DNA of 62,556 bases from Methanolobus sp. (GTDB taxonomy: Archaea; Halobacteriota; Methanosarcinia; Methanosarcinales; Methanosarcinaceae). The notes under the pieces are model-generated. The model was not told where the DNA came from. It saw nothing but the letters and a program-made list of their open reading frames with translations, and did no database searches. A program made the translations under genes and the position numbers. Positions 1 through 62,556 of this stretch are shown piece after piece; the first letter of the stretch is position 1; the number at the start of each line of letters is the position of its first letter. Where the stretch lies: the NCBI GenBank assembly GCA_029762595.1, contig JARVGJ010000004.1, positions 72,205-134,760 on the forward strand. Direction: 5' to 3'.

Positions 1-83
1 GATGAAACCTTTTCAGATATCTTTATGGCTCCTTCCCGGTCTGTTACATCCAGTGCGAGTATGAGCCTTGTATTCTTTTCCAT
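1..83 (-). CDS. pyrF: orotidine 5'-phosphate decarboxylase, N-terminal fragment
   Basis: Only the first 27 or so codons are inside the window; the rest lies to the left. The start is an ATG (83-81) preceded by an AAGAGGAG ribosome binding site. The translated start, MEKNTRLILALDVTDREG, matches the first beta strand of OMP decarboxylases (LILALDV with the substrate-binding Asp). The enzyme makes UMP from OMP, the last step of de novo pyrimidine synthesis. It lies about 30 bases downstream of the deoxyhypusine synthase gene on the same strand, so the two may share a transcript. Identification rests on a short stretch. Confidence 0.75.
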   Translation of the reverse strand, partial: MEKNTRLILALDVTDREGAIKISEKVS

Positions 84-111
84 ATCAATTCTCCTCTTAT
101 TTCAGTTTCTC

Positions 112-1062
112 TCACATCTTTGCAAGTCTGCTCCTTGCAGCAGCTACCAGTATTGGAAGTGTTATGGTCGCATCGGAATGTACGGTTACCGAGCGTGCGG
201 TCTCGCTGACCTTGCCCCAGGAGCGTGCCTCATCAAGAGTTGCACCGCTAAGTCCACCTGTTTCCGGGGTGTCCATTGTGAGCTGTATGGCATACTCGAA
301 CTCCTGATGGCTAATGAGCATGGACTGGAATATATAATTCTTCGGGACACCGCCGCCTATCAGCAGTGCACCGGGGTTTTTGGCCTGGTAACAGATATCG
401 ATTATTTCTCTCATATCAGCAAATGCATCCACGTTCAGAGGTCTTGTCTGCTTGTAGAGCCATGCCTGAAGTCCGATCATTGAATCCTGTATAGCAGGGC
501 AATAGACAGGTACGTTCATGTCTGCTGCTATTTTTAGTATAGAATTCCTGTCATCGATGTTGTTCCCAAGATGGGTCATGAGCTCCCTTATGGAAATGGT
601 CTCACTACCAATTTCAGAAAGGATTGCTTTCATCTTTTCCTCAAAATCTACAAAATAAGGTTCAGGAAGGTAGACGTCATATATCCTGTTGATCTCATCA
701 TTTTTCAGTTCGATATCATCACATTCGCAACATCCCTTGTAGTGGTGCAGCCCCATTGATTCCACTATCTCGTGCACCATGTTGGCACCAGTGGTGACCA
801 ATACATCGATATAACCATCCCTTATCAGGTCTGCAACTATCTGCCGCATCCCTGCAGGTACCATAGCTCCTGCAAGTCCGAAAAAACTGGTGGAACCGCC
901 GCCCAGCATCTCTGTATATATATCCACAGCATCTGCCAGCTTCCCGGCGCCAAAAGCACAGCCGTCAATGGCATGGACCAGATCATCAACACTCATGTTT
1001 TCAATTATCTTTGCCTGTCTGATGGGATTTTGAAGTTTTTCTTCCTTTGAATGATGTTCCAT
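112..1062 (-). CDS. dys: deoxyhypusine synthase
   Basis: A 316-residue protein of the deoxyhypusine synthase family. The enzyme transfers the aminobutyl group of spermidine (or uses a related polyamine in archaea) to one lysine of translation factor aIF5A. The SWGKV motif near residues 281-285 holds the family's active-site lysine (Lys284 here), and the VTTGANMVHEIVE and GGGVPKNYIFQ stretches are NAD-binding family signatures. The ATG at 1062 has a GAGGGG ribosome binding site just upstream. An AT-rich TATA-like element (about 1108-1118) lies roughly 50 bases upstream. The length is normal and the frame is intact. Confidence 0.95.
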   Translation of the reverse strand: MEHHSKEEKLQNPIRQAKIIENMSVDDLVHAIDGCAFGAGKLADAVDIYTEMLGGGSTSFFGLAGAMVPAGMRQIVADLIRDGYIDVLVTTGANMVHEIVESMGLHHYKGCCECDDIELKNDEINRIYDVYLPEPYFVDFEEKMKAILSEIGSETISIRELMTHLGNNIDDRNSILKIAADMNVPVYCPAIQDSMIGLQAWLYKQTRPLNVDAFADMREIIDICYQAKNPGALLIGGGVPKNYIFQSMLISHQEFEYAIQLTMDTPETGGLSGATLDEARSWGKVSETARSVTVHSDATITLPILVAAARSRLAKM

Positions 1063-1413
1063 TTGAAAGCCCCTCTTACGCAGATTTACAGCAACATAAA
1101 GTCAGTAAATATATATTAATTAGACTTATACATCAATATGAAAGGATGCTGAAATCATGAATCATGCGTATAGAACAGAAGTGATATTAGGTTTGCGAGA
1201 AGAAGAAACAAAACCAAAAAAACGAACCGAATAATCCTGACAATAAGTAGTGAAAAAAACTATTTTATTAGTTAAGAGGGGGTTTTCTTGAGAATTAACG
1301 ACAATGGAAGATTTGAAATTATGCTATTCCTATTTTAGCTGCTGCTATCAGACAGACAAATTAAATATAGATGACAACTCATAATATTTCGTTATAAGAG
1401 AAGAAAAGATAAA
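1063..1413. promoter_or_regulatory. divergent intergenic region with two TATA-like elements
   Basis: No gene is visible here. The strand reading toward deoxyhypusine synthase has a TATA-like AATATATATTTA at about 1107-1118. The strand reading toward the rhomboid-like gene has AAATTAAATATAG at about 1360-1372, some 45 bases before its start. The rest is AT-rich spacer in which I see no repeat or RNA structure. Confidence 0.4.
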
Positions 1414-2340
1414 ATGGTTCTCAAAAAGATGAAAAACTATGGGTCCTTATTGAGGAGATGCCCGCTATCAAGAGAAAATGTGATAGATGCCATAGTATTT
1501 GAAATTGTAATTCCTATATTCTTATTTACAGTTTTCTTTACACCATTAAATCAAAATTTTGCATTACATGCTTCTAATCCCACATTATATACAATATATT
1601 TCTCCAACTTTGCACATGCAGATGCAAGTCACTTAACTAATAATCTAACATTATATTTAATAAGCATTTATTTGATCCTTGTACTTGTCATGGCTTTCAA
1701 AGTTCGTTCCAGAAAAGAATTCTATTTTGACATGGCCATTATCTACCTGTTCATTCCATTCATCATATCGCTCTATAACATTTATTTACACCCTGCTCAA
1801 TCCATTACAGCTGTTTTTATAGGATTTTCCGGTATTGTTGCAGCACTGATCGGCTATTTTGTTTCGCTATTGTTTGTGCTTATGTACACAAAAACAGGAC
1901 TTAAGCTTTCTAATCTGGTTTTTATGGCATGTGCAGTAATATCAATAAACCTGATACTACTGACGATTTTAAGGTACAGGGCTGGATTTGAGGAAATATT
2001 GACCCTGACCTTCCTGACTTTTCTATGCCTGATGTTTGTCAAAAAAGATATAGTTCATATCAGTTCCTTTGTTTCAAGCACACTTAAAAATTCATTGCAG
2101 CATGAAAATTTATATTTATTGTATCTGCTATTGTTTTTCGGAATTCTGTTTCCAACAGTGATGATCAGTCTGATATTGTGGTTTTCTTTATTTCCAGATG
2201 ATCTGATAACAGATGCAGGGAATAATGTCAATATTTACGCACATTACATCGGTTACTACCTTGGAATATTGCTTCCCTGGATTGTTTATACGATTCGTTC
2301 TATTTCTAAAAGATGGGACTTATGGTTATCCTTAGGATAG
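1414..2340 (+). CDS. rhomboid-like intramembrane serine protease
   Basis: A 308-residue integral membrane protein with about seven hydrophobic segments. Three rhomboid hallmarks occur in the right order: a HLTNN segment (His-x-x-x-Asn, oxyanion helix region, near residue 74), GFSG (the GxSG catalytic-serine motif, near residue 136) and AHYIGYYLG (the AHxxGxxxG histidine helix, near residue 286). Rhomboids cleave transmembrane helices of other membrane proteins. The rest of the sequence is diverged, so this is a motif-based call. It ends in TAG, followed three codons later by TGA, which matters if the organism decodes UAG. Neighbours give no substrate clue. Confidence 0.72.
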   Translation: MVLKKMKNYGSLLRRCPLSRENVIDAIVFEIVIPIFLFTVFFTPLNQNFALHASNPTLYTIYFSNFAHADASHLTNNLTLYLISIYLILVLVMAFKVRSRKEFYFDMAIIYLFIPFIISLYNIYLHPAQSITAVFIGFSGIVAALIGYFVSLLFVLMYTKTGLKLSNLVFMACAVISINLILLTILRYRAGFEEILTLTFLTFLCLMFVKKDIVHISSFVSSTLKNSLQHENLYLLYLLLFFGILFPTVMISLILWFSLFPDDLITDAGNNVNIYAHYIGYYLGILLPWIVYTIRSISKRWDLWLSLG

Positions 2341-2393
2341 ACAAGGAATTGATGCTGAGCACCTTTAAACCCAAGTTTGAAAGTATAAATAAT

Positions 2394-2729
2394 TTAATAC
2401 TTATTTCTACGATTTTGCCCTTTTTGCCTTAAAATCAGCCTGCTTATGGCATCAAAGTTGGCGTAAATGTATTTTTTTGCCGGACCTTTCATGAAATCCA
2501 CGGTAACTGTCAAATCCAATAAGCTTTTTTTAATAGAGATTTATGAATAGATCTCGATGAATTTTGCCCACCTATGTCTGAGTTCATTGAACTCATATCG
2601 CATCAGCGATATGAAAAGTTGTACAATGAACCCAATGATCAAAGCACCATAAATGCTAGCATCCGTCCATAATCGCAATGGTTTGATCTCAATTTCATTC
2701 TTCTGGGAATTGATGATTTTCTCGAAGGG
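2394..2729 (-). pseudogene. C-terminal fragment of an insertion-sequence transposase
   Basis: Reading leftward from just after the histidine-kinase stop codon, the frame gives EIEIKPLRLWTDASIYGALI and then FMKGPAKKYIYANFD. I recognise this style from the C-termini of IS1634/IS4-type transposases common in Methanosarcina. One in-frame TAA (2541-2543) interrupts it, after which the same frame continues to a natural stop at 2394-2396. The N-terminal three quarters of the transposase and any terminal repeat are missing, so this is a dead remnant. It abuts the kinase stop exactly. The family assignment is from memory. Confidence 0.65.
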
Positions 2730-2730
2730 T

Positions 2731-4854
2731 TTATAGTGAATGATTTTCAAAAGGACAGATGGGTATTGTAACCGTGAAGGTACTTCCTTTTCCAACTTCA
2801 CTTTCAACACGTATTTCCCCTGAATGCATCTTTACATAGTACTTAACGATTGAAAGTCCTAAGCCAGTTCCGCCATAGGCACGGTTTGAGGATGAACTTA
2901 CCTGCTTAAATGGGTCAAAAATAAGCTCTTGCTCGTTTGCAGGGATTCCAATTCCACTGTCAGATACCGATATTTTAATATTGTCCCCCTTTTTTTTGCA
3001 ATCTATCCACAGTTTACCATTTTTCGGAGTGAATTTGACGGCATTGTTGAGAAGGTTGTACATTATTTGCTTGAGCTTTAGCTTGTCAGCAAATATTTCT
3101 ACATTTTTGCACTCGTTATTAAATTTGAAATCGATGGACTTCTTCATAATCATAAGTTCCATTGACAATATGACATCAGTAATTGTCTTGTGTAAATCTA
3201 TTTTTTCAGGTTCAAAAATCATATTACCGGATTCAATTTTTGAAATATCGAGTATGTTATTGATTACATCAAGTAGATGATTCCCGCTATTTAGGATATT
3301 GAAGACATACTTCTTTTGTTTGTTATTCAAATCCCCAAACACCCCTTCCAGCAGCACCTGGGAAAAGCCAATAACTGAATTGAGTGGTGTGCGTAGTTCA
3401 TGGCTCATATTGGCAATGAATTCCGTTTTGGTACGACTAGATTCTTCTGCAAGGATTTTAGCTTCAATAAGAGCAAGTTCTGCCTTTTTGCGTTCGGTGA
3501 TATCGGTTAAAAATAACGTAAGGCCGATAACATTCCCTTTACCATCTTTAAGGGGGCTGTATACATCCTCGTACCAGCGCCTCTCAAGTAAGGCATCTCC
3601 GTATTCCTCAATAAGTGTGAAAGCCTCACCAGCAAGCGCTCGGTCAAAGTTTAATTTTGCCTTCTCTTTGTCTGCATCATCTTTGATATAACTGAACATG
3701 CTGACTCCAACTTCAATACTGACCCCCCATATTTGCTCCATTGTTATCTGATGCCTTTTGTTGAAGGCAATGTAACGATACTCTTTGTCAATAGCAAATA
3801 TAACAACATCGTTGGGACTTTCAAGTACTCCACGCAAGAGATTGTATGCCTGATGGTACTTTGATTCCGTTTCTTGCAGTTCTACCTCTGCCCTTTTCCG
3901 GTCAGTGATATCAAGGACAAATCCATCGATTTCGAAATTGTAGTCTTTAGTGTCTCCGCTTGTTCTTGCATTCAGTAAGAGCCAGATGTGTTTACCGTCT
4001 GTATGTAAAGCCTCAAATTCAAAGTTTTTGACGTAACCGTTTTTCTTAAGTGCGCTTATCAATTCATCGCGGCGATTTGGGTCAACATAAAGTTGTTCCC
4101 TTATATCCTGCAGTGAACTAATCACTTGCTCTGGAGTACTCATGCCCAGAATCCGGGCCATTTCAGGATTTGCCAGAGTCACTTTTCCGTCGGACGTCTT
4201 ACGGAACATTCCCACAGGGACATTATCGATGAAATCCTGGAGCTTGGCCTCATTCTCCTTTAAAGATTCCTGAGTTCTCTTGCGGGTAAACTGGTTCTTA
4301 AGAATACTTCCAAGTAGCACTGTTCCAATCGGATAGATCAACATTATTGGCAGGCTTATCTCCTTTAGAACCTCCAGGGAATAAGGCCATGGAAGCAGTA
4401 ACATGCAGAAAAGCATGACAACATGTACAAGAATACCTAAAGCGTATAGGTCAAACTTTCCGAAGAGCTGTTGTACTCTGTTATTATACTGTCTCCATAA
4501 TAGTCCGATTGCTACTGCGCTAACTGTCGTCATAGAACCAACGATTACCCCAACACCCCCAAGATAGATGCGGTAAGAAATAACAATCAATCCTCCAATG
4601 ACTGCGGGGCAAAAACCAAAGAAAAGGCCTACTATGCTTAGCAGAATAGTACGTGTATCATAGAATAATCCCGGGGCAAATCCCCATGGGTTCAGCATCA
4701 AAGCAATGCCTATCAGACCGACAACAATGCCTGCGATTGCACCTTTCAAACGCGTGTTCATCTTTAAGTTTGAGAAAAAAACATCGTACAGGACAGCTAC
4801 TGCAAGTAGTAAAGCAGCATTATTGATGATGGGGATCAACATTTCACTATTCAT
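2731..4854 (-). CDS. membrane sensor histidine kinase (LytS-like 5TM, two PAS domains)
   Basis: About 707 residues from the ATG at 4854, which has GAAAGGTG upstream (a TTG at 4872 is an alternative). Order: five or six membrane helices resembling the 5TMR-LYT sensor domain of LytS kinases (residues about 8-190); PAS domain one (about 205-325); PAS domain two (about 340-460); a HisKA dimerisation helix with MSHELRTPLN, phospho-acceptor His near 485; and a HATPase domain with the N box (NNAVKFTP), G1 (DSGIGI) and G2 (GGTGLGLS). It should autophosphorylate in response to an unknown signal. No response regulator is adjacent, as is common in methanogens. The gene ends directly against a transposase remnant, so its last few residues may be acquired. 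Confidence 0.92.
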   Translation of the reverse strand: MNSEMLIPIINNAALLLAVAVLYDVFFSNLKMNTRLKGAIAGIVVGLIGIALMLNPWGFAPGLFYDTRTILLSIVGLFFGFCPAVIGGLIVISYRIYLGGVGVIVGSMTTVSAVAIGLLWRQYNNRVQQLFGKFDLYALGILVHVVMLFCMLLLPWPYSLEVLKEISLPIMLIYPIGTVLLGSILKNQFTRKRTQESLKENEAKLQDFIDNVPVGMFRKTSDGKVTLANPEMARILGMSTPEQVISSLQDIREQLYVDPNRRDELISALKKNGYVKNFEFEALHTDGKHIWLLLNARTSGDTKDYNFEIDGFVLDITDRKRAEVELQETESKYHQAYNLLRGVLESPNDVVIFAIDKEYRYIAFNKRHQITMEQIWGVSIEVGVSMFSYIKDDADKEKAKLNFDRALAGEAFTLIEEYGDALLERRWYEDVYSPLKDGKGNVIGLTLFLTDITERKKAELALIEAKILAEESSRTKTEFIANMSHELRTPLNSVIGFSQVLLEGVFGDLNNKQKKYVFNILNSGNHLLDVINNILDISKIESGNMIFEPEKIDLHKTITDVILSMELMIMKKSIDFKFNNECKNVEIFADKLKLKQIMYNLLNNAVKFTPKNGKLWIDCKKKGDNIKISVSDSGIGIPANEQELIFDPFKQVSSSSNRAYGGTGLGLSIVKYYVKMHSGEIRVESEVGKGSTFTVTIPICPFENHSL

Positions 4855-5173
4855 GCAACACCTTTCTTCCAAAAGAACTTAGACACCTGAATAAGTATCT
4901 TATTCTATCGGATTCAACTACATCGCCATAATATGAAGCTTTCAATCACCCAATCAAGAATAACCAGGTTCTCTATATAGCCAAGCGATTTAATTTAACT
5001 AATAAAATATAAGTTAAAATATATAAACCTTTTATTGAGTCCAAAATCCATTGAGGATTTCGGTAAACTCACTTAACATTTGACTAAAAAATCGAAGATT
5101 TCTAAAGAGCCTTTTTTGAGTAACTGATCAGAAGAAAATAGATAATTGTGGTTTAGAAAAATCAAAATTATCA
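4855..5173 (-). promoter_or_regulatory. kinase upstream region with TATA-like element
   Basis: No gene is seen. On the minus strand a strong AT-rich element (TTTATATATTTTAAC) lies near 5018-5034, about 160 bases before the kinase start, and is the best promoter candidate. The remaining sequence is AT-rich with no clear hairpin. Confidence 0.35.
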
Positions 5174-5782
5174 TCAAATAGATTTCACCAGATTCTTTCC
5201 AGCTTCAAAAGCTCTGTTTAGCAGTACTTCATCTTTTGTGATCCCACCCTTCTCAAAACAGTTATTAGCAAGGAACTTTTCCAGAACACTATAGCCCAGA
5301 GCTTCAAGAGGCATCGTGAGTGCTGCAAGTGCAAAACCAATTTCATCGGCATTTGCCTGTTCACAAACTGTGAATACAAGAGCCTTTCACCCCTGATCTT
5401 CGAGTTTGCTTGAATAAGGTCCCGGACGCTCATCAGAGAAATCGTAATATGGATAGAGCCTGTCAATGAAGGCTTTCATTGGAGCTGTAATGTTATAATT
5501 ATATGTGGGAGAGCCGAGAATAATACCTTTAGCTTCTTCTATCTCAGGATAGAGAAGCTCCATACCATCATGGAACCGTATACATGTTCCGGCTTTTCTA
5601 CAGGCTTCACAAGCAATACAGGATTCAATCGAATAGTTTCTCAACAACACCTTTTTTGTATTGCCACCTTCGGATTCTGCTCCCATCAGGAAATGATCCA
5701 GCAGAATATCAGTATTCCCGTTATTCCGGGGATTTCCCCCAACTCCAATGATATTTGGTTTGTTCAACTTATTAATCTCCAT
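5174..5782 (-). pseudogene. iron-sulfur flavoprotein (NADPH-dependent FMN reductase fold), nonsense-interrupted
   Basis: The N-terminal half reads PNIIGVGGNPRNNGNTD (FMN phosphate loop), the compact cysteine cluster CIACEACRKAGTC (CX2CX2CX5C, as in Isf proteins) and GSPTYNYNITAPMKAFIDR. After SSKLEDQG the frame meets TGA (5389-5387). It then continues in the same frame for 70 codons (KALVFTVCEQANADEIGF to AGKNLVKSI) to a stop at 5176-5174. The continuation is exactly the expected C-terminal half, with Arg expected where TGA stands. One nonsense mutation therefore splits an otherwise intact gene. The start could be ATG 5782 or GTG 5824. Isf-type proteins pass electrons between ferredoxin and small acceptors such as oxygen or peroxide. 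Confidence 0.8.
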
Positions 5783-6008
5783 TTCTATTATTCTTATTAT
5801 TTGACTTGTTTCCGATAAGTACACCTCATTTTAAGCTATAGTACAGTTAAAGTTGTTTCTTTTTGTATAAATATGCAGTCGTACATATAATATCTTTAAA
5901 TCATGTCTCCGATTTATGAATATGACAGTTTTCACCAATATTTTAGATTTAGTTCATATTCATATCAATAATTCATAAAGAGCTTATATGCAGTTATTCA
6001 AATTGGAA

Positions 6009-6023
6009 CTCTGTAGAAATCCT
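6009..6023 (+). repeat. orphan terminal sequence of the miniature element
   Basis: The 15-base stretch CTCTGTAGAAATCCT is identical to the left end of the two miniature elements at 7399 and 40843. Here no matching right end or target duplication is found nearby. It is probably a leftover of a lost or truncated copy, though chance cannot be excluded. Confidence 0.35.
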
Positions 6024-6224
6024 CTGGATTCTGGAGCAACTAACAATGAATAATTAATTAAAATGTACGGGATAATGCTGATATAATTTGTCAAATTGAG
6101 TTAACAATACTGATTTCAATAGCTTTTCTACAAAACAGTATTTGAAGCGTTTCATTAAAAAGGGCTTTCAGATTAGCCCCAAAACCCTTGTTCTGATTGA
6201 AACTCTCATCAGTGATATAGTTTA

Positions 6225-6259
6225 CAAAAAAGAGTTGCGGGAGTTTTCACTCCCTCAAC
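6225..6259 (-). terminator. hairpin plus T tract, minus strand
   Basis: GTTG-GGGAGT and ACTCCC-CAAC form a 10-pair hairpin (one mismatch, TTTC/GAAA loop). It is followed on the minus strand by CTCTTTTTT. This would end a leftward transcript coming from the decayed zone or from the small membrane gene at 7008-7265. Confidence 0.5.
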
Positions 6260-6340
6260 ATCTAGTGGAGGAATAGAATATGATTGGTTTTCTGTTTTTT
6301 GACCCACCACGACTTCCATTGTTTTTTTGCGTTCTTGTTT

Positions 6341-6616
6341 TCTGTCTCTTTTGTGAGAACAGATATTCATTAGGGTCAAGCTTGTTTTAATAAGGCTGCT
6401 TTCCTATATTGACTACTCTATAGACATATCCTCTGAATTACCTGCTTCTTTCCAGACCCTGAAATGCCTAAAACGTTTATTTGTTCTTCTTGATAGTTTC
6501 CAGCCCATTTACAAACCCCTTTACCCTATCTTAATACTTTCAAAGATCAATACAACGATTACTGTCTTCTGTCTCTTTGTGAGAGAAGATCTTCATTAAG
6601 ATCAAGCTTGTCTCAA
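6341..6616. repeat. pair of degenerate 48-base direct repeats in decayed sequence
   Basis: The stretch at 6341-6390 (TCTGTCTC...AAGCTTGTTTTAA) recurs in diverged form at 6569-6616 (TCTGTCTC...AAGCTTGTCTCAA), about 227 bases apart. On the minus strand both can be read as a short similar peptide (KLDPNEYLFSQ versus KLDLNEDLLSQ) with a stop codon just before. The first copy also overlaps a 36-codon open frame on the plus strand (6280-6390) with a good GGAGGAA site. I read this as remains of decayed genes, and the whole interval 5825-7007 holds no convincing intact gene. Confidence 0.4.
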
Positions 6617-7007
6617 GAACCATACTTTCCCATTTTGTTCACATTCGTTGGTTGCTTGCATGAAATACAGGGATTGATTCCTGAAACAAGCTCCAGACCT
6701 ACGCAGATTCTGTTCAGACCTACGATCATTGTTGTATCATCGGTTGAGAATTCCCACTCCCCAACCAGTATATATGCTCAATTGAGAAACATATTTCTTT
6801 CTCAATCTTACATTTTTACTTATGCTGTTTGTCTACTTAACATAAATGGAGGAGAATATAATACCTGCTATTGGATTATAACGCCATTATAATTTTCAAA
6901 GCGGCAATAGAATTCGTTCTTATAAAAAAAACCTGTGAAAATGTAGTGGAATTTTATTGTTACCCGGGAAAAGACGGTCATGTGCCTGTCTTTTCAAGAG
7001 AGAATGC

Positions 7008-7265
7008 TCATGAAGAATTTTTGATGGTGTAAATAGAGACGAATAACCAGAACAAGAATGTTGGAATTGCAAGAAGAGCAGTGAAGTAAATCTGCATATT
7101 TATGTATGAAATTAGGATTAAGAACAATGCCAATGTTGTTGTTATTGAACCTATGAGATCAAAGTCTTTCAATAGTTGCCGGTTTTTTATTACTTTTGAA
7201 AAAAGAAATATTGTACCGATTGTGAAGAATATATTGGCTAAAAAAAATGTTGTTTCTGGATTCAT
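7008..7265 (-). CDS. small three-helix membrane protein
   Basis: An 85-residue protein, ATG at 7265. It has three hydrophobic segments (about 6-24, 38-56 and 60-78) separated by a short polar stretch, KNRQLLKDFDLIGS. The layout resembles single-repeat PQ-loop or SemiSWEET-size proteins, but no PQ motif is present, so I assign no function. The Shine-Dalgarno match is weak. It sits alone in a gene-poor zone beside a miniature transposable element. Confidence 0.5.
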   Translation of the reverse strand: MNPETTFFLANIFFTIGTIFLFSKVIKNRQLLKDFDLIGSITTTLALFLILISYINMQIYFTALLAIPTFLFWLFVSIYTIKNSS

Positions 7266-7398
7266 GGTATTAGGTCCTGCATTATTATGAATGCTTTTGT
7301 CATTTCTCTGATTTCTTGTTGTCTGAAAAGTTTTTTGTGTAAAATACCATTATAAATATGTTCGTTTATTTTACCGATTGATATTTTGTGCAATCTTC

Positions 7399-7559
7399 GG
7401 CTCTGTAGAAATCCTTTCTTTATTAATAGACCAGAGATGAAAAATATCTGCGTGCATCAGCGTTACCTGCTAAACGGAGGTTTAGCAGGCACTCAACTCT
7501 GTAAGAGGTGAGTGTATCTGCGGTTCACAAACAATTCATAATAGGTTTTCTACAGAGCC
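7399..7559. mobile_element. MITE copy 1 (161 bp)
   Basis: The termini are inverted: GGCTCTGTAGAAATCC at the left, and GGTTTTCTACAGAGCC at the right, whose complement is GGCTCTGTAGAAAACC. The flanks CAATCTTC and CAATCTCC look like an 8-bp target duplication with one change. Inside is a perfect hairpin CCTGCTAAAC-GGAG-GTTTAGCAGG. The interior is closely similar to the copy at 40843-41069 but lacks about 66 bp of its left arm. No open reading frame is present, so it must depend on a transposase elsewhere. An 8-bp duplication and a GGCTCTGT end would suit an IS6-like parent, which is inference. Confidence 0.85.
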
Positions 7560-7785
7560 CAATCTCCCATTTATGTTATCAATGAGAAGATTATGTATTG
7601 CGGTTTTGTCTTTGTAGTCTGTTACATTGCTCTTAATGTCTGCTATGGGCTTTAATGTTTCTTTGTTCTCATCTGTATATCCGCTACATTTCACAGAGAG
7701 CTGATTACATGATGGATTTTACAAAGATAATTCAATGCTCGCACATTGCGTAATATAATAATACATAAATGCCATATTCATCTCA

Positions 7786-8202
7786 ATGAATTCCATAGTG
7801 AACAGACTGGTCCCAAAGCAGCGGAAGATGTCCACCCGGTTGGGCGGGCTGCTGATCATAATAGGAGAGACAATGTTCCTCTTCTCCCTGCTCAATTTCC
7901 TGATGATCACAAGGTTGCAGTATTACAGTTCAGGGGACACTTTTATCAGGCAATTGTTCCCACATTACCTTATATTCCTTCTGGGAATGTTCATTATTGC
8001 TTTTATTGGAATGTGGATGGCCTACGTTTATGTTTTCCCAAGCAAGCAACGCTTTTCCCAGGAGCAGGCCATCAAGGATAACAGGAGTCCGCTTTACAAT
8101 AAGGTTCTTGACATCGAAAATGAACTTGATGAACTGAGAATCGCTGTTAACAGGATATCAGAAAAGCTGGACCTTATGGCTGAAAAGGATAAAGACAGAT
8201 GA
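7786..8202 (+). CDS. two-helix membrane protein with C-terminal coiled coil
   Basis: 138 residues from ATG 7786. Two hydrophobic segments (about 20-42 and 60-85) are followed by a charged helix, DIENELDELRIAVNRISEKL, with heptad spacing typical of a coiled coil. Its TGA overlaps the ATG of the following phosphoesterase gene (ATGA), which in turn overlaps the helicase gene. This points to translational coupling of all three. No known family is recognised. It may anchor or regulate the nuclease/helicase products at the membrane, but that is inference from position only. Confidence 0.75.
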   Translation: MNSIVNRLVPKQRKMSTRLGGLLIIIGETMFLFSLLNFLMITRLQYYSSGDTFIRQLFPHYLIFLLGMFIIAFIGMWMAYVYVFPSKQRFSQEQAIKDNRSPLYNKVLDIENELDELRIAVNRISEKLDLMAEKDKDR

Positions 8203-9077
8203 TACAGGAACCAATGCCCAATGATAACACGGACATCGAGATAGAGCCGCTCTTTGATGAACCAGCCCTTGTAGTCAGCAGTGAGACAAAAGCGCTTGTT
8301 ATCGCCGATATACACCTGGGGATCGAGTGGGACCTCTACAGGAGCGGTTTCTCTATACCAAGCCGTATGAAACGTGGCCTTGAGCGCATCCTTGGCTATA
8401 TAGGAAAAGTATCCCCTGAAAGGGTGATATTGCTAGGGGATGTCAAGCATAATGTGCCCCAGATCTCCTGGCAGGAACGTGATGAGATACCTTATTTCCT
8501 TTCAGCTATCTGTGAGCATGCAGCAGTGGACATATTCCCAGGCAACCATGACGGAGGTATCGAACTACTGATCCCTGCAGACAAAGATATAACAGTTCAT
8601 CCCGCGCGTGGTTCGATTATAGAGGACGTGGCTTATTTTCACGGACATACCTGGCCGGACCCTGGTCTGCTCAAAGCCCACTATATAGTAACCGCTCACA
8701 ATCATCCCACTATAAGGTTAACCGACTCGCTGGGATATGCCACAGTGGAACAAAGCTGGATAAGGACACATCTGGACCAGCAGGTACTGCAAAAGCATTT
8801 TGCAGGCTTTGAACTCGTAAAGGAGAATGGCAGCTGGAACGACCCGGAAGTTATAATAGTGCCTTCTTTCAATGAGCTCTGTGGCGGTGTTGCCTTCAAT
8901 GAATCCCTGCATGATGACCTTCTTGGTCCGCTGTTCTCCTCAAAGGGTGTTGACATCGACAATGCAGAAGCCTATCTCCTGGACGGTACTAAACTGGGAA
9001 AGCTGAAGAATATAAGAAAAATGGAAGAGAGCCGGGTACGACCTTCAAGAAAAAAACGTAAGGTGACAAAACAATGA
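8199..9077 (+). CDS. calcineurin-like metallophosphoesterase
   Basis: 292 residues. Metal-binding motifs appear in order: DIHLG (near residue 38), GDVKH (near 84), GNHDG (near 114), HGHTWP (near 148) and AHNHP (near 166). These are the signature blocks of the archaeal phosphoesterase group often annotated as ICC-like and frequently encoded beside a large DEAD/DEAH helicase. The tail is rich in Arg and Lys ([15 protein letters not shown]), suggesting nucleic-acid contact. Start and stop overlap the neighbouring genes by four bases on each side. The likely role is a phosphodiesterase acting with the Lhr helicase; the substrate is unknown. Confidence 0.85.
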   Translation: MIQEPMPNDNTDIEIEPLFDEPALVVSSETKALVIADIHLGIEWDLYRSGFSIPSRMKRGLERILGYIGKVSPERVILLGDVKHNVPQISWQERDEIPYFLSAICEHAAVDIFPGNHDGGIELLIPADKDITVHPARGSIIEDVAYFHGHTWPDPGLLKAHYIVTAHNHPTIRLTDSLGYATVEQSWIRTHLDQQVLQKHFAGFELVKENGSWNDPEVIIVPSFNELCGGVAFNESLHDDLLGPLFSSKGVDIDNAEAYLLDGTKLGKLKNIRKMEESRVRPSRKKRKVTKQ

Positions 9078-11905
9078 GTTTTGGCAACATCTTCGATTCA
9101 TTTGACCCACGTATACAGGCAGCTTTGGAAAAACAGGGATTTAAAACACCCACCGAGCCCCAGGAAAAAGTATTCCCCTTTATATTGAAAGGTGACCATA
9201 CATTTCTCATTGCTCCTACAGGTTCCGGTAAGACGGAATCTGCAGTCCTTCCCATATTCCATGCTATACTTAATAAGACCTCGTAGCAGAGAACAGGCAT
9301 ATCTGCCCTATACATAACTCCATTGCGTGCTTTGAACAGGGATATGCTCTCCCGTATCCAATGGTGGGGAAAAGAGCTGGGAATCGATGTCCAGGTAAGA
9401 CATGGAGATACATCCCAATATGAGAGACAGAAACAATCACGCAAACCTCCGGACTTCCTTATAACCACCCCTGAGACCCTGCAGGCCATGTTCACTGGCT
9501 CGCGCCTTCGTAAGAACCTGATGGATGTGACCCATGTTGTTATTGATGAGATACATGAGATGGCATCTTCCAAGAGAGGGACACAGCTTTGCCTGGGTCT
9601 TGAAAGACTTGTGGAGATTGCGGGCGAGTTCCAGAGGATAGGGCTTTCAGCGACTGTGGGAAATCCGGAGGAAGTGGCTAAGTTCATGGCTGGTGCGGAA
9701 AGGGACGTTTCGGTTGTTTCGGTTTCCCTGCTAAAACTCCTTGACCTGCAGGTGCTGAATCCCGTTGTAACAGAAGGGGATGTAGCTATTTCAAAAAAAC
9801 TGGCATGTGACGTGCAGTTTGCCGCTCATCTGCGTTGTGTCAGGGATATAGTGCTTGATAATGTTTCAACCCTTGTCTTTGTGAATACAAGGCAAAGTGC
9901 CGAGGCTCTGGCGGCAGGTTTTAAGATGCTGGAACTTCCAATAGGAGTCCACCATGGCTCACTATCAGTTGATTCACGTATAGAGGCAGAGGAATCTTTC
10001 AAAAAAGGTGACCTCCGGGGTCTCATATGCACATCTTCCATGGAGCTTGGCATTGATATAGGCAATGTGGACCATGTAGTACAGTACGGCTCACCGAGAC
10101 AGGTCTCAAGACTCTTACAACGTGTCGGGCGTGCAGGACACAGGATACATGAGATATCCAGGGGTACTGTCATTGCTATGGATGCCGATGATGTTGCAGA
10201 GAGCATGGCAATATGCAGGCTGGCACTTGATGGCAGGGTGGAGTCCATATCCCCGCATATGAACTCACTTGATGTGGTGGCAAACCAGTTGTCAGGTATG
10301 GTACTTGATTTCGGGGAAGTGGGCATTGAGAGGATATACAGCATAATGAAACGTGCATATCCGTTTAAGGACCTGCGCATGGAAGTACTCAGGAAGGTCA
10401 TCAGCCAGATCATAGAATACAGAATGGTATGGCAGGAGGAGGGTTCTGATTCTATCAGCCGCCGGAAAAAAAGCTGGCAGTACTATTATGATAACCTCTC
10501 CATGATACCGGATGAGAAGAAATATGAGATCTTCGATATCGTCACCGGAAGGTCGGTGGGAGTGCTGGATGAGGCTTTTGTCATTAACTTTGCAACACCC
10601 GGGGCTGTGTTCATTACCAAGGGTGATATGTGGCGGGTCATTGAGATGGTCAGTGATCGGAACAGGATAAAAGTGGAGCCCGTAAGAGGCATGGGGGAGA
10701 TACCAAGCTGGGTCGGTGAAGAGATTCCAGTGCCTTTTGAGGTGGCTCAGGAAGTTGCCAGCATCCGCTCATATATTGCAGAGATGATCCACAGTGGAAA
10801 AGAAGATAGCCTGATAGCAGAAGAGGTTTTTTCTGTATACCCTGTGGAAAAAGAAAGTCTCAATGAGCTGCTTTTAATTATCAGAGACCATATTGAACGA
10901 GGTTATCCGCTTCCTGACATGAATATGTTCGTAATAGAGAATGATGGCGATGCAGTACTCCTGAACACCTGCCTGGGGCATAATGCCAACGAAACACTGG
11001 CAAAGGTGCTAACTTCCCTGCTTGCAGCAAGGTACGGGAGCAGTGTTGCCCAGGAAATCGACCCTTACAGGATACGTCTGACACTGCCCCGCAGGATAAA
11101 AGCAAAGGAAATCGAGACACTTTTACGGGACATCCAGCCTGAACATGTAGAGCCCATCATTGAGATGACCCTTAAGAATACATCCCTGATGAAGTGGAAG
11201 ATGGTTCATGTTGCAAGGAAGTTCGGGGCTCTTAGCAAGGATCTTGACTATGAAAGGATAAGCATGAAGAAACTTCTGGATATCTATCGGGATACTGCGA
11301 TGTATGATGAAGTTATCAGGGAGATATTCCATGATATGCTTGATGTGGAGAGGGTCACTGATGTTCTTGCCAGATTATCTGCCGGGGAAATAGTAACTGT
11401 TGTGAGCAGCTCCACCCCGATCGGAAGTTGCGGTTTTTCCATGAAAAGGGACCTTGTGGCACCGGAAAAGGCTGACAGGTCCATTGTTATGGCTCTAAAG
11501 GACCGCATAATGAATGACAACGTGATACTTTTCTGTGTCCATTGCAAGAAATGGACATCAAGGAGACAGGTAAAGGGTGTCCCGGACAGGATCATTTGTC
11601 CGGTATGTGATTCGGGGTTGGTTGCTGCCCTTAAACCCTGGGAAGATGAGGAGATAAAGCTTGTTAAAAAGCAGGACAGTATAACTTCAAAGGAAGAGGT
11701 CAAACGTATACGGAGAGTTTACAGGAATGCAAACATTGTGATGACGCATGGAAAGATGGCAGTGATCGCACTTGCAAGCCGTGGTGTTGGTCCGGAAATG
11801 GCAACCCGGGTGATACAGAAGATGCGACATGATGAAGAAGCTTTCTATCGTGATATACTGGTCGCTGAAAGGAACTATGCAAAAAATAAGAGGTTCTGGA
11901 CTTGA
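9074..11905 (+). CDS. lhr: Lhr-family DEAD/DEAH helicase with in-frame TAG (candidate pyrrolysine codon)
   Basis: Read through one TAG at 9284-9286 (codon 71), the frame gives 943 residues of an archaeal Lhr-type ATP-dependent helicase. Motifs: [11 protein letters not shown] (near 49), Ia TPLRALN, II DEIH, III LSATVGN and [11 protein letters not shown], then a winged-helix/Lhr core and a four-Cys zinc site (CVHC...CPVC, near 821-846). The TAG falls between motifs I and Ia, in a variable loop (NKTS[16 protein letters not shown]). No other stop or frameshift occurs, and there is no ATG start with a binding site after the TAG. Upstream overlap with the phosphoesterase gene (ATGA) shows an intact operon. 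Pyrrolysine insertion, a nonsense mutation or a base error remain possible. Confidence 0.88.
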
Positions 11906-12014
11906 ATGGCTTTTATTTGTAAGATATTGTGCGTAGACAATCTTAATATAAAGAAAATACATACTTTATATTGGCAAGAAGTATTGTCAAATAATATAAA
12001 GATGGAGGTTAAAT

Positions 12015-12203
12015 ATGCAGTCATTTATAGTCGAACATTACCTGAACAAGAAGATAGATGTCTATTGTGGTGGACCGGATAGGTTCTATGGGGTTGTTGA
12101 AGCATGTGCGGATGGGGTATTGACTCTTAAAGACAATGATATGTACACACACATTGCTATAGACAAGATCATCGCAATATGGAGTACAGATAAAATCAAA
12201 TAA
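12015..12203 (+). CDS. small Sm-like conserved archaeal protein
   Basis: 62 residues, ATG at 12015 with ATGGAGGTT as ribosome binding site. The pattern KKIDVYCGGPDRFYGVVEAC followed by VLTLKDNDMYTHIAIDKIIA is that of a five-strand Sm/Lsm-like barrel (a strand with a Gly-rich turn, a second strand, then an IxIxxI-type strand). Similar tiny proteins are common in Methanosarcinales, so the gene is likely real. Whether it binds RNA is not shown by the sequence. A hairpin terminator follows about 40 bases downstream. Confidence 0.7.
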   Translation: MQSFIVEHYLNKKIDVYCGGPDRFYGVVEACADGVLTLKDNDMYTHIAIDKIIAIWSTDKIK

Positions 12204-12244
12204 TACGGGTTATCTGACACCACATTGCAAACAGTACGGTTATA

Positions 12245-12267
12245 GGACTCTGTACCAGAGTCCTTTT
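12245..12267 (+). terminator. hairpin terminator after the Sm-like gene
   Basis: GGACTCTG-TAC-CAGAGTCC is a perfect eight-pair hairpin followed by TTTT. It closes the transcript that includes the Sm-like gene. Confidence 0.7.
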
Positions 12268-12551
12268 AATGTTACTGTTCATCTGAAATACGGGATTTGG
12301 GATATGACACCTAATTTACCAGTTCATGATTATTGACATTCCTATTGATAGCTGTTCTAACTAAAGTTTACTCATGAATCCATGAGATTATCTTGGTGTA
12401 GCATGTAAACCTTTTTGCTCATGCGCATTATTCACTTTTTTTATTCGTTAATTATTTATATCAAGTCTCCTCTGCTCTAATCCAATAGTTTTATATCTGA
12501 TGTAACTCAAATCAGGGTGACTATAATCTACTCAATAGAGAAGGATTCATT
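12268..12551 (+). promoter_or_regulatory. mtaA upstream region
   Basis: No gene is seen. A TATA-like TTAATTATTTATATC at about 12447-12461 lies about 90 bases before the mtaA start, and a second TTTTATATC occurs near 12489-12497. GAGAAGG at about 12538-12544 is the ribosome binding site. A leader of about 40-70 bases is therefore likely. Confidence 0.45.
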
Positions 12552-13562
12552 ATGAACATGAAAGAAAGATTACTCAAAGCATTAAAAGGTGAAGAAGTCG
12601 ATAAAGTACCTGTACTGTCTGTAACACAGACTGCAATTGTTGAGCTCATGGACCAGACAGGAGCAGCCTGGCCGGAGGCACACAGCGATGCACAGATGAT
12701 GGCAGATCTTGCAGTCGCATCATACGAAGTCTGTGGTCTTGAGGGCGTAAGAGCCCCGTACTGCCTTACAGTACTTGCAGAGGCAATGGGCTGTACAGTC
12801 AACATGGGTACAAAGAACAGGCAGCCTTCCGTTACTGACCATCCATATCCAAAAGGCGTGGATGACCTTAAGATGCCAGAGAATCTTCTTGCAACCGGCA
12901 GGATCCCTGCTGTACTTGAAGCAATGAAGATCATGAGAGAAAAGGTAGGAGATGAAGTACCTATCATTGCAGGCATGGAAGGTCCTGTGACCCTTGCATC
13001 TGACCTTGCAAGTGTAAAGAAGTTTATGAAATGGTCCATTAAGGCACCTGAAGACTTAAACACTATCCTTGACTTCTCATGTGATGCATGTATAGAGTAT
13101 GCAAACGCATTATTTGATGCAGGTGCAGACGTTGTAAGCGTCCCGGATCCAGTGGCTTCACCTGATCTTATGTCACCTGACTCATTTGACAAGGTACTCA
13201 AGCCTGTGCTTCAGAAGTTTGCAGACAATGTAAAAGGACCGATGATCCTCCACGTATGTGGTGACGTTACACCTATCCTTGAAATGATGGCAGAATGCCA
13301 CTTTGAGTCAATCAGCATTGAAGAGAAGGTCAAGGACCTCAAGGGCGCAAAGGCAAAGGTCGCAGGAAAGGTCACTATCTGCGGAAACATTTCAAGCCCA
13401 TTCACACTTCTTGCTGGTGATGAGGCAAAGGTAAAGGCAGACGCAACCAGGGCTCTTGAAGACGGTATCGACGTTCTTGCACCAGGCTGTGGAATTGCAC
13501 CTGACACCCCTGTTGCCAACCTTAAGTCACTGGTCCAGGCAAGGGACGAATACTACGCATAA
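12552..13562 (+). CDS. mtaA: methylcobamide:CoM methyltransferase, methanol-specific
   Basis: 336 residues of the uroporphyrinogen-decarboxylase-like methyltransferase family. The enzyme moves the methyl group from the corrinoid of MtaC to coenzyme M, giving methyl-CoM for methanogenesis. The zinc site that activates the CoM thiol is visible as His234-x-Cys236 (HVCGD) and Cys313 (GCGIAP). The neighbouring mtaC and mtaB genes 2-5 kb away support the methanol-specific form (MtaA) rather than the methylamine form (MtbA), which is otherwise close in sequence. The codon choice (many GCA, GTA and AAG) looks typical of a highly expressed gene. A hairpin terminator follows. Confidence 0.93.
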   Translation: MNMKERLLKALKGEEVDKVPVLSVTQTAIVELMDQTGAAWPEAHSDAQMMADLAVASYEVCGLEGVRAPYCLTVLAEAMGCTVNMGTKNRQPSVTDHPYPKGVDDLKMPENLLATGRIPAVLEAMKIMREKVGDEVPIIAGMEGPVTLASDLASVKKFMKWSIKAPEDLNTILDFSCDACIEYANALFDAGADVVSVPDPVASPDLMSPDSFDKVLKPVLQKFADNVKGPMILHVCGDVTPILEMMAECHFESISIEEKVKDLKGAKAKVAGKVTICGNISSPFTLLAGDEAKVKADATRALEDGIDVLAPGCGIAPDTPVANLKSLVQARDEYYA

Positions 13563-13576
13563 AATTATTTCCAGGG

Positions 13577-13617
13577 CATGCCATAGTTAAGCTATGGTCA
13601 TGTCACAATTCTTTTTT
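13577..13617 (+). terminator. hairpin terminator after mtaA
   Basis: CATGCCATAG-TTAAG-CTATGGTCATG pairs over ten bases with a single bulged T. A TTCTTTTTT tract follows about eight bases later. Confidence 0.65.
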
Positions 13618-13802
13618 ACTTAATACCAATTGATTTTCTGTTGATTGCTTTTGTTTTTAGTTTTCAGTGTTAACATAAATTTTTAATATAAACGAATCCA
13701 TCTTTAATTGATAAGATCATTTGTTAATAGGGTCATTTGCACTATTTAACCTTATTTTTAACTTGGTTTTTATTCGTTACACAGTAAAACAGGAGATATA
13801 CT

Positions 13803-15734
13803 ATGCACTATAGTTTGGGAATTGATGCCGGTGGTACGTATACAGATGCTATTCTTGTAAAGGATTCAGATGGGTCCGTGGTAGGTTCGGCTAAGGCTCT
13901 TACTACTTACCCGGATCTTGTTGGCGGTATCAGGAATGCAATCGAATCTATTGACTCAGAGTTCCTTAAACATGTGAACCTCGTATCTGTTTCCACTACA
14001 CTTGCCACAAATACAGTGCTTGAAGGAACAGGATGCCCGGTAGCCCTCATTCTTGTAGGAGAGCATCCAGTAAAAGGAGATTTTCCTGCAAAGCACTTGC
14101 TCTCAATATCAGGTGGCCATGATTTCAATGGCAGGGAGATAGAAAGTCCGGACATGGATGCAGTTAGGACATTCGCCTCAAAAGTGAAGGAGGATGTTGC
14201 TGCTTTTGCTGTGTCTTCCTTTTTCAGCATCCGTAATCCGGAACATGAACTGGCTATTACCGATGTCATACATGAAATGACAGGACTTCCTGTTGTGTGC
14301 GGTCATGAACTATCCCAGGATCTTGGTGCTTATGAAAGGGCTGTTACTGCAGCTTTGAATGCCCAGTTGATACCCATATCCCATAAATTCATACGTTCTG
14401 TAATTGATGAGATCAAGAGAAAGGACATCAGTGCCAGATTACTTATGCTTAAATGTGATGGTACTGTTGTAGGCCTGAAAGATGCACTGGATAAGCCGGT
14501 AGAAACTATTTTTTCCGGTCCTGCTGCAAGTCTTGTTGGTGCCTCGTTCCTATCCGGGCTGAATACCTGTGCAGTGGTGGATGTGGGAGGCACAAGTACT
14601 GATGTATCATCAATTATCGAAGGTGTGCCGGAACTCTCAGAAACTGGTGCAGTTGTTGGAGGATGGAAGACCAGGGTCCGTGCAACCAGAATGGAAACAT
14701 CTGCCATGGGAGGGGACAGTCATGTATGGACAAGCTCAAAAGTCATACACATTGGACCGAGAAGGGTTGTTCCTCTTTGTCTTGCTGCTTTTAAATACCC
14801 TGGTTTTCTGAATAAACTGAAAAAAAGTGCAGTCCCGCTGAGAAGTGTGCTTGACAGGAATGTACAGCCAACGAAGTTCTTCACAAGGTCCGGGTTCAAA
14901 CCTGTCGGACTTAATGAAGCTGAAGCCGAGGTCCTTAAAGCAGTTGCTTATGAACCAATGAGTCTTGATGAGATAACCGTTTTATCAACAAAGTATCCTT
15001 CCACAATAATAATCGATTCCCTTATTCAGAAAAGACTTATACAGGCAATTGGCTTTACTCCTACGGATGCCCTCCATGTACTTGGAGAATATACTCACTG
15101 GGATGTCGAGGCTTCAAAGACAGGTGCTGAAAAACTTGGCAGGCTCAGCAGGATGGACAGTTACGAATTCTGCAGCCAGGTAAAAGATATCGTAGCCAGG
15201 AATATGGCCTTTAACCTGATGTCATATATCCTTCCGGGAATTGACAGGAAAGGAATAAAAAAAATAATCAATGGGGAATTCAAGTCCAGGTTCAAAGTCG
15301 ACATACCCGTTGTTCTTCTGGGAGGGCCGGTTGCTGCATACCAGGACATCATAAAGGATGTAATTGATGCTGAGATAATCATCCCTGAACATGCTGAAGT
15401 AGGAAATGCTGCTGGTGCACTTTTTGGAAAGGGCATTAAAAGAGTTGAAATTATCGTCAGGCCTGTTTCTGTAGAAGATCCTGATGAAGGTTATCTTGTA
15501 TTTTCTCCCGTCAAAAGGAACAGTTTCAATGAATACTCTGCAGCAGTGGAATATGCAAATGAGCATGGAAAACAAATCGTTATAGATTATATGGGTGAAT
15601 GTGGCGTGAGTAAAGATAATGTGGAAATAAAGATCAACCGAAAAACATTTTCACCGGAAAACTGGAAACATAGCCCCCTGGAAACAACAATTCAGATAAC
15701 TGGAATTGGCTATCCCAAGAAGTTCATGATGTAA
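13803..15734 (+). CDS. hydantoinase/oxoprolinase (HyuA)-family protein
   Basis: 643 residues from ATG 13803 (AGGAGATATACT upstream). The N-terminal block DAGGTYTDAILV and the middle block VVDVGGTSTDVSSI are the phosphate-binding signatures of the HyuA/oxoprolinase (ASKHA) ATPase family. Known members open hydantoins or 5-oxoproline, or carboxylate ketones, using ATP. No HyuB partner is adjacent, so a hydantoinase role is doubtful. It lies between mtaA and mtaCB, and the RamA activase in this locus is also built on an ATPase domain of the same superfamily. A role connected to the methanol system is plausible but is inference. The gene converges on mtaB. Confidence 0.8.
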   Translation: MHYSLGIDAGGTYTDAILVKDSDGSVVGSAKALTTYPDLVGGIRNAIESIDSEFLKHVNLVSVSTTLATNTVLEGTGCPVALILVGEHPVKGDFPAKHLLSISGGHDFNGREIESPDMDAVRTFASKVKEDVAAFAVSSFFSIRNPEHELAITDVIHEMTGLPVVCGHELSQDLGAYERAVTAALNAQLIPISHKFIRSVIDEIKRKDISARLLMLKCDGTVVGLKDALDKPVETIFSGPAASLVGASFLSGLNTCAVVDVGGTSTDVSSIIEGVPELSETGAVVGGWKTRVRATRMETSAMGGDSHVWTSSKVIHIGPRRVVPLCLAAFKYPGFLNKLKKSAVPLRSVLDRNVQPTKFFTRSGFKPVGLNEAEAEVLKAVAYEPMSLDEITVLSTKYPSTIIIDSLIQKRLIQAIGFTPTDALHVLGEYTHWDVEASKTGAEKLGRLSRMDSYEFCSQVKDIVARNMAFNLMSYILPGIDRKGIKKIINGEFKSRFKVDIPVVLLGGPVAAYQDIIKDVIDAEIIIPEHAEVGNAAGALFGKGIKRVEIIVRPVSVEDPDEGYLVFSPVKRNSFNEYSAAVEYANEHGKQIVIDYMGECGVSKDNVEIKINRKTFSPENWKHSPLETTIQITGIGYPKKFMM

Positions 15735-15848
15735 TTAACATCATTTTTACTTTTAAGCTTTAGAAAAATCCATCAGAATAGAATACTTACCAGTATCGAC
15801 AAAATTGAAATATAAATGAAAAAAAGAAAAAAGAAACAAGTTCTGGAT

Positions 15849-17234
15849 TTAGAACTTGTAGTTGGCTTCTGGTTTGAACCTTGGCTCTTCTGCCTTGTAC
15901 TTCTCGAGACAGTCGCTCATAAAGGTGTCGGTTTCGTCGGTCAGTGCCTCGAGTGCTGCTTTTGCATCTGCAAGTGCATTCAACTCGAACTTTGACATAA
16001 CAAGTTTCTTGTTGTCTGCAGCTGTGAGCAGGTTTACAGTTTCTATTGCTGCGTTCTTTGCACGGAGGTAGAGATCGTTTCCGTCCTTTACGATTGCAGA
16101 TCCTATCTTGTATGCGTTGTCGTATGCAAGGATGTATCCCTGTGGGTCTCTGTACCTGTCAGAGAGCATGAACATGTCACGAAGCAGCTTTGCATTTCCG
16201 GTTTCAGTTGCAACGTTCATCAGTGCAGCATCCATACTCAGGGTCTGTGACCAGCACTGTACGCTTGTACCACCGAATTCACCGTGGTATTCCACGGACT
16301 CGTTGGACCACAGGTCACAAACCTGCATTGTCAGGTTACCCATGACATCTGCATGTGCACAGGTTGCAGTCTTTCCTTCCTGAGCGATCGGACATCCGGT
16401 GATGGACTTTACGATCGTGTTCTCATATCCACAGTCCTTTCCTGGACCCTGGGCACCAGCTTCATATCCTACAAGTGTCCTTGATGCAGCAATTGTCCTT
16501 GCAATGATTGCAAGGGTGTGTGCAAGGTTCTTGTCAAGGAGACCACCTGCAATGAACATTGCAGTATTTGCCTGTGCACAGTCTGTGTCACCTGCTGCAA
16601 TCCTGCCCTTCTTGTCTGCAATCTTCCTGATGTCTGTCCATATCATTTCCATGTCCATTCCACCAAGACATCCAATTGAATAGATGAAGCCAGGCACGTC
16701 GTTCCTCAGAACTGAGTAGTCGAGGATCTCTTTGCCACCCATTGTCTCAATGGACAGGAAGTCAGCACCACCGTCAGCAACAGCTTCAAAGGACTCCATG
16801 AGCTTGTCGTACTTTGGACCTATCAATGCAAGCAGGTCACGGTCTTCACGGATGTCACCAGGGGTGTGCCTGAGACCACATTTTATTCCATACTCTTCGT
16901 GGTACTCTTCGAGGATTGTCTTCTGCACATGAGCGATTTCCCCTCCCCATGTTGGGTTGTTGGTCATCTGCTCTACGTGTTCAGTCTCAAGTGATATTGC
17001 AGGGAAACCGATCTGTACTGCCCTTGCGAGAATGTCGGTAGTAAGTCTGCGGTATTCAGAAACGAGCTTTTCCTTGGAAACACCGGCTTCCGGCCTTGGT
17101 GCATAGTTAACTTCTGCAGTTACGTATCCTGCACCAACTTCTAATCCTAATTCTGACTTTACTGGATAAACTGACTTACCAAAGACCATGTCGTCAGCAG
17201 CTTTGTATGCCTGGGATGTATATCTTTTTACCAT
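15849..17234 (-). CDS. mtaB: methanol:corrinoid methyltransferase
   Basis: 461 residues from ATG 17234, which has GAGGTGA five bases upstream (a GTG at 17243 in the same frame is less likely). MtaB cleaves methanol and methylates the corrinoid of MtaC. The zinc ligands known in the Methanosarcina barkeri enzyme (Glu164, Cys220, Cys269) correspond to Glu163, Cys219 and Cys268 here, with a constant offset of one. Adjacent Cys-rich signatures such as GPGKDCGYENT are intact. It is the second gene of the mtaC-mtaB operon, starting 12 bases after mtaC. A T-rich stretch downstream on the minus strand should end the transcript. Confidence 0.97.
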   Translation of the reverse strand: MVKRYTSQAYKAADDMVFGKSVYPVKSELGLEVGAGYVTAEVNYAPRPEAGVSKEKLVSEYRRLTTDILARAVQIGFPAISLETEHVEQMTNNPTWGGEIAHVQKTILEEYHEEYGIKCGLRHTPGDIREDRDLLALIGPKYDKLMESFEAVADGGADFLSIETMGGKEILDYSVLRNDVPGFIYSIGCLGGMDMEMIWTDIRKIADKKGRIAAGDTDCAQANTAMFIAGGLLDKNLAHTLAIIARTIAASRTLVGYEAGAQGPGKDCGYENTIVKSITGCPIAQEGKTATCAHADVMGNLTMQVCDLWSNESVEYHGEFGGTSVQCWSQTLSMDAALMNVATETGNAKLLRDMFMLSDRYRDPQGYILAYDNAYKIGSAIVKDGNDLYLRAKNAAIETVNLLTAADNKKLVMSKFELNALADAKAALEALTDETDTFMSDCLEKYKAEEPRFKPEANYKF

Positions 17235-17246
17235 TTCTCTCACCTC

Positions 17247-18008
17247 TTAGTGTTTGTGGAACATCTCCTTCAGTTGAGCAAGTCCTTTTCCTGAAAGGAT
17301 TGCTGCCGCCATCTTAGGAGCATCTGCTGCCTCTTCACCATATATTCCGAGCTCATATGTCGTTACGAAATCCTGGTTAACTGCACCGCCACCACACTGG
17401 AATGGTACCTTCATACCTGATTCAAGGAGTCTGTCGTTGATTTCCTTGAACGCATACATTGTTGTTGTCATCAGTGCTGTACCGGTGACCATCATTGGGC
17501 TTTCTTTCTTTACCGCTGCGATGACCTCATCGACTGGGACGTCACGTCCAAGGTCAACAACTTCATAACCTGCTGCCCTGAGAAGTGCTGCCACTATGGT
17601 CTTTCCGATATCATGTACGTCACCTTCTGCTACATGACACACTACCTTACCCTTTGGTTTAGGTACTGATCCAGACTGGTCTTTACAGAACTCGATACCC
17701 TCAAGCATTGCGTCTGCTGACATCATAACGTTTGGCAGGAAAATAACACCCTGGTCGTATAAGTCTGTGACGATCTTCATTCCTGGCATAAGCACATCAT
17801 CGATGAGCTTTATTGCATCTGCTCCGCCCTCGATAGCCTTCTCAAGCCCTTCAATGACATCGTCCTCTTCACCGTCAAAGATCGCAGCAGCGATTGTTCT
17901 TGCAGGTTCCTCTTTAGGGTACATCTCGGCTGCTAACTCTTCAGGTGTCTGTGCTTTTTCTTTCTGCACATTGTACCTAACTAATATTTTACTTGGGTCT
18001 ATATCCAT
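17247..18008 (-). CDS. mtaC: methanol-specific corrinoid protein
   Basis: 253 residues. An N-terminal helical bundle precedes a Rossmann-like B12-binding domain with the signature Asp130-x-His132-x-x-Gly135 (GDVHDIGK); His132 is the lower cobalt ligand. Later glycine-rich segments (TGTALMTTTM, CGGGAVN) complete the cobalamin pocket. The protein carries the methyl group from MtaB to MtaA and needs reductive reactivation by a RamA-type protein, encoded about 2 kb upstream. AAGGAGGT lies seven bases before the ATG, an unusually strong site for a highly expressed gene. Confidence 0.97.
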   Translation of the reverse strand: MDIDPSKILVRYNVQKEKAQTPEELAAEMYPKEEPARTIAAAIFDGEEDDVIEGLEKAIEGGADAIKLIDDVLMPGMKIVTDLYDQGVIFLPNVMMSADAMLEGIEFCKDQSGSVPKPKGKVVCHVAEGDVHDIGKTIVAALLRAAGYEVVDLGRDVPVDEVIAAVKKESPMMVTGTALMTTTMYAFKEINDRLLESGMKVPFQCGGGAVNQDFVTTYELGIYGEEAADAPKMAAAILSGKGLAQLKEMFHKH

Positions 18009-18230
18009 CTATTCTACCTCCTTAGATCTAGATTGACTTTCTGCCACTCTGCATACATCAAGCGAAGTATGCTGTCAAGCAGCAGATGGACATCCGTTGG
18101 CTTATGACTTTAAGATAATAGCAAAAGTCTCCACAACCTTGTGCTAACAAATTTAAGTCATTTGCTAACTTCATCTTTCCACACAAACATCTATTCAAGA
18201 TAGCTATATAAACCTAGCGGTTTTTGTAAT
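18009..18230 (-). promoter_or_regulatory. mtaCB promoter and long leader
   Basis: On the minus strand, TTTATATAG (18212-18204) with CCGCTAGG just upstream fits a TATA box and TFB element. Transcription would start near 18180, giving a leader of about 170 bases before mtaC. Long mtaCB leaders are known in Methanosarcina. The leader contains GCATAC/GTATGC arms (about 18051-18072) that could form a small hairpin about 45 bases before the start codon. Confidence 0.55.
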
Positions 18231-18799
18231 TTATAATTTATTTAAAATAAAAGAACATAGTATACTTTTGTACAGTACCACCTGCACTATGTTTTAAGCA
18301 CACATTATGCATGCAACATCTAATAATATATACACAGTACTCTGGTTACTTCCTGAATATTTAACAAGCAAGTAATAATAAAAAATACAAAGTAGCAGTT
18401 AAGTTTAAATATAAGTGACGAATTTCACCACTTCCAGGGCAATAACTAAAGTTTGCTTGTCCAACAAAAAAAAGTAACAGTGAAAATATACATACAAGAT
18501 AAAAAACTAAATTAGATTAATTAATTATTTTTTTTATGCAAATACAAAATATACGAATATTTCTAATTCGTACAGGAAATCTTTCTGAATATTTTAACCT
18601 AATGTTAACCGTCAATATTAAGTGTCGTCATTAGTCGAAGTCTACATTCCATAATAACTAAATTTTAAAAAAATACACATTAAATGCACGTGTCCGTTAC
18701 ACTTATATAACATTTCTTTTGAGAAGCGTCTGTTCGATACCATACCAGAATATTTTTTGTTTTTCAAAATCAATATCAAACAACAAACAAAATAAATCA
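18231..18799. other. AT-rich spacer without a recognisable gene
   Basis: This is very AT-rich sequence between the mtaCB promoter and the end of the COG0523 gene. The only open frame (18642-18839, minus) has low-complexity composition, no ribosome binding site and no family resemblance. No RNA or repeat is evident. Confidence 0.5.
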
Positions 18800-18800
18800 T

Positions 18801-18841
18801 TAAAAAAAAAGAAAAAGAAACATGAGACATACCTCTCATGT
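18801..18841 (-). terminator. strong hairpin terminator of the ramA-COG0523 operon
   Basis: On the minus strand, ACATGAGA-GGTATG-TCTCATGT is an eight-pair hairpin followed by TTTCTTTTTC and a run of nine T. It lies 14 bases after the COG0523 stop codon. Confidence 0.75.
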
Positions 18842-18854
18842 AATATCCTTTTAA

Positions 18855-19994
18855 TCAATTGTTATTGACTAGGTTAATAGGCCTGGGGTCCCCATGATCA
18901 TGATCATGGTTATGCGGCTTACTGTTGCTGAAAGCAATGCCATTGGCACCAAGTATGCCAGAGATAGTCTCATTTACTATATTTACAAGCTTTTCACGGT
19001 CAATGCTTGAAACAGCAGACAGGACTTTCAGTCGGGGCACATCCCCGGCCACATTGTCGATCACTTCCATTGTAATATCCTGGTCAAACGCTGTAAGGTT
19101 CGTCTTTATGGTATTTGAATCAGATTCAATGAAAAGTTTAATGTGACCAACAAATTCAGGACTCAGCTCCATAACCTTCGACTTGATCGTTTCCATGATC
19201 TCTTTTGCTGTTTCCCGGGCAAGATCAGATGATACCTGGCCCTCCAGGCGATATTCGGTGGCATAACTGGAGATACCTGAAGCTTCAATAGAATTAAGCT
19301 CCTCTCCCCCTTCCTCTTTCGGAACCAATACGTCATCCCTTATAGCCGATTCACCCCGGGCCACTTGTGACTCATGAATTCCTTCGTGGCCTGGCACATC
19401 ACCCATCGCAAGTCTGACGAAATCGAACCAATGATCATCTTCCTTCGATGCAGAAAGCAATATGACCTTTGCAGTAGGGTTCAATTGCTGCACCGAAGCC
19501 TGAATAATAGGGATGCGTATCTCATCTATCAGGTCTATCTTATTGATACCTAATATCTCTGCATCGATTATCTGCCGCATAGCAAAATTCTTAGCTTCCT
19601 TCATCAGCTGCTTGAAACGGCTACCATCTATGAGAGTTACAAGAGGCTGTATAGTAGTATCCTTCAGGTCCATCAGACCTATCTCGTTCTTGATTATATG
19701 TGGGAATGCTATACCTGTGGGCTCAATAAGGATGATATCCGGGTTGTAGTCCTTTTTCAGAATTGTCAGGGTCGTCTTCATATTGACCTTCAGTGAGCAG
19801 CAAATACAACCGCTGGTAAGTTCGGTCATATCCAGACCATACTTTGAGATGACATCACCATCAATACCAACCTCACCGATCTCATTAACAATAACGGCTA
19901 CTTTCTGGCCAGCGTCACTGAATTCCTTTCCAAGTCTTATTATGGTAGATGTCTTTCCACTTCCAAGAAAACCACCAACTACAAGTATTTTCAT
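18855..19994 (-). CDS. COG0523 (CobW/ZNG1-type) GTPase, putative metallochaperone
   Basis: 379 residues from ATG 19994 (GAAGGT upstream; the open frame extends further but overlaps ramA). Features: Walker A GGFLGSGKTS (residues 7-16), the COG0523 metal motif CICC in SGCICCSL, GTP-specificity NKID (GINKIDLI), and a His/Asp-rich tail (HNHDHDHGDP) typical of metal-binding members. The family loads metals, notably zinc, or serves cobalamin synthesis. It follows ramA by 31 bases, so it is co-transcribed with the corrinoid activase beside mtaCB. MtaA and MtaB are zinc enzymes, so zinc delivery to them is an attractive inference; a corrinoid-related role is the alternative. Confidence 0.88.
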   Translation of the reverse strand: MKILVVGGFLGSGKTSTIIRLGKEFSDAGQKVAVIVNEIGEVGIDGDVISKYGLDMTELTSGCICCSLKVNMKTTLTILKKDYNPDIILIEPTGIAFPHIIKNEIGLMDLKDTTIQPLVTLIDGSRFKQLMKEAKNFAMRQIIDAEILGINKIDLIDEIRIPIIQASVQQLNPTAKVILLSASKEDDHWFDFVRLAMGDVPGHEGIHESQVARGESAIRDDVLVPKEEGGEELNSIEASGISSYATEYRLEGQVSSDLARETAKEIMETIKSKVMELSPEFVGHIKLFIESDSNTIKTNLTAFDQDITMEVIDNVAGDVPRLKVLSAVSSIDREKLVNIVNETISGILGANGIAFSNSKPHNHDHDHGDPRPINLVNNN

Positions 19995-20025
19995 ATTACA
20001 TACCTTCTTTTGGAAATTAAAAAAA

Positions 20026-21720
20026 TTATGCTGACTGTTGCAGAACTTCCAGATTCTGCCACTTGAACTTATCCTTTGGGCATGCATTGATACATCTCTT
20101 ACAATTTGCACCGTCGCACAGGTCCGAGCTTATCATAACAACACCTTCCGCATCAATTGTAATGGCATCATTGGGACATACCTTGATGCACTTCTCACAT
20201 TCAGGACAGTCAACTTTCATTGTAAGGAATGTGCCAACACGCTCCAGTACCTGCAAACCTTCATCACCAAGCACAGGGATATCTTTCTCGACAACCCTGT
20301 TAACCTTTGTTATCTTTTCAGGGATATCAATCTGCGGCAGTCCTTTCTTCTTCAGGAATTTCTTTAGCATCTTAAAGGGCATTCCTTCTGTCCAGTAGGA
20401 TATCTCCTGAATATATGCATCCTTGAATGCCTGATCAGTTGCAAACATAACATGATTGCTTACAATCCTTGAAGCGATATCCTGCAGTTCCCATAGCCTT
20501 TCTTCCGACAGAAGTATCTCTTTTGCAACGATCAATGAAGTGTTACCTATCTGTATCACCTCATCTACATTAAACGGTACCATACCTACTTGGTGTGCCT
20601 TCACAGCATCCATATAAGTGCCTGCGGCACCTGACATGTATGCCTTCTTGACATCTGCCACCTCTATGCCTGCAGCATTACAAAGTGCAAGGTGACCTGA
20701 ACGAATAGCACCCATTGCAAGACCGGCTGAAGATACGTCTTTTTCAAAGAACCTGATCTTATTCTGAAGGTAAAGTATGTGATCGGGTGTGTTGATCTTT
20801 GGAAGCTGGATTATTCCGTTCTTCATTCCTGCTTCGATGATGGCTATGACACCAGTACCCGTAATTCCGGTTGCCTTGATGGTACCTTCACATGTGGTCA
20901 TTTCCTGTTCGCCATTTGGGAGGCTGGCTGGTGCGGCACATCGCCACATACTTGCTCCCTCTGCCACCACATCTCCGCTCTTTGGATCAGTGAGTGCACC
21001 CTTCACTGCATTCATTTCAGCATCAAGAACATAATTCCTCATATTCCCGTTCTCAAATTCAACATCTGATATGACAAATGGAGATGCCAGTTTTCCGTAC
21101 CTGATCTGCTGACCTTCAAGAGCAGGACCGGCGGCTGCAGAACCTGTATAAATCGTGCCCTCATGAATTAATGCCATCTCTGCATTTGTTCCGTAATCAG
21201 TTGCAATAGCCGTTTCCTTTGTATCCAGGAAACCAGATTTTATAATAAGTGCAAGTGCATCAGCCCCAACCTCATGTCTTATTGCAGGCGGCACTACAAG
21301 TTTTGCATTTGGGTACACCTCAAGTCCCTTTATTTCTGCACAATCAACTATACGGGCACTTCTGTCCTGTTCCTTGATGTTAAGTTTTTCCTTCTTCCTT
21401 TCACCTGCATAGGCAAGGTCATCGATAGGAATTCCCTGGAATATCGAAAGCTGTATAGGGTTTCCACAAATGGCCATCCTCTGCAATTCTTCCGGTTTAA
21501 TTCCAAGCGTATCGATAATATGTATTACTGCATTGACATGCAGACCCTGTGCAAGGTCCAGTCCATAAGTGATGGCAAAATCCAGATGGTCCATGACATT
21601 TGCCCCGGGCAGAGGATTACGTAGAGTAATGACCGTTTTCTGGATGTCACCTGTTTCCAGGTCTATTTTCTGTGCTCTGATGCCACTGGTTCCTATATCT
21701 ATTGCAACTCCAAGTTTCAT
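20026..21720 (-). CDS. ramA: corrinoid-protein reductive activase (RamA family)
   Basis: 564 residues. The N-terminus (GVAIDIGTSGIRAQKIDL) and the central ATDYGTNAEMALI and SAAAGPALEG blocks belong to the ASKHA-type ATPase domain of RamA-like proteins. The C-terminus holds two 4Fe-4S motifs: CPECEKCIKVCP and CDGANCKRCINACP. These proteins use ATP to drive reduction of inactive Co(II) corrinoid to Co(I). Position next to mtaCB suggests MtaC as client (the role of the protein called MAP in M. barkeri), although methylamine corrinoid proteins are also possible. A TATA-like CATATATC lies about 70 bases upstream, and AAGGGAT is the ribosome binding site. Confidence 0.93.
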   Translation of the reverse strand: MKLGVAIDIGTSGIRAQKIDLETGDIQKTVITLRNPLPGANVMDHLDFAITYGLDLAQGLHVNAVIHIIDTLGIKPEELQRMAICGNPIQLSIFQGIPIDDLAYAGERKKEKLNIKEQDRSARIVDCAEIKGLEVYPNAKLVVPPAIRHEVGADALALIIKSGFLDTKETAIATDYGTNAEMALIHEGTIYTGSAAAGPALEGQQIRYGKLASPFVISDVEFENGNMRNYVLDAEMNAVKGALTDPKSGDVVAEGASMWRCAAPASLPNGEQEMTTCEGTIKATGITGTGVIAIIEAGMKNGIIQLPKINTPDHILYLQNKIRFFEKDVSSAGLAMGAIRSGHLALCNAAGIEVADVKKAYMSGAAGTYMDAVKAHQVGMVPFNVDEVIQIGNTSLIVAKEILLSEERLWELQDIASRIVSNHVMFATDQAFKDAYIQEISYWTEGMPFKMLKKFLKKKGLPQIDIPEKITKVNRVVEKDIPVLGDEGLQVLERVGTFLTMKVDCPECEKCIKVCPNDAITIDAEGVVMISSDLCDGANCKRCINACPKDKFKWQNLEVLQQSA

Positions 21721-22007
21721 TTGAATCCCTTTTCAATTTTTTAAATTTTAATAACGTTTTGATAAAGTAATGTTTGTGTTCTAACTTAAAGATATATGTT
21801 GCGATATTTTTTGTCTTTTAGCATCCATATTTAAGCTCATTGAAGTGCATCTGAAAAACAGCTTAATTTAGCAGTACTACGAAAAAGATATTGTTAAGAG
21901 TAAAAAAAGAACTATGATACAAAAAACACTAACATCGTGTCAAACGCAACTGATATGTAGATTGATCTTTTTTGTTTTTATACGCAAGCTTAATATAGAA
22001 TTTCAGA

Positions 22008-22277
22008 TCAACGACAGATTTTTTCACCTTTTTCTGTGAGCTGGAGAATCTTTCCCTCGGAACTGCCAATATTCTTATGGCAAGGAGATGAAGTATTGCA
22101 TGAACAGCATGTTGATGTGCTTGGTCCCGGATTGTCGCACGTCTCACAGATATACCCCATGTGCTTCAACATCATCAGCCTGTCCCTGAGGCTAACACTA
22201 TCTATACCAAGTTTCTCTGCAGCTTCCTGAAAACTGCACTTGCCTATAAACAGGATCCTAAGTGTTTCTTTGATCAT
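22008..22277 (-). CDS. FeoC-like winged-helix protein with cysteine cluster
   Basis: 89 residues from ATG 22277, overlapping the end of the upstream 4-TM gene by 20 bases. The first half (FQEAAEKLGIDSVSLRDRLMMLKHMGYI) is a winged helix-turn-helix. It is followed by a cysteine-rich wing with six Cys (CETC...CCSC...C) and a short C-terminal helix. This is the design of FeoC, a small iron-sulfur regulator of the FeoB transporter. It is the last gene of the feo operon. A metal-sensing regulator or FeoB stability factor is the likely role; the sequence is diverged from bacterial FeoC, so the family name is tentative. Confidence 0.65.
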   Translation of the reverse strand: MIKETLRILFIGKCSFQEAAEKLGIDSVSLRDRLMMLKHMGYICETCDNPGPSTSTCCSCNTSSPCHKNIGSSEGKILQLTEKGEKICR

Positions 22278-22776
22278 TATTAATTCCTTTTGCCTTAGCT
22301 GGTTCAAACATATCCTTCCACCTGATGAAGGCAAACAATGAAAATATAGCCAGATAGATACCTGGTTTCAGGTCACTTAAAGGTGTCCATTCTGCGAAGT
22401 CCTCGTTTCTTAGAATATATGCCTCAAGCATGTTTCCCGTGCTAACGAACAAGTAAATGATTGCAAAGATGAGAGAGAGAAGTATCCCTACGTACGCATA
22501 GGATACACCTTCATATATACCCGAGCGCATTTCAATAACACCATAAATGAAAACAGTGCCTATCAGAATCAAGACAAACGAACCAATGATATCTGCAGGT
22601 ACAAGCAGCAGGTCTGCCAGAGGGACAAGAATATCCGGACCAATGAATATCCTGTTCATTCCTGCTAACAGCTGAAGAAGCCCCAGTAAGACATATAATG
22701 AGCCGCTGACTACGGAAAAGGCTACGGGGATCCTGGTATCTGCCTGTGCTTCCACATTCTCTCCTTTAATATCCAA
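22258..22776 (-). CDS. four-helix membrane protein of the feo operon
   Basis: 172 residues with four hydrophobic segments (about 18-40, 45-80, 90-112 and 140-158) and no recognised family motif. It starts within the last bases of feoB and ends, in TAG, inside the start of the FeoC-like gene, so all three are translationally linked. A role in ferrous iron uptake is inferred only from this arrangement. No His/Asp metal-binding motif stands out in the membrane segments. Confidence 0.75.
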   Translation of the reverse strand: MDIKGENVEAQADTRIPVAFSVVSGSLYVLLGLLQLLAGMNRIFIGPDILVPLADLLLVPADIIGSFVLILIGTVFIYGVIEMRSGIYEGVSYAYVGILLSLIFAIIYLFVSTGNMLEAYILRNEDFAEWTPLSDLKPGIYLAIFSLFAFIRWKDMFEPAKAKGINNDQRNT

Positions 22777-24763
22777 GCAAGCTTCCCCCCTGGAAAATTA
22801 TGAATGCCATTGTCCATGCGACAGCAATTCCATATATAACTGCAAATATTGTCCATTTCCATGAACCTGTCTCCTTCCTGATAACTCCTACTGTTGCCAC
22901 GCAAGGCATGTACAGCAGACTGAAAGCCATGAGGCTGAGTGAACTCAGCGTGGTGATGCCCGGATCTGCCATAAGCCTCTCGCTTAGAGCTTCAGATTTA
23001 TCGCCTGCTCCGTAAAGAACCCCCAGTGATGCCACAACTATCTCTTTAGCAACCAATCCGAATATGAGGGCTACAGATATCTTCCAGTCAAAACCGAGAG
23101 GTTCAAGAAGAGGTTCAACTGCATGTCCGAGAATTCCCACATAACTGTCCTCACTACCGTATTCAACACCCCAGGGGAAAGATGCCAGTGCCCAGATGAT
23201 GACAACTCCAACCAGAATTATAGTCCCTGCCTTCTTTATATACATGAAACCGTTATCCCACATGTGTATAAGACTTGTACTTAGTGTCGGGACACGGTAG
23301 GGAGGGAGCTCCATTATGAAAGGTGCAGGCTTTCCCTTTATCACAGTTTCCCTGAGTAGTTTTGCAGACAGGATTGCAATCAATATACCAAGTATATACA
23401 TTGCAAATATAACAGTCCCGGCCTGTCTTCCAAAGAATGTGCCTGCAAACAGTATATATATAGGCAACCTTGCCCCACATGAAACGAACGGTACCACAAG
23501 TATGGTGATAAGCCTGTCCTTCTCATCCTCTATGCTCCTTGCAGCCATTATTGCAGGAACATTGCACCCGAATCCCATAAGCATTGGTATGAAAGACTTA
23601 CCATGCATGCCGATCTTATACATCAGTTTGTCCATGATAAAAGCAGCACGTGCAAGATAACCACTACCTTCCAGGAGCGAGAGCAGGAAGAACAATATGA
23701 ATATATTTGGCACGAACACAAGTACAGCACCCACGCCACCAATTATCCCGTCTCCCACAAGGGATGCCAGCCAATCGGGTCGCAGGCTGGAGGAAACCTG
23801 TTCTGATATCCAGGACATTGCAATATCTATCATATCCATAAAGGGTGTTGCAAAAGCGAATGTGAGCTCAAAAGCACCCCACATCAATGCAAGGAATATG
23901 GGAATACCCAGATATTTATTTGTTAGCACTCTGTCGACCATGTCGGATTTTGTAAGGGTCTCGTTGGCCCGGGTGCACATCTGAGGAAGTATCGTGTTTA
24001 TGGCAAGATAACGTTTATCGGCTATTTCCGCCTCATACTCTTCCTGGTCTATGGATTCGATAATAGCCATGACATTCTCATATACAGGACTTTTGGCTAC
24101 CTTTGCCCTGACATTGCTATCACCTTCAAGCAGTCTGATACTCAGCCAGCGCAGGGGATATCGCCTGTCACGGCCCTCATCCTCGCTCAGGACCTTCTCT
24201 ATCTCCAGGATCTTTTCTTCTATCTCGCTACCGTACCCTATTTCATGACCATGGTGCTGTTCCAGCTCTTTCTGCTCGATAACCTTGTCCAGAAGATCGC
24301 AAATGCCTTTTTTCTGTGTTGCAACCGTCTTTATAACAGGTGTTGCCAGCAGTTCCTCCATCTTATCGAGGTATAACCTATCTCCCCTGTCCTCTGCAAT
24401 GTCACACATATTAAGGACGATCAGTAGCTGAGAACCAAGCTCCATAAGCTGCGTTGTGAGGTAGAGGTTCCTTTCCAGGTTGGATGCGTCCACCACCTGT
24501 ATAACGATGTCTGGCTTCTCCTCTATTATAAAATCCCTGGCTACGATCTCATCAATAGAATATGCAGTAAGACTATATGTCCCCGGGAGGTCTATTACCT
24601 CTATATCATATCCCTTGTATGATACTCTACCGCTTTTCTTCTCCACTGTGACACCGGGCCAGTTACCGACATGCTGCCTGGAACCGGTAAGTGCATTGAA
24701 GAGCGTGGTCTTACCAACATTAGGGTTTCCCGTAAGTGCTATCTTTATCTCCCTGTTTCCCAT
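22766..24763 (-). CDS. feoB: ferrous iron transporter FeoB
   Basis: 665 residues. The N-terminal G domain has G1 GNPNVGKTT, G3 DLPGTYS and G4 NMCD. It is followed by the GDI-like spacer and a polytopic membrane domain with the Gate/FeoB core segments (GYLARAAFIMD, GFGCNVPAIMA, VPFVSCGARLP). FeoB drives Fe(II) import across the cytoplasmic membrane. The length is normal for archaeal FeoB. It lies 171 bases after feoA and overlaps the following membrane gene, so feoA-feoB-4TM-feoC-like form one operon. Confidence 0.96.
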   Translation of the reverse strand: MGNREIKIALTGNPNVGKTTLFNALTGSRQHVGNWPGVTVEKKSGRVSYKGYDIEVIDLPGTYSLTAYSIDEIVARDFIIEEKPDIVIQVVDASNLERNLYLTTQLMELGSQLLIVLNMCDIAEDRGDRLYLDKMEELLATPVIKTVATQKKGICDLLDKVIEQKELEQHHGHEIGYGSEIEEKILEIEKVLSEDEGRDRRYPLRWLSIRLLEGDSNVRAKVAKSPVYENVMAIIESIDQEEYEAEIADKRYLAINTILPQMCTRANETLTKSDMVDRVLTNKYLGIPIFLALMWGAFELTFAFATPFMDMIDIAMSWISEQVSSSLRPDWLASLVGDGIIGGVGAVLVFVPNIFILFFLLSLLEGSGYLARAAFIMDKLMYKIGMHGKSFIPMLMGFGCNVPAIMAARSIEDEKDRLITILVVPFVSCGARLPIYILFAGTFFGRQAGTVIFAMYILGILIAILSAKLLRETVIKGKPAPFIMELPPYRVPTLSTSLIHMWDNGFMYIKKAGTIILVGVVIIWALASFPWGVEYGSEDSYVGILGHAVEPLLEPLGFDWKISVALIFGLVAKEIVVASLGVLYGAGDKSEALSERLMADPGITTLSSLSLMAFSLLYMPCVATVGVIRKETGSWKWTIFAVIYGIAVAWTMAFIIFQGGSLLGY

Positions 24764-24934
24764 GGAGCGATCCTCTTAGGATATTATGAATTATGATATT
24801 TCGACGACATTATGTCATTGTGATGACCATATTCGATCAAAGCATTGGATAAGTACTGGTTTTGAATAACAGAGACCTCTAGACAACATCTGTTTGTAAG
24901 GAATCCCTTAAAGATCAGAGACCAATCCCAAAAC

Positions 24935-25207
24935 TCAAACCTTATGAATGAATATTTGTCTTGCTTCTTCTTTCCGTATAGATAAGTGATATCCTTTTAT
25001 ACGGTAGTCCATGGGATCCCCAAGCGGTGCGTTCCTCACAAGTTCTATTTCCGCACCTGCAACCATACCCATATCGAAGAGTTTCCTTCTTGCAGAGCCT
25101 TTTACCCTCACTTTTGTAATCTCAGCCTTCTCTCCGGGCTTTAGCGTGTCAAGTGTGATCTCCTGAATATCCTGCAAGTCCTTCCCTGTCCTTTTTGATG
25201 ATATCAA
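24935..25207 (-). CDS. feoA: FeoA SH3-like iron transport protein
   Basis: About 90 residues containing the FeoA core (TLKPGEKAEITKV to GSARRKLFDMGMVAGAEIEL to LGDPMDYRIKGYHLSIRKEEA). FeoA is a small SH3-like partner of FeoB. No ATG start exists: the frame opens with TTG at 25207 (AAAAAAGGTT upstream) or TTG at 25177 (GGGAAGGAC upstream), and I cannot decide between them. The short upstream region contains a palindromic operator candidate and a 21-bp tandem repeat. Confidence 0.9.
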   Translation of the reverse strand: MISSKRTGKDLQDIQEITLDTLKPGEKAEITKVRVKGSARRKLFDMGMVAGAEIELVRNAPLGDPMDYRIKGYHLSIRKEEARQIFIHKV

Positions 25208-25222
25208 TAACCTTTTTTGGTA

Positions 25223-25246
25223 TTTAGCAATTTCGCATTAGCTAAA
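25223..25246. promoter_or_regulatory. palindrome upstream of feoA, candidate DtxR-type operator
   Basis: TTTAGC and GCTAAA arms separated by 12 bases, with partial inner symmetry (AAT/ATT), lie 15-38 bases before the feoA start. A DtxR-type repressor gene lies just upstream. Such regulators bind interrupted palindromes near iron-uptake promoters. The match to a known consensus is only loose. Confidence 0.4.
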
Positions 25247-25267
25247 TTGTTTCTGTAAGCAAATAAT

Positions 25268-25351
25268 GAAAATAAATGATCTCTTATTGAAAATAAACGA
25301 CCTGTTATTGAAAATAAGCGACCTGTTATTGAAAATAAACGACCTGTTATG
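25268..25351. repeat. four tandem 21-bp units in the feoA upstream region
   Basis: GAAAATAAACGACCTGTTATT is repeated four times without gaps (25268, 25289, 25310 and 25331). The first unit has three or four changes, and the third and fourth have one each. The array lies between the regulator gene and feoA. Twenty-one bases is two helical turns, so a protein bound to each unit would sit on the same face of the DNA. The apparent reading frame through it (repeated KINDLLL) is a by-product of the period being divisible by three. Confidence 0.9.
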
Positions 25352-25411
25352 GGTAGCGAATAAACTGATGGATTTTCCTGAAAACAAAGTTAACGACGAT
25401 GTAGTTGTGCA

Positions 25412-25897
25412 CTATAATTTCTTTTTCCCGTGCACCGGACAACTGTCAATAGATGAGGGATGACAATTGATGTATTCCCCGGTTTCATGATAATGATAGA
25501 AGTGATCAAGCCAGTATGGCCATTCTTCTTTCATATTAATGAATTCCACGAATTTAGTGAGCAGTTCAAAGGTTTCAGGGGCAAGTACATGCTCAATTTT
25601 GCAGGCATCGTGGTCTGCTATCTCTGCATCAAGACCGAGTATCTTTAAAAAGTCCCTGATGACACTATGTTTCTCCATGGTGCATTTTGCAATTTTTTCA
25701 CCCTCGGGTGTAAGAGTTACACCACCATATTTCTCATAGTTGATAAAACCCATCTCGGTCAGTTTTTTGAACATCCCTGTGACACTTGGCGAACTTATAT
25801 CCAGCTCCTTTGAGACATCCTTGACCTGTGCATAGCCCTTCCGCTCAATGATCTTCTCAATTGCTTTAAGATAATCTTCACTTCTCTCAGTTGTCAT
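25412..25897 (-). CDS. DtxR/MntR-family metal-dependent regulator
   Basis: 161 residues: N-terminal winged helix (EDYLKAIEKIIERKGYAQVKDVSKELDISSPSVTGMFKKL) and a C-terminal dimerisation and metal domain with Glu, His and Cys ligands (ADHDACKIEHVLAPE). A further His/Cys-rich tail (INCHPSSIDSCPVHGKKK) is as in archaeal members. It probably represses feoAB when Fe(II) or Mn(II) is plentiful. It is encoded directly upstream of feoA on the same strand, separated by the 21-bp repeat array. It ends in TAG. Confidence 0.92.
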   Translation of the reverse strand: MTTERSEDYLKAIEKIIERKGYAQVKDVSKELDISSPSVTGMFKKLTEMGFINYEKYGGVTLTPEGEKIAKCTMEKHSVIRDFLKILGLDAEIADHDACKIEHVLAPETFELLTKFVEFINMKEEWPYWLDHFYHYHETGEYINCHPSSIDSCPVHGKKKL

Positions 25898-26094
25898 ATC
25901 AAAACTACCTTTGTTGGGTCGACTATCATTATTTGTGGAAATGAACGGGCGAAGGATCCATTAGCATCATTCACAATGTCCCATCGATTTGTATGAGACA
26001 AGTAGTATTTTAAGTTTCCTAATTTACCTACACAATGTAGATTTTATAAAAATAAACATATAGCCTATAATTGTATAGATAAATAGATAGGATA

Positions 26095-27249
26095 CTAGCT
26101 TTTTTCGAAATATTTCTGAAGCCTGTACATAGCTTCCCTGATATCCCCAATACTGCTAGCATAGGAAAAGCGTAAGTAACCCTCTGCCCCCTGTCCAAAA
26201 TCAATACCTGGTGCAATGGCAACTCCTGTTTCCTCCAGTATGTCCCGGCTCATCTTAAGAGAATCAGTGCCAAACTTTCGTGCATCAGCAAGCACATAAT
26301 ATGCACCTTTTGGCTCTGCCACAATACCAAATCCAATATCCCTGAGCCTTTTGATCAGATACAGTCGTCTCTTGTTATAAGTATCAACCATCTCTTTTAT
26401 CTGCTCCTGGGGCCCTTCAAGGGCTGCAATCCCTGCATACTGTACAATAGAATTGGTTGAGATGAACAGGTTTTGCTGTACCTTCTGCAATGTCCTGACA
26501 TGTTCCCTGGGAGCTATAAGATAACCAAGCCTCCACCCTGTCATTGCATAGAGTTTTGAGAAGCCGTTGAGCACAAAGGCATTGTCAGTGTATTCCAGAA
26601 TAGTGTGATCCTCGCCTTCATAAACAAGCCCCTGATATACCTCATCAGAGATTATAGGCACATCTGCAGCTTGCTCTGCAAGCCTTTTCAATGCCTTACC
26701 GGGCAGTACCTGGCCAGTGGGATTGGAAGGAGAGTTGATGAGTATGGCCTTTGTTCTAAGGTTGATATGTGCGGCAAGCTCTTCCGGTTGGAGCATAAAG
26801 CCATTTTCTTCTTTAGTATAGATAAAATCAGGCACCCCTCCGGCTGCTACTACAAAATTCGGGTAACATGCATAGTGAGGATTAGACATTATGACCTCAT
26901 CACCCTGATCAATAAGTGCAATAAAAAGCAAGAGCATTGCAGGACTTGTACCGGATGTAACTATAATCTGATCGGGACTGACATCAACACCAAACTTTTT
27001 AAAGTAATTCTTAGCTATAGCCTGTCTTAGTTCGATAAGTCCCTGACTGTGAGTATACTTTATATCCCCCCTGCATATTGCAATCTTTGCAGCTTCACAT
27101 ATGTGCAGAGCAGTTGGAAAATCTGGCTCCCCTATCTCAAGGTGGATGATGCTTTTGCCCTGTTCTTCAAGCTTTTGTGCCCTCTCAAGCACTTCCATCA
27201 CATAAAAAGGAGGAATGTTTGCAGTCTTTTGGGATAACATATTACTCAC
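26095..27249 (-). CDS. class I/II pyridoxal-phosphate aminotransferase
   Basis: 384 residues of fold-type I aminotransferase. Visible landmarks: EIGEPDF at the N-terminus, TSGTSPAMLLLF (phosphate loop), NSPSNPTGQ (cofactor Asn), ISDEVYQGLVYE (Asp contacting pyridine nitrogen), NGFSKLYAMTGWRLGY (Schiff-base Lys) and LRFSYA (Arg binding the substrate carboxylate). It most resembles the aspartate/aromatic aminotransferase-like group found in methanogens, but the amino acid used cannot be read from the sequence. It stands as a single gene and ends in TAG. Confidence 0.93.
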   Translation of the reverse strand: MSNMLSQKTANIPPFYVMEVLERAQKLEEQGKSIIHLEIGEPDFPTALHICEAAKIAICRGDIKYTHSQGLIELRQAIAKNYFKKFGVDVSPDQIIVTSGTSPAMLLLFIALIDQGDEVIMSNPHYACYPNFVVAAGGVPDFIYTKEENGFMLQPEELAAHINLRTKAILINSPSNPTGQVLPGKALKRLAEQAADVPIISDEVYQGLVYEGEDHTILEYTDNAFVLNGFSKLYAMTGWRLGYLIAPREHVRTLQKVQQNLFISTNSIVQYAGIAALEGPQEQIKEMVDTYNKRRLYLIKRLRDIGFGIVAEPKGAYYVLADARKFGTDSLKMSRDILEETGVAIAPGIDFGQGAEGYLRFSYASSIGDIREAMYRLQKYFEKS

Positions 27250-27315
27250 ATCGATAATTATCGTAGTTAAGAATTATGCCAGTGCATAAACGAATTTTGT
27301 TCGGGCATCATATGA

Positions 27316-27349
27316 AAAAATGGAAAAAAGGAGCCGGGTAAAACCCGGT
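27316..27349 (-). terminator. hairpin terminator of the TM-helix-repeat gene
   Basis: On the minus strand, CCGGGT-TTT-ACCCGG is a six-pair GC-rich hairpin followed by CTCCTTTTTTCC and a further T run. It lies about 47 bases after the stop of the gene at 27396. Confidence 0.65.
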
Positions 27350-27395
27350 GATAATTGACTTCCTAGTGTGCTGATCTGCATTTTTTAGTTACAGC

Positions 27396-28316
27396 TCATT
27401 TTCTGGCTTTTGCATATTCTACAAGTGCTTCCTTAATACCCCACTTAAAGGCAACCACAACGGCTATGCCCCATGCGATAGGACCAATGAAGACATAGAA
27501 TATGCTTGTGTCTATAAGCAGTGCATCAAGTGCCAGGAGTATAACTATGAATGCAAGGAAACCCCGTAGTGCAGGAATCCATATATTGATACCTTCCACA
27601 TTCATGTTATGAAGCAGGCTGCCTATATAGTCTGCAAACATATCAATTGCTAACAGGCCTATAAGCAGTATTACAACTCCTGCAAATAGATTTGGAAGAT
27701 ATACGAGTATTGATTGCACTACTCCTGCGATCATATCAAGATTCAGAATATTGAGTGCAGCCATAATGAAAAGCAAGTACCCAAATACCTGTACTATCAA
27801 AGCTACCAGACCTGAACCTGTCATCCCACTGGAATGCATAGCACTACCAATACTTGTGCTTGAAATTCTTTCATCTGCCCCGGTGGCGATTATAATGTTC
27901 TTTACAAGATTTGCAAGAAAATCAACCACAAGAAGTCCTATTATAAGTACAACTACTGCAGAGAGAATCAGCGGGATGTACAGTATTATCTGTGTGATAA
28001 AATCTGCAACTATCTGCACATTGAGCAGATCTATGATGATCACTGCAAATATGAAGTAGACAAACCATCTTATAGTAGCGTCAAAGAACTCCACGGTCGT
28101 TATATTGGTACGCTCTATCATCTTTCCAAGAGAGGTCCTGTCTATCAGATCATCAAGACCTATTTTATCAAGTATCTTTGACCCGATCCTGCCCAAAGCC
28201 TTCCCTGCTATCATTCCAACTATCAACAACAATATAACAGCTATCAAAGTCGGAAGAAAAGCTATCATCTTATCTAACATAGTGTATAAACTATCCATTA
28301 TTGGAGACGTTGCCAT
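27396..28316 (-). CDS. membrane protein with conserved TM-helix repeats (channel-like)
   Basis: 306 residues with about eight hydrophobic segments arranged as two similar halves. Each half contains a helix of the form LPTLIAVILLLIVGMIAGKA or LPNLFAGVVILLIGLLAIDM. This is the pattern of the 'conserved TM helix' family (PF05552), related to the N-terminal part of small mechanosensitive channel proteins. The MscS beta domain is absent, so calling it a mechanosensitive channel would go too far. It is a single-gene unit with its own terminator. Confidence 0.85.
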   Translation of the reverse strand: MATSPIMDSLYTMLDKMIAFLPTLIAVILLLIVGMIAGKALGRIGSKILDKIGLDDLIDRTSLGKMIERTNITTVEFFDATIRWFVYFIFAVIIIDLLNVQIVADFITQIILYIPLILSAVVVLIIGLLVVDFLANLVKNIIIATGADERISSTSIGSAMHSSGMTGSGLVALIVQVFGYLLFIMAALNILNLDMIAGVVQSILVYLPNLFAGVVILLIGLLAIDMFADYIGSLLHNMNVEGINIWIPALRGFLAFIVILLALDALLIDTSIFYVFIGPIAWGIAVVVAFKWGIKEALVEYAKARK

Positions 28317-28613
28317 ATGTTCAACCCCTTTAAATTTATTTAGTTACGGAATTATTCTAAATTCCACTTCGCTCCCATAGAGAAATCTGTTATGATCCTA
28401 TTTAAATATACCTGACTTTAAAACAAAATATACAAATAAAACTGACCATCCAGCCTTGAGCTAACTAATCCGCTCATGTTGAGCGTGGTACTTATGCTTA
28501 TATTTCCAGTAAAAATAACAATCTTCGACCACAATCTGCACCTACAAATAAAATTTAGTTCCAGTCACAAATCAAAAATAATATATCAGATGAGGTTTTA
28601 CTCTAAACGATCA

Positions 28614-28740
28614 GACGTGGGGGTGGTCTCATCGGGGCAGATTGGACCTCTCAGCTATTGCCTGTGGAAACCAGTCTGCTCCTCCCGCTCGAATAAATGG
28701 GAAAGTGAGGTTGTGGACCAAACAGCATTACCACCCCCAT
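28614..28740 (+). ncRNA. candidate structured non-coding RNA
   Basis: A GC-rich block of about 127 bases in an AT-rich 620-base gap (28317-28939). Its ends pair perfectly: TGGGGGTGGT (28618-28627) with ACCACCCCCA (28730-28739). Inside, GCAGATTGG (28637-28645) pairs with CCAGTCTGC (28671-28679) with one wobble. CCTCCC (28681-28686) can pair with GGG and GAGG (28699-28710). The result is a closing stem with two inner hairpins. A TATA-like AATAATATAT at 28578-28587 would start transcription near 28612, exactly at the block. It does not match tRNA, SRP or RNase P RNA features that I know. The remainder of the gap shows nothing else. Confidence 0.5.
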
Positions 28741-28939
28741 AAATGACACTATATATTCAGATACCATATATTCAGTTATTTCACAAAACATAATATTGCC
28801 CTTATTATCACATATTATAGAGATGCGTATATGGAAAAATTGGAGTATTAACAGATGGAATGTTATAACTTAACACCGTTAATCTGATATATTGAAGGGT
28901 CATTGATTAAGAAGATAACTTATTTTAGAGGAGATATAT

Positions 28940-29431
28940 ATGAGTTCAAAGGATAATTTAAAAGCAGCATTTACCGGCGAATCAATGGCAAACAGGACAT
29001 ACCTTGCCTTTGCAAAGAAAGCGGACGAAGAAGGTTATCCACAAGTGGCCAAGCTCTTCAGGGCTGCTGCTGCTGCTGAAACAGTCCATGCTCTAAATCA
29101 CCTTCAACGTATGGGAGGGATTGGGACAACAATGGAGAACCTGAAAGAGGCCATTAACGGGGAAACATACGAATTCGAGGATATGTACCCTAAATTCATA
29201 GAAGAGGCAAAAGCTGAGGGCGATAACAGAGCTCTCTGGAGCTTTGAGGTGGCAAATAAGGTAGAAAAAATCCACGCCAGGTTGTATGAGAAAGCTCTTG
29301 AAGAACTTGGGAAAAACGAAGAAGTGGACTACTACGTCTGCAGTGTCTGCGGACATACCCACGAAGGCAAACCTGAGGACAACTGCCCCATTTGCGGCGC
29401 ACCTGCCTCAAAGTTCGATAAGATAGACTGA
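28940..29431 (+). CDS. rubrerythrin
   Basis: 163 residues from ATG 28940 (GAGGAGA upstream). The N-terminal ferritin-like four-helix domain has the diiron ligands (FTGESMANRTY, ETVHALNH and EVANKVEKIHARLYEKAL). The C-terminal rubredoxin-type domain has CSVCGH and CPICGA. Rubrerythrins reduce hydrogen peroxide with electrons from rubredoxin or related donors and protect strict anaerobes from oxidative stress. A TATA-like TGATATATT lies about 50 bases upstream of the start. It is a single-gene unit. Confidence 0.96.
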   Translation: MSSKDNLKAAFTGESMANRTYLAFAKKADEEGYPQVAKLFRAAAAAETVHALNHLQRMGGIGTTMENLKEAINGETYEFEDMYPKFIEEAKAEGDNRALWSFEVANKVEKIHARLYEKALEELGKNEEVDYYVCSVCGHTHEGKPEDNCPICGAPASKFDKID

Positions 29432-29593
29432 AAATTTAAATGCAATGCACATGTGGCTTTGCAAACATCCAGAGAGCTTGATGGATAAAGAAAAGCTCTC
29501 AATTTTTTGTTCTTGCTTTTCTGCCAGCTCTTTTCTGCCATACTAAACTATTACACTTTCAAAAAGAAACAAAAACAAAATATCCCGATGATC

Positions 29594-30397
29594 TCATTCT
29601 AAAAGACCCATTATGGCCATGTTCCAGCCCTGCGGGCCGACTCCCGGGATCCTGGTGACCTTCTCATCAGTTATGGCAGGATCATGTTCACCATTTGCTT
29701 TGAGGACAAGAAAGGCTATGTCCACTTCCATTAACATGGGACGGTCATTAAGACTGTCACCAAGCCCTACGGTCTTTATATCACCGAGCTGTTTACGATA
29801 TACCTGCGTAAGAATACGAACTGCCTTACCTTTATCATTATCACCTATAATGTGCCAGTAACGACCTCCCAGGGTATAGTTGAGCCCCTTTGACCCGATA
29901 CTGCTGATAAGTCTGTCAGCATCATTCTCATCCCCGTAAAGTCTGAAAGCTTCATCATATTCCCTCTGTTTTGCAAGACAGGCAGAGCCGACATCAAGGC
30001 CCGTATCCTCACTAAGCTCTGCATCGGTCATATCTCCGAATCCCACAAGTGAAAGACCCTCTGATGATGCAATATTCAGCAGTACATTTCTAAGGATGTT
30101 ATAATCCGTACCCAGCTCAATAACATCATATTTGTCCGTGGATCTGGAAACGACAAAGTCCACATCAAAATAGCCATGAGGAATAAAGATAGCTCCCCCA
30201 TTCTCCGATATGAAAGGATGTAAAAGTTCCAGTTCATCCAAATACACCTCTATCTCAGCACGGGTCTTGCTGGTACAGAATACAAGCGGTATACCCTCTT
30301 CCTTCAGAAGATGAATTGCAGGAAGAGCTGCCTGATATGAATATGTATCATAGTCCACCAGTGTGCCGTCAAGATCTGTAAAAACGATGTATTGCAT
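29594..30397 (-). CDS. mannosyl-/glucosyl-3-phosphoglycerate phosphatase (HAD family)
   Basis: 267 residues from ATG 30397 (AGGGGA nine bases upstream; a TTG at 30403 is possible). HAD motifs: I FTDLDGTLVD, II FCTSKTRAE, III near KGKAVRIL and IV GLGDSLNDRPML. The IIB-type cap and the ENGGAIFIP segment match the MpgP/GpgP/YedP phosphatase group. Those enzymes make the compatible solutes mannosylglycerate or glucosylglycerate. The partner synthase is not in this window, so the sugar is undecided. Glucosylglycerate is known in several methylotrophic methanogens under salt or nitrogen stress. Confidence 0.82.
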   Translation of the reverse strand: MQYIVFTDLDGTLVDYDTYSYQAALPAIHLLKEEGIPLVFCTSKTRAEIEVYLDELELLHPFISENGGAIFIPHGYFDVDFVVSRSTDKYDVIELGTDYNILRNVLLNIASSEGLSLVGFGDMTDAELSEDTGLDVGSACLAKQREYDEAFRLYGDENDADRLISSIGSKGLNYTLGGRYWHIIGDNDKGKAVRILTQVYRKQLGDIKTVGLGDSLNDRPMLMEVDIAFLVLKANGEHDPAITDEKVTRIPGVGPQGWNMAIMGLLE

Positions 30398-30485
30398 GCT
30401 CAATGTTCCCCTGAATGTTGATAGTGTTATTTTGCAGGGATTGGTTTTATATTATTGGGTACAGGAATTACCATAGTAATACACA

Positions 30486-31955
30486 TTATTTAGTATGCAT
30501 CAAAAAATCCACAAAGCTTTCCGCAAACTGCCGGTACGAGCTTGCCACAAGGTGGGCATAGCAACCAAGTGTATTATTAACAGTGAGTCCATCCCAGCCA
30601 TTGATTATACCGGTTCCACGGGAGAGCTTAATCGCAAATGTAGCGTCATCAGGGATCTCTGTGAGCTCAGAGTGGTGGAATTCATGACCACGGAAGGAAT
30701 TGCCGGCTTTGCCGATGATCGTATCCTCCCAAAGAGAGCCGATGTTATAACTGACCACACGCTTGTGCCCCATGAGAGTGTGACCTGGGAGTGCGCCCAC
30801 CATTTCATGGGTGGATTCAGGCATCTCGGCCATGTTGTGAACTCCTTTGCCTTTTACCCCGGTGCTGAGTTTTTCTGTCAGGTACATAAGACCGCCGCAT
30901 TCTGCGTATATTGGCATCCCATTACAGGATGCATCAAGAATATCCTGGCGCATGGAGATGTTGTTCTCAAGTTCTGCGGCGAAAAGCTCCGGGTAGCCGC
31001 CGCCTATATAGAGGCCATCCACGTCCGGAAGCTTGCTGTCGTGGACAGGACTGAAATATTTGATATCTGCTCCGGCCATCTGTAACAGCTCGAGGTTGTC
31101 GTGGTAATAGAAATTGAAAGCCTCATCAAGGGCAACACCAATTACCGGACGCTTCCCTTTGATTTCCCGGTGGATGAAAACAGTCTGTGAAGGACGATTG
31201 AGTGGCGGAGCTGCGTGTGCCACCTCCAGCAGGCGATCGATCTGAATGCCGGCCTTGATCGCGTCTTTTATAAAATTTATCCTCTCATCGTAATTATCGG
31301 CGCGGCGTCGCTCCTCAATAGCAGGTACAAGGCCGAGGTGTCGCATGGATATCTTCATGGAACTGTTGCGCCGGATAACACCCAGTACAGGGATACCTGT
31401 GTAAAACTCTATTGCCTCAGTGGCCTTTTTCTCATGCCTGGGGCCACCTATGTTGTTAAGGATCACTCCTGCAATGTGAACATCCCTGTCAAAGTCCCTG
31501 AAACCGTTGACCAGGGCCGCTGCAGAGCGTGTAATGCTCCTGGCATTGATGATAAGTATAACAGAACAGTCCAGGATCTTGGCTATCTGGGCAGTGCTAC
31601 CGGTATCCGTAAAACTGTCAAAGCCCTCATACAGGCCCCGGACACCCTCAATTACAGCTATATCAGCATCACAATCAACCTCAGTCCCATGAATAAAGAC
31701 ATCCCTGACCCCCTCACCATCCATAAGGAAACCATCTATATTGCGGGCCCTACGCCCGGTTATATCGGAATAATAGCTGGGATCGATGTAATCCAGTCCC
31801 ACCTTGTAAGGCTGGACCTTATATCCTGCCTCAGTAAGGGCTGCAAGCAGGCCGATCGTAATGGTTGTCTTCCCCGATGATGAACTACCTGCAGATAGGA
31901 GTATCCGGGGTATGTTCTTTGTTTTGTGAATAGAATAAGGATCTGACATTGTCAC
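30486..31955 (-). CDS. cfbB: Ni-sirohydrochlorin a,c-diamide synthase
   Basis: 489 residues: an N-terminal dethiobiotin-synthetase-like ATPase (SAGSSSSGKTTITIGLLAAL) and a C-terminal class I glutamine amidotransferase domain (GGGYPELFA, nucleophile Cys in YAECGGLMYL, catalytic His in HEFHHSE). CbiA-type enzymes amidate the a and c side chains. The adjoining cfbC, cfbD and cfbE show that the substrate is Ni-sirohydrochlorin for coenzyme F430. The start is GTG 31955 or ATG 31949. Seven or so bases separate it from cfbC. In organisms lacking a separate CbiA this enzyme may also serve cobamide synthesis. Confidence 0.93.
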   Translation of the reverse strand: MTMSDPYSIHKTKNIPRILLSAGSSSSGKTTITIGLLAALTEAGYKVQPYKVGLDYIDPSYYSDITGRRARNIDGFLMDGEGVRDVFIHGTEVDCDADIAVIEGVRGLYEGFDSFTDTGSTAQIAKILDCSVILIINARSITRSAAALVNGFRDFDRDVHIAGVILNNIGGPRHEKKATEAIEFYTGIPVLGVIRRNSSMKISMRHLGLVPAIEERRRADNYDERINFIKDAIKAGIQIDRLLEVAHAAPPLNRPSQTVFIHREIKGKRPVIGVALDEAFNFYYHDNLELLQMAGADIKYFSPVHDSKLPDVDGLYIGGGYPELFAAELENNISMRQDILDASCNGMPIYAECGGLMYLTEKLSTGVKGKGVHNMAEMPESTHEMVGALPGHTLMGHKRVVSYNIGSLWEDTIIGKAGNSFRGHEFHHSELTEIPDDATFAIKLSRGTGIINGWDGLTVNNTLGCYAHLVASSYRQFAESFVDFLMHTK

Positions 31956-31961
31956 CAGGCC

Positions 31962-32753
31962 TTAGCGGGTTAGCTCGCGCAGTCTCTCATCTCCAAGGGC
32001 TTCAGGCATTACAGAGCTTTCGTTGGACATGATGGCATGGGCAAGCTCCCGATAAACACCTGCAATGGATGAATCCGGGGATCTTTCAAGTACAGAGAAA
32101 CCATCCCTCTCACAGTCCTGCACTATCTGCTCCTTTGGTATGAAGGCCATGAGCTTGCTGCCGATCTCCCCAGAGAACTTGCGCACTATATCCTCCTCTC
32201 TGGTAACACTTCTGGAATTGCAGATGATACCTGAGAGTTTAGTATCTATCTTGGCAAGTCCCCTGCAGATATTGTTTGCAGCATATAGTGGCATGTATTC
32301 CCCGGATGTCAGGATGTATGCCTCATTGACAAGTCCCTTGCGTATGGGTGCAACAAATCCACCACATACGATATCCCCGGGAACATCGTAGATTATAAGG
32401 TCCATTTCATCTATGGACTTACACATCTGTTTCAGTTTCTGTATCGCAACGATGATACCTCGTCCGGCACAGCCGATACCAGGTTCAGGTCCGCCCACTT
32501 CCACACACTTGACACCTTTGTAACCTTCATGGACAATATCCTTCTCCGTTACCTCGATCTTCTGCCGCAGGAGATCCAGGATCGTTGGCACCCTCTTTCC
32601 TCCAAGAAGGGTAATCGAAGAATCGCTCTTGGGGTCACAGCCTATGATCATGACCTTGTAACCCTCATCAGCACATGCTGCTGCAACATTGGACGCTGTG
32701 CTGGATTTACCTATTCCGCCCTTGCCATAGATGGCTATTCTCTTCTGGGGCAT
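31962..32753 (-). CDS. cfbC: NifH-like reductase of F430 synthesis
   Basis: 263 residues of the nitrogenase iron-protein family. P-loop [11 protein letters not shown] is at residues 9-19, and the two cluster cysteines are in GIGCAGRG and [10 protein letters not shown]. As a homodimer it carries one 4Fe-4S cluster and delivers electrons, with ATP hydrolysis, to CfbD. This reduces the Ni-sirohydrochlorin diamide ring. Its ATG overlaps the cfbD TGA (TGATG), so the two are translationally coupled. It is distinguished from true NifH by its partner genes. Confidence 0.95.
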
Positions 32754-33889
32754 CAGATAACCCCCTGGTTCTTTTCAAGCATATCCCTTGCTACTTCCCT
32801 TAATGTTGCTCCGAACTCAGATTCAACTATGTGATTGACACCAAGGGTCTTTGGATGCAGATCGATCTCCACAATCACATGCTCATGCCCCATTTCCTTT
32901 AGCGGGATTACCTGTCTAGGGCCATTGGTCACGGATATTATTTGCATTCCCCTAAGCTGGCCCATGGGTATTGCATGGGGAACACCCGTAATGACTGCAA
33001 AGTCAAAATCAGCGTATTTTTCAGCTATCAGTTCACTTACCTTCTCCCCTGCGATCGGGTACTCATCCATGCCACCTATTACCTCATGGATAGTAACATT
33101 CTTTTCCCTGAAGTCATCCGTTATACTTTTTGCATGGTGTCGCACCCTGGGAAGCCCAACAGTATCATCCACATTAGCCATGTTGATGATATTTCCAGCC
33201 ATGCCAAGTTGAGCAGCCACCTCAGTGATAGCAACTGTGATGTCTGCAAACATGTAACCGGTCTCTTTCTTTGCATTCATGATTGTCAGGCAGCGTTTGC
33301 CATCTTTTAGATTGTTTATTATCTTTTCAGCAACCTTGAATTTAAGGTCGCCCCGTGAAGGAGCCAGGTATTCCCTGCTTGCTGCGCCATGTCTCTTTTC
33401 AACACTTGTTGCCTCATCAAGCAGATGTCTCTGCCTTTGAAGCTCCTGATCATCAATGACACCTGCCTCACATGCTGCCTCAAGTGCCATCATGACACCT
33501 TTGGTATTGTTAGGATATCCGGCATGCACCTCCACCTCAATGACAGGCACATCCAGATTTGCATCCAGGACTGGCTCACGGAGTTCCTCGCCGATGATCA
33601 TGCTGGCACAAGTGCCGACCACACCGATGAGCTTTGGACTGAACATCTCATTCACCTTTACAAGCAAGGATGAGAGCTCATCACGCCCACCGAAAACAAA
33701 GCCGTTCTCGTCAAGAGCTGTTGTCACAACATGTATGCCATCCTCTTCAAGAAGCCTTGCATGCTTGAACGAGCAGCCAGGAGGACCATGGAGTATGGCA
33801 ACATCAACATTCAGATCACGTAACGTGTATAACGCCGCCACAATAGAGCTGGGGCGCGGGTGTATAATAGAAATATCGTTTTCAGCCAT
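32753..33889 (-). CDS. cfbD: NifD-like component of F430 synthesis
   Basis: 378 residues, short compared with nitrogenase NifD, as expected for CfbD. Cys-containing blocks [18 protein letters not shown] and [15 protein letters not shown] are those that hold the 4Fe-4S cluster in this homodimeric protein. With CfbC it performs the six-electron reduction and lactam-forming step giving 15,17(3)-seco-F430-17(3)-acid. It is first in the cfbD-cfbC-cfbB run and is preceded by its own TATA-like element near 33990 (minus strand). Confidence 0.95.
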
Positions 33890-34080
33890 ATATATCCCGA
33901 TATACTTCAGTGGTTATTATATTTGTTGATTTTCGTAATAAATAGTATACTTAATAAGTATCCTGTTTTCTGCAATATCTATTCCTTTATGATATAAAAG
34001 AACCAATCATCAAATAATAATAGGAACAATAATAGAACATAATACCAGGCATAAGGATGGAGATCAGAATAGAGATAACC
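33890..34080 (-). promoter_or_regulatory. cfbD upstream region
   Basis: This 191-base gap separates cfbE from cfbD. On the minus strand TTCTTTTATATCAT at about 33985-34000 is a good TATA candidate, so cfbDCB probably has a promoter separate from cfbE. No other structure is seen. Confidence 0.4.
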
Positions 34081-35478
34081 TCATCGGAAACATTTTACAC
34101 AGGAAAGAATTATATCATTGGGAGAAGAGAAACAAATTGCCATTTCAAGACCCTGCTCAAGTCCCGAAGCATAAGTGACATTTCCTAAGCTTATTTTCTG
34201 CATTCTCTGCCCAACAAGTATCAATTGCCCTATATCCTCGCAACGCCTGCTAAGGAAATATTCGACATTTTCAGGTGGCAGACCTTCACATACCTGGGCC
34301 GCCTCCTCACCAAGCACCATTATAACTTTGCCCGGGCTTCCACTTCTACATAAAGCATAATCAAGCGCCCTTTCACATGACCTTATATCCATGCCGGAGT
34401 TGGAATTATCAATGAGTTTCCTGCCTGAAAGTTCTTTTTCCTGCATTCGGCCCTGAAGACCTTCGAACGAACCTAAAACTGTAATTATGTCCTCTAAAAA
34501 CACATCCAACCGGATTGCCACAGAACTTGCAGCTGCGAATGCAGTTGCATATGATCCAAAATTGTAATTCGGTGACAATGATGAGGAAAAAATGAATCCT
34601 GCATGGTCAATATATATGTTATTTCCTTCCAGACGAAGCTGAAGGTCCGCACCCTCTATAGCAGAACCCATGATTGCACAACCACTGTTCTCAGGAACGT
34701 TGAAAGTGAAATATTTCCTGCCATGTGTTCTTGCCACATCGACTGCTTTTCTGTCGCGCAGGTTCAGGAAGAATACCTCGTCCGGCCTCCCATAAAGCAA
34801 TGCTTTCATCTTAGAATCACTTGAGCTGGAGGTTGAAGCCGCTATCATGTATTCCGGTTCCAGGGTGGTGATCACTCCCACATCGGCAAACCCTGTAAGA
34901 CCCAATGAGAACTCAAAGATATAACAATCTGCAACAATATCAAGTTCCATTAATTTAGCAATTGCAAGCAGTACACTGCCAGGAGCTATGCTCAATCCCA
35001 GGTGAACTACATGTGAGTGGCCCTTTTCCCATAATTCAAGTCCCCTGGAGCTATGAAGTATAACTTTCATCTTTCTGGAAAGCATATCAGCAAGCAGTGA
35101 AACGGTACTGGTCTTTGCTTTAGAACCTGTGACCTCGACAACCGTTGTATTGTCAAAAAAACCGTTCATGGATAGTATGTGGCCCACAGCCCTGTGATGG
35201 TCAATGATCTTGACGCCATTTTTCCTGGCATCTGCAAGCATGGGATATCCAGGATCCAGGTGTACAGGACATACTATAAGATCCAGGTCATCGACAGTTA
35301 CGGGACCCTTAGAAGTTACAATGCCATATTCATGACCAAGTCTTAAGAGAATGTCTTCATCGACAGTCCCATAGACATCTATTGCCTTAACGTTGTAACC
35401 CAGGCGGGCAAATCCCTCTGCAATGACAGTGCCCGCATGTGTCATATCAAGAACTGCAATATTAGTAAGATCTAACAT
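34081..35478 (-). CDS. cfbE: Mur-ligase-like coenzyme F430 synthetase
   Basis: 465 residues with a Mur ligase architecture. It has a Rossmann-like N-terminal domain (IAVLDMTHAGTVIAEGFARL), a central ATPase domain with P-loop VTGSKAKTST (a variant of the Mur GxxGKT loop) and a C-terminal ligand domain (IDNSNSGMDIRS and VIMVLGEEAAQV). CfbE closes the last ring of F430 with ATP. It is encoded first in the local cluster. The nickel chelatase cfbA is not in the window and must be elsewhere. Confidence 0.92.
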   Translation of the reverse strand: MLDLTNIAVLDMTHAGTVIAEGFARLGYNVKAIDVYGTVDEDILLRLGHEYGIVTSKGPVTVDDLDLIVCPVHLDPGYPMLADARKNGVKIIDHHRAVGHILSMNGFFDNTTVVEVTGSKAKTSTVSLLADMLSRKMKVILHSSRGLELWEKGHSHVVHLGLSIAPGSVLLAIAKLMELDIVADCYIFEFSLGLTGFADVGVITTLEPEYMIAASTSSSSDSKMKALLYGRPDEVFFLNLRDRKAVDVARTHGRKYFTFNVPENSGCAIMGSAIEGADLQLRLEGNNIYIDHAGFIFSSSLSPNYNFGSYATAFAAASSVAIRLDVFLEDIITVLGSFEGLQGRMQEKELSGRKLIDNSNSGMDIRSCERALDYALCRSGSPGKVIMVLGEEAAQVCEGLPPENVEYFLSRRCEDIGQLILVGQRMQKISLGNVTYASGLEQGLEMAICFSSPNDIILSCVKCFR

Positions 35479-35594
35479 GGTCCATAGTAAATTTACAGGC
35501 AGTTGAAAGCAGAACGAACATGCAGTACATAGTAAAGAAAGGGATGAATAAAATGAGGAAATGTGAGAGAGGAATACCCCCTTACAAACCCCCC

Positions 35595-36218
35595 TTAGAC
35601 CTCATCGTCTTCTTCATCATCCTTGTAGCTGTCAGAGCCTACCATTGCAGCAGCTATGGAATCAATACCATCAAGCCATTCTGCCACAAGACCATATGGA
35701 ACTTCTTCCATGACTTTTTCTGAAAGCTCCTTGCCACTGATAACAAGAGCACCTATCTCTGCAATGGTACCAAGAGCAATCTCTATATCATCAGATGCTT
35801 CTGCCTCAAGGGCAACCTTTACAAGATCCCCAATTTCAGCCTCTCTTTCATAGTCACCACTCACATAAGCTTCACATGCAGCAAAACCACCCATAAGAGA
35901 GGTCTGCAGAGAATCCACCATCAGGTCCACATCCTCGGAAATTGGATCGATCTCTGCAAGTGCAATGTCCCTTATCTGAACTATGTACTGCAATGCCGAC
36001 TCCTGGGAGATCTGATCATTCTCATATTTGGCTATAATCTTCAGGCATGCAAGGATTATATCATCTTCCATATTGACAAAGATAGCTCCTTCCTTACCCT
36101 GGGGCTCGTCGGAATCCTCTAACTTGAAATCGCTTTGTTTTATCTGATTTATCCAGTTATTCCAGCGTTCTGCTGTATAAAATTCATGATGGGATACATC
36201 ACCTTCCTTTGCTGACAT
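35595..36218 (-). CDS. DUF2150 family protein
   Basis: 207 residues, strongly acidic (many Asp/Glu, ending DDEEDDEV), ATG at 36218. The sequence (FYTAERWNNWINQIKQSDF; MEDDIILACLKIIAKYE) matches the DUF2150 family, which is confined to methanogens and relatives. It is soluble, mostly helical and has no catalytic motif. Function is unknown. It is about 120 bases from both neighbours and probably transcribed alone. Confidence 0.85.
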   Translation of the reverse strand: MSAKEGDVSHHEFYTAERWNNWINQIKQSDFKLEDSDEPQGKEGAIFVNMEDDIILACLKIIAKYENDQISQESALQYIVQIRDIALAEIDPISEDVDLMVDSLQTSLMGGFAACEAYVSGDYEREAEIGDLVKVALEAEASDDIEIALGTIAEIGALVISGKELSEKVMEEVPYGLVAEWLDGIDSIAAAMVGSDSYKDDEEDDEV

Positions 36219-36340
36219 TCAATTACCTCTGTGATAGTATGATCGATATTATTAATTTGAAATAATGATCTTATAATCTTTAATTATTAATTGTTGGTTC
36301 CTAGGAATTGCTTTTTATATAAAAGATGTTCGCAATTGAA

Positions 36341-36784
36341 CTATGGTTTAAGCTCCACCATTTTCAGAGAACAACCTGATACCGCATCTTCATCCATCGG
36401 GCCAAGCACTTTAACAACAGTACATTTATCCCCTTCCTTCAGGCCTTCCGGATATAGTATATCATATACATTGTCAGTGAACTCCTTACATTTTGGATGT
36501 TCATAGCCAATCTTTGAACCCACTACCGCCTTTCTGGATTCAATTGCCGCAACAATTGGAGAACTTTCAACCTCAACGGTCATTACGCCACCGTCGTGAA
36601 TGAAACATTCATGTACAGTACCAGCCCTGAGCTTTACAACGCGGTACTTGCGCCCAGGTTCTAGATTCATACAGGTCTTTTTGAGCTTACATTTCTTACA
36701 TTCGCGGGATTCTCCCATGAATATGAAATCCCCGCCTTCCTTTGCAAGCCTTGAACCGATAAGTGTAATGATAGTATCTGCCAT
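36341..36784 (-). CDS. UPF0179 family protein
   Basis: 147 residues of the archaeal UPF0179 family. An N-terminal cysteine cluster CKKCKLKKTC and two further Cys (HECF, HPKC) suggest a metal or iron-sulfur site. Two beta-rich segments follow (GRKYRVVKLRAGTVHECF; GDKCTVVKVLGPM). Function is unknown. It ends in TAG. It lies 60 bases downstream of egsA on the same strand. Confidence 0.88.
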   Translation of the reverse strand: MADTIITLIGSRLAKEGGDFIFMGESRECKKCKLKKTCMNLEPGRKYRVVKLRAGTVHECFIHDGGVMTVEVESSPIVAAIESRKAVVGSKIGYEHPKCKEFTDNVYDILYPEGLKEGDKCTVVKVLGPMDEDAVSGCSLKMVELKP

Positions 36785-36844
36785 ATAATCACCTTTAATC
36801 TGTCAAATTCGTTTAATTTTCATAAATTAGCATTCATGGAATGA

Positions 36845-37909
36845 TCATGAGATAACTTTTGTCAGGCGTGCAACCTTCTCAGCTGCTTCTGGAGTCAGAC
36901 CAGTGCCAAGTATTGTATATCTCTCAGGACGTATCTTATGTGCAACAAGAAGCGCCTCTAATATATACCTATCTTCAATCCCGAGGTCCTTTGCTGTTGT
37001 AGGAGCCCCGATGACTTCCAGGCACTCCCTTATCTTCTTCCAGTCCCCACCGTGAAGATACATAATCATTATTGTTCCAACCCCGCATTGCTCGCCATGA
37101 AGGGCTGATTCAGGTGCGACAATATCCAGAGCATGGCTGAACATATGTTCCGAACCTGATGCAGGCCTTGAAGAACCCGCTATGCTCATTGCCACACCAC
37201 TTGATACAAGGGCCTTGACAACTATCCTCACAGAGCTTTCAAGTTCAGGTTTGATATCCTCGGGAGAGTCCATCAATATCTGTGCCGTCATCCGCGAGAG
37301 TGTCGCTGCATACTCACTGAAGGGCTCATTCCTCAGCCTGTGTGCCAGCTCCCAGTCCAGTACTGCAGTATAATTCGAGATGATATCGCCACATCCTGCA
37401 GCAAGCAAACGGTAAGGAGCACTACTTATAATGTTAGTATCGGCTATCACTGCAATAGGAGCATTCACTTCAACAGAGGTCTTCTTACCCCTATCGTTGA
37501 TAGACGCCCTGGAAGACACAATGCCATCATGTGAGGCAGCAGTGGGCATACTTATAAAAGGCAGATCAAGCCGGGTAGCTGCAAGCTTGGCCACATCTAT
37601 AGACTTGCCACTTCCAACGCCTATGAGATATTTTGATCCCACTTCTCTTGCCCTGGCTGCAACCCTTGATACCTCGGACATTGAAGCTTCCTTTGAGACA
37701 GTGATATCCGGGTTATAACCACATTCATCAAGCAGGTCGAATACAAGATCCCCGGCTATCCTCTTAGTGTTCTGACCGGTAACTATAAAAGCGCCTTCCC
37801 TGAGTTTCAGGTCATTGCATACTTCCTTTATATCATAAATGACATCAGGACCCACAACAACATCTCTTGGTAGTTGCATCCATTTTTTCTTGCCTTTTGT
37901 CGGAATCAA
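36845..37909 (-). CDS. egsA: sn-glycerol-1-phosphate dehydrogenase
   Basis: About 354 residues. The enzyme reduces dihydroxyacetone phosphate to sn-glycerol-1-phosphate, setting the stereochemistry of archaeal lipids. Visible: NAD(P) loop [12 protein letters not shown]; the [16 protein letters not shown] block specific to this family; and zinc ligands Asp ([10 protein letters not shown]), His ([11 protein letters not shown]) and His ([10 protein letters not shown]). The frame opens with TTG at 37909 (GGCAGGT upstream); ATG at 37879 ([10 protein letters not shown]) is a good alternative start. The gene is divergent from the DUF63 gene, with an inverted repeat between them. Confidence 0.95.
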
Positions 37910-37984
37910 TCACATACCTGCCAAAACCGGATAATTGAAAGTATCATCACCCATAGCTTGTTTAAGGTCGGTTTTATAATCGAC

Positions 37985-38027
37985 CCGCTTTTTTACTATG
38001 AGGCCATAGGTCCATAAACAAAAGCGG
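37985..38027. promoter_or_regulatory. nested inverted repeat between egsA and the DUF63 gene
   Basis: CCGCTTTT (37985-37992) and AAAAGCGG (38020-38027) are perfect inverted arms around an inner CTATG-AGGC-CATAG hairpin. The element sits in the 235-base divergent intergenic region and could be an operator or a hairpin in the leader of the DUF63 transcript. Confidence 0.4.
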
Positions 38028-38144
38028 CCTTTAACCCAGAAGATCTCTTTTGATCATCCTTTGATGGTTTCCGCAATTCCCATAAACCTATTAAGTGTTA
38101 GTTGTATTAGGATATTCCTATATTATGTTACTGCTGTGATTATA

Positions 38145-38993
38145 ATGCCATTGATAGATAAACTTACCCAATTCGTTAATGATTATTACATTGATCCTAT
38201 TCTGCATGATAGTGGATACAATATCGTAAACACGATAACGTGGGCCATATTGCTTGGAATATGTATATTCGGTGTTGTTAAGCTGTTGAAGAGACTGGAC
38301 GTACAGATAGATAACAAGTTAACAGCAGCAATCGTTCCTTTTGTACTTGCAGGCTCATCCCTGAGGGTAATAGAAGATACAGGATCCATCGGGGCCCCTT
38401 TAAGTTACCTTTTCATAACACCAAATATCTACTTCTTAGTGTTTGCAGTAACTTTGTGCTTCCTTGTACTCTCAAAATGGATAGTTACATTAAAGGGTAG
38501 CGGAGATTACATGAAGATCTTTGCTGTTTGTGGACTTACATGGTTTGTAGTTAACCTGATGGTACTTTTTTATCTTGAGAATCTGGTCCTGCCATGGGTG
38601 CCTGTATTTGTAATCACCACATCCAGCCTGGTATTATACATTATAAAATCAATACTTGACCGTGCAGGTTTAGACCTGCTCAAAAGCAGGATAAATATTG
38701 CAATACTCTGGGTGCACTTTATGGATGCATCCTCTACCATCGCAGGAATAGATTTCCTTGGTTATTATGAGAAACATGTTGTACCAGCCTATTTGATCGA
38801 TCTCACAGGTACGGCATTTGTGATGTATCCGTTAAAACTATCAATATTCATCCCTGTACTGTATTTATTGGACAAACATTTCGACCAGGACGAAGAATCA
38901 AAGACATTGAAGACCTTCCTTAAAATGGTCATCATCGTCCTAGGATTATCACCTGCATGCAGGAACACCATCAGAATGGCATTTGGGGTATAA
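38145..38993 (+). CDS. DUF63 family membrane protein
   Basis: 282 residues from ATG 38145 (the frame extends 28 codons further, but that part reads like non-coding DNA). About eight hydrophobic segments are present. DUF63 landmarks are FVLAGSSLRVIEDTGSI, the MDASSTIAGIDFLGYYEKHVVPAYLI loop and LSPACRNTIRMAFGV at the end. The family is nearly universal in Euryarchaeota with no known function. Conserved charged and polar residues in loops suggest an enzyme or transporter rather than a simple structural protein. Confidence 0.85.
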   Translation: MPLIDKLTQFVNDYYIDPILHDSGYNIVNTITWAILLGICIFGVVKLLKRLDVQIDNKLTAAIVPFVLAGSSLRVIEDTGSIGAPLSYLFITPNIYFLVFAVTLCFLVLSKWIVTLKGSGDYMKIFAVCGLTWFVVNLMVLFYLENLVLPWVPVFVITTSSLVLYIIKSILDRAGLDLLKSRINIAILWVHFMDASSTIAGIDFLGYYEKHVVPAYLIDLTGTAFVMYPLKLSIFIPVLYLLDKHFDQDEESKTLKTFLKMVIIVLGLSPACRNTIRMAFGV

Positions 38994-38997
38994 GTCA

Positions 38998-39603
38998 ATG
39001 CACAATGAAAATACAAGAGAGGGATTAATAAGCTACCTAAAAGAACTGAAACCTTTTGCAATATTCAGTCTTTTTTCATTCATATTATCATTTGTTGCAG
39101 GTTATGCGTTTTACGCCACGTCACCTGCATCTGCCCTGACCTCACTTGGAGGGCTGGAAGAGCTTGCAGAAATGCTCAGAGGGCTTTCAATCATAGAGAT
39201 AACACTGCTAATCTTTGTGAACAATGCAGTAAAAATGTTCTTCGCAGTACTGTTAGGTTTTGCACTTGGAATAATCCCTTTTGGATTTTTAGTGCTGAAT
39301 GGATTTGTCATAGGGGTCTTTGTCCATTATCAGACTGTTGAGAGAGGTGTCATGTTTGTAATAGCAGGACTTACACCACATGGCATAATAGAGATACCCA
39401 TGCTGCTCATCTCATCTGCCATTGGGATGAAGATAGGATATAGGACACTAGAGACAATCATATCCAAACCTGTTGATCTTAAAGGGGAGATTATCAAAGG
39501 AGTCAAATTCTACCTGCACTGGTTGTTACCACTGATATTCCTTGCTGCTGTAATAGAGACTTTTATAACACCTATGGTAATCTACATGGTAAGTGGTATT
39601 TGA
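38998..39603 (+). CDS. SpoIIM-like membrane protein
   Basis: 201 residues from ATG 38998, four bases after the DUF63 stop codon. About five hydrophobic segments and the core block FVNNAVKMFFAVLLGFALGIIPFGFLVLNGF with GLTPHGIIEIPMLLIS mark the stage-II-sporulation-M (DUF95) family. This is widespread in archaea and bacteria that do not sporulate. It probably acts in envelope or membrane remodelling; no direct evidence for function exists in the sequence. Co-transcription with the DUF63 gene is likely. Confidence 0.85.
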   Translation: MHNENTREGLISYLKELKPFAIFSLFSFILSFVAGYAFYATSPASALTSLGGLEELAEMLRGLSIIEITLLIFVNNAVKMFFAVLLGFALGIIPFGFLVLNGFVIGVFVHYQTVERGVMFVIAGLTPHGIIEIPMLLISSAIGMKIGYRTLETIISKPVDLKGEIIKGVKFYLHWLLPLIFLAAVIETFITPMVIYMVSGI

Positions 39604-39676
39604 GATAGCTGCTGATCTGGCGTGAACAGATTTATTAATGGTAAATACCATTTCTGGAAAAAACCGAGGGCAAACA

Positions 39677-40834
39677 ATGATAGACAGAAAAGAGATCGCA
39701 GAGATCATCGAAGATTATGATATGGACAAGATCAAGATAGGTGCCGTAGCCTCACACTCGGCACTTGATGTCTTTGACGGGGCCATAGAAGAGAATTTCA
39801 GGACATTTGCTGTATGCCAGCAGGGACGTGAGAAAACATACACCGAATATTTCCGGTCGCAGAGAGACAGCAGTGGGAACATTGTCCGCGGGATCGTGGA
39901 CGAGCATATATCATTAAAGAAGTTTGGAGAGGTCACCAGGCCGGAAAACCAGAAAAAACTGCTTGATGAGAATGTACTTTTCATACCTAACCGCTCCTTT
40001 ACCTCATACTGCGGTATCGACGAGGTGGAAAATGAATTCAAAGTACCCCTTGTTGGAAGCAGGAACATGCTCCGCAGTGAGGAAAGAGGAATGGAGCGCG
40101 ATTATTACTGGCTTCTTGAAAAAGCAGGATTGCCCTTCCCTGAAAGGATAGATGACCCACAGGACATTGATGAACTTGTAATGGTAAAACTGCCCCACGC
40201 AGTCAAAAAACTTGAAAGGGGATTTTTTACTGCAGGCACATATGAGGAATATCAGCAAAAGGCACAGTCTTTGCTCAAGCAGGGCATTATCACCCAGGAT
40301 GCACTGGACAATGCAAGGATCGAGCGTTATGTGATCGGACCTGTGTTCAATTTTGACATGTTCTACTCACCTGTGGAAAAGGAGATGAGCAAGCTTGAGA
40401 TATTAGGCATAGACTGGCGCTTTGAAACGAGCCTTGACGGCCATGTACGCCTGCCTGCACCACAGCAGATATCACTTGCAGAGAACCAGCTCACGCCGGA
40501 ATACACAGTATGCGGACACAATTCTGCCACTCTAAGGGAATCACTGCTTGAAGAAGTATTCAGGCTCTCGGAAAAGTACATAGATGCGGCAAAGAAATAC
40601 TATGATCCCGGCATCATTGGTCCATTCTGCCTGCAGACCTGTGTGGATAAGGACCTTAATTTCTATATATATGATGTGGCACCAAGAGTCGGCGGGGGAA
40701 CCAACGTACACATGTCAGTGGGACATCCATATGGTAACACAACATGGAGAAGACCCATGAGCACGGGCAGACGTGTTGCCATGGAGATCAGAAGAGCCAT
40801 TGAAACAGACCAGATCAATAAGATAATAACATAA
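39677..40834 (+). CDS. purP: FAICAR synthetase (formate-dependent AICAR ligase)
   Basis: 385 residues from ATG 39677, which has GAGGG ten bases upstream. An ATP-grasp enzyme of archaeal purine synthesis that formylates AICAR using formate and ATP. Signatures include IGAVASHSALDVFDGAIEE at the N-terminus, VKLPHAVKKLERGFF (ATP-grasp lysines), IGPVFNFDMFYSP and the metal-site region GPFCLQTCVDKDLNFYIYDVAPRVGGGTN. Length and order are normal. A miniature transposable element is inserted eight bases after the stop codon without harming the gene. Confidence 0.95.
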   Translation: MIDRKEIAEIIEDYDMDKIKIGAVASHSALDVFDGAIEENFRTFAVCQQGREKTYTEYFRSQRDSSGNIVRGIVDEHISLKKFGEVTRPENQKKLLDENVLFIPNRSFTSYCGIDEVENEFKVPLVGSRNMLRSEERGMERDYYWLLEKAGLPFPERIDDPQDIDELVMVKLPHAVKKLERGFFTAGTYEEYQQKAQSLLKQGIITQDALDNARIERYVIGPVFNFDMFYSPVEKEMSKLEILGIDWRFETSLDGHVRLPAPQQISLAENQLTPEYTVCGHNSATLRESLLEEVFRLSEKYIDAAKKYYDPGIIGPFCLQTCVDKDLNFYIYDVAPRVGGGTNVHMSVGHPYGNTTWRRPMSTGRRVAMEIRRAIETDQINKIIT

Positions 40835-40842
40835 TTCAAAAA

Positions 40843-41069
40843 GGCTCTGTAGAAATCCTTTCTTTATTAATAAAGCATAGATAAATAAGGATGAAATCAC
40901 CTCCTACGGAGTTGAGTACCTGCTAAACAGTCTTCTAGCAGGCAACACAGATGAAAAATATCTGTGTGCATCAGAGTTACCTGCTAAACGGAGGTTTAGC
41001 AGGTAACTCTGTAAGAGGTGAGTGTATCTGCGGTTCACAGATTATTGATAATAGGTTTTCCACAGAGCC
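40843..41069. mobile_element. MITE copy 2 (227 bp) with perfect 8-bp target duplication
   Basis: Left end GGCTCTGTAGAAATCC and right end GGTTTTCCACAGAGCC are inverted repeats. Both flanks are TTCAAAAA, a perfect 8-bp target-site duplication. Inside are an 18-base stem (starting CAGAGTTACCTGCTAAAC, GGAG loop), a second CCTGCTA/TAGCAGG hairpin and an ACACAGAT/ATCTGTGT hairpin. The arms TCACCTCCTACGGAGTT and AACTCTGTAAGAGGTGA pair at long range with wobble pairs only. No open frame is present. The copy at 7399 is a shorter relative. The remaining gap to the KaiC-like gene is AT-rich without other features. Confidence 0.9.
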
Positions 41070-41258
41070 TTCAAAAATACCTATTATATATTATTTTTTT
41101 AAGTTTATGTAAATGACCAGTTCGTAATTTAAGATTTCTTTTCATTTTGTCACACATACGAATATATTTTATGCCTTTTAACATTATTAAATAGTAACAC
41201 ATAAAATAATAGATTTGTATTGATAATAGTCTATTTATATAATAAAGTGTATAATATC

Positions 41259-42020
41259 ATGCACATGCCCATCAACAGAGTTCCAACAGGAATCAAAGAA
41301 CTGGACGAAATACTGGAAGGTGGCTATCCTGCACAACAGGGAATACTTGTGAGTGGACCCCCGGGCTCAGGCAAGACGATCCTCGCAACCCATTTCCTTT
41401 ACAAGTCGTGCAAGGATGGAAAGAAATGTGTACTCATGCTTACCCAGGTAAACGTGGAGAGTTTTCTTGAGCAAGCAGAAAGTATAGGGATAGATTTCAG
41501 ATCCTGTATCGAAAAAGGTACCCTCCATATAAGTAAATCTTTTGAGACCCGCACAAATAAGATATACAATGCTACAAGACATGGCGCTGGAATTGGATTC
41601 CTGGAAAAGGATTGTGTGCAAAGCGTGCTGGATATTCCAGAAGATGTGGAAATAGTAGTAATAGATAACCTTGACATGTTATCACTTTATCACAGCAAAG
41701 AAGAGTTTGCTGACAAGTTCTTTACTATAAATGACATACTGTATGCTAAAAAATGTACTACGCTCTTTTTGATAGGACAGGAAGAGACAGGTATCAAGCA
41801 GGCTATTGCACAACATACATCTTTTGGGAACATTGAGCTTCATATAAGCCGCGATGCTGTGACAGGGAGGGGAATGCGTCAGATGTATATTCCTAAAATG
41901 AGATGTACCTATATTTCGCTTGAACCCCTGAACTTCAAGATAACAAAAGAAGGCATCAATATAGAGAAGATATTCCAGCGAGACGAAATCATAAAAGGTG
42001 CCCTTGAGCATGTGACATGA
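41259..42020 (+). CDS. KaiC/RadA-like RecA-superfamily ATPase
   Basis: About 253 residues from ATG 41259 (or 41265). One RecA-type domain: GIKELDEILEGGYPAQQGIL, Walker A SGPPGSGKT (near residue 33) and Walker B VVIDNLD (near 131). Such single-domain KaiC-like proteins are abundant in archaea and are thought to act in signalling. TTTATATAA at 41233-41242 sits about 25 bases before the start codon and no ribosome binding site is visible, so the transcript is probably leaderless. The gene is isolated between the MITE and the translation operon. No partner kinase or regulator is adjacent. Confidence 0.85.
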   Translation: MHMPINRVPTGIKELDEILEGGYPAQQGILVSGPPGSGKTILATHFLYKSCKDGKKCVLMLTQVNVESFLEQAESIGIDFRSCIEKGTLHISKSFETRTNKIYNATRHGAGIGFLEKDCVQSVLDIPEDVEIVVIDNLDMLSLYHSKEEFADKFFTINDILYAKKCTTLFLIGQEETGIKQAIAQHTSFGNIELHISRDAVTGRGMRQMYIPKMRCTYISLEPLNFKITKEGINIEKIFQRDEIIKGALEHVT

Positions 42021-42244
42021 TCCCTCGAAGGGCAATTTGTACCTGGGAGATAGTAAGCTATATACATCATTAAAAGAATATGGCCTGTCTTGGCATATAT
42101 TCAGGAATTTACATTTTTTGTTCGAAATCATTTAAATATGATTAATCGAATGATAGACCACAAATCTAAACATGTAATTCATAGAACTTATACTGAATTT
42201 ATTACACTTTTAGAACATTGCCCAACCGGGAGGGAAATCAAAAA

Positions 42245-43471
42245 TTGAGTCAACCTTGTGTTAATATCGGCATGGTCGGTCATGTCGACCATGGAAAAAC
42301 CACACTTGTCAGTGCGCTGTCAGGAGTATGGACAGACACGCATAGTGAAGAGATGAAGCGTGGTATATCTATCAGGCTTGGATATGCCGACACCACTTTC
42401 AGAAAATGCCCTGACTGCCCAGAGCCGCAGTGTTATACAGTAGCAGATACCTGTCCGGGATGCGGAGCTCCTTCTGAAGAGCTTAGAACCGTGTCCTTTG
42501 TGGATGCCCCGGGACACGAGACACTGATGGCAACAATGCTTTCAGGTGCTGCCATCATGGATGGTGCTATGCTGGTCATTGCAGCAAATGAAACGTGTCC
42601 CCAGCCCCAGACAAAGGAACACCTAATGGCACTGAACATCATAGGGATCAAGAATATTGTCATCGTACAGAACAAGATAGATCTTGTCCCCAGGGAGAAA
42701 GTTATCGAACATTACCAACAGATAAAGGAATTCGTCAAAGGAACTGTAGCCGAGAACGCACCCATAGTGCCTATATCAGCACAGCAGAACATAAATATCG
42801 ATGCACTCATCATGAGCATAGAGGAGATGATACCAACACCAGTGCATAAGATAGATAAACCACCCCATATGCTTATTGCAAGGTCCTTTGACATAAACAA
42901 ACCAGGAACCCCGATCAAGAATATAACAGGCGGTGTGATTGGAGGAACGCTCACAGAGGGGATACTGCACCCCAATGATGAGCTTGAGATCAGACCTGGC
43001 AGGAAGGTTGAAAGTGATGGAGTAACCCGCTGGGAACCCATAAGGACAAAGGTATCCAAGATAATTGCAGGAAAAGATGATGCTGACCAAGCAAGCCCTG
43101 GAGGATTGCTTGCTGTGGGTACAACCCTGGACCCCACTCTTACTAAAAGTGATTCACTTACAGGGCAGGTAGCCGGACTCCATGGAACACTGCCGCCAAC
43201 CCATGATGAATTCAAACTGGAGCTCAATTTACTTCAGAGGGTTGTCGGTGTTTCCGATGAGGAAGAGATAGGCGCTATCAAGACCAGTGAACCCCTTATG
43301 CTGAACGTTGGTACGGCAACAACCGTTGGTGTGGTCACAAGTGCACGAAAAGACACAGCCGATGTCAAGCTGAAAAGGCCTGTATGTGCAAATATAGGAT
43401 CTACTGTTGCAATCAGCAGAAGGGTAGGTTCACGCTGGCGTCTTATTGGTGTAGGAGTTATCAGGGATTGA
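42245..43471 (+). CDS. eif2g: translation initiation factor aIF2 subunit gamma
   Basis: About 408 residues. The GTPase that delivers initiator tRNA to the ribosome with the alpha and beta subunits. Motifs: G1 [10 protein letters not shown]3 DAPGHE, G4 NKID and a zinc knuckle [20 protein letters not shown] characteristic of the gamma subunit. Later OB-like domains ([11 protein letters not shown]) are complete. There is no ATG: a TTG at 42245 with GGGAGGG nine bases upstream is the best start, and a TTG at 42218 is less well placed. It heads an operon with PIN, rpoE', rpoE'', a DUF359 gene, S24e and S27ae. Confidence 0.96.
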
Positions 43472-43836
43472 AGGTCATTATTGATACGAACGCTTTGATG
43501 ATACCTGTCCAGTTCAATGTAGATATTTTCGAGGAGTTGAAAAGGCTTGGGTTTGATGATCATCTTGTTCCTTCGGCTGTTATCGACGAACTGGACACCC
43601 TGATAAGCAATCTCAGAGGCAGGGACAGAACTGCTGCAAAGGTCGCAAGGGCAATGGCCAACAGATGTGAGGTCGTCTGCGCACACGGACATGCAGATGA
43701 TGTCATCCTTTGTCTGGCATCCAGTCTTTCGGCATCCGTGCTCACAAATGACATTGGACTTCGCAAGAGGCTGGAAAAAGAGAATATCCCCGTCATATGC
43801 CTTCGCCAAAAAAACAGACTTGAGATAATATCATAG
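43468..43836 (+). CDS. PIN-domain nuclease (Fcf1-like)
   Basis: 122 residues. The likely start is TTG 43468, which overlaps the aIF2-gamma TGA (TTGA), giving translational coupling. PIN-fold acidic residues are seen in order: IIDTNAL (Asp), VIDELDTL (Glu/Asp), [10 protein letters not shown] (Asp) and [10 protein letters not shown] (Asp). Archaeal PIN proteins at this position beside aIF2-gamma are conserved and resemble eukaryotic Fcf1/Utp24, suggesting rRNA processing rather than a toxin. No antitoxin gene is adjacent. It ends in TAG. Confidence 0.85.
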
Positions 43837-43927
43837 ATCAATTACAGAGCAGTTTAAAATCATATAAGTTATTAATTAACCTAATTAATCACACTAAAAT
43901 CGTACAGGATTATTGGAGTCAGTCACT

Positions 43928-44494
43928 ATGTACAAAAAGATGAAGCTTGCCGATACAATTCGTGTTGCACCAGATCTTTTAGGCAAGGATGTTAACCAGA
44001 ATGTCAAAAATGCCCTGAAAAGAAAGCTTGAAGGCAGGATAGACAAGGAAATTGGTGCCATCGTTGCGATCACACAGATAGAGGAGATAGGAGAAGGACA
44101 TATTCTTGTAGGCGACGGTGCTGTATACTACGACGCAGTCTTTGATGCCATTGTATTTGTGCCAACTATCCAGGAAGTAATAGAAGGTGAGATCGTTGAA
44201 ACCGTTGATTTCGGTGCTTTTGTAAGCATTGGGGCCATGGACGGACTCCTGCATGTGAGCCAGGTAACTGATGACTTCATGTCATATGACGGAAAGAATG
44301 GAAGGCTTGTCAGCAAGAATGGTGGGCGATCACTTGCAGAAGGCGATAAGATCAGAGCGCGTATCGTTGCGGTGAGTATAAATGAGAGAGAACCCAGGGA
44401 GAGTAAAATAGGACTGACCATGCGCCAGCATTCCCTTGGTAAATTCGAATGGCTTGAAGAAGCTAAAAAGCCATCTGCAGAGAAAAATGAATAA
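43928..44494 (+). CDS. rpoE1: DNA-directed RNA polymerase subunit E' (Rpo7)
   Basis: 188 residues from ATG 43928 (GGAG upstream). The N-terminal RNP-like domain (MKLADTIRVAPDLLGKDV) and the S1 domain (GEIVETVDFGAFVSIGAMDG; DKIRARIVAVSINE) identify Rpo7. This subunit pairs with Rpo4 in the polymerase stalk and contacts nascent RNA. It is followed 17 bases later by rpoE''. Confidence 0.96.
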   Translation: MYKKMKLADTIRVAPDLLGKDVNQNVKNALKRKLEGRIDKEIGAIVAITQIEEIGEGHILVGDGAVYYDAVFDAIVFVPTIQEVIEGEIVETVDFGAFVSIGAMDGLLHVSQVTDDFMSYDGKNGRLVSKNGGRSLAEGDKIRARIVAVSINEREPRESKIGLTMRQHSLGKFEWLEEAKKPSAEKNE

Positions 44495-44511
44495 CATTGG
44501 AGAGTGTGCTA

Positions 44512-44697
44512 ATGGTTGAACAGGTTTGCCGGGAATGCCACAGGATAATCACAGGTCAGACATGCCCCATTTGCAGTTCAAGCAATCTTAGTTCGGACTG
44601 GAGTGGCATGGTAATAATCATCGATCCGGAACGCTCAGAGATTGCAAAGAAAATGGATGTGAGGGGTGCAGACAAATATGCATTGAAGGTGCGCTGA
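44512..44697 (+). CDS. rpoE2: Spt4-like transcription elongation factor (RNA polymerase subunit E'')
   Basis: 61 residues from ATG 44512 (GGAG upstream). Zinc ribbon CRECHRI...CPICSSS and the conserved SDWSGMVIIIDPERSEIAKK segment identify the archaeal Spt4 protein, which partners Spt5 to raise polymerase processivity. The usual neighbour of rpoE' in Euryarchaeota. Confidence 0.95.
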   Translation: MVEQVCRECHRIITGQTCPICSSSNLSSDWSGMVIIIDPERSEIAKKMDVRGADKYALKVR

Positions 44698-44698
44698 A

Positions 44699-45292
44699 TT
44701 GGGCCTTCATTTGATCTTACCCGAAACACTTCGCCCACGTTTTCGTGAGCAGTTCGGACGCCTTTACAGAGGAAAAGGTGACGATACCATAGAAAAACTT
44801 TCAGGGGACCTTGGAAGTCCCACAAAACTTATATCCGTGGGTGATGTTACTACATTCCACTTGCTCAATCTTGGAATAATACCGGATATCCTCATAGTGG
44901 ATGACCGTACAAAACGCGGGCCGGCATCAGACAGGGTCGTAGTGGGTACCAAGCATAAAGGGTTCACCGAAATATCCGTTGACAATCCAGCAGGGGTCAT
45001 AACCGAAGATCTGATAGACGCAGTAGGAAATGCGTTGAGAACAGATGAACATGTCAGGATATTTGTGCGCGGCGAGGAGGACCTTGCAGCTTTGCCTGCT
45101 ATCCTTATGGCACCAGAGGGATCAGCTGTCCTTTACGGGCAGCCGGACGAAGGTGTTGTACTTGTTAAGATAACATCGATAAAAAAGGAAGAAATGAAGT
45201 ACCTGTTAACAGAGATACTCAAAGAACAGGAACATACTACAGAACAAATAGAGATTATTCGGAGGAAACTGGATGGAAATCAAAATCATTAA
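44699..45292 (+). CDS. GTP-dependent dephospho-CoA kinase (DUF359)
   Basis: 197 residues. The start appears to be TTG 44699, one base after the Spt4 stop codon. Family blocks: [56 protein letters not shown] and [13 protein letters not shown], matching PF04019. Members of this family phosphorylate dephospho-CoA with GTP, the last step of archaeal CoA synthesis. The last 20 bases overlap the S24e gene, indicating coupling. Confidence 0.9.
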
Positions 45293-45584
45293 AGATAAGA
45301 ACAATGCGCTCCTTGACAGGCGTGAATTAAATATAAGTGTAAAGTTTGACGGAGCCACACCATCGAGGAACGATGTAAGAAGTAAACTTGCAGCTATGCT
45401 AACAGTTCCAATAGAACTTGTTATTGTTCAGAAGATAGACAATGAGTTCGGTAAGCAGGAAATCAATGCATATGTCAAGATCTATGAGGATGAAGCTCGC
45501 ATGAAACAGGTGGAAGAGGCATATGTCCTTGAGAGGAACAAGCTTCCTGAGCCTGAAGCGGCAGAAAGTGAGGAAGCAGAATAA
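45273..45584 (+). CDS. rps24e: 30S ribosomal protein S24e
   Basis: 103 residues. [20 protein letters not shown], the [10 protein letters not shown] helix, and the acidic C-terminal extension [11 protein letters not shown] match archaeal S24e. The gene starts inside the end of the DUF359 gene (GGAGGAAACTGG upstream) and is followed 16 bases later by S27ae. Confidence 0.95.
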
Positions 45585-45600
45585 CTGCAGAGGTATTATT

Positions 45601-45750
45601 ATGGCAGTAAAAGATTACTACAAGGTCAACGGTGACTCCATAGAGCGTACACACCAGTCCTGCCCACGATGCGGAGAAGGATTTTTCCTTGCAGAACACA
45701 AGGACAGACGTTCCTGTGGCAAGTGTGGTTACACTGAATACAAGAAATGA
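45601..45750 (+). CDS. rps27ae: 30S ribosomal protein S27ae
   Basis: 49 residues from ATG 45601. A four-cysteine zinc ribbon ([23 protein letters not shown]) preceded by [12 protein letters not shown] is diagnostic for archaeal S27ae, which lacks the ubiquitin fusion of eukaryotes. Last gene of the operon, with a hairpin terminator 12 bases downstream. Confidence 0.96.
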
Positions 45751-45762
45751 TCATACCCATTA

Positions 45763-45791
45763 GCTGACCCTACAAGGTCAGCATCTTTTTT
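45763..45791 (+). terminator. terminator of the translation/transcription operon
   Basis: GCTGACC-CTACAA-GGTCAGC is a perfect seven-pair hairpin followed by ATCTTTTTT. Confidence 0.75.
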
Positions 45792-46236
45792 ATTTGATTA
45801 TTCATAAATCTATTTATATTTAATTGTAAGCGCCTTTTTTGATTTAAATTATTTTTAACATTTTATTTTTACAATAGTATTACCATTCATTTAAAAACAT
45901 AAACATAATTGTATACACATGTATATCAGTAATAATTTATTTCGATAAATATATTGATGTTATTATACACAATCATTAGACTCATTGCAAATGAAACACA
46001 CTCCCATATATATTTTTTTCTACATTGTTAGTCCGAAAGGGTTTAATAGTATAGTATTATTTGCATGTTTTAGCATATACAATAACAAACATTAATAATA
46101 AAGCATTATTAAGTTAGTGTTGAATTCATAAACTGCAATATAAAAAGAATGTATGATTGCATATTATCAATTTACGTTAGTGTTCATAGTGCATATAAAA
46201 ACTTAAAAGTATGATAATATAACCAAGGTGATATAA
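45792..46236 (+). promoter_or_regulatory. AT-rich intergenic region and promoter of the surface CobN locus
   Basis: About 440 bases of very AT-rich sequence with no gene. A TATA-like CATATAAAAAC near 46191-46201 lies about 40 bases before the DUF2162 start, and AAGGTGAT just before the ATG is its ribosome binding site. Several short AT palindromes occur but no repeated motif stands out. Confidence 0.4.
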
Positions 46237-46911
46237 ATGGATTACATCTATGCAGCTTCCACAGGCATATTAATAGCCATTTTCATATTCGGTTTAAAGA
46301 CTGGAGTAGGATGTGGCTTTTCAACTGTCAAAAAGAGAGATGTCCTAATACTTGCAGGCGCTTATTTCCTGATATCTGTTATTCTTGGAAGTCTGGTGGA
46401 AATGGTGGACCAGTCATACCTTGAAGGGATAGCAAACCTTGGCATGACACTTCACGTTCTGATAGCACTGATCCTGATAGGTGCAGGCATATACACGCAA
46501 AAGAAATGGAACTGCGGCTGTGACGTTTCAAAGAAGACATTTCTTGTTATCTCAGTTCCCTGCCCCGTTTGCCTGACAGCCCTTTTCGTATCATGCATGG
46601 TGCTTGCATCAACCCTGGAGATCAGTGGGTGGAAAGTCGGAATAATCGTTGGTCTTGTATTCTTCACTTCTGTGATATCATCAACATGGATCTTCAGGAA
46701 AATGAAAAAGACACCAGAGGACCTTGGAACGGCAATGATGTTTTTAGGTATCTTCTATCTGCTGGGAGCAATGCTGGTTCCCGCATACATCGAGGCAAAG
46801 AGACTCAATCTGGCGCTCAGTAGCGGAGGAGAATTAGAGATAGTTCCACTGCTAATATTTTCTTTATTCATAATTGGAGGCTATGCCCTCAATAATATAA
46901 GAGGTCAATAA
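46237..46911 (+). CDS. DUF2162 family membrane protein, putative transporter
   Basis: 224 residues with about six or seven hydrophobic segments and a cysteine-rich loop: CGCDVSKKTFLVISVPCPVC, then a further Cys in the next helix (FVSCMVLAS). The family is predicted to be a transporter and occurs in methanogens. The Cys pattern suggests metal or thiol chemistry at the membrane. It is the first gene of a run (DUF2162, ExbB-like, DUF2149, CobN-like, CobN-like) with 2-3-base or overlapping junctions at its start. The substrate is unknown; a metal ion or tetrapyrrole would suit the neighbours. Confidence 0.82.
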   Translation: MDYIYAASTGILIAIFIFGLKTGVGCGFSTVKKRDVLILAGAYFLISVILGSLVEMVDQSYLEGIANLGMTLHVLIALILIGAGIYTQKKWNCGCDVSKKTFLVISVPCPVCLTALFVSCMVLASTLEISGWKVGIIVGLVFFTSVISSTWIFRKMKKTPEDLGTAMMFLGIFYLLGAMLVPAYIEAKRLNLALSSGGELEIVPLLIFSLFIIGGYALNNIRGQ

Positions 46912-46913
46912 AA

Positions 46914-47537
46914 ATGGATGCAACTTCTTCTTTGTTTGGTATATTATACACATTTTCAGCTTCACTGCTGTATCCGGTTGTGATTACTCTCATACTACTG
47001 GTGATATTCTCCCTGATGCTGATAGGAGAGTTCCTGTCCGAATATGCAAAAAGGCACCGTGACATACAGAACCTTGAACAGTGCTGTAACCGGGTGAGGG
47101 ATCATGTCAGTTCCCATGAATACGAGAAAGCTGCCGTTTCACTGCGCAACGTAAAACAGAACTTCATGGTCACAAGCTTTGCCCTCTCTGCCGCAGCACA
47201 TCTTGAAAAGAACATGATCCCTGCCATTGAGTGGCTCTCACAGGAATATGAGATAAGGATGGCAAAAAGGCTGGAACAGACCAGGATAGTCGCAACGATC
47301 TCCCCGATGCTGGGTCTTATGGGAACACTCATTCCCCTGGGGCCTGCGTTAATTGGCCTGGCACAGGGGGACATCGTGCAGCTTGCAAATAACCTGATGA
47401 TAGCCTTTGCTACAACAGTTATAGGTCTGTTTGCAGGAAGTATTGCATATGTGCTGACCCAGGTCAGAAAGAGATGGTACTGGCAGGATATGGCTGACAT
47501 TGACTATATCCTGGACACCCTGGAGGTAGGGGAGTGA
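46914..47537 (+). CDS. MotA/TolQ/ExbB-family proton channel
   Basis: 207 residues. Topology matches ExbB: one N-terminal helix (about 12-37), a long cytoplasmic helical region (RHRDIQNLEQCCNRVRDHV...LEQTRIVATI), then two helices with the family signature ISPMLGLMGTLIPLGPAL and AFATTVIGLFAGSIAYVL. ExbB-type channels form pentamers around an ExbD dimer and turn proton or sodium flow into mechanical work on envelope proteins. It starts two bases after the DUF2162 stop and overlaps the next gene (GTGA). Confidence 0.92.
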   Translation: MDATSSLFGILYTFSASLLYPVVITLILLVIFSLMLIGEFLSEYAKRHRDIQNLEQCCNRVRDHVSSHEYEKAAVSLRNVKQNFMVTSFALSAAAHLEKNMIPAIEWLSQEYEIRMAKRLEQTRIVATISPMLGLMGTLIPLGPALIGLAQGDIVQLANNLMIAFATTVIGLFAGSIAYVLTQVRKRWYWQDMADIDYILDTLEVGE

Positions 47538-47896
47538 AATCCAGAAGATATCGAAGGACAGGACTCATAAACAATGAGGATGAACAGAACCCGCTTACAG
47601 GGGTTGCCAATCTTTTTGACATCGCCATGGTATTCTCAGTTGCGCTGCTGGTGGCACTGGTGATGTCCTACCAGCTCCCTGAGCTGCTCAGTCCCACAGA
47701 AGATATCACTATTGTGAAAAATCCGGGACAGCAGGACATGAAGATAATCATCAAGGAACAGGGAAAACCCATCGAGGTCCTTAACATGACCGATCAGATA
47801 GGAGGCGGACAGGGAGAGGCCCTGGGTACGGCTTACAAGCTGGCTGATGGAAGGGTTGTTTATGTGCCGGAGGAGGGAAACAGTAGTTCCGGTTAA
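47534..47896 (+). CDS. DUF2149 protein, ExbD/TolR-like
   Basis: 120 residues, GTG start overlapping the ExbB-like TGA. A short basic N-terminus (KSRRYRRTG) precedes one membrane helix with an acidic residue near its start (NPLTGVANLFDIAMVFSVAL, Asp29). A C-terminal extracytoplasmic domain with beta-rich character follows (ITIVKNPGQQDMKIIIKEQG). This is the plan of ExbD/TolR/MotB, where the single helix Asp carries the proton. DUF2149 is not usually described as ExbD, so the functional equivalence is my inference from topology and gene position. Confidence 0.8.
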   Translation: MKSRRYRRTGLINNEDEQNPLTGVANLFDIAMVFSVALLVALVMSYQLPELLSPTEDITIVKNPGQQDMKIIIKEQGKPIEVLNMTDQIGGGQGEALGTAYKLADGRVVYVPEEGNSSSG

Positions 47897-47992
47897 CTTT
47901 TTTTTGAATTACTTGACAAGTTTTCTTGCTTTAAGTCAAGCAGGGTTTACAAAAGAGGTTGGTGAATAGGAACATAAAAAGAAGGAGTTCGA

Positions 47993-48054
47993 GCATTCCG
48001 GTATCGCCTGCAAGCAATGAAACCGGAATGCCCGGCACGTCATCGAGGGATAAC
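47993..48054 (+). promoter_or_regulatory. leader hairpin and conserved start-site motif, first CobN gene
   Basis: GCATTCCGGT (47993-48002) pairs perfectly with ACCGGAATGC (48022-48031) around a 19-base loop. It is followed by CACGTCATCGAGGGATAAC directly before the ATG. The same arrangement precedes the second CobN gene. An upstream CTTGAC/GTCAAG inverted repeat (about 47914-47940) lies in the gap after the DUF2149 gene. Confidence 0.6.
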
Positions 48055-51000
48055 ATGCAAGAAAGAAGAATATTGACATTGCTCATAAGTGTATTGTTGT
48101 TACTATCACTAACAACAAGCGTATCGGCAGGAGAAAATAATTACTATCTGGTTGCAAACACCACCAGTGGTCCTGATGGATTGTTTGTTTTCGAGGACAT
48201 ACCTGACGGAGATTATACACTCATAGCAGTTAACTGGTCATCTCAGAAAATGGTATGGTACACCGGATTAAAAAACTTCACTCTAAAAGGCACAGATCTT
48301 GCAGACCAGAACATAAAGGTCAACAGCACTGCAGGCATAGATGATAAATTTATCTTCGGATTGCTCAACAGGTCATCTGTATCCGGAATGACCTATGTGA
48401 TGAAAACCGACTATCCAAGAGAAAGCACAATAGTACTTCTCGACCAGCAGACAAAGGAGCTGATAGCACATACAAGCTCCGATGCAACCGGAAACTATCT
48501 ATTCAGTGATATCCCCGATGGTGACTACAGCATTGTGGCGGTCAATTGCTCTACCGACAAAGAGCTATGGTACAGGGGAATTACCAATGTCACACTTAAA
48601 GGTGAGGACCTAACTGAACAGAACATTAAAGTGAGCAGTTCCACAGACATCGATGAGAACTTCATACTGGGATTGCTCAACAGGTCATCTGTATCCGGAA
48701 TGACCTATGTGATGAAAACCGACTATCCAAGAGAAAGCACAATAGTACTTCTCGACCAGCAGACAAAGGAGCTGATAGCACATACAAGCTCCGATGCAAC
48801 CGGAAACTATCTATTCAGTGATATCCCCGATGGTGACTACAGCATTGTGGCGGTCAATTGCTCTACCGACAAAGAGCTATGGTACAGGGGAATTACCAAT
48901 GTCACACTTAAAGGTGAGGACCTAACTGAACAGAACATTAAAGTGAGCAGTTCCACAGACATCGATGAGAACTTCATACTGGGATTGCTCAACAGGTCAT
49001 CTGTATCCGGAATGACCTATGTGATGAAAACTGACTATCCAAGGGAAAGCACAGTGGTCTTGCTCAAGGATAAAAAAATAGGGGACTTTATAGAGCTACC
49101 CCCGGTCCCTGATGACAGCGAAGATGACAATGGTTCAACTGATCCTCAGGAGCCACCCTCAAGTGGAACCGGCGATGAAACAAATGTTTCATTTGGTACG
49201 TCCTATGAATTTTTCCTCAGCACAAGTAGTGACGGACTTGGAGATTTCCTTTTTGAAAATATACCCAACGGAGAGTACAGGATACTGGCAGTGAACTGGA
49301 GTACGGCAATGGGTGGGATGTGGCTGACAAATGTCACTGATGTTACTGTTGTGAACGGAATGGCGGTTGAGAACATGTCACTTACCATGAGAAGCAATGC
49401 AGACATTGACCATGATGCAATCCGTACTTTGATGAACGAGACTATTATTGCAGGCAAGACAGTAGGCAAAAAAAGTGACATCAAGATCAGTGATATCGTA
49501 CTGAAAAACCAGTATGGGGAGTTTGTTGCCAGCACAACTGCAAATAATGACGGGGAATTCATGTTCACTGGAATCAGGAACGGGCAATATACAATATCAG
49601 CAGTGAACTGGAGCACGGCAATGGGCGGGATGTGGCTGACAAATGTAACCGAGGTCACGGTTGTGAACGGACTGCCGGTTGAGAACATGTCACTTACCAT
49701 GAGAAGCAATGCAGAGATTGATCATGATGCTATCCGTACTTTGATGAACGAGACTTTTATTGCAGGCAAAACAGTGGGCAAAAAAAGTGACAATAAGGTC
49801 AGTGATATCGTACTGAAAAACCAGTATGGGGAGTTCGTTTCCAGCACAACCGCAAATAATGACGGGGAATTCATGTTCGCTGGCATCAGGAACGGACAAT
49901 ACACAGTATCAGCAGTGAACTGGAGCACGGCAATGGGCGGTATGTGGCTGACAAATGTAACCGAGGTCACGGTTGTGAACGGACTGCCGGTTGAGAACAT
50001 GTCACTTACCATGAGAAGCAATGCGGACATTGACCATGATGCCATATTTGCAATGCTTCAAAGGACAGAGATATCAGGCGAGACCCTTGGAAAGAAAGGA
50101 GACAGCAAGGTCAGTGATATCGTACTGATGAAAAAAAGGCTTATACCGACATCTATGTCGAATTCACCCCATCTGAATATCTCCTTTGTGACTGGTTATT
50201 CTTCCTATGAGAATGAACTGGCTTCCGTTGCTGAAAGAATCAACGCGGATACTGACCTGAACATAACTTTCAATTATTATGTCACAACAAAACTGCCTGA
50301 AAACATAGATCTCAGTCAGGAAGACATAATCTACATTGTAATGGTGACCCAGAGTGCAGCCATACTTGAAAATACGATACAGGATGCGATAGATAACGGA
50401 GCAATTGTGGTTGGCTCGAACACGTACCTGCCGGAAAGCGATTATGATCTGCCGGATGGATTTGCAGACCTTACAGAATTTAAGAAATATCTCTCTAATT
50501 ACTGGTCAGGAGGAGCGACAGATGATGCAAACTTTGATAATCTCATTTTCTACCTTGCACAAACCTTCTATGACCACTATGATCTTGCAGTAGAAGAGCC
50601 CTCTGGCCTTGAAAGTGCAATTTACCACCCTTCAATGGTCACGACAGCTACCGAGTGCTTTACAGGTGATGCGCAGGAGTATTTTGAATGGTATGCTGCA
50701 AAGACAGAAGGCCATGTGTTCGATGAGAATGCACCAACTGTGGGCATCACATTCTATAAATCATACTATCCGGATGATATGGACCCCATAGACAAGCTCA
50801 TAGCAGGTTTTGAGGAGAAAGGGGTCAATGTGATTGCATGTTATGGGAATGCTGATAATTATCTTGATGGGTACTTTAATTACAGCACTCATACAAAAGT
50901 CGATGCCGTTGTTTCCTTCCACTATCGTGGGAATTATTTTGACATAGAGGGACTTGGTGTTCCGGTAATGAATGCCATCCTCAATGGATACATGAACACG

Positions 51001-54000
51001 AGCCAGTGGATAGAAACAAGCACCCCTCTGCCTGTTACAAACATGCTGAGGATATACGGGCCTGAAACGGAGGGACTTATAGATCCCATCATGATCGGAG
51101 CTAAGGAAACGGTCCGGATGGACAACAACACTGTGGAGAAATACATAGCCCACCAAGGCCAGGTAGAATGGCTTGTTGACCGCACCATGGCCCAGGCAAA
51201 CCTTGGCATCAAGGATGAAGCCAGCAAGAAGGTTGCTGTGATCTACTACAACCACGGCGGCGGCAAGGATAACATTGGAGCATCATACCTTGAGGTTGCC
51301 CCGAGTATCGTGAATCTTCTGGAGGGAATGGCCGATGCAGGTTATGATGTGGACGGCAGCCTCATACCCAATAAGACAGAACTCGTGGACCTCATGGTTT
51401 ACCAGGGGAGGAACGTAGGCACATGGGCACCTGGAGAACTTGATGCTCTTGTTAGGACAGGAAAAATTGTGCTGCTGCCCGAAAGTACCTACCTGGCGTG
51501 GTTTAATGAACTTCCTCAACAAAGGAAAAACGAGGTCATTGACATGTGGGGAGAAGCACCTGGCAAGATCATGGTCCATACCGAGGACAGTGGCGACAGG
51601 TTCATCGTCATCCCTCAGATCAGCCTTAGCGACAATGTTATACTTGCTCCTCAGCCATCACGTGGCTGGTTTGAAAACTACGAAACACTATACCACGACA
51701 CCGAACTGCCACCGAACCACCAGTACATCGCGTTCTATCTGTGGATGCAGCACGAATTCGATGCCGATGTAATGGTGAACATGGGAAGGCACGGGACCGT
51801 TGAATGGTTACCGGGCAAGGATTTCTGCCTTCTCAGTGACGAATGGCCTGCACTTATGGTTGGTGATATACCCGTCATCTATCCCTATGTAATGGACGGT
51901 ATGGGTGAAGGCATGCAGGCAAAGCGCAGGGGCAATGCGGTAGTTATCGACCACCTGATACCACCTGTGATATCTGCCGGTCTTTACGGCAATTACAGTA
52001 CCCTCAGCAGTGAGATAACATCCTACCAGACCTCTCTTGCAGAGGATGAGAACCTGAAACAGGCTCATCTGCAGGACATAATCGACCTGTCCGTTGAGCT
52101 TGGGCTTGATGAGCATGTCAACATGAGCCTGGCTGACAGCAACGAGACAGTTGATGAATTCCTTGATGAGCTCAACGATTTACTCTATGAACTAAGGAGC
52201 CTGTCAATGCCATACGGACTGCACATACTGGGAGAGGCGCCCCAAGACCAGGCACTTGTGGGAATGGTCAATTCCATGCTTGGCAGCGGGTTTGCAGAAC
52301 AGGTTGCAGCATATAACAATTCGGATTCCGCACATTACGACCTGCTGTCAAAGGTACTTCTGGAAGAAGAGGACATAACTGATGCGCAGGTACAGATACT
52401 TGGTACCACTTCTACAGATATCGAAATATATCTGAATACTGCCATGGATCATGCACAAATGCTCTCAGAGGCCGGAAATGAGATAGAGCAGGTCCTGAAA
52501 GCCATGAACGGAGAATACATACGACCAAACCTTGGCGGTGACCCGGTAATGCGTCCGGACACTCTTCCTTCTGGCAGCAATTTCTATGCTTTCGATGAGC
52601 AGCTCATCCCTACAAAGCAGGCATGGGAGCAGGGTAAGGCCCTTGTTGACCAATGGCTTACAGAGTACGTGGCAACTAATGGAGAATATCCCACAAGGGC
52701 AGGATACATACTCTGGGCAGGCGAGTCCACACGCCATGAAGGTATAATGGAATCACAGCTCCTCTACATGATGGGTATAGAGCCTGTATGGAACTCTGCT
52801 AACGGCAAGGTGGAGAATGTGAAGATCATCGATTCCTCCGAGCTTGGAAGACCACGTATTGACGTCATTGTGCAGATATCCGGCCTGTACAGGGACACTT
52901 TCCCGATGAAAGTGCAGCTTATCGACAAGGCTGTAAGGCTTGCTTATGAACAGGAAGAGACCGACCTGTATGACAACTATGTGGCACAGAACACAGATGC
53001 ACTGCAGGCAGTTCTGAATGAGACAATAGAGGACGATGAGCTTTCACGTGACATCGCACTGTTCAGAATATTCGGTCCGGCCGACGGGAACTATGGAACA
53101 GGCATGGCAAATGCTGCATCTGCCAGTGACACGTGGGATAATAATACAGAACTTGCAGAGTTCTACATCAGAAGGATGAGCTACGTCTACGGTCAGAACA
53201 TCTGGGGACAGACTATCGCAGAATATGTCAGGCAACAGACCGGCAGGGTAGTGGATATCGATAACACGGTTGTCTTTGAGAATAACCTGAACGACACCCA
53301 TGCTATATTCCACAGCAGAAGTTCCAACACCTACGGTTCGCTTGACATTGATGATTTCTACCAGTACATGGGAGGACTGTACAATGCCATCAAATACGCC
53401 TCCGGCACCGCACCTGAGACTTATGTGGTGAACCTGCAGGATCTCAGTGACCTTCAGATCCAGACGCTTCAGACCTATCTTGCTAACGAACTATATTCAA
53501 GGTATTTCAACCCCTTATGGATAAGCGGCATGCAACAGCATGGTTTTGAAGGCGCCAGGGAGATGGAGAGTTTCATTGAGCATCTCTGGGGATGGGAGGC
53601 TCTAAACCCTGATCTCATAAGCGATGATGTCTGGAACAAGGTGTATGAGAACTACTTTGCCAATGCCGAACTTAGCGGCTGGCTCAAGGAGAATAACCCC
53701 TACGCTTACCAGGCAATGACAGCCAGGATGACAGAAACCGTAAGGAAGGGTAACTGGGATGCTTCTGATACTGCGCTGAGAAGTCTTGTTGCCGAGCAGA
53801 TAAAATCCGTAGCTGAAAGCGGAGCCACATGCTGCCACCATACATGTGGTAACATCCTCAATCAGCAGTTCGTTGATGGCATGGCACAGGCACTTGTTGA
53901 TGCAGGAGAGCTCAGTCAGGATGAACTTGACCTCTACAGGCAAATCATGAAAGCAGCTACAACTGCAACGGAAACTCCAGCTGATTCATCATCAAGCCCA

Positions 54001-54303
54001 GCAAGCTCTTCTTCCCGCTCAGGCAACACCGGAAAAGAGCTGAGCATAGTAGAGACCAGCTCAGGCAACCAGACATACATGGATGATACAGGTGCAGGAA
54101 GTGATCTTGAGCAGCAAGCATCTTTGAGATCCCCAAGCCAGGACAACTACATAGAAGGATATGAGATGACAAAAGAGAGCAATGTTCAGGAAACAACAAC
54201 CAGCGGACCGTCAATATCAGGTTCTGATATAATTGCATCTTTGTTTGTACTGGTTGGTGTGGGGGCCATATATGTGGGCTTTGTGAGGAGAAGAAAGATC
54301 TAA
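48055..54303 (+). CDS. giant secreted CobN-family protein with N-terminal repeat domains
   Basis: 2082 residues from ATG 48055 (GAGGGAT upstream). Order: signal peptide (ILTLLISVLLLLSLTTSVSA); six or seven 104-residue beta-sandwich-like repeats (to about residue 700, pattern GNYLFSDIPDGDYSIVAVN); then the CobN/BchH core with YYNHGGGKDNIGASYL, GRHGTVEWLPGK (His1246, Glu1250) and PYVMDGMGEGMQAKRRGN. A CCHHTCGN motif is at 1926-1933, followed by a Ser-rich linker and a membrane helix ending RRRKI. CobN normally inserts cobalt into a corrin with cytoplasmic ATPases CobS/CobT. Here it is exported and anchored, beside ExbB/ExbD-like genes, so surface capture or remodelling of a metal or tetrapyrrole is likelier. 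The activity is unproven. Confidence 0.88.
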   Translation: MQERRILTLLISVLLLLSLTTSVSAGENNYYLVANTTSGPDGLFVFEDIPDGDYTLIAVNWSSQKMVWYTGLKNFTLKGTDLADQNIKVNSTAGIDDKFIFGLLNRSSVSGMTYVMKTDYPRESTIVLLDQQTKELIAHTSSDATGNYLFSDIPDGDYSIVAVNCSTDKELWYRGITNVTLKGEDLTEQNIKVSSSTDIDENFILGLLNRSSVSGMTYVMKTDYPRESTIVLLDQQTKELIAHTSSDATGNYLFSDIPDGDYSIVAVNCSTDKELWYRGITNVTLKGEDLTEQNIKVSSSTDIDENFILGLLNRSSVSGMTYVMKTDYPRESTVVLLKDKKIGDFIELPPVPDDSEDDNGSTDPQEPPSSGTGDETNVSFGTSYEFFLSTSSDGLGDFLFENIPNGEYRILAVNWSTAMGGMWLTNVTDVTVVNGMAVENMSLTMRSNADIDHDAIRTLMNETIIAGKTVGKKSDIKISDIVLKNQYGEFVASTTANNDGEFMFTGIRNGQYTISAVNWSTAMGGMWLTNVTEVTVVNGLPVENMSLTMRSNAEIDHDAIRTLMNETFIAGKTVGKKSDNKVSDIVLKNQYGEFVSSTTANNDGEFMFAGIRNGQYTVSAVNWSTAMGGMWLTNVTEVTVVNGLPVENMSLTMRSNADIDHDAIFAMLQRTEISGETLGKKGDSKVSDIVLMKKRLIPTSMSNSPHLNISFVTGYSSYENELASVAERINADTDLNITFNYYVTTKLPENIDLSQEDIIYIVMVTQSAAILENTIQDAIDNGAIVVGSNTYLPESDYDLPDGFADLTEFKKYLSNYWSGGATDDANFDNLIFYLAQTFYDHYDLAVEEPSGLESAIYHPSMVTTATECFTGDAQEYFEWYAAKTEGHVFDENAPTVGITFYKSYYPDDMDPIDKLIAGFEEKGVNVIACYGNADNYLDGYFNYSTHTKVDAVVSFHYRGNYFDIEGLGVPVMNAILNGYMNTSQWIETSTPLPVTNMLRIYGPETEGLIDPIMIGAKETVRMDNNTVEKYIAHQGQVEWLVDRTMAQANLGIKDEASKKVAVIYYNHGGGKDNIGASYLEVAPSIVNLLEGMADAGYDVDGSLIPNKTELVDLMVYQGRNVGTWAPGELDALVRTGKIVLLPESTYLAWFNELPQQRKNEVIDMWGEAPGKIMVHTEDSGDRFIVIPQISLSDNVILAPQPSRGWFENYETLYHDTELPPNHQYIAFYLWMQHEFDADVMVNMGRHGTVEWLPGKDFCLLSDEWPALMVGDIPVIYPYVMDGMGEGMQAKRRGNAVVIDHLIPPVISAGLYGNYSTLSSEITSYQTSLAEDENLKQAHLQDIIDLSVELGLDEHVNMSLADSNETVDEFLDELNDLLYELRSLSMPYGLHILGEAPQDQALVGMVNSMLGSGFAEQVAAYNNSDSAHYDLLSKVLLEEEDITDAQVQILGTTSTDIEIYLNTAMDHAQMLSEAGNEIEQVLKAMNGEYIRPNLGGDPVMRPDTLPSGSNFYAFDEQLIPTKQAWEQGKALVDQWLTEYVATNGEYPTRAGYILWAGESTRHEGIMESQLLYMMGIEPVWNSANGKVENVKIIDSSELGRPRIDVIVQISGLYRDTFPMKVQLIDKAVRLAYEQEETDLYDNYVAQNTDALQAVLNETIEDDELSRDIALFRIFGPADGNYGTGMANAASASDTWDNNTELAEFYIRRMSYVYGQNIWGQTIAEYVRQQTGRVVDIDNTVVFENNLNDTHAIFHSRSSNTYGSLDIDDFYQYMGGLYNAIKYASGTAPETYVVNLQDLSDLQIQTLQTYLANELYSRYFNPLWISGMQQHGFEGAREMESFIEHLWGWEALNPDLISDDVWNKVYENYFANAELSGWLKENNPYAYQAMTARMTETVRKGNWDASDTALRSLVAEQIKSVAESGATCCHHTCGNILNQQFVDGMAQALVDAGELSQDELDLYRQIMKAATTATETPADSSSSPASSSSRSGNTGKELSIVETSSGNQTYMDDTGAGSDLEQQASLRSPSQDNYIEGYEMTKESNVQETTTSGPSISGSDIIASLFVLVGVGAIYVGFVRRRKI
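48361..50047 (+). repeat. 312-bp tandem repeats inside the first CobN gene
   Basis: Units of 312 bp (104 codons) repeat through the N-terminal region. The unit at 48361-48672 and the one at 48673-48984 appear identical base for base, and a third begins at 48985 with about 60 matching bases before diverging. A second, related set (anchored on VNWSTAMGGMWLTNVT at about 49291, 49603 and 49915) has the same 312-bp period with a few per cent divergence. Each unit resembles a carboxypeptidase-regulatory-like beta sandwich. Confidence 0.93.
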
Positions 54304-54318
54304 GAGAAGTATATTTTT

Positions 54319-54345
54319 GGCGCATTTTCTTTTTTGTGCCTTTTT
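54319..54345 (+). terminator. hairpin terminator after the first CobN gene
   Basis: GGCGCA and TGTGCC arms around a T-rich loop are followed by TTTTT. The sequence closely resembles the terminator after the second CobN gene, as if duplicated with it. Confidence 0.55.
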
Positions 54346-54388
54346 AAGATCAATAAGAAATCAAATTGAGGATATCTTAAGAGACAAG

Positions 54389-54453
54389 CCGGACACTCCC
54401 CCAGGCCGCCAGGCAAAACAGGGAGTATCCGGAACACGTTATCGGGGGATAAC
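54389..54453 (+). promoter_or_regulatory. leader hairpin and conserved start-site motif, second CobN gene
   Basis: CCGGACACTCCC (54389-54400) pairs with GGGAGTATCCGG (54421-54432), 11 of 12 positions. The loop can form a small GCC/GGC hairpin. CACGTTATCGGGGGATAAC follows directly before the ATG, nearly the same as in front of the first CobN gene. The stems differ in sequence while the position relative to the start codon is conserved (21 versus 23 bases). Confidence 0.6.
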
Positions 54454-57400
54454 ATGCAAATGAAAATAAAAACCATATTGGTATTAAGCATATTGTTGAC
54501 GGCAGTACTAACAGGTGTTGCCACAGCAGATGAAGAGAAGATAAAAATTACTTATGTTGCATACACTGCAAGTGATGCTCTGGAAATGGCCAGTCAGACC
54601 TGTGTGTATAGTGATCTCATAGAGTTCACTTACATACCTGGGTATAACACAACATCTTGGGGAGCAAGTGATGAACTGCTAGATGCAGACCAGAGTAGAT
54701 TGCTGGGAGAGCAGGATATATTATTCTGTGATATGCTTTCCTCTGGAGTATATACAGAAGTGAATGAGAGTTTCAAATCTGTTTATGATAATGGGACTTC
54801 ACTTCTAAGCATACGTTCAAGCGGTACACCTTCGTATTTCAATTATATATCTGATGGTAATTCAAATGACACTATATGCAACTATTATAATGAGATGGGA
54901 ACTATAGGAAAAGGTCTTGAAAGTGCAGAAAACCTATTGATCCATCTGGCAAAGGAATACGGTAATCATCCCGAGATAACCGACACCTGGGGAAAATCAA
55001 TTAGCAATTACAATGAATTCCTTTTCATACTTGGAACAGATGTTAATAAAGATGAACTTACAAGTGCATCTTTGAGCAGTAACATCTCATCTGAGCTCAA
55101 TACAACGATTTTCACAAAAGATGAAGCATTGACAGAGAGTTTTAATTTTTCAGATTATGCTCTCATCTTCATTGAATCAGTTGACGAAGCTACTGTAAGC
55201 AACTGGACATCCAGCATAAATGCTGCCAAAGCTACTGGTTCAAAAGTCCTAGGGTACAACCTCTCATCTAACATCACCCTACCAAATGTTGACCTGTATT
55301 CAAATGAGCATACAGACATCGAAAGATACTGGATACAGGGTGGCGAGACAAATATGAAGAACATGCTCAGGTTCATGGGGCAGAATTTCTCCGGGATGTG
55401 GGAATATGAAACTATAGATGAACCGGAGATCATCCAGACAAAGGTAAATCTGACATATATCATCAACCATGATACAAGCAATTATTACATGAACCTGATA
55501 CTTGATGAAAGAGAGGTGATCACTGACCGGTTTAACGTAAAGGTCATGACAGGCCAGGAAGCCATAAACAGTTCTGTAGATATTTCAGGCGAGGATATTA
55601 TAATACTTTACATGGTAGGAGCAAATGAGTTCCCCCTCATCAAGGATGAACTGATAGCTGCACAGAACAACGGTGCTCAGATAGGCATGTTCGGTATGCT
55701 GGCAGATTCATATGGAATTGCAACTATTGATATGCTGAACCCTCCGCATAATGCAATGACAGAATACCTCTATAAAAGCGGTTATGAGAATATGGAGTAC
55801 TGGATCAGGTGTGCAGGGGCGACACTAGAGAATACATATATAGAGTACAGTCCTGCTCTGGCGCCTTCCATTCCTGACGATGGTATATACCATCCCGATG
55901 CTTTCCCAAGGATCTTTGCAGAAAGCACCGAATACATGGAATGGTATGAAGGGAACGGATATGACCCCTCTGTACCAACAATAGGCATTATTGGCGGCAG
56001 ACTGGGAAAAACCACCCTGTCCTATAATGCAGAGGATGCCCTGATAAGGAATATTGAATCAAAAGGATACAATGTGCTCTATACAACTTACAAAGTGTGT
56101 GAGGAAGATGTAGACTATCTCACCAAAGACGGAGAAGTTATCGTTGATTCAATAATAAGCCTCAAAGGATTCTACCTCAATTATGGGAATCAGGAGACAG
56201 GTTTTGAATACCTCAAACAGTACAATGTACCGGTGATAAAGGGAATAACCGATTACTATCACACGCCTGATCAATACAATGCCAGTGTACACGGACTCAG
56301 TCCTACATCCATTCCCTATCAGGTCACACAGCCCGAAATAGACGGACTCACCGATTATATATGGATTGCCGGAAGAGTGAAACATCCGGATACTGGCGAG
56401 TATTATTACCAACCCCTTGATCCACAGGTAGACTGGATATGTGACCGTGCTATTGCATGGGCAGAGCTCTCAAAGAAAGAGAACGCTGACAAAAAGATCA
56501 GTATAATCTACTATAACCATGAAGGAGGAAAGAACAACATCGGTGCAAGCTACCTGGACATAGGTTCAAGTTTCAGTGTACTTCTGGAACAAATGCAGGC
56601 AGCAGGTTATGATGTTGGCAACGATGCAATTCCAAACAGCAGTGAGTTCATCGATCTTTTCATAACAAGCCGGAATGTCGGGACATGGGCACCCGGGGAA
56701 CTGGAGAAGGTCGTAGACTCAGGAATGGTCACTCTCCTGCCCGTACACGAATACCTTTCATGGTACAATACACTGCCTGAATCTGTGAGAGAGCATGTGG
56801 AAGCAAGATGGGGAGAGGCCCCAGGTAATGTAATGACCTATGAGGATGAAAGCGGAGAGTACTTTGTGATACCAACCATACAACTGGGTAATATCAATTT
56901 CATACCCCAGCCTACAAGAGGGGGGCTCTCTGATGAGTCAATTATATACCATGACAAGGAACTGCCGCCAACCCACCAGTACCTTGCAACCTACTTCTGG
57001 ATCAACAACGCCTATGATGCAGATGCTATGATACACTTTGGAACCCACGGGACCCAGGAGTGGCTACCAGGAAAGGAAGTAGGGTTGTGGAGATACGACT
57101 ATCCTTCCATCATGGTGGCTGAAACCCCGGTGATCTACCCCTATATCATGGACAATGTAGGAGAAGGCACACAGGCCAAACGCCGTGGAAATGCTGTCAT
57201 TATAGACCACCTGACCCCTGCAATTACGGAGGCAGGCCTTTACGGGGAACTTGCAGAGATTCATGAAAAGATCCATAATTATAAGGATGCAAAGTCAAAA
57301 AGTGAAACTGCAATGATGGGGCTTTATCGCAACCGCACGATAGAGCTGTACGATTCTATCAGCCTTGAGGATGACCTTGAGGTCACATACGCTGAACTGC

Positions 57401-59595
57401 AGGCCATGACAGACGATGAGTTTGAGTACTTCCTTGATGCAGTGCTTCACGATTACCTGCATGAGCTCCAGTCTACGCTCATGCCACTGGGACTTCATAT
57501 ATTCGGAGTTGCACCGCAAGATCACAAACTTGTCAGCATGGTCAAATCCATGCTTGGTAATAGCCTTACAGAGAATATATTCAACGTAATCCCGAAAACA
57601 GAAGGTGGTGAAGAGAATTGGGATGATGAAGAATATTGGGAAGATCAGGCCGATGCTTATGCGCTGGATCTCCTGAATTCAACAATACTGAACGGAACAA
57701 ATGTTTCTGATGCTCAGTATGACGTCCTCGGCCAGGAATATGAGAACATTACTGCAAACCTGGACACAGGGCTTGTGTATGCAGACAACCTTGTCCGGAC
57801 AACACGAGAGATAGACCAGACACTTCGTGCCCTTAATGCAGAATACATAGAACCAGGGCCTGGAAATGATCCTATCCGCAATCCTGAAGCGTTGCCTACC
57901 GGCAGGAATTTCTACAGCTTTGACCAGAGGGCTTTCCCCGATGAACAGACAGAAGCCATGGGAGCCATACTCACTGAGCAGATGCTGGAGGTCTACAAAG
58001 CAGAAAACAACGGAACTTATCCGAATAAGGTGAGTTACATATTGTGGTCTGTGGAAACAATGCGTCACAGGGGACTTATGGAAGCACAGATATATGCCCT
58101 GCTGGGTGTCAAACCGACCAGAAGTTCCGGCAGGATCACCGGTTTTACTGTGATCCCGCAGGAGGAGATGACACATCCGAGAATAGATGTGCTTCTTATA
58201 CCATCCGGACTCTATCGTGACACATTCCCATATCAGCTTGAATTGATGGATACGGCTATCAGGCAGGTTGCGGACCTGAATGAAACAAATGAGACGAACT
58301 ATGTGAGGATGAACTCTCTAAAGATAGAGGAAGCTCTTCTTGAAAGCGGCTATAACGAAAGTGTGGCCTACTACATTTCAAGGTCAAGGATATTCAGTGA
58401 AGCACCGGGCACTTACGGCACAGGCATGTCTGAAGCAGCTGCGGCAAGCAACACATGGGAAGATGATTCAGAACTTGCTGAACTCTTCATATCAAGGATG
58501 TCAAACATCTACGGTAAGGATGCATGGGGTGTCAGTTATGAGGATGTGTTCAGGATGAACCTTGTTGATGTGGATGCAGCAATTCACAGTGATTCTTCGA
58601 ACCTGTACGGTCTTATCGACAATGATGACTACTACCAATATCTAGGAGGAATTGCACTTGCTGTAAGAACACTTACCGGGGAGAATCCAAGCATGTACGT
58701 GGCGGATTTCAAGAGTGCTACTAACCCAAAGGTGGTTGCACTTTCTGAAGCTTTCAGGAATGAGCTGCGTGCAAGGTACCTCAACCCGAGCTGGATATCC
58801 TCAATGATGGAATTCGATTATGCAGGCGCCAGGGAGATGATGAATTTTGTGGAGCATATGTGGGGCTGGGATGCCATGACACCCGACATGGTAAAGGATT
58901 CTGACTGGAACCAGATATATGATGTCTATGTGGCTGACAAGTATGACCTTGGCCTTGAGGAATATTTCAAGGAAAATCCTTACCAGCACCAATCCACATT
59001 GGCCAGGATGCTTGAGACAACAAGGAAACTGGATTCAGAAGGAAATCCATACTGGGATGCTTCTGACGAAATCATCCAGGATCTTGTCAAAAAGTATGCA
59101 GAATCTGTTGTCAACGACGGTGTCACCTGCTGCCACCATACCTGCGGCAATCCCCTGCTGGATTCATATGTACAGAATGTCATGACAACCACAGGAATTG
59201 TGGATGTAAGTACCATGAAAGAGTACCATAGGCTGATGCAGGAAGCAACACACCGGACCACCAGCACTGAAACAACGCCTGAAGAGAGTGTCAGCAGTAG
59301 CAGAAGCAGCAGCTCTACAGGCACCGACCTGCAGATAACCGAACCAGGATCAGGTTCATCCAACCGGACAATGGCGATGGATTCGGGAACAGGAATGGAC
59401 CTCAGTGCACCGGCAGAGGATGCGACACAATCAACCCCCGATAACTACATAGAAGGCTATGAGATGACAAAGGAAAGTCCCACAACTGCTGAAACCGGAA
59501 GTGGGTTCTCAGGTTCTGACATAATAGCATCTTTACTGGTAATTGCCGGTGTGGGAGCGATATATATGGGCTTTGTAAGAAGAAGGAAGTTCTAA
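54454..59595 (+). CDS. second secreted CobN-family protein
   Basis: 1713 residues from ATG 54454. Signal peptide (TILVLSILLTAVLTGVATA); an N-terminal region without the 104-residue repeats; a CobN core with YYNHEGGKNNIGASYL, FGTHGTQEWLPGK (His865, Glu869) and PYIMDNVGEGTQAKRRGN; CCHHTCGN at 1559-1566; a Ser-rich linker; and the membrane helix SGSDIIASLLVIAGVGAIY with RRRKF. It is clearly a paralogue of the preceding gene, including the DNYIEGYEMTKES block before the anchor. Two different CobN proteins could act as a pair or on different ligands. No CobS/CobT, ChlI/ChlD or corrin-synthesis gene lies nearby. Confidence 0.88.
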   Translation: MQMKIKTILVLSILLTAVLTGVATADEEKIKITYVAYTASDALEMASQTCVYSDLIEFTYIPGYNTTSWGASDELLDADQSRLLGEQDILFCDMLSSGVYTEVNESFKSVYDNGTSLLSIRSSGTPSYFNYISDGNSNDTICNYYNEMGTIGKGLESAENLLIHLAKEYGNHPEITDTWGKSISNYNEFLFILGTDVNKDELTSASLSSNISSELNTTIFTKDEALTESFNFSDYALIFIESVDEATVSNWTSSINAAKATGSKVLGYNLSSNITLPNVDLYSNEHTDIERYWIQGGETNMKNMLRFMGQNFSGMWEYETIDEPEIIQTKVNLTYIINHDTSNYYMNLILDEREVITDRFNVKVMTGQEAINSSVDISGEDIIILYMVGANEFPLIKDELIAAQNNGAQIGMFGMLADSYGIATIDMLNPPHNAMTEYLYKSGYENMEYWIRCAGATLENTYIEYSPALAPSIPDDGIYHPDAFPRIFAESTEYMEWYEGNGYDPSVPTIGIIGGRLGKTTLSYNAEDALIRNIESKGYNVLYTTYKVCEEDVDYLTKDGEVIVDSIISLKGFYLNYGNQETGFEYLKQYNVPVIKGITDYYHTPDQYNASVHGLSPTSIPYQVTQPEIDGLTDYIWIAGRVKHPDTGEYYYQPLDPQVDWICDRAIAWAELSKKENADKKISIIYYNHEGGKNNIGASYLDIGSSFSVLLEQMQAAGYDVGNDAIPNSSEFIDLFITSRNVGTWAPGELEKVVDSGMVTLLPVHEYLSWYNTLPESVREHVEARWGEAPGNVMTYEDESGEYFVIPTIQLGNINFIPQPTRGGLSDESIIYHDKELPPTHQYLATYFWINNAYDADAMIHFGTHGTQEWLPGKEVGLWRYDYPSIMVAETPVIYPYIMDNVGEGTQAKRRGNAVIIDHLTPAITEAGLYGELAEIHEKIHNYKDAKSKSETAMMGLYRNRTIELYDSISLEDDLEVTYAELQAMTDDEFEYFLDAVLHDYLHELQSTLMPLGLHIFGVAPQDHKLVSMVKSMLGNSLTENIFNVIPKTEGGEENWDDEEYWEDQADAYALDLLNSTILNGTNVSDAQYDVLGQEYENITANLDTGLVYADNLVRTTREIDQTLRALNAEYIEPGPGNDPIRNPEALPTGRNFYSFDQRAFPDEQTEAMGAILTEQMLEVYKAENNGTYPNKVSYILWSVETMRHRGLMEAQIYALLGVKPTRSSGRITGFTVIPQEEMTHPRIDVLLIPSGLYRDTFPYQLELMDTAIRQVADLNETNETNYVRMNSLKIEEALLESGYNESVAYYISRSRIFSEAPGTYGTGMSEAAAASNTWEDDSELAELFISRMSNIYGKDAWGVSYEDVFRMNLVDVDAAIHSDSSNLYGLIDNDDYYQYLGGIALAVRTLTGENPSMYVADFKSATNPKVVALSEAFRNELRARYLNPSWISSMMEFDYAGAREMMNFVEHMWGWDAMTPDMVKDSDWNQIYDVYVADKYDLGLEEYFKENPYQHQSTLARMLETTRKLDSEGNPYWDASDEIIQDLVKKYAESVVNDGVTCCHHTCGNPLLDSYVQNVMTTTGIVDVSTMKEYHRLMQEATHRTTSTETTPEESVSSSRSSSSTGTDLQITEPGSGSSNRTMAMDSGTGMDLSAPAEDATQSTPDNYIEGYEMTKESPTTAETGSGFSGSDIIASLLVIAGVGAIYMGFVRRRKF

Positions 59596-59607
59596 AGTTT
59601 TCTTTTT

Positions 59608-59637
59608 GGCGCATTTTTTAAAAATGCGCCAACTTTT
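59608..59637 (+). terminator. strong hairpin terminator after the second CobN gene
   Basis: GGCGCATTTTT-T-AAAAATGCGCC is a perfect 11-pair palindrome followed by AACTTTTTT. Confidence 0.8.
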
Positions 59638-59801
59638 TTCCAGACAGCAACTACGGTTAGATGAGGTCATACATAAACCACCACATAGGAAATATATTAA
59701 TTTTTTAGATGAGCCCTGCATTTTATATACAAGTTTGCCTGAATATATTTACTACTTGCATAATACTATTTCCATGTCAGCATAAAACAGGGTTGGGGCG
59801 T

Positions 59802-62556
59802 ATGGATAAAAAAACCGTTGTCTTTGTCTTTATATCTGCTATTCTGATCGTACTTTCACCTTTTGTCGTTTCAGGCGCTTATGACACAAACAACCAGAAT
59901 ACGATATTCCTGAGATCCGGCAACCTGGATACCGATCTGCTGCATGTGATCAATGAATCAGACGACGCCCAGATCAAAACATCCTCAATATCCGGGATCA
60001 CAGATCATACCGACAGATATTACATAGTGCAATTTGACGGCTCTGTCCGTAAGGAATGGAAAGATGAAGTGAGTAAGACCGGAGCTGAGTTCTTTGATTA
60101 TGTCCCTGACAATGCTTTTGTGCTCAGGATGAACGAAAACGGAATAAATCTGCTGGGATCACTTGAATTTGTACACTGGACAGGGGAATACCTGCCTGAA
60201 TACAAATACACACCTGAATTTGTAAGTTCAGATGCCTTTTCTATTCAAACGGGATCAGAAGAAATCGCAGATCTTGTATTATTCCTTTTTGATCCAGACG
60301 AAAGGCCCGGGGTTGAATTACAGATCTTGTCCATGGGTGGGGAGATACTTGAAAGTTCTGATCGCATCCTAAGGATACAAATACCTGAGTACAGGGTCGG
60401 CGAAATTGCCAGGGTCAGAGGAATCAGTTGGATAGAACCATATTCGCAACCATCTGTTTCAAATGATGTGGCAGCAACTATCGTAAACATAGGACCGGTA
60501 CAGAACACGCTGGGGCTGAGAGGCAGCGGACAGATAGTTGCCGTATGTGATACCGGACTGGACACCGGTGTGGATGATAATACCATGCATGCCGATATCA
60601 GGGGAAGGATCCTGAGCATCACAGACTTTTCAGGTGATGGTGCACAGGACAGAAGCGGCCACGGAACCCATGTGGTTGGTTCTGTGTTGGGTAATGGAAC
60701 AATGTCAGATGGGCAATACACAGGCATGGCCCCTGAAGCATCACTTGTATTCCAGGCTGCTGAAAACGACGAAGGTTTCTTTAACATTCCGACAAATCTG
60801 AACAATATATTCATGCCTGCATACAATGCTGGTGCAAGGATACACAGCAATAGCTGGGGTTCCAACAATAACGGCGTATATAATCAATATTCCTATTATG
60901 TAGACGATTTCTCATGGAAGCACCCTGATATACTGATAATATTCTCTGCTGGCAATGAGGGAAAAGACCTTGACCATGACGGCGTCATAGACCCTGATTC
61001 ACTTAACACGCCTGCCACTGCAAAGAACAGTATCACTGTGGGTGCATCCGAAAACAGTAGAGGGGATACGTTCTCAAGCGGCTCATACTCTACGTGGGGC
61101 ACACGATGGCCAACCTTCTACTCCGGGAATCCCATAAAAGATGACTATATGGCTGATGACAGTGAAGGTATTGCCGCTTTCAGCAGCAGAGGACCTACAG
61201 ATGATGGACGGATCAAACCTGATATTGTTGCACCGGGTACATTCATAATCTCTGCAAGGTCAAGTCAGGCAAGCTGGTATGAATGGGGGCTACTTTCAGA
61301 GAATCCAAATTATGCCTACCTGGGAGGCACAAGCATGTCAGCACCAATTGTTGCCGGTGCCGCTGCACTGGTACGTGAATATTATACGGAGATAGAAGGT
61401 CTTGAAAACCCAAGTGCTGCATTGCTGAAAGCGACCCTTCTCAACGGTGCATATGATATGACACCCGGGCAATACGGAGAAGGTTCCAGCCAGGAAATAT
61501 CAGGCAGGCCGGACTATTCCCAGGGTTGGGGCCGTCTTGATGTAGAGAACTCGATAATGGTGCCTTATCCTCAGGTAATTGCATATTTTGATGATATATC
61601 CCTGTCTACTTCACAATCATGGAATCACAGCTATGAATATATAAAAGGAAATGAGCCATTAAGAGCAACCCTCGCATGGACCGATTATCCGGGAGCGGTC
61701 TTTTCGCCAAAAAATCTTGTCAATGATCTGGATATGACGATATCCACACCAACCGGAACATACTACGGCAACAACGGTCCTGACCGTACAAATAATGTTG
61801 AAGGAATTGAACTGAAAAATGTTGCAGAAGGAAACCACACTATCACAATTATCGGACACAATGTAATCCATGGACCGCAACCTTTTGCCCTGGTCCTGTC
61901 GTTCACATGTAACAACAAAGAGTTTCCATATCCCGGCTCCCATGTCGTAAACAGCAGCACACCGGTATCCACCGATCTTGTACATCCGCTTGGAGTGAAC
62001 CCGACTTCCATTCAAATGATGATAAATGATATACCTGTCAGTTTCAGTACATTACCCATACCCGGTGGATACAGTATATCATATAATACGCCGACTCCTT
62101 ACCCAGCCGGTGAATATAACGTATCGGTCACAGCCCTGACAGCTACCGGTCAGCAATTCTCCTATGGCTGGAAATTCAACGTCACATCCAGCTCATCCAA
62201 ATCAATAACAGCTTTCAGCTTTACAGATCCTGCAGTTGCTGGTGACATAAAGGAAGCTGCAAGGACTGTCAACGTTGAAGTGCCATACGGGACCGATGTA
62301 ACAAGCCTGACCCCAACCATTGTCCATACGGGAGCAAGCATAATTCCCGAGAATGGAGTTGCACAGAACTTCACTAACCCAGTCACTTACACGGTAACGG
62401 CAGAGGACGGGACAACTCAGAGCTACACGGTAACTGTGACATCATTACCCAACCCGGCGAAATCAATAACCGGTTTCAGCTTTACGGATCCTGCAGTTAC
62501 TGGGGACATAAACGAAGCTGCAAGGACCATAAGTATTACAGTGCCATACGGGACTG
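59802..62556 (+). CDS. secreted subtilisin-family (S8) serine protease, C-terminus beyond the window
   Basis: At least 918 residues from ATG 59802; the frame runs off the right edge. Order: signal peptide (VVFVFISAILIVLSPFVVSG); a propeptide-like region (to about 220); the S8 catalytic domain with Asp250 (AVCDTGLD), His287 (SGHGTHVVG) and Ser511 (GGTSMSAPIV); a P-domain-like jelly roll (about 590-710); then at least two 87-residue repeats (SITAFSFTDPAV at about residue 800 and SITGFSFTDPAV at about 887) of a DUF5018-like, Ig-fold type. TATA-like ATTTTATATAC lies about 75 bases upstream. It is likely an extracellular or surface protease. It has its own promoter, so any link to the CobN genes is positional only. 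Confidence 0.92.
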   Translation, partial: MDKKTVVFVFISAILIVLSPFVVSGAYDTNNQNTIFLRSGNLDTDLLHVINESDDAQIKTSSISGITDHTDRYYIVQFDGSVRKEWKDEVSKTGAEFFDYVPDNAFVLRMNENGINLLGSLEFVHWTGEYLPEYKYTPEFVSSDAFSIQTGSEEIADLVLFLFDPDERPGVELQILSMGGEILESSDRILRIQIPEYRVGEIARVRGISWIEPYSQPSVSNDVAATIVNIGPVQNTLGLRGSGQIVAVCDTGLDTGVDDNTMHADIRGRILSITDFSGDGAQDRSGHGTHVVGSVLGNGTMSDGQYTGMAPEASLVFQAAENDEGFFNIPTNLNNIFMPAYNAGARIHSNSWGSNNNGVYNQYSYYVDDFSWKHPDILIIFSAGNEGKDLDHDGVIDPDSLNTPATAKNSITVGASENSRGDTFSSGSYSTWGTRWPTFYSGNPIKDDYMADDSEGIAAFSSRGPTDDGRIKPDIVAPGTFIISARSSQASWYEWGLLSENPNYAYLGGTSMSAPIVAGAAALVREYYTEIEGLENPSAALLKATLLNGAYDMTPGQYGEGSSQEISGRPDYSQGWGRLDVENSIMVPYPQVIAYFDDISLSTSQSWNHSYEYIKGNEPLRATLAWTDYPGAVFSPKNLVNDLDMTISTPTGTYYGNNGPDRTNNVEGIELKNVAEGNHTITIIGHNVIHGPQPFALVLSFTCNNKEFPYPGSHVVNSSTPVSTDLVHPLGVNPTSIQMMINDIPVSFSTLPIPGGYSISYNTPTPYPAGEYNVSVTALTATGQQFSYGWKFNVTSSSSKSITAFSFTDPAVAGDIKEAARTVNVEVPYGTDVTSLTPTIVHTGASIIPENGVAQNFTNPVTYTVTAEDGTTQSYTVTVTSLPNPAKSITGFSFTDPAVTGDINEAARTISITVPYGT

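Follow-up and report, generated by a model that had tools for sequence, protein, structure and literature searches.

Positions 46237 to 59595 of a 62,556-nucleotide stretch of Methanolobus DNA (hereafter the window) harbor, on a single strand, a run of genes from a methanogenic archaeon that encode a DUF2162 protein, an ExbB-like channel, a DUF2149 protein, and two CobN-superfamily proteins, CobN-A and CobN-B. Judged by sequence, the ExbB, DUF2149, and anchored CobN proteins are homologues of HmuU, HmuV, and HmuS of Bacteroidota, respectively, and we consider it somewhat probable that the run corresponds, in archaea, to the S-U-V portion of the Bacteroidota Hmu/BtuS system, with a proton motor that would drive an exported CobN acting on tetrapyrroles. 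A sequence-only reading of the window had placed every gene where we find it and had proposed a proton motor for exported CobN, which stands as the most economical reading; its implication of an unknown system built of new kinds of parts was overstated, the hmu operon of Bacteroidota being already known to contain U, V, and S.

The run opens with DUF2162 (46237..46911, plus strand like all features given here; PF09930, E 3.4e-67), a predicted 7-8 TM transporter in which K21, C26, D96, and a P-C-P-x-C motif (residues 108-112) are conserved in the alignment; its AlphaFold model (pLDDT 83) has no fold match in the PDB below E 0.5. Identity with HmuT was considered and rejected (HHalign probability 5%, no HMM match either way). 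The next gene (46914..47537; PF01618 above the cut-off, E 8.9e-12) encodes an ExbB/TolQ/MotA-type channel subunit of the HmuU subfamily, with the channel-type motifs PMLGLMGTLIP...IAFATTVIGL invariant in the alignment and 39% pairwise identity to Bacteroidota HmuU (E 2e-39). The DUF2149 ORF (47534..47896; PF09919, E 2.4e-35) shares four bases with the end of exbB and specifies an HmuV-subfamily protein that is 46% identical to HmuV (pairwise, E 1e-31), with a short cytosolic N-terminus, one transmembrane helix, and an extracytoplasmic domain of about 65 residues, which is short and predicted with low confidence to be all-beta. The acidic residue that the sequence-only reading had pointed out in this single helix is Asp29, which, like N26, F28, A31, T59, G106, and P112, does not vary across 57 sequences from archaea and Bacteroidota. 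The model of the protein is of low confidence (pLDDT 62) and has no PDB match, so that an ExbD-like fold could not be demonstrated; the one feature in keeping with ExbD is the single helix with its Asp. HMMs built on the archaeal proteins recover HmuU with E values as low as 3e-61, HmuV at 1e-46, and HmuS, where intact, at less than 1e-239. ExbD/TolR (PF02472) is found in 0 of 26 genomes, and archaea of this kind have no outer membrane. An Rfam search of the window gave no match, and no regulatory palindrome common to the window's genus was found beyond a conserved promoter-like stretch; a GTTAYC-N6-GRTAAC palindrome occurs at Methanosarcina-type loci.

CobN-A and CobN-B are the only two PF02514 proteins of the genome, each matching at >1000 bits. 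The listed CobN-A ORF spans 47959-54303, but translation probably begins at the ATG of position 48055 (MQERRILTLLISVLLLLSLTTSVSA), which matches the starts of orthologues, rather than at the upstream TTG at 47959, and this start would open a signal peptide at 48055..48129. There follow an N-terminal stalk of transthyretin/carboxypeptidase-regulatory-like repeats (48118..50088; PF13620/PF17210/PF23193), encoded in part by 312-bp tandem repeats (48358-49053, 99%; 49288-50042, 93%), the CobN/Mg-chelatase core (50497..53772, residues 847-1938), a juxtamembrane Gly-x-x-Met box (GYEM, 54157..54168), and a C-terminal transmembrane anchor (54229..54282). CobN-B (54454-59595) begins with a signal peptide, MQMKIKTILVLSILLTAVLTGVATA (54454..54528), and continues with the core (55762..59070, residues 437-1539), a GYEM box (59455..59466), and an anchor (59521..59574). 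In both proteins, the C-terminus is a hydrophobic helix followed by RRRK, and both are predicted to be exported and membrane-anchored, in agreement with the signal peptides and C-terminal anchors proposed earlier.

The best PDB match of CobN-B is HmuS (9d26, E 2.7e-133), and in a tree, the exported CobNs and HmuS form one clade (support 0.95) separate from cytosolic CobN. The CobN-B core carries HFGTHG, and its His865 corresponds to HmuS His538, which is required for de-chelation (PMC12583661); CobN-A has the variant motif NMGRHG and retains the catalytic-position His and the Glu577 equivalent. A His occupies the His538 position in 58 of 63 archaeal sequences, and nearly all archaeal CobN proteins retain both catalytic positions, His and Glu. 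The HmuS motif LSLDHxxEFMGG (His1209/Glu1212) is not matched, its place being taken by LIDNDDYYQYLGG and SLDIDDFYQYMGG, and Asp stands at the HmuS-1209 position in 52 of the 63; the Met79 position is V and the His254 position a gap or G, in an N-terminal region where the alignment is weak. With these four HmuS residues replaced, de-chelation of heme at the same site cannot be assumed. HmuS also has a methionine-rich insertion in domain IV, for which our comparison covered the total Met counts of the archaeal proteins. As for a ChlI-type partner, the genome has only weak AAA+ matches to Mg_chelatase, none adjoining the operon, and it encodes CbiX-type chelatases for cytosolic insertion.

Conservation of the gene set, a point raised by the sequence-only reading, was surveyed in 295 genomes of the phylum and extends over several families: DUF2149 is present in 81 of 81 genomes with DUF2162, and CobN in 89 of 93 with DUF2149. 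ExbB adjoins DUF2149 in 79 of 84 cases, most commonly with a 4-base overlap (50 pairs). Our literature search found no description of an archaeal operon in which such CobN-like proteins come with their own motor. BtuS1 and BtuS2 are CobN-like proteins of Bacteroides fragilis (a term from Rodionov et al. 2003, cited in PMC6460266), and the BtuS name has also been given to proteins of M. barkeri, in a paper that describes the entire operon as lacking (PMC10846266).

The Gly-x-x-Met box, which is a new observation, precedes the anchor in 58 of 59 archaeal CobNs; it is scored in 54 of 59 anchored CobNs vs 2.0 of 59 in shuffles, on which ground we reject a chance origin, and the remaining five comprise four with G-x-x-M and one with GEVI. 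The box is also found in 13 non-CobN neighbors of the motor, which are unrelated large proteins, and in 0 of 18 controls; these counts come from a box noticed first and then tested on the same loci, from CobN sequences that are related, and from non-CobN clients of only about four families. Most HmuS proteins carry a similar box before the anchor.

We envisage that ExbB multimers and DUF2149 would assemble in the cytoplasmic membrane into a motor driven by protons, with the extracytoplasmic part of DUF2149 gripping the anchored CobN at the juxtamembrane box and anchor. Movement of the motor would then replace the work done for cytosolic relatives by the AAA+ partners CobST and ChlID. The CobN body may bind tetrapyrroles that come through the S-layer and either release their metal at the membrane or hand the ligand on, with the product then imported by DUF2162, a metal transporter, or both. 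The likeliest substrates would be tetrapyrroles of cobalt (corrinoid-type) or nickel, with heme possible, and since an operon holds two or three paralogous CobNs, these may provide several specificities. From sequence comparison, we infer that the function may be metal stripping from exogenous tetrapyrroles. Since archaea retain motor and CobN without an outer membrane or ExbD, the motor most likely drives CobN; catalysis itself may nonetheless proceed without the motor, given that recombinant HmuS is active in vitro in the absence of HmuUV (PMC12583661).

An alternative that we regard as rather unlikely is that the anchored CobN does no more than capture corrinoids or other tetrapyrroles, which the motor frees, as TonB does, to a permease (DUF2162 or BtuCD), with no metal removed. 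Corrins give up their cobalt with difficulty, which counts in favor of this alternative; to our knowledge, enzymatic extraction of cobalt from a corrin ring is not an established reaction, a point against our main reading. In one archaeal family, ExbB-DUF2149 has BtuF-like binding proteins and DUF71-B12 beside it, and in Marinobacter, an exported CobN lies in an operon with a TonB receptor, a cobalamin-binding protein, ABC components, CobO, and cobyric acid synthase; against capture alone, the catalytic His and Glu are retained, cobalt-ion transporter genes (CbiM, CbiN, and CbiQ) adjoin the cluster besides those for B12 transport, and the closest characterized relative, HmuS, is by experiment a heme de-chelatase (PMC12583661). 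In one archaeal family, but not in the window's own genus, the cluster lies next to these Cbi genes together with genes of the CbiT/CbiL/CbiF type and for DUF71-B12.

Gut Bacteroides strip iron from heme with the Hmu motor and chelatase set, and the homology to HmuS/U/V would accommodate archaeal heme de-chelatases that supply FeoB, as would the variation of M. barkeri BtuS/CobN-like proteins with iron/sulfur source (PMC10846266). We nonetheless find this improbable: the HmuS heme ligands and LSLDHxxEFMGG are absent, no HmuY hemophore or HmuR TonB-dependent receptor is encoded among the genes of the run, the informative genomic context is cobalt/B12, and a methanogen CobN1, not known to be of the exported type, is produced only when nickel is limiting (PMC12350162). 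It is more doubtful still that ExbB-DUF2149 is a separate envelope motor that maintains the S-layer or surface proteins, with CobN as one passenger among several that are unrelated. The genome's second ExbB-DUF2149 pair does adjoin an S-layer protein (PF07752) and DUF1538 proteins, and other archaea pair this motor with NosD/CARDB surface proteins, but CobN is a neighbor in 46 of 61 cases with DUF2162 (six of the rest lie at contig ends), and the shared box connects clients and motor.

Published Hmu models place the action of the motor on the outer-membrane receptor, and the HmuS work left as questions the role of HmuT/U/V and that of archaeal HmuS/CobN homologues without complete hmu operons (PMC12583661, PMC13227078). 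Because U, V, and S stay together in archaea that have neither outer membrane nor receptor, the chelatase is probably what the motor acts on, which suggests a correction to the Hmu model; in that case a proton-driven motor would replace AAA+ ATPases outside the membrane as a new power source for metal-tetrapyrrole chemistry. More tentatively, ExbB-DUF2149 could be a general proton-driven energizer of the single-membrane archaeal surface that pulls anchored proteins by the Gly-x-x-Met box, with HmuU/HmuV as members that drive HmuS and not HmuR. It would then be a Ton-like machine that operates with neither an outer membrane nor TonB nor ExbD, and its clients, of several architectures, would be CobN chelatases, NosD/CARDB proteins, and binding proteins.

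Compared with cytosolic CobN and the Mg-chelatase subunit ChlH (7c6o, 4zhj), the archaeal proteins share the PF02514 family and the xxGxHG motif, and M. tuberculosis CobN likewise has Asp at the HmuS-1209 position; they differ in predicted export and anchoring, in their separate tree group, and in having no adjoining CobS/CobT or ChlI/ChlD. With the Ton/Tol energizers (ExbBD-TonB, TolQR-TolA), the run shares an ExbB-family channel with conserved Thr-containing helices and a single-helix partner whose Asp is invariant, whereas the archaeal set lacks ExbD and an outer membrane and its probable client is an anchored enzyme. The Hmu system of Bacteroidota, in which hmuSTUV encode CobN, a hypothetical protein, MotA/TolQ/ExbB, and DUF2149 and are strongly induced by iron starvation (PMC10434189), differs in its Met79/His254 heme site, His1209, and Glu1212, in HmuT in place of DUF2162 (no detectable homology), in gene order (S-T-U-V vs usually T-U-V-S in archaea), in the cobalt/B12 neighbors of one archaeal family, and in a host with an outer membrane. 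Common to both are a class I chelatase (CobN/ChlH) family protein that is exported and anchored, its encoding with ExbB and DUF2149 proteins of the same subfamilies, the retained His538 position, and a Gly-x-x-Met-like box ahead of the anchor.

DUF2162, an ExbB/MotA-type channel protein, DUF2149, and two CobN-superfamily proteins occupy positions 46237 to 59595 on one strand, and the gene run described in the sequence-only reading, with its signal peptides and anchors, is borne out. The window lies on contig C44 of a 2.43-Mb genome. exbB and DUF2149 overlap by 4 bases, the commonest spacing among the compared loci (50 pairs). The most probable start of CobN-A is the ATG at position 48055 rather than the TTG with which the listed ORF (47959–54303) opens. 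Transthyretin-like repeats line up along the N-terminus of this protein, and part of them is encoded by 312-bp tandem repeats (48358–49053, 99% alike; 49288–50042, 93% alike) that suggest recent expansion. Both CobN-A and CobN-B (54454–59595) carry a signal peptide and end in a single hydrophobic helix followed by RRRK. They are the only PF02514 proteins in the genome, which has two CbiX-type chelatase matches; cytosolic cobalt/nickel insertion therefore need not depend on CobN. Ribosomal and housekeeping genes lie upstream, and a secreted subtilase (PF00082) with DUF5018-like repeats lies downstream (59709–62555, running off the window end); several congeneric genomes (e.g., L033 and L039) have a similar subtilase gene after their CobN run. 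A promoter-like stretch, TCCGAAAGGGTTTAATA, is found at 46032–46048, and its first part recurs ahead of DUF2162 in several congeneric genomes. Loci of the Methanosarcina type carry a GTTAYC-N6-GRTAAC palindrome in its place.

Across 295 genomes of the phylum, which are not phylogenetically independent, 93 have DUF2149, 81 have DUF2162 (over cut-off), and 177 have CobN. DUF2149 is present in every one of the 81 DUF2162 genomes, and CobN in 89 of the 93 DUF2149 genomes. The survey covered 80 stretches around DUF2149. ExbB is its direct neighbor in 79 of 84 cases (of the five exceptions, three are at contig ends), and where DUF2162 lies upstream, a same-strand CobN is present within 5 kb in 46/61. 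These CobNs are mostly 1300 to 2280 residues long and anchored, and some loci (L028, L031, L061, and L091) have the order CobN-DUF2162-ExbB-DUF2149. DUF2149 is common in this phylum versus rare in Bacteroidota (3/296 genomes).

Comparison with 22 Bacteroidota hmu loci reveals that profiles of the archaeal proteins match HmuU (E down to 3e-61), HmuV (1e-46), and intact HmuS (below 1e-239), the last a membrane-bound heme de-chelatase by experiment, with an essential His538 (PMC12583661). The window ExbB shares 39% identity with a HmuU, and the window DUF2149 shares 46% with a HmuV; no relationship between HmuT and DUF2162 was detectable. In a midpoint-rooted tree of 80 CobN-type cores, a single group (support 0.95) unites motor-adjacent anchored archaeal CobNs, HmuS, and exported relatives from proteobacteria; the cytosolic CobNs of archaea and bacteria are separate from it. 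A Pseudoalteromonas megaplasmid encodes ExbB-DUF2149-exported CobN in the archaeal gene order. Exported proteobacterial CobNs occur at L151 4710–9510 and L153 1–12199 (Pseudoalteromonas and Marinobacter), the Marinobacter gene in an operon with a TonB receptor, a cobalamin-binding protein, an ABC transporter, CobO, and cobyric acid synthase.

A juxtamembrane box, G[YHFKVR]x[MF], lies shortly before the C-terminal anchor in 54 of 59 archaeal CobNs (shuffles expect 2.0, largest 7); the other five have GMVM, GLVM, GQVM, GAVM, and GEVI, and most HmuS have KGVVMKKEE or KGMVMKKEE at this position. Large anchored non-CobN proteins adjoining ExbB-DUF2149 also carry it (SGFPF, TGHPF, AGHPM, EGKRM, and GYPF). 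It occurs in 13/28 non-CobN single-anchor ORFs beside ExbB-DUF2149, a set that includes four ExbB and otherwise mostly PGF-CTERM-type or S-layer proteins, and in 0/18 controls from the same loci. Since the box was seen first and tested afterwards, on related sequences that are not independent, a box common to CobNs and other motor neighbors is a sequence-based hypothesis with support, not proof.

Other motor neighborhoods were also observed. A second ExbB-DUF2149 pair in the window's own genome, lacking DUF2162 and CobN (L023, C56:28000–47999; positions 3521–9983), adjoins an anchored S-layer-domain protein (PF07752), as in L029, L032, L035, and L037; in L023 a CARDB protein and DUF1538-type proteins lie there too. 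In other archaeal families (L069, L076, L084, L089, L093, L096, L098, and L101), giant surface proteins with NosD, CARDB, or beta-propeller domains, most with a Gly-x-x-Met/Phe box, and BtuF-like binding proteins with PGF-CTERM anchors lie beside ExbB-DUF2149. L071 and L072 encode ExbB, DUF2149, an anchored binding protein with the box (AGHPM), and cytosolic-type CobNs without signal peptides that fall outside the exported/HmuS tree group; this arrangement may be a receptor variant of the system.

Evidence on the metal comes from one archaeal family, f7, whose cluster adjoins CbiM, CbiN (described as cobalt-uptake-specific; PMC2667541), CbiQ, and CbiT/CbiL/CbiF-type genes, and a DUF71 protein whose E-x-G-E-Y-H signature closely resembles the published B12-subgroup one. 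Cobalt is favored for f7, an assignment confined to that family and not extended to the window's genus. Another methanogen produces a CobN1 exclusively when nickel is limiting (PMC12350162), and in M. barkeri the CobN-like BtuS proteins differ between iron/sulfur sources (PMC10846266). The latter study describes the rest of the operon as missing, whereas ExbB and DUF2149 adjoin CobN in the Methanosarcinaceae-type loci examined here. Near CobN/Cbi clusters lies a ribbon-helix-helix protein (L094 3846–4775; L099 15197–16117) that shows a weak AIRS-like match and is a possible regulator responding to metal or corrinoid.

ExbB retains the invariant segments GLMGTLIP and FxTTVxG, and the single helix of DUF2149 carries an invariant Asp; ExbD was found in none of 26 genomes, and an ExbD fold for DUF2149 could not be demonstrated. 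The sequence-only proposal of a possible new envelope system, in which such a motor drives a surface CobN, was right in outline and overstated the novelty of its parts, given their homology to Hmu; the functional reading is unproven. Its value lies in connecting a puzzling archaeal operon to a characterized bacterial de-chelatase, a link for which we found no paper in the full-text literature searched (most subscription journals lie outside this scope), and in predicting, as a consequence, that the chelatase is driven by motors of the HmuU/HmuV type.

In published Hmu models, HmuU/V power HmuR, the receptor in the outer membrane, or transfer heme through the inner membrane (PMC12583661; PMC13227078). 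The archaeal operon, in contrast, has neither an outer membrane nor an adjoining HmuR-type receptor, and motor and CobN are still kept together; the simplest inference is therefore that the motor acts on CobN. His538 is retained in 58/63 and Glu577 in 62/63 archaeal sequences, and the archaeal CobNs may work like HmuS. They are nonetheless not members of the HmuS family by its published definition, since a DNDDxxQYxGG-type motif replaces His1209 and LSLDHxxEFMGG, and the heme ligands Met79 and His254 are absent (in a weak N-terminal alignment).
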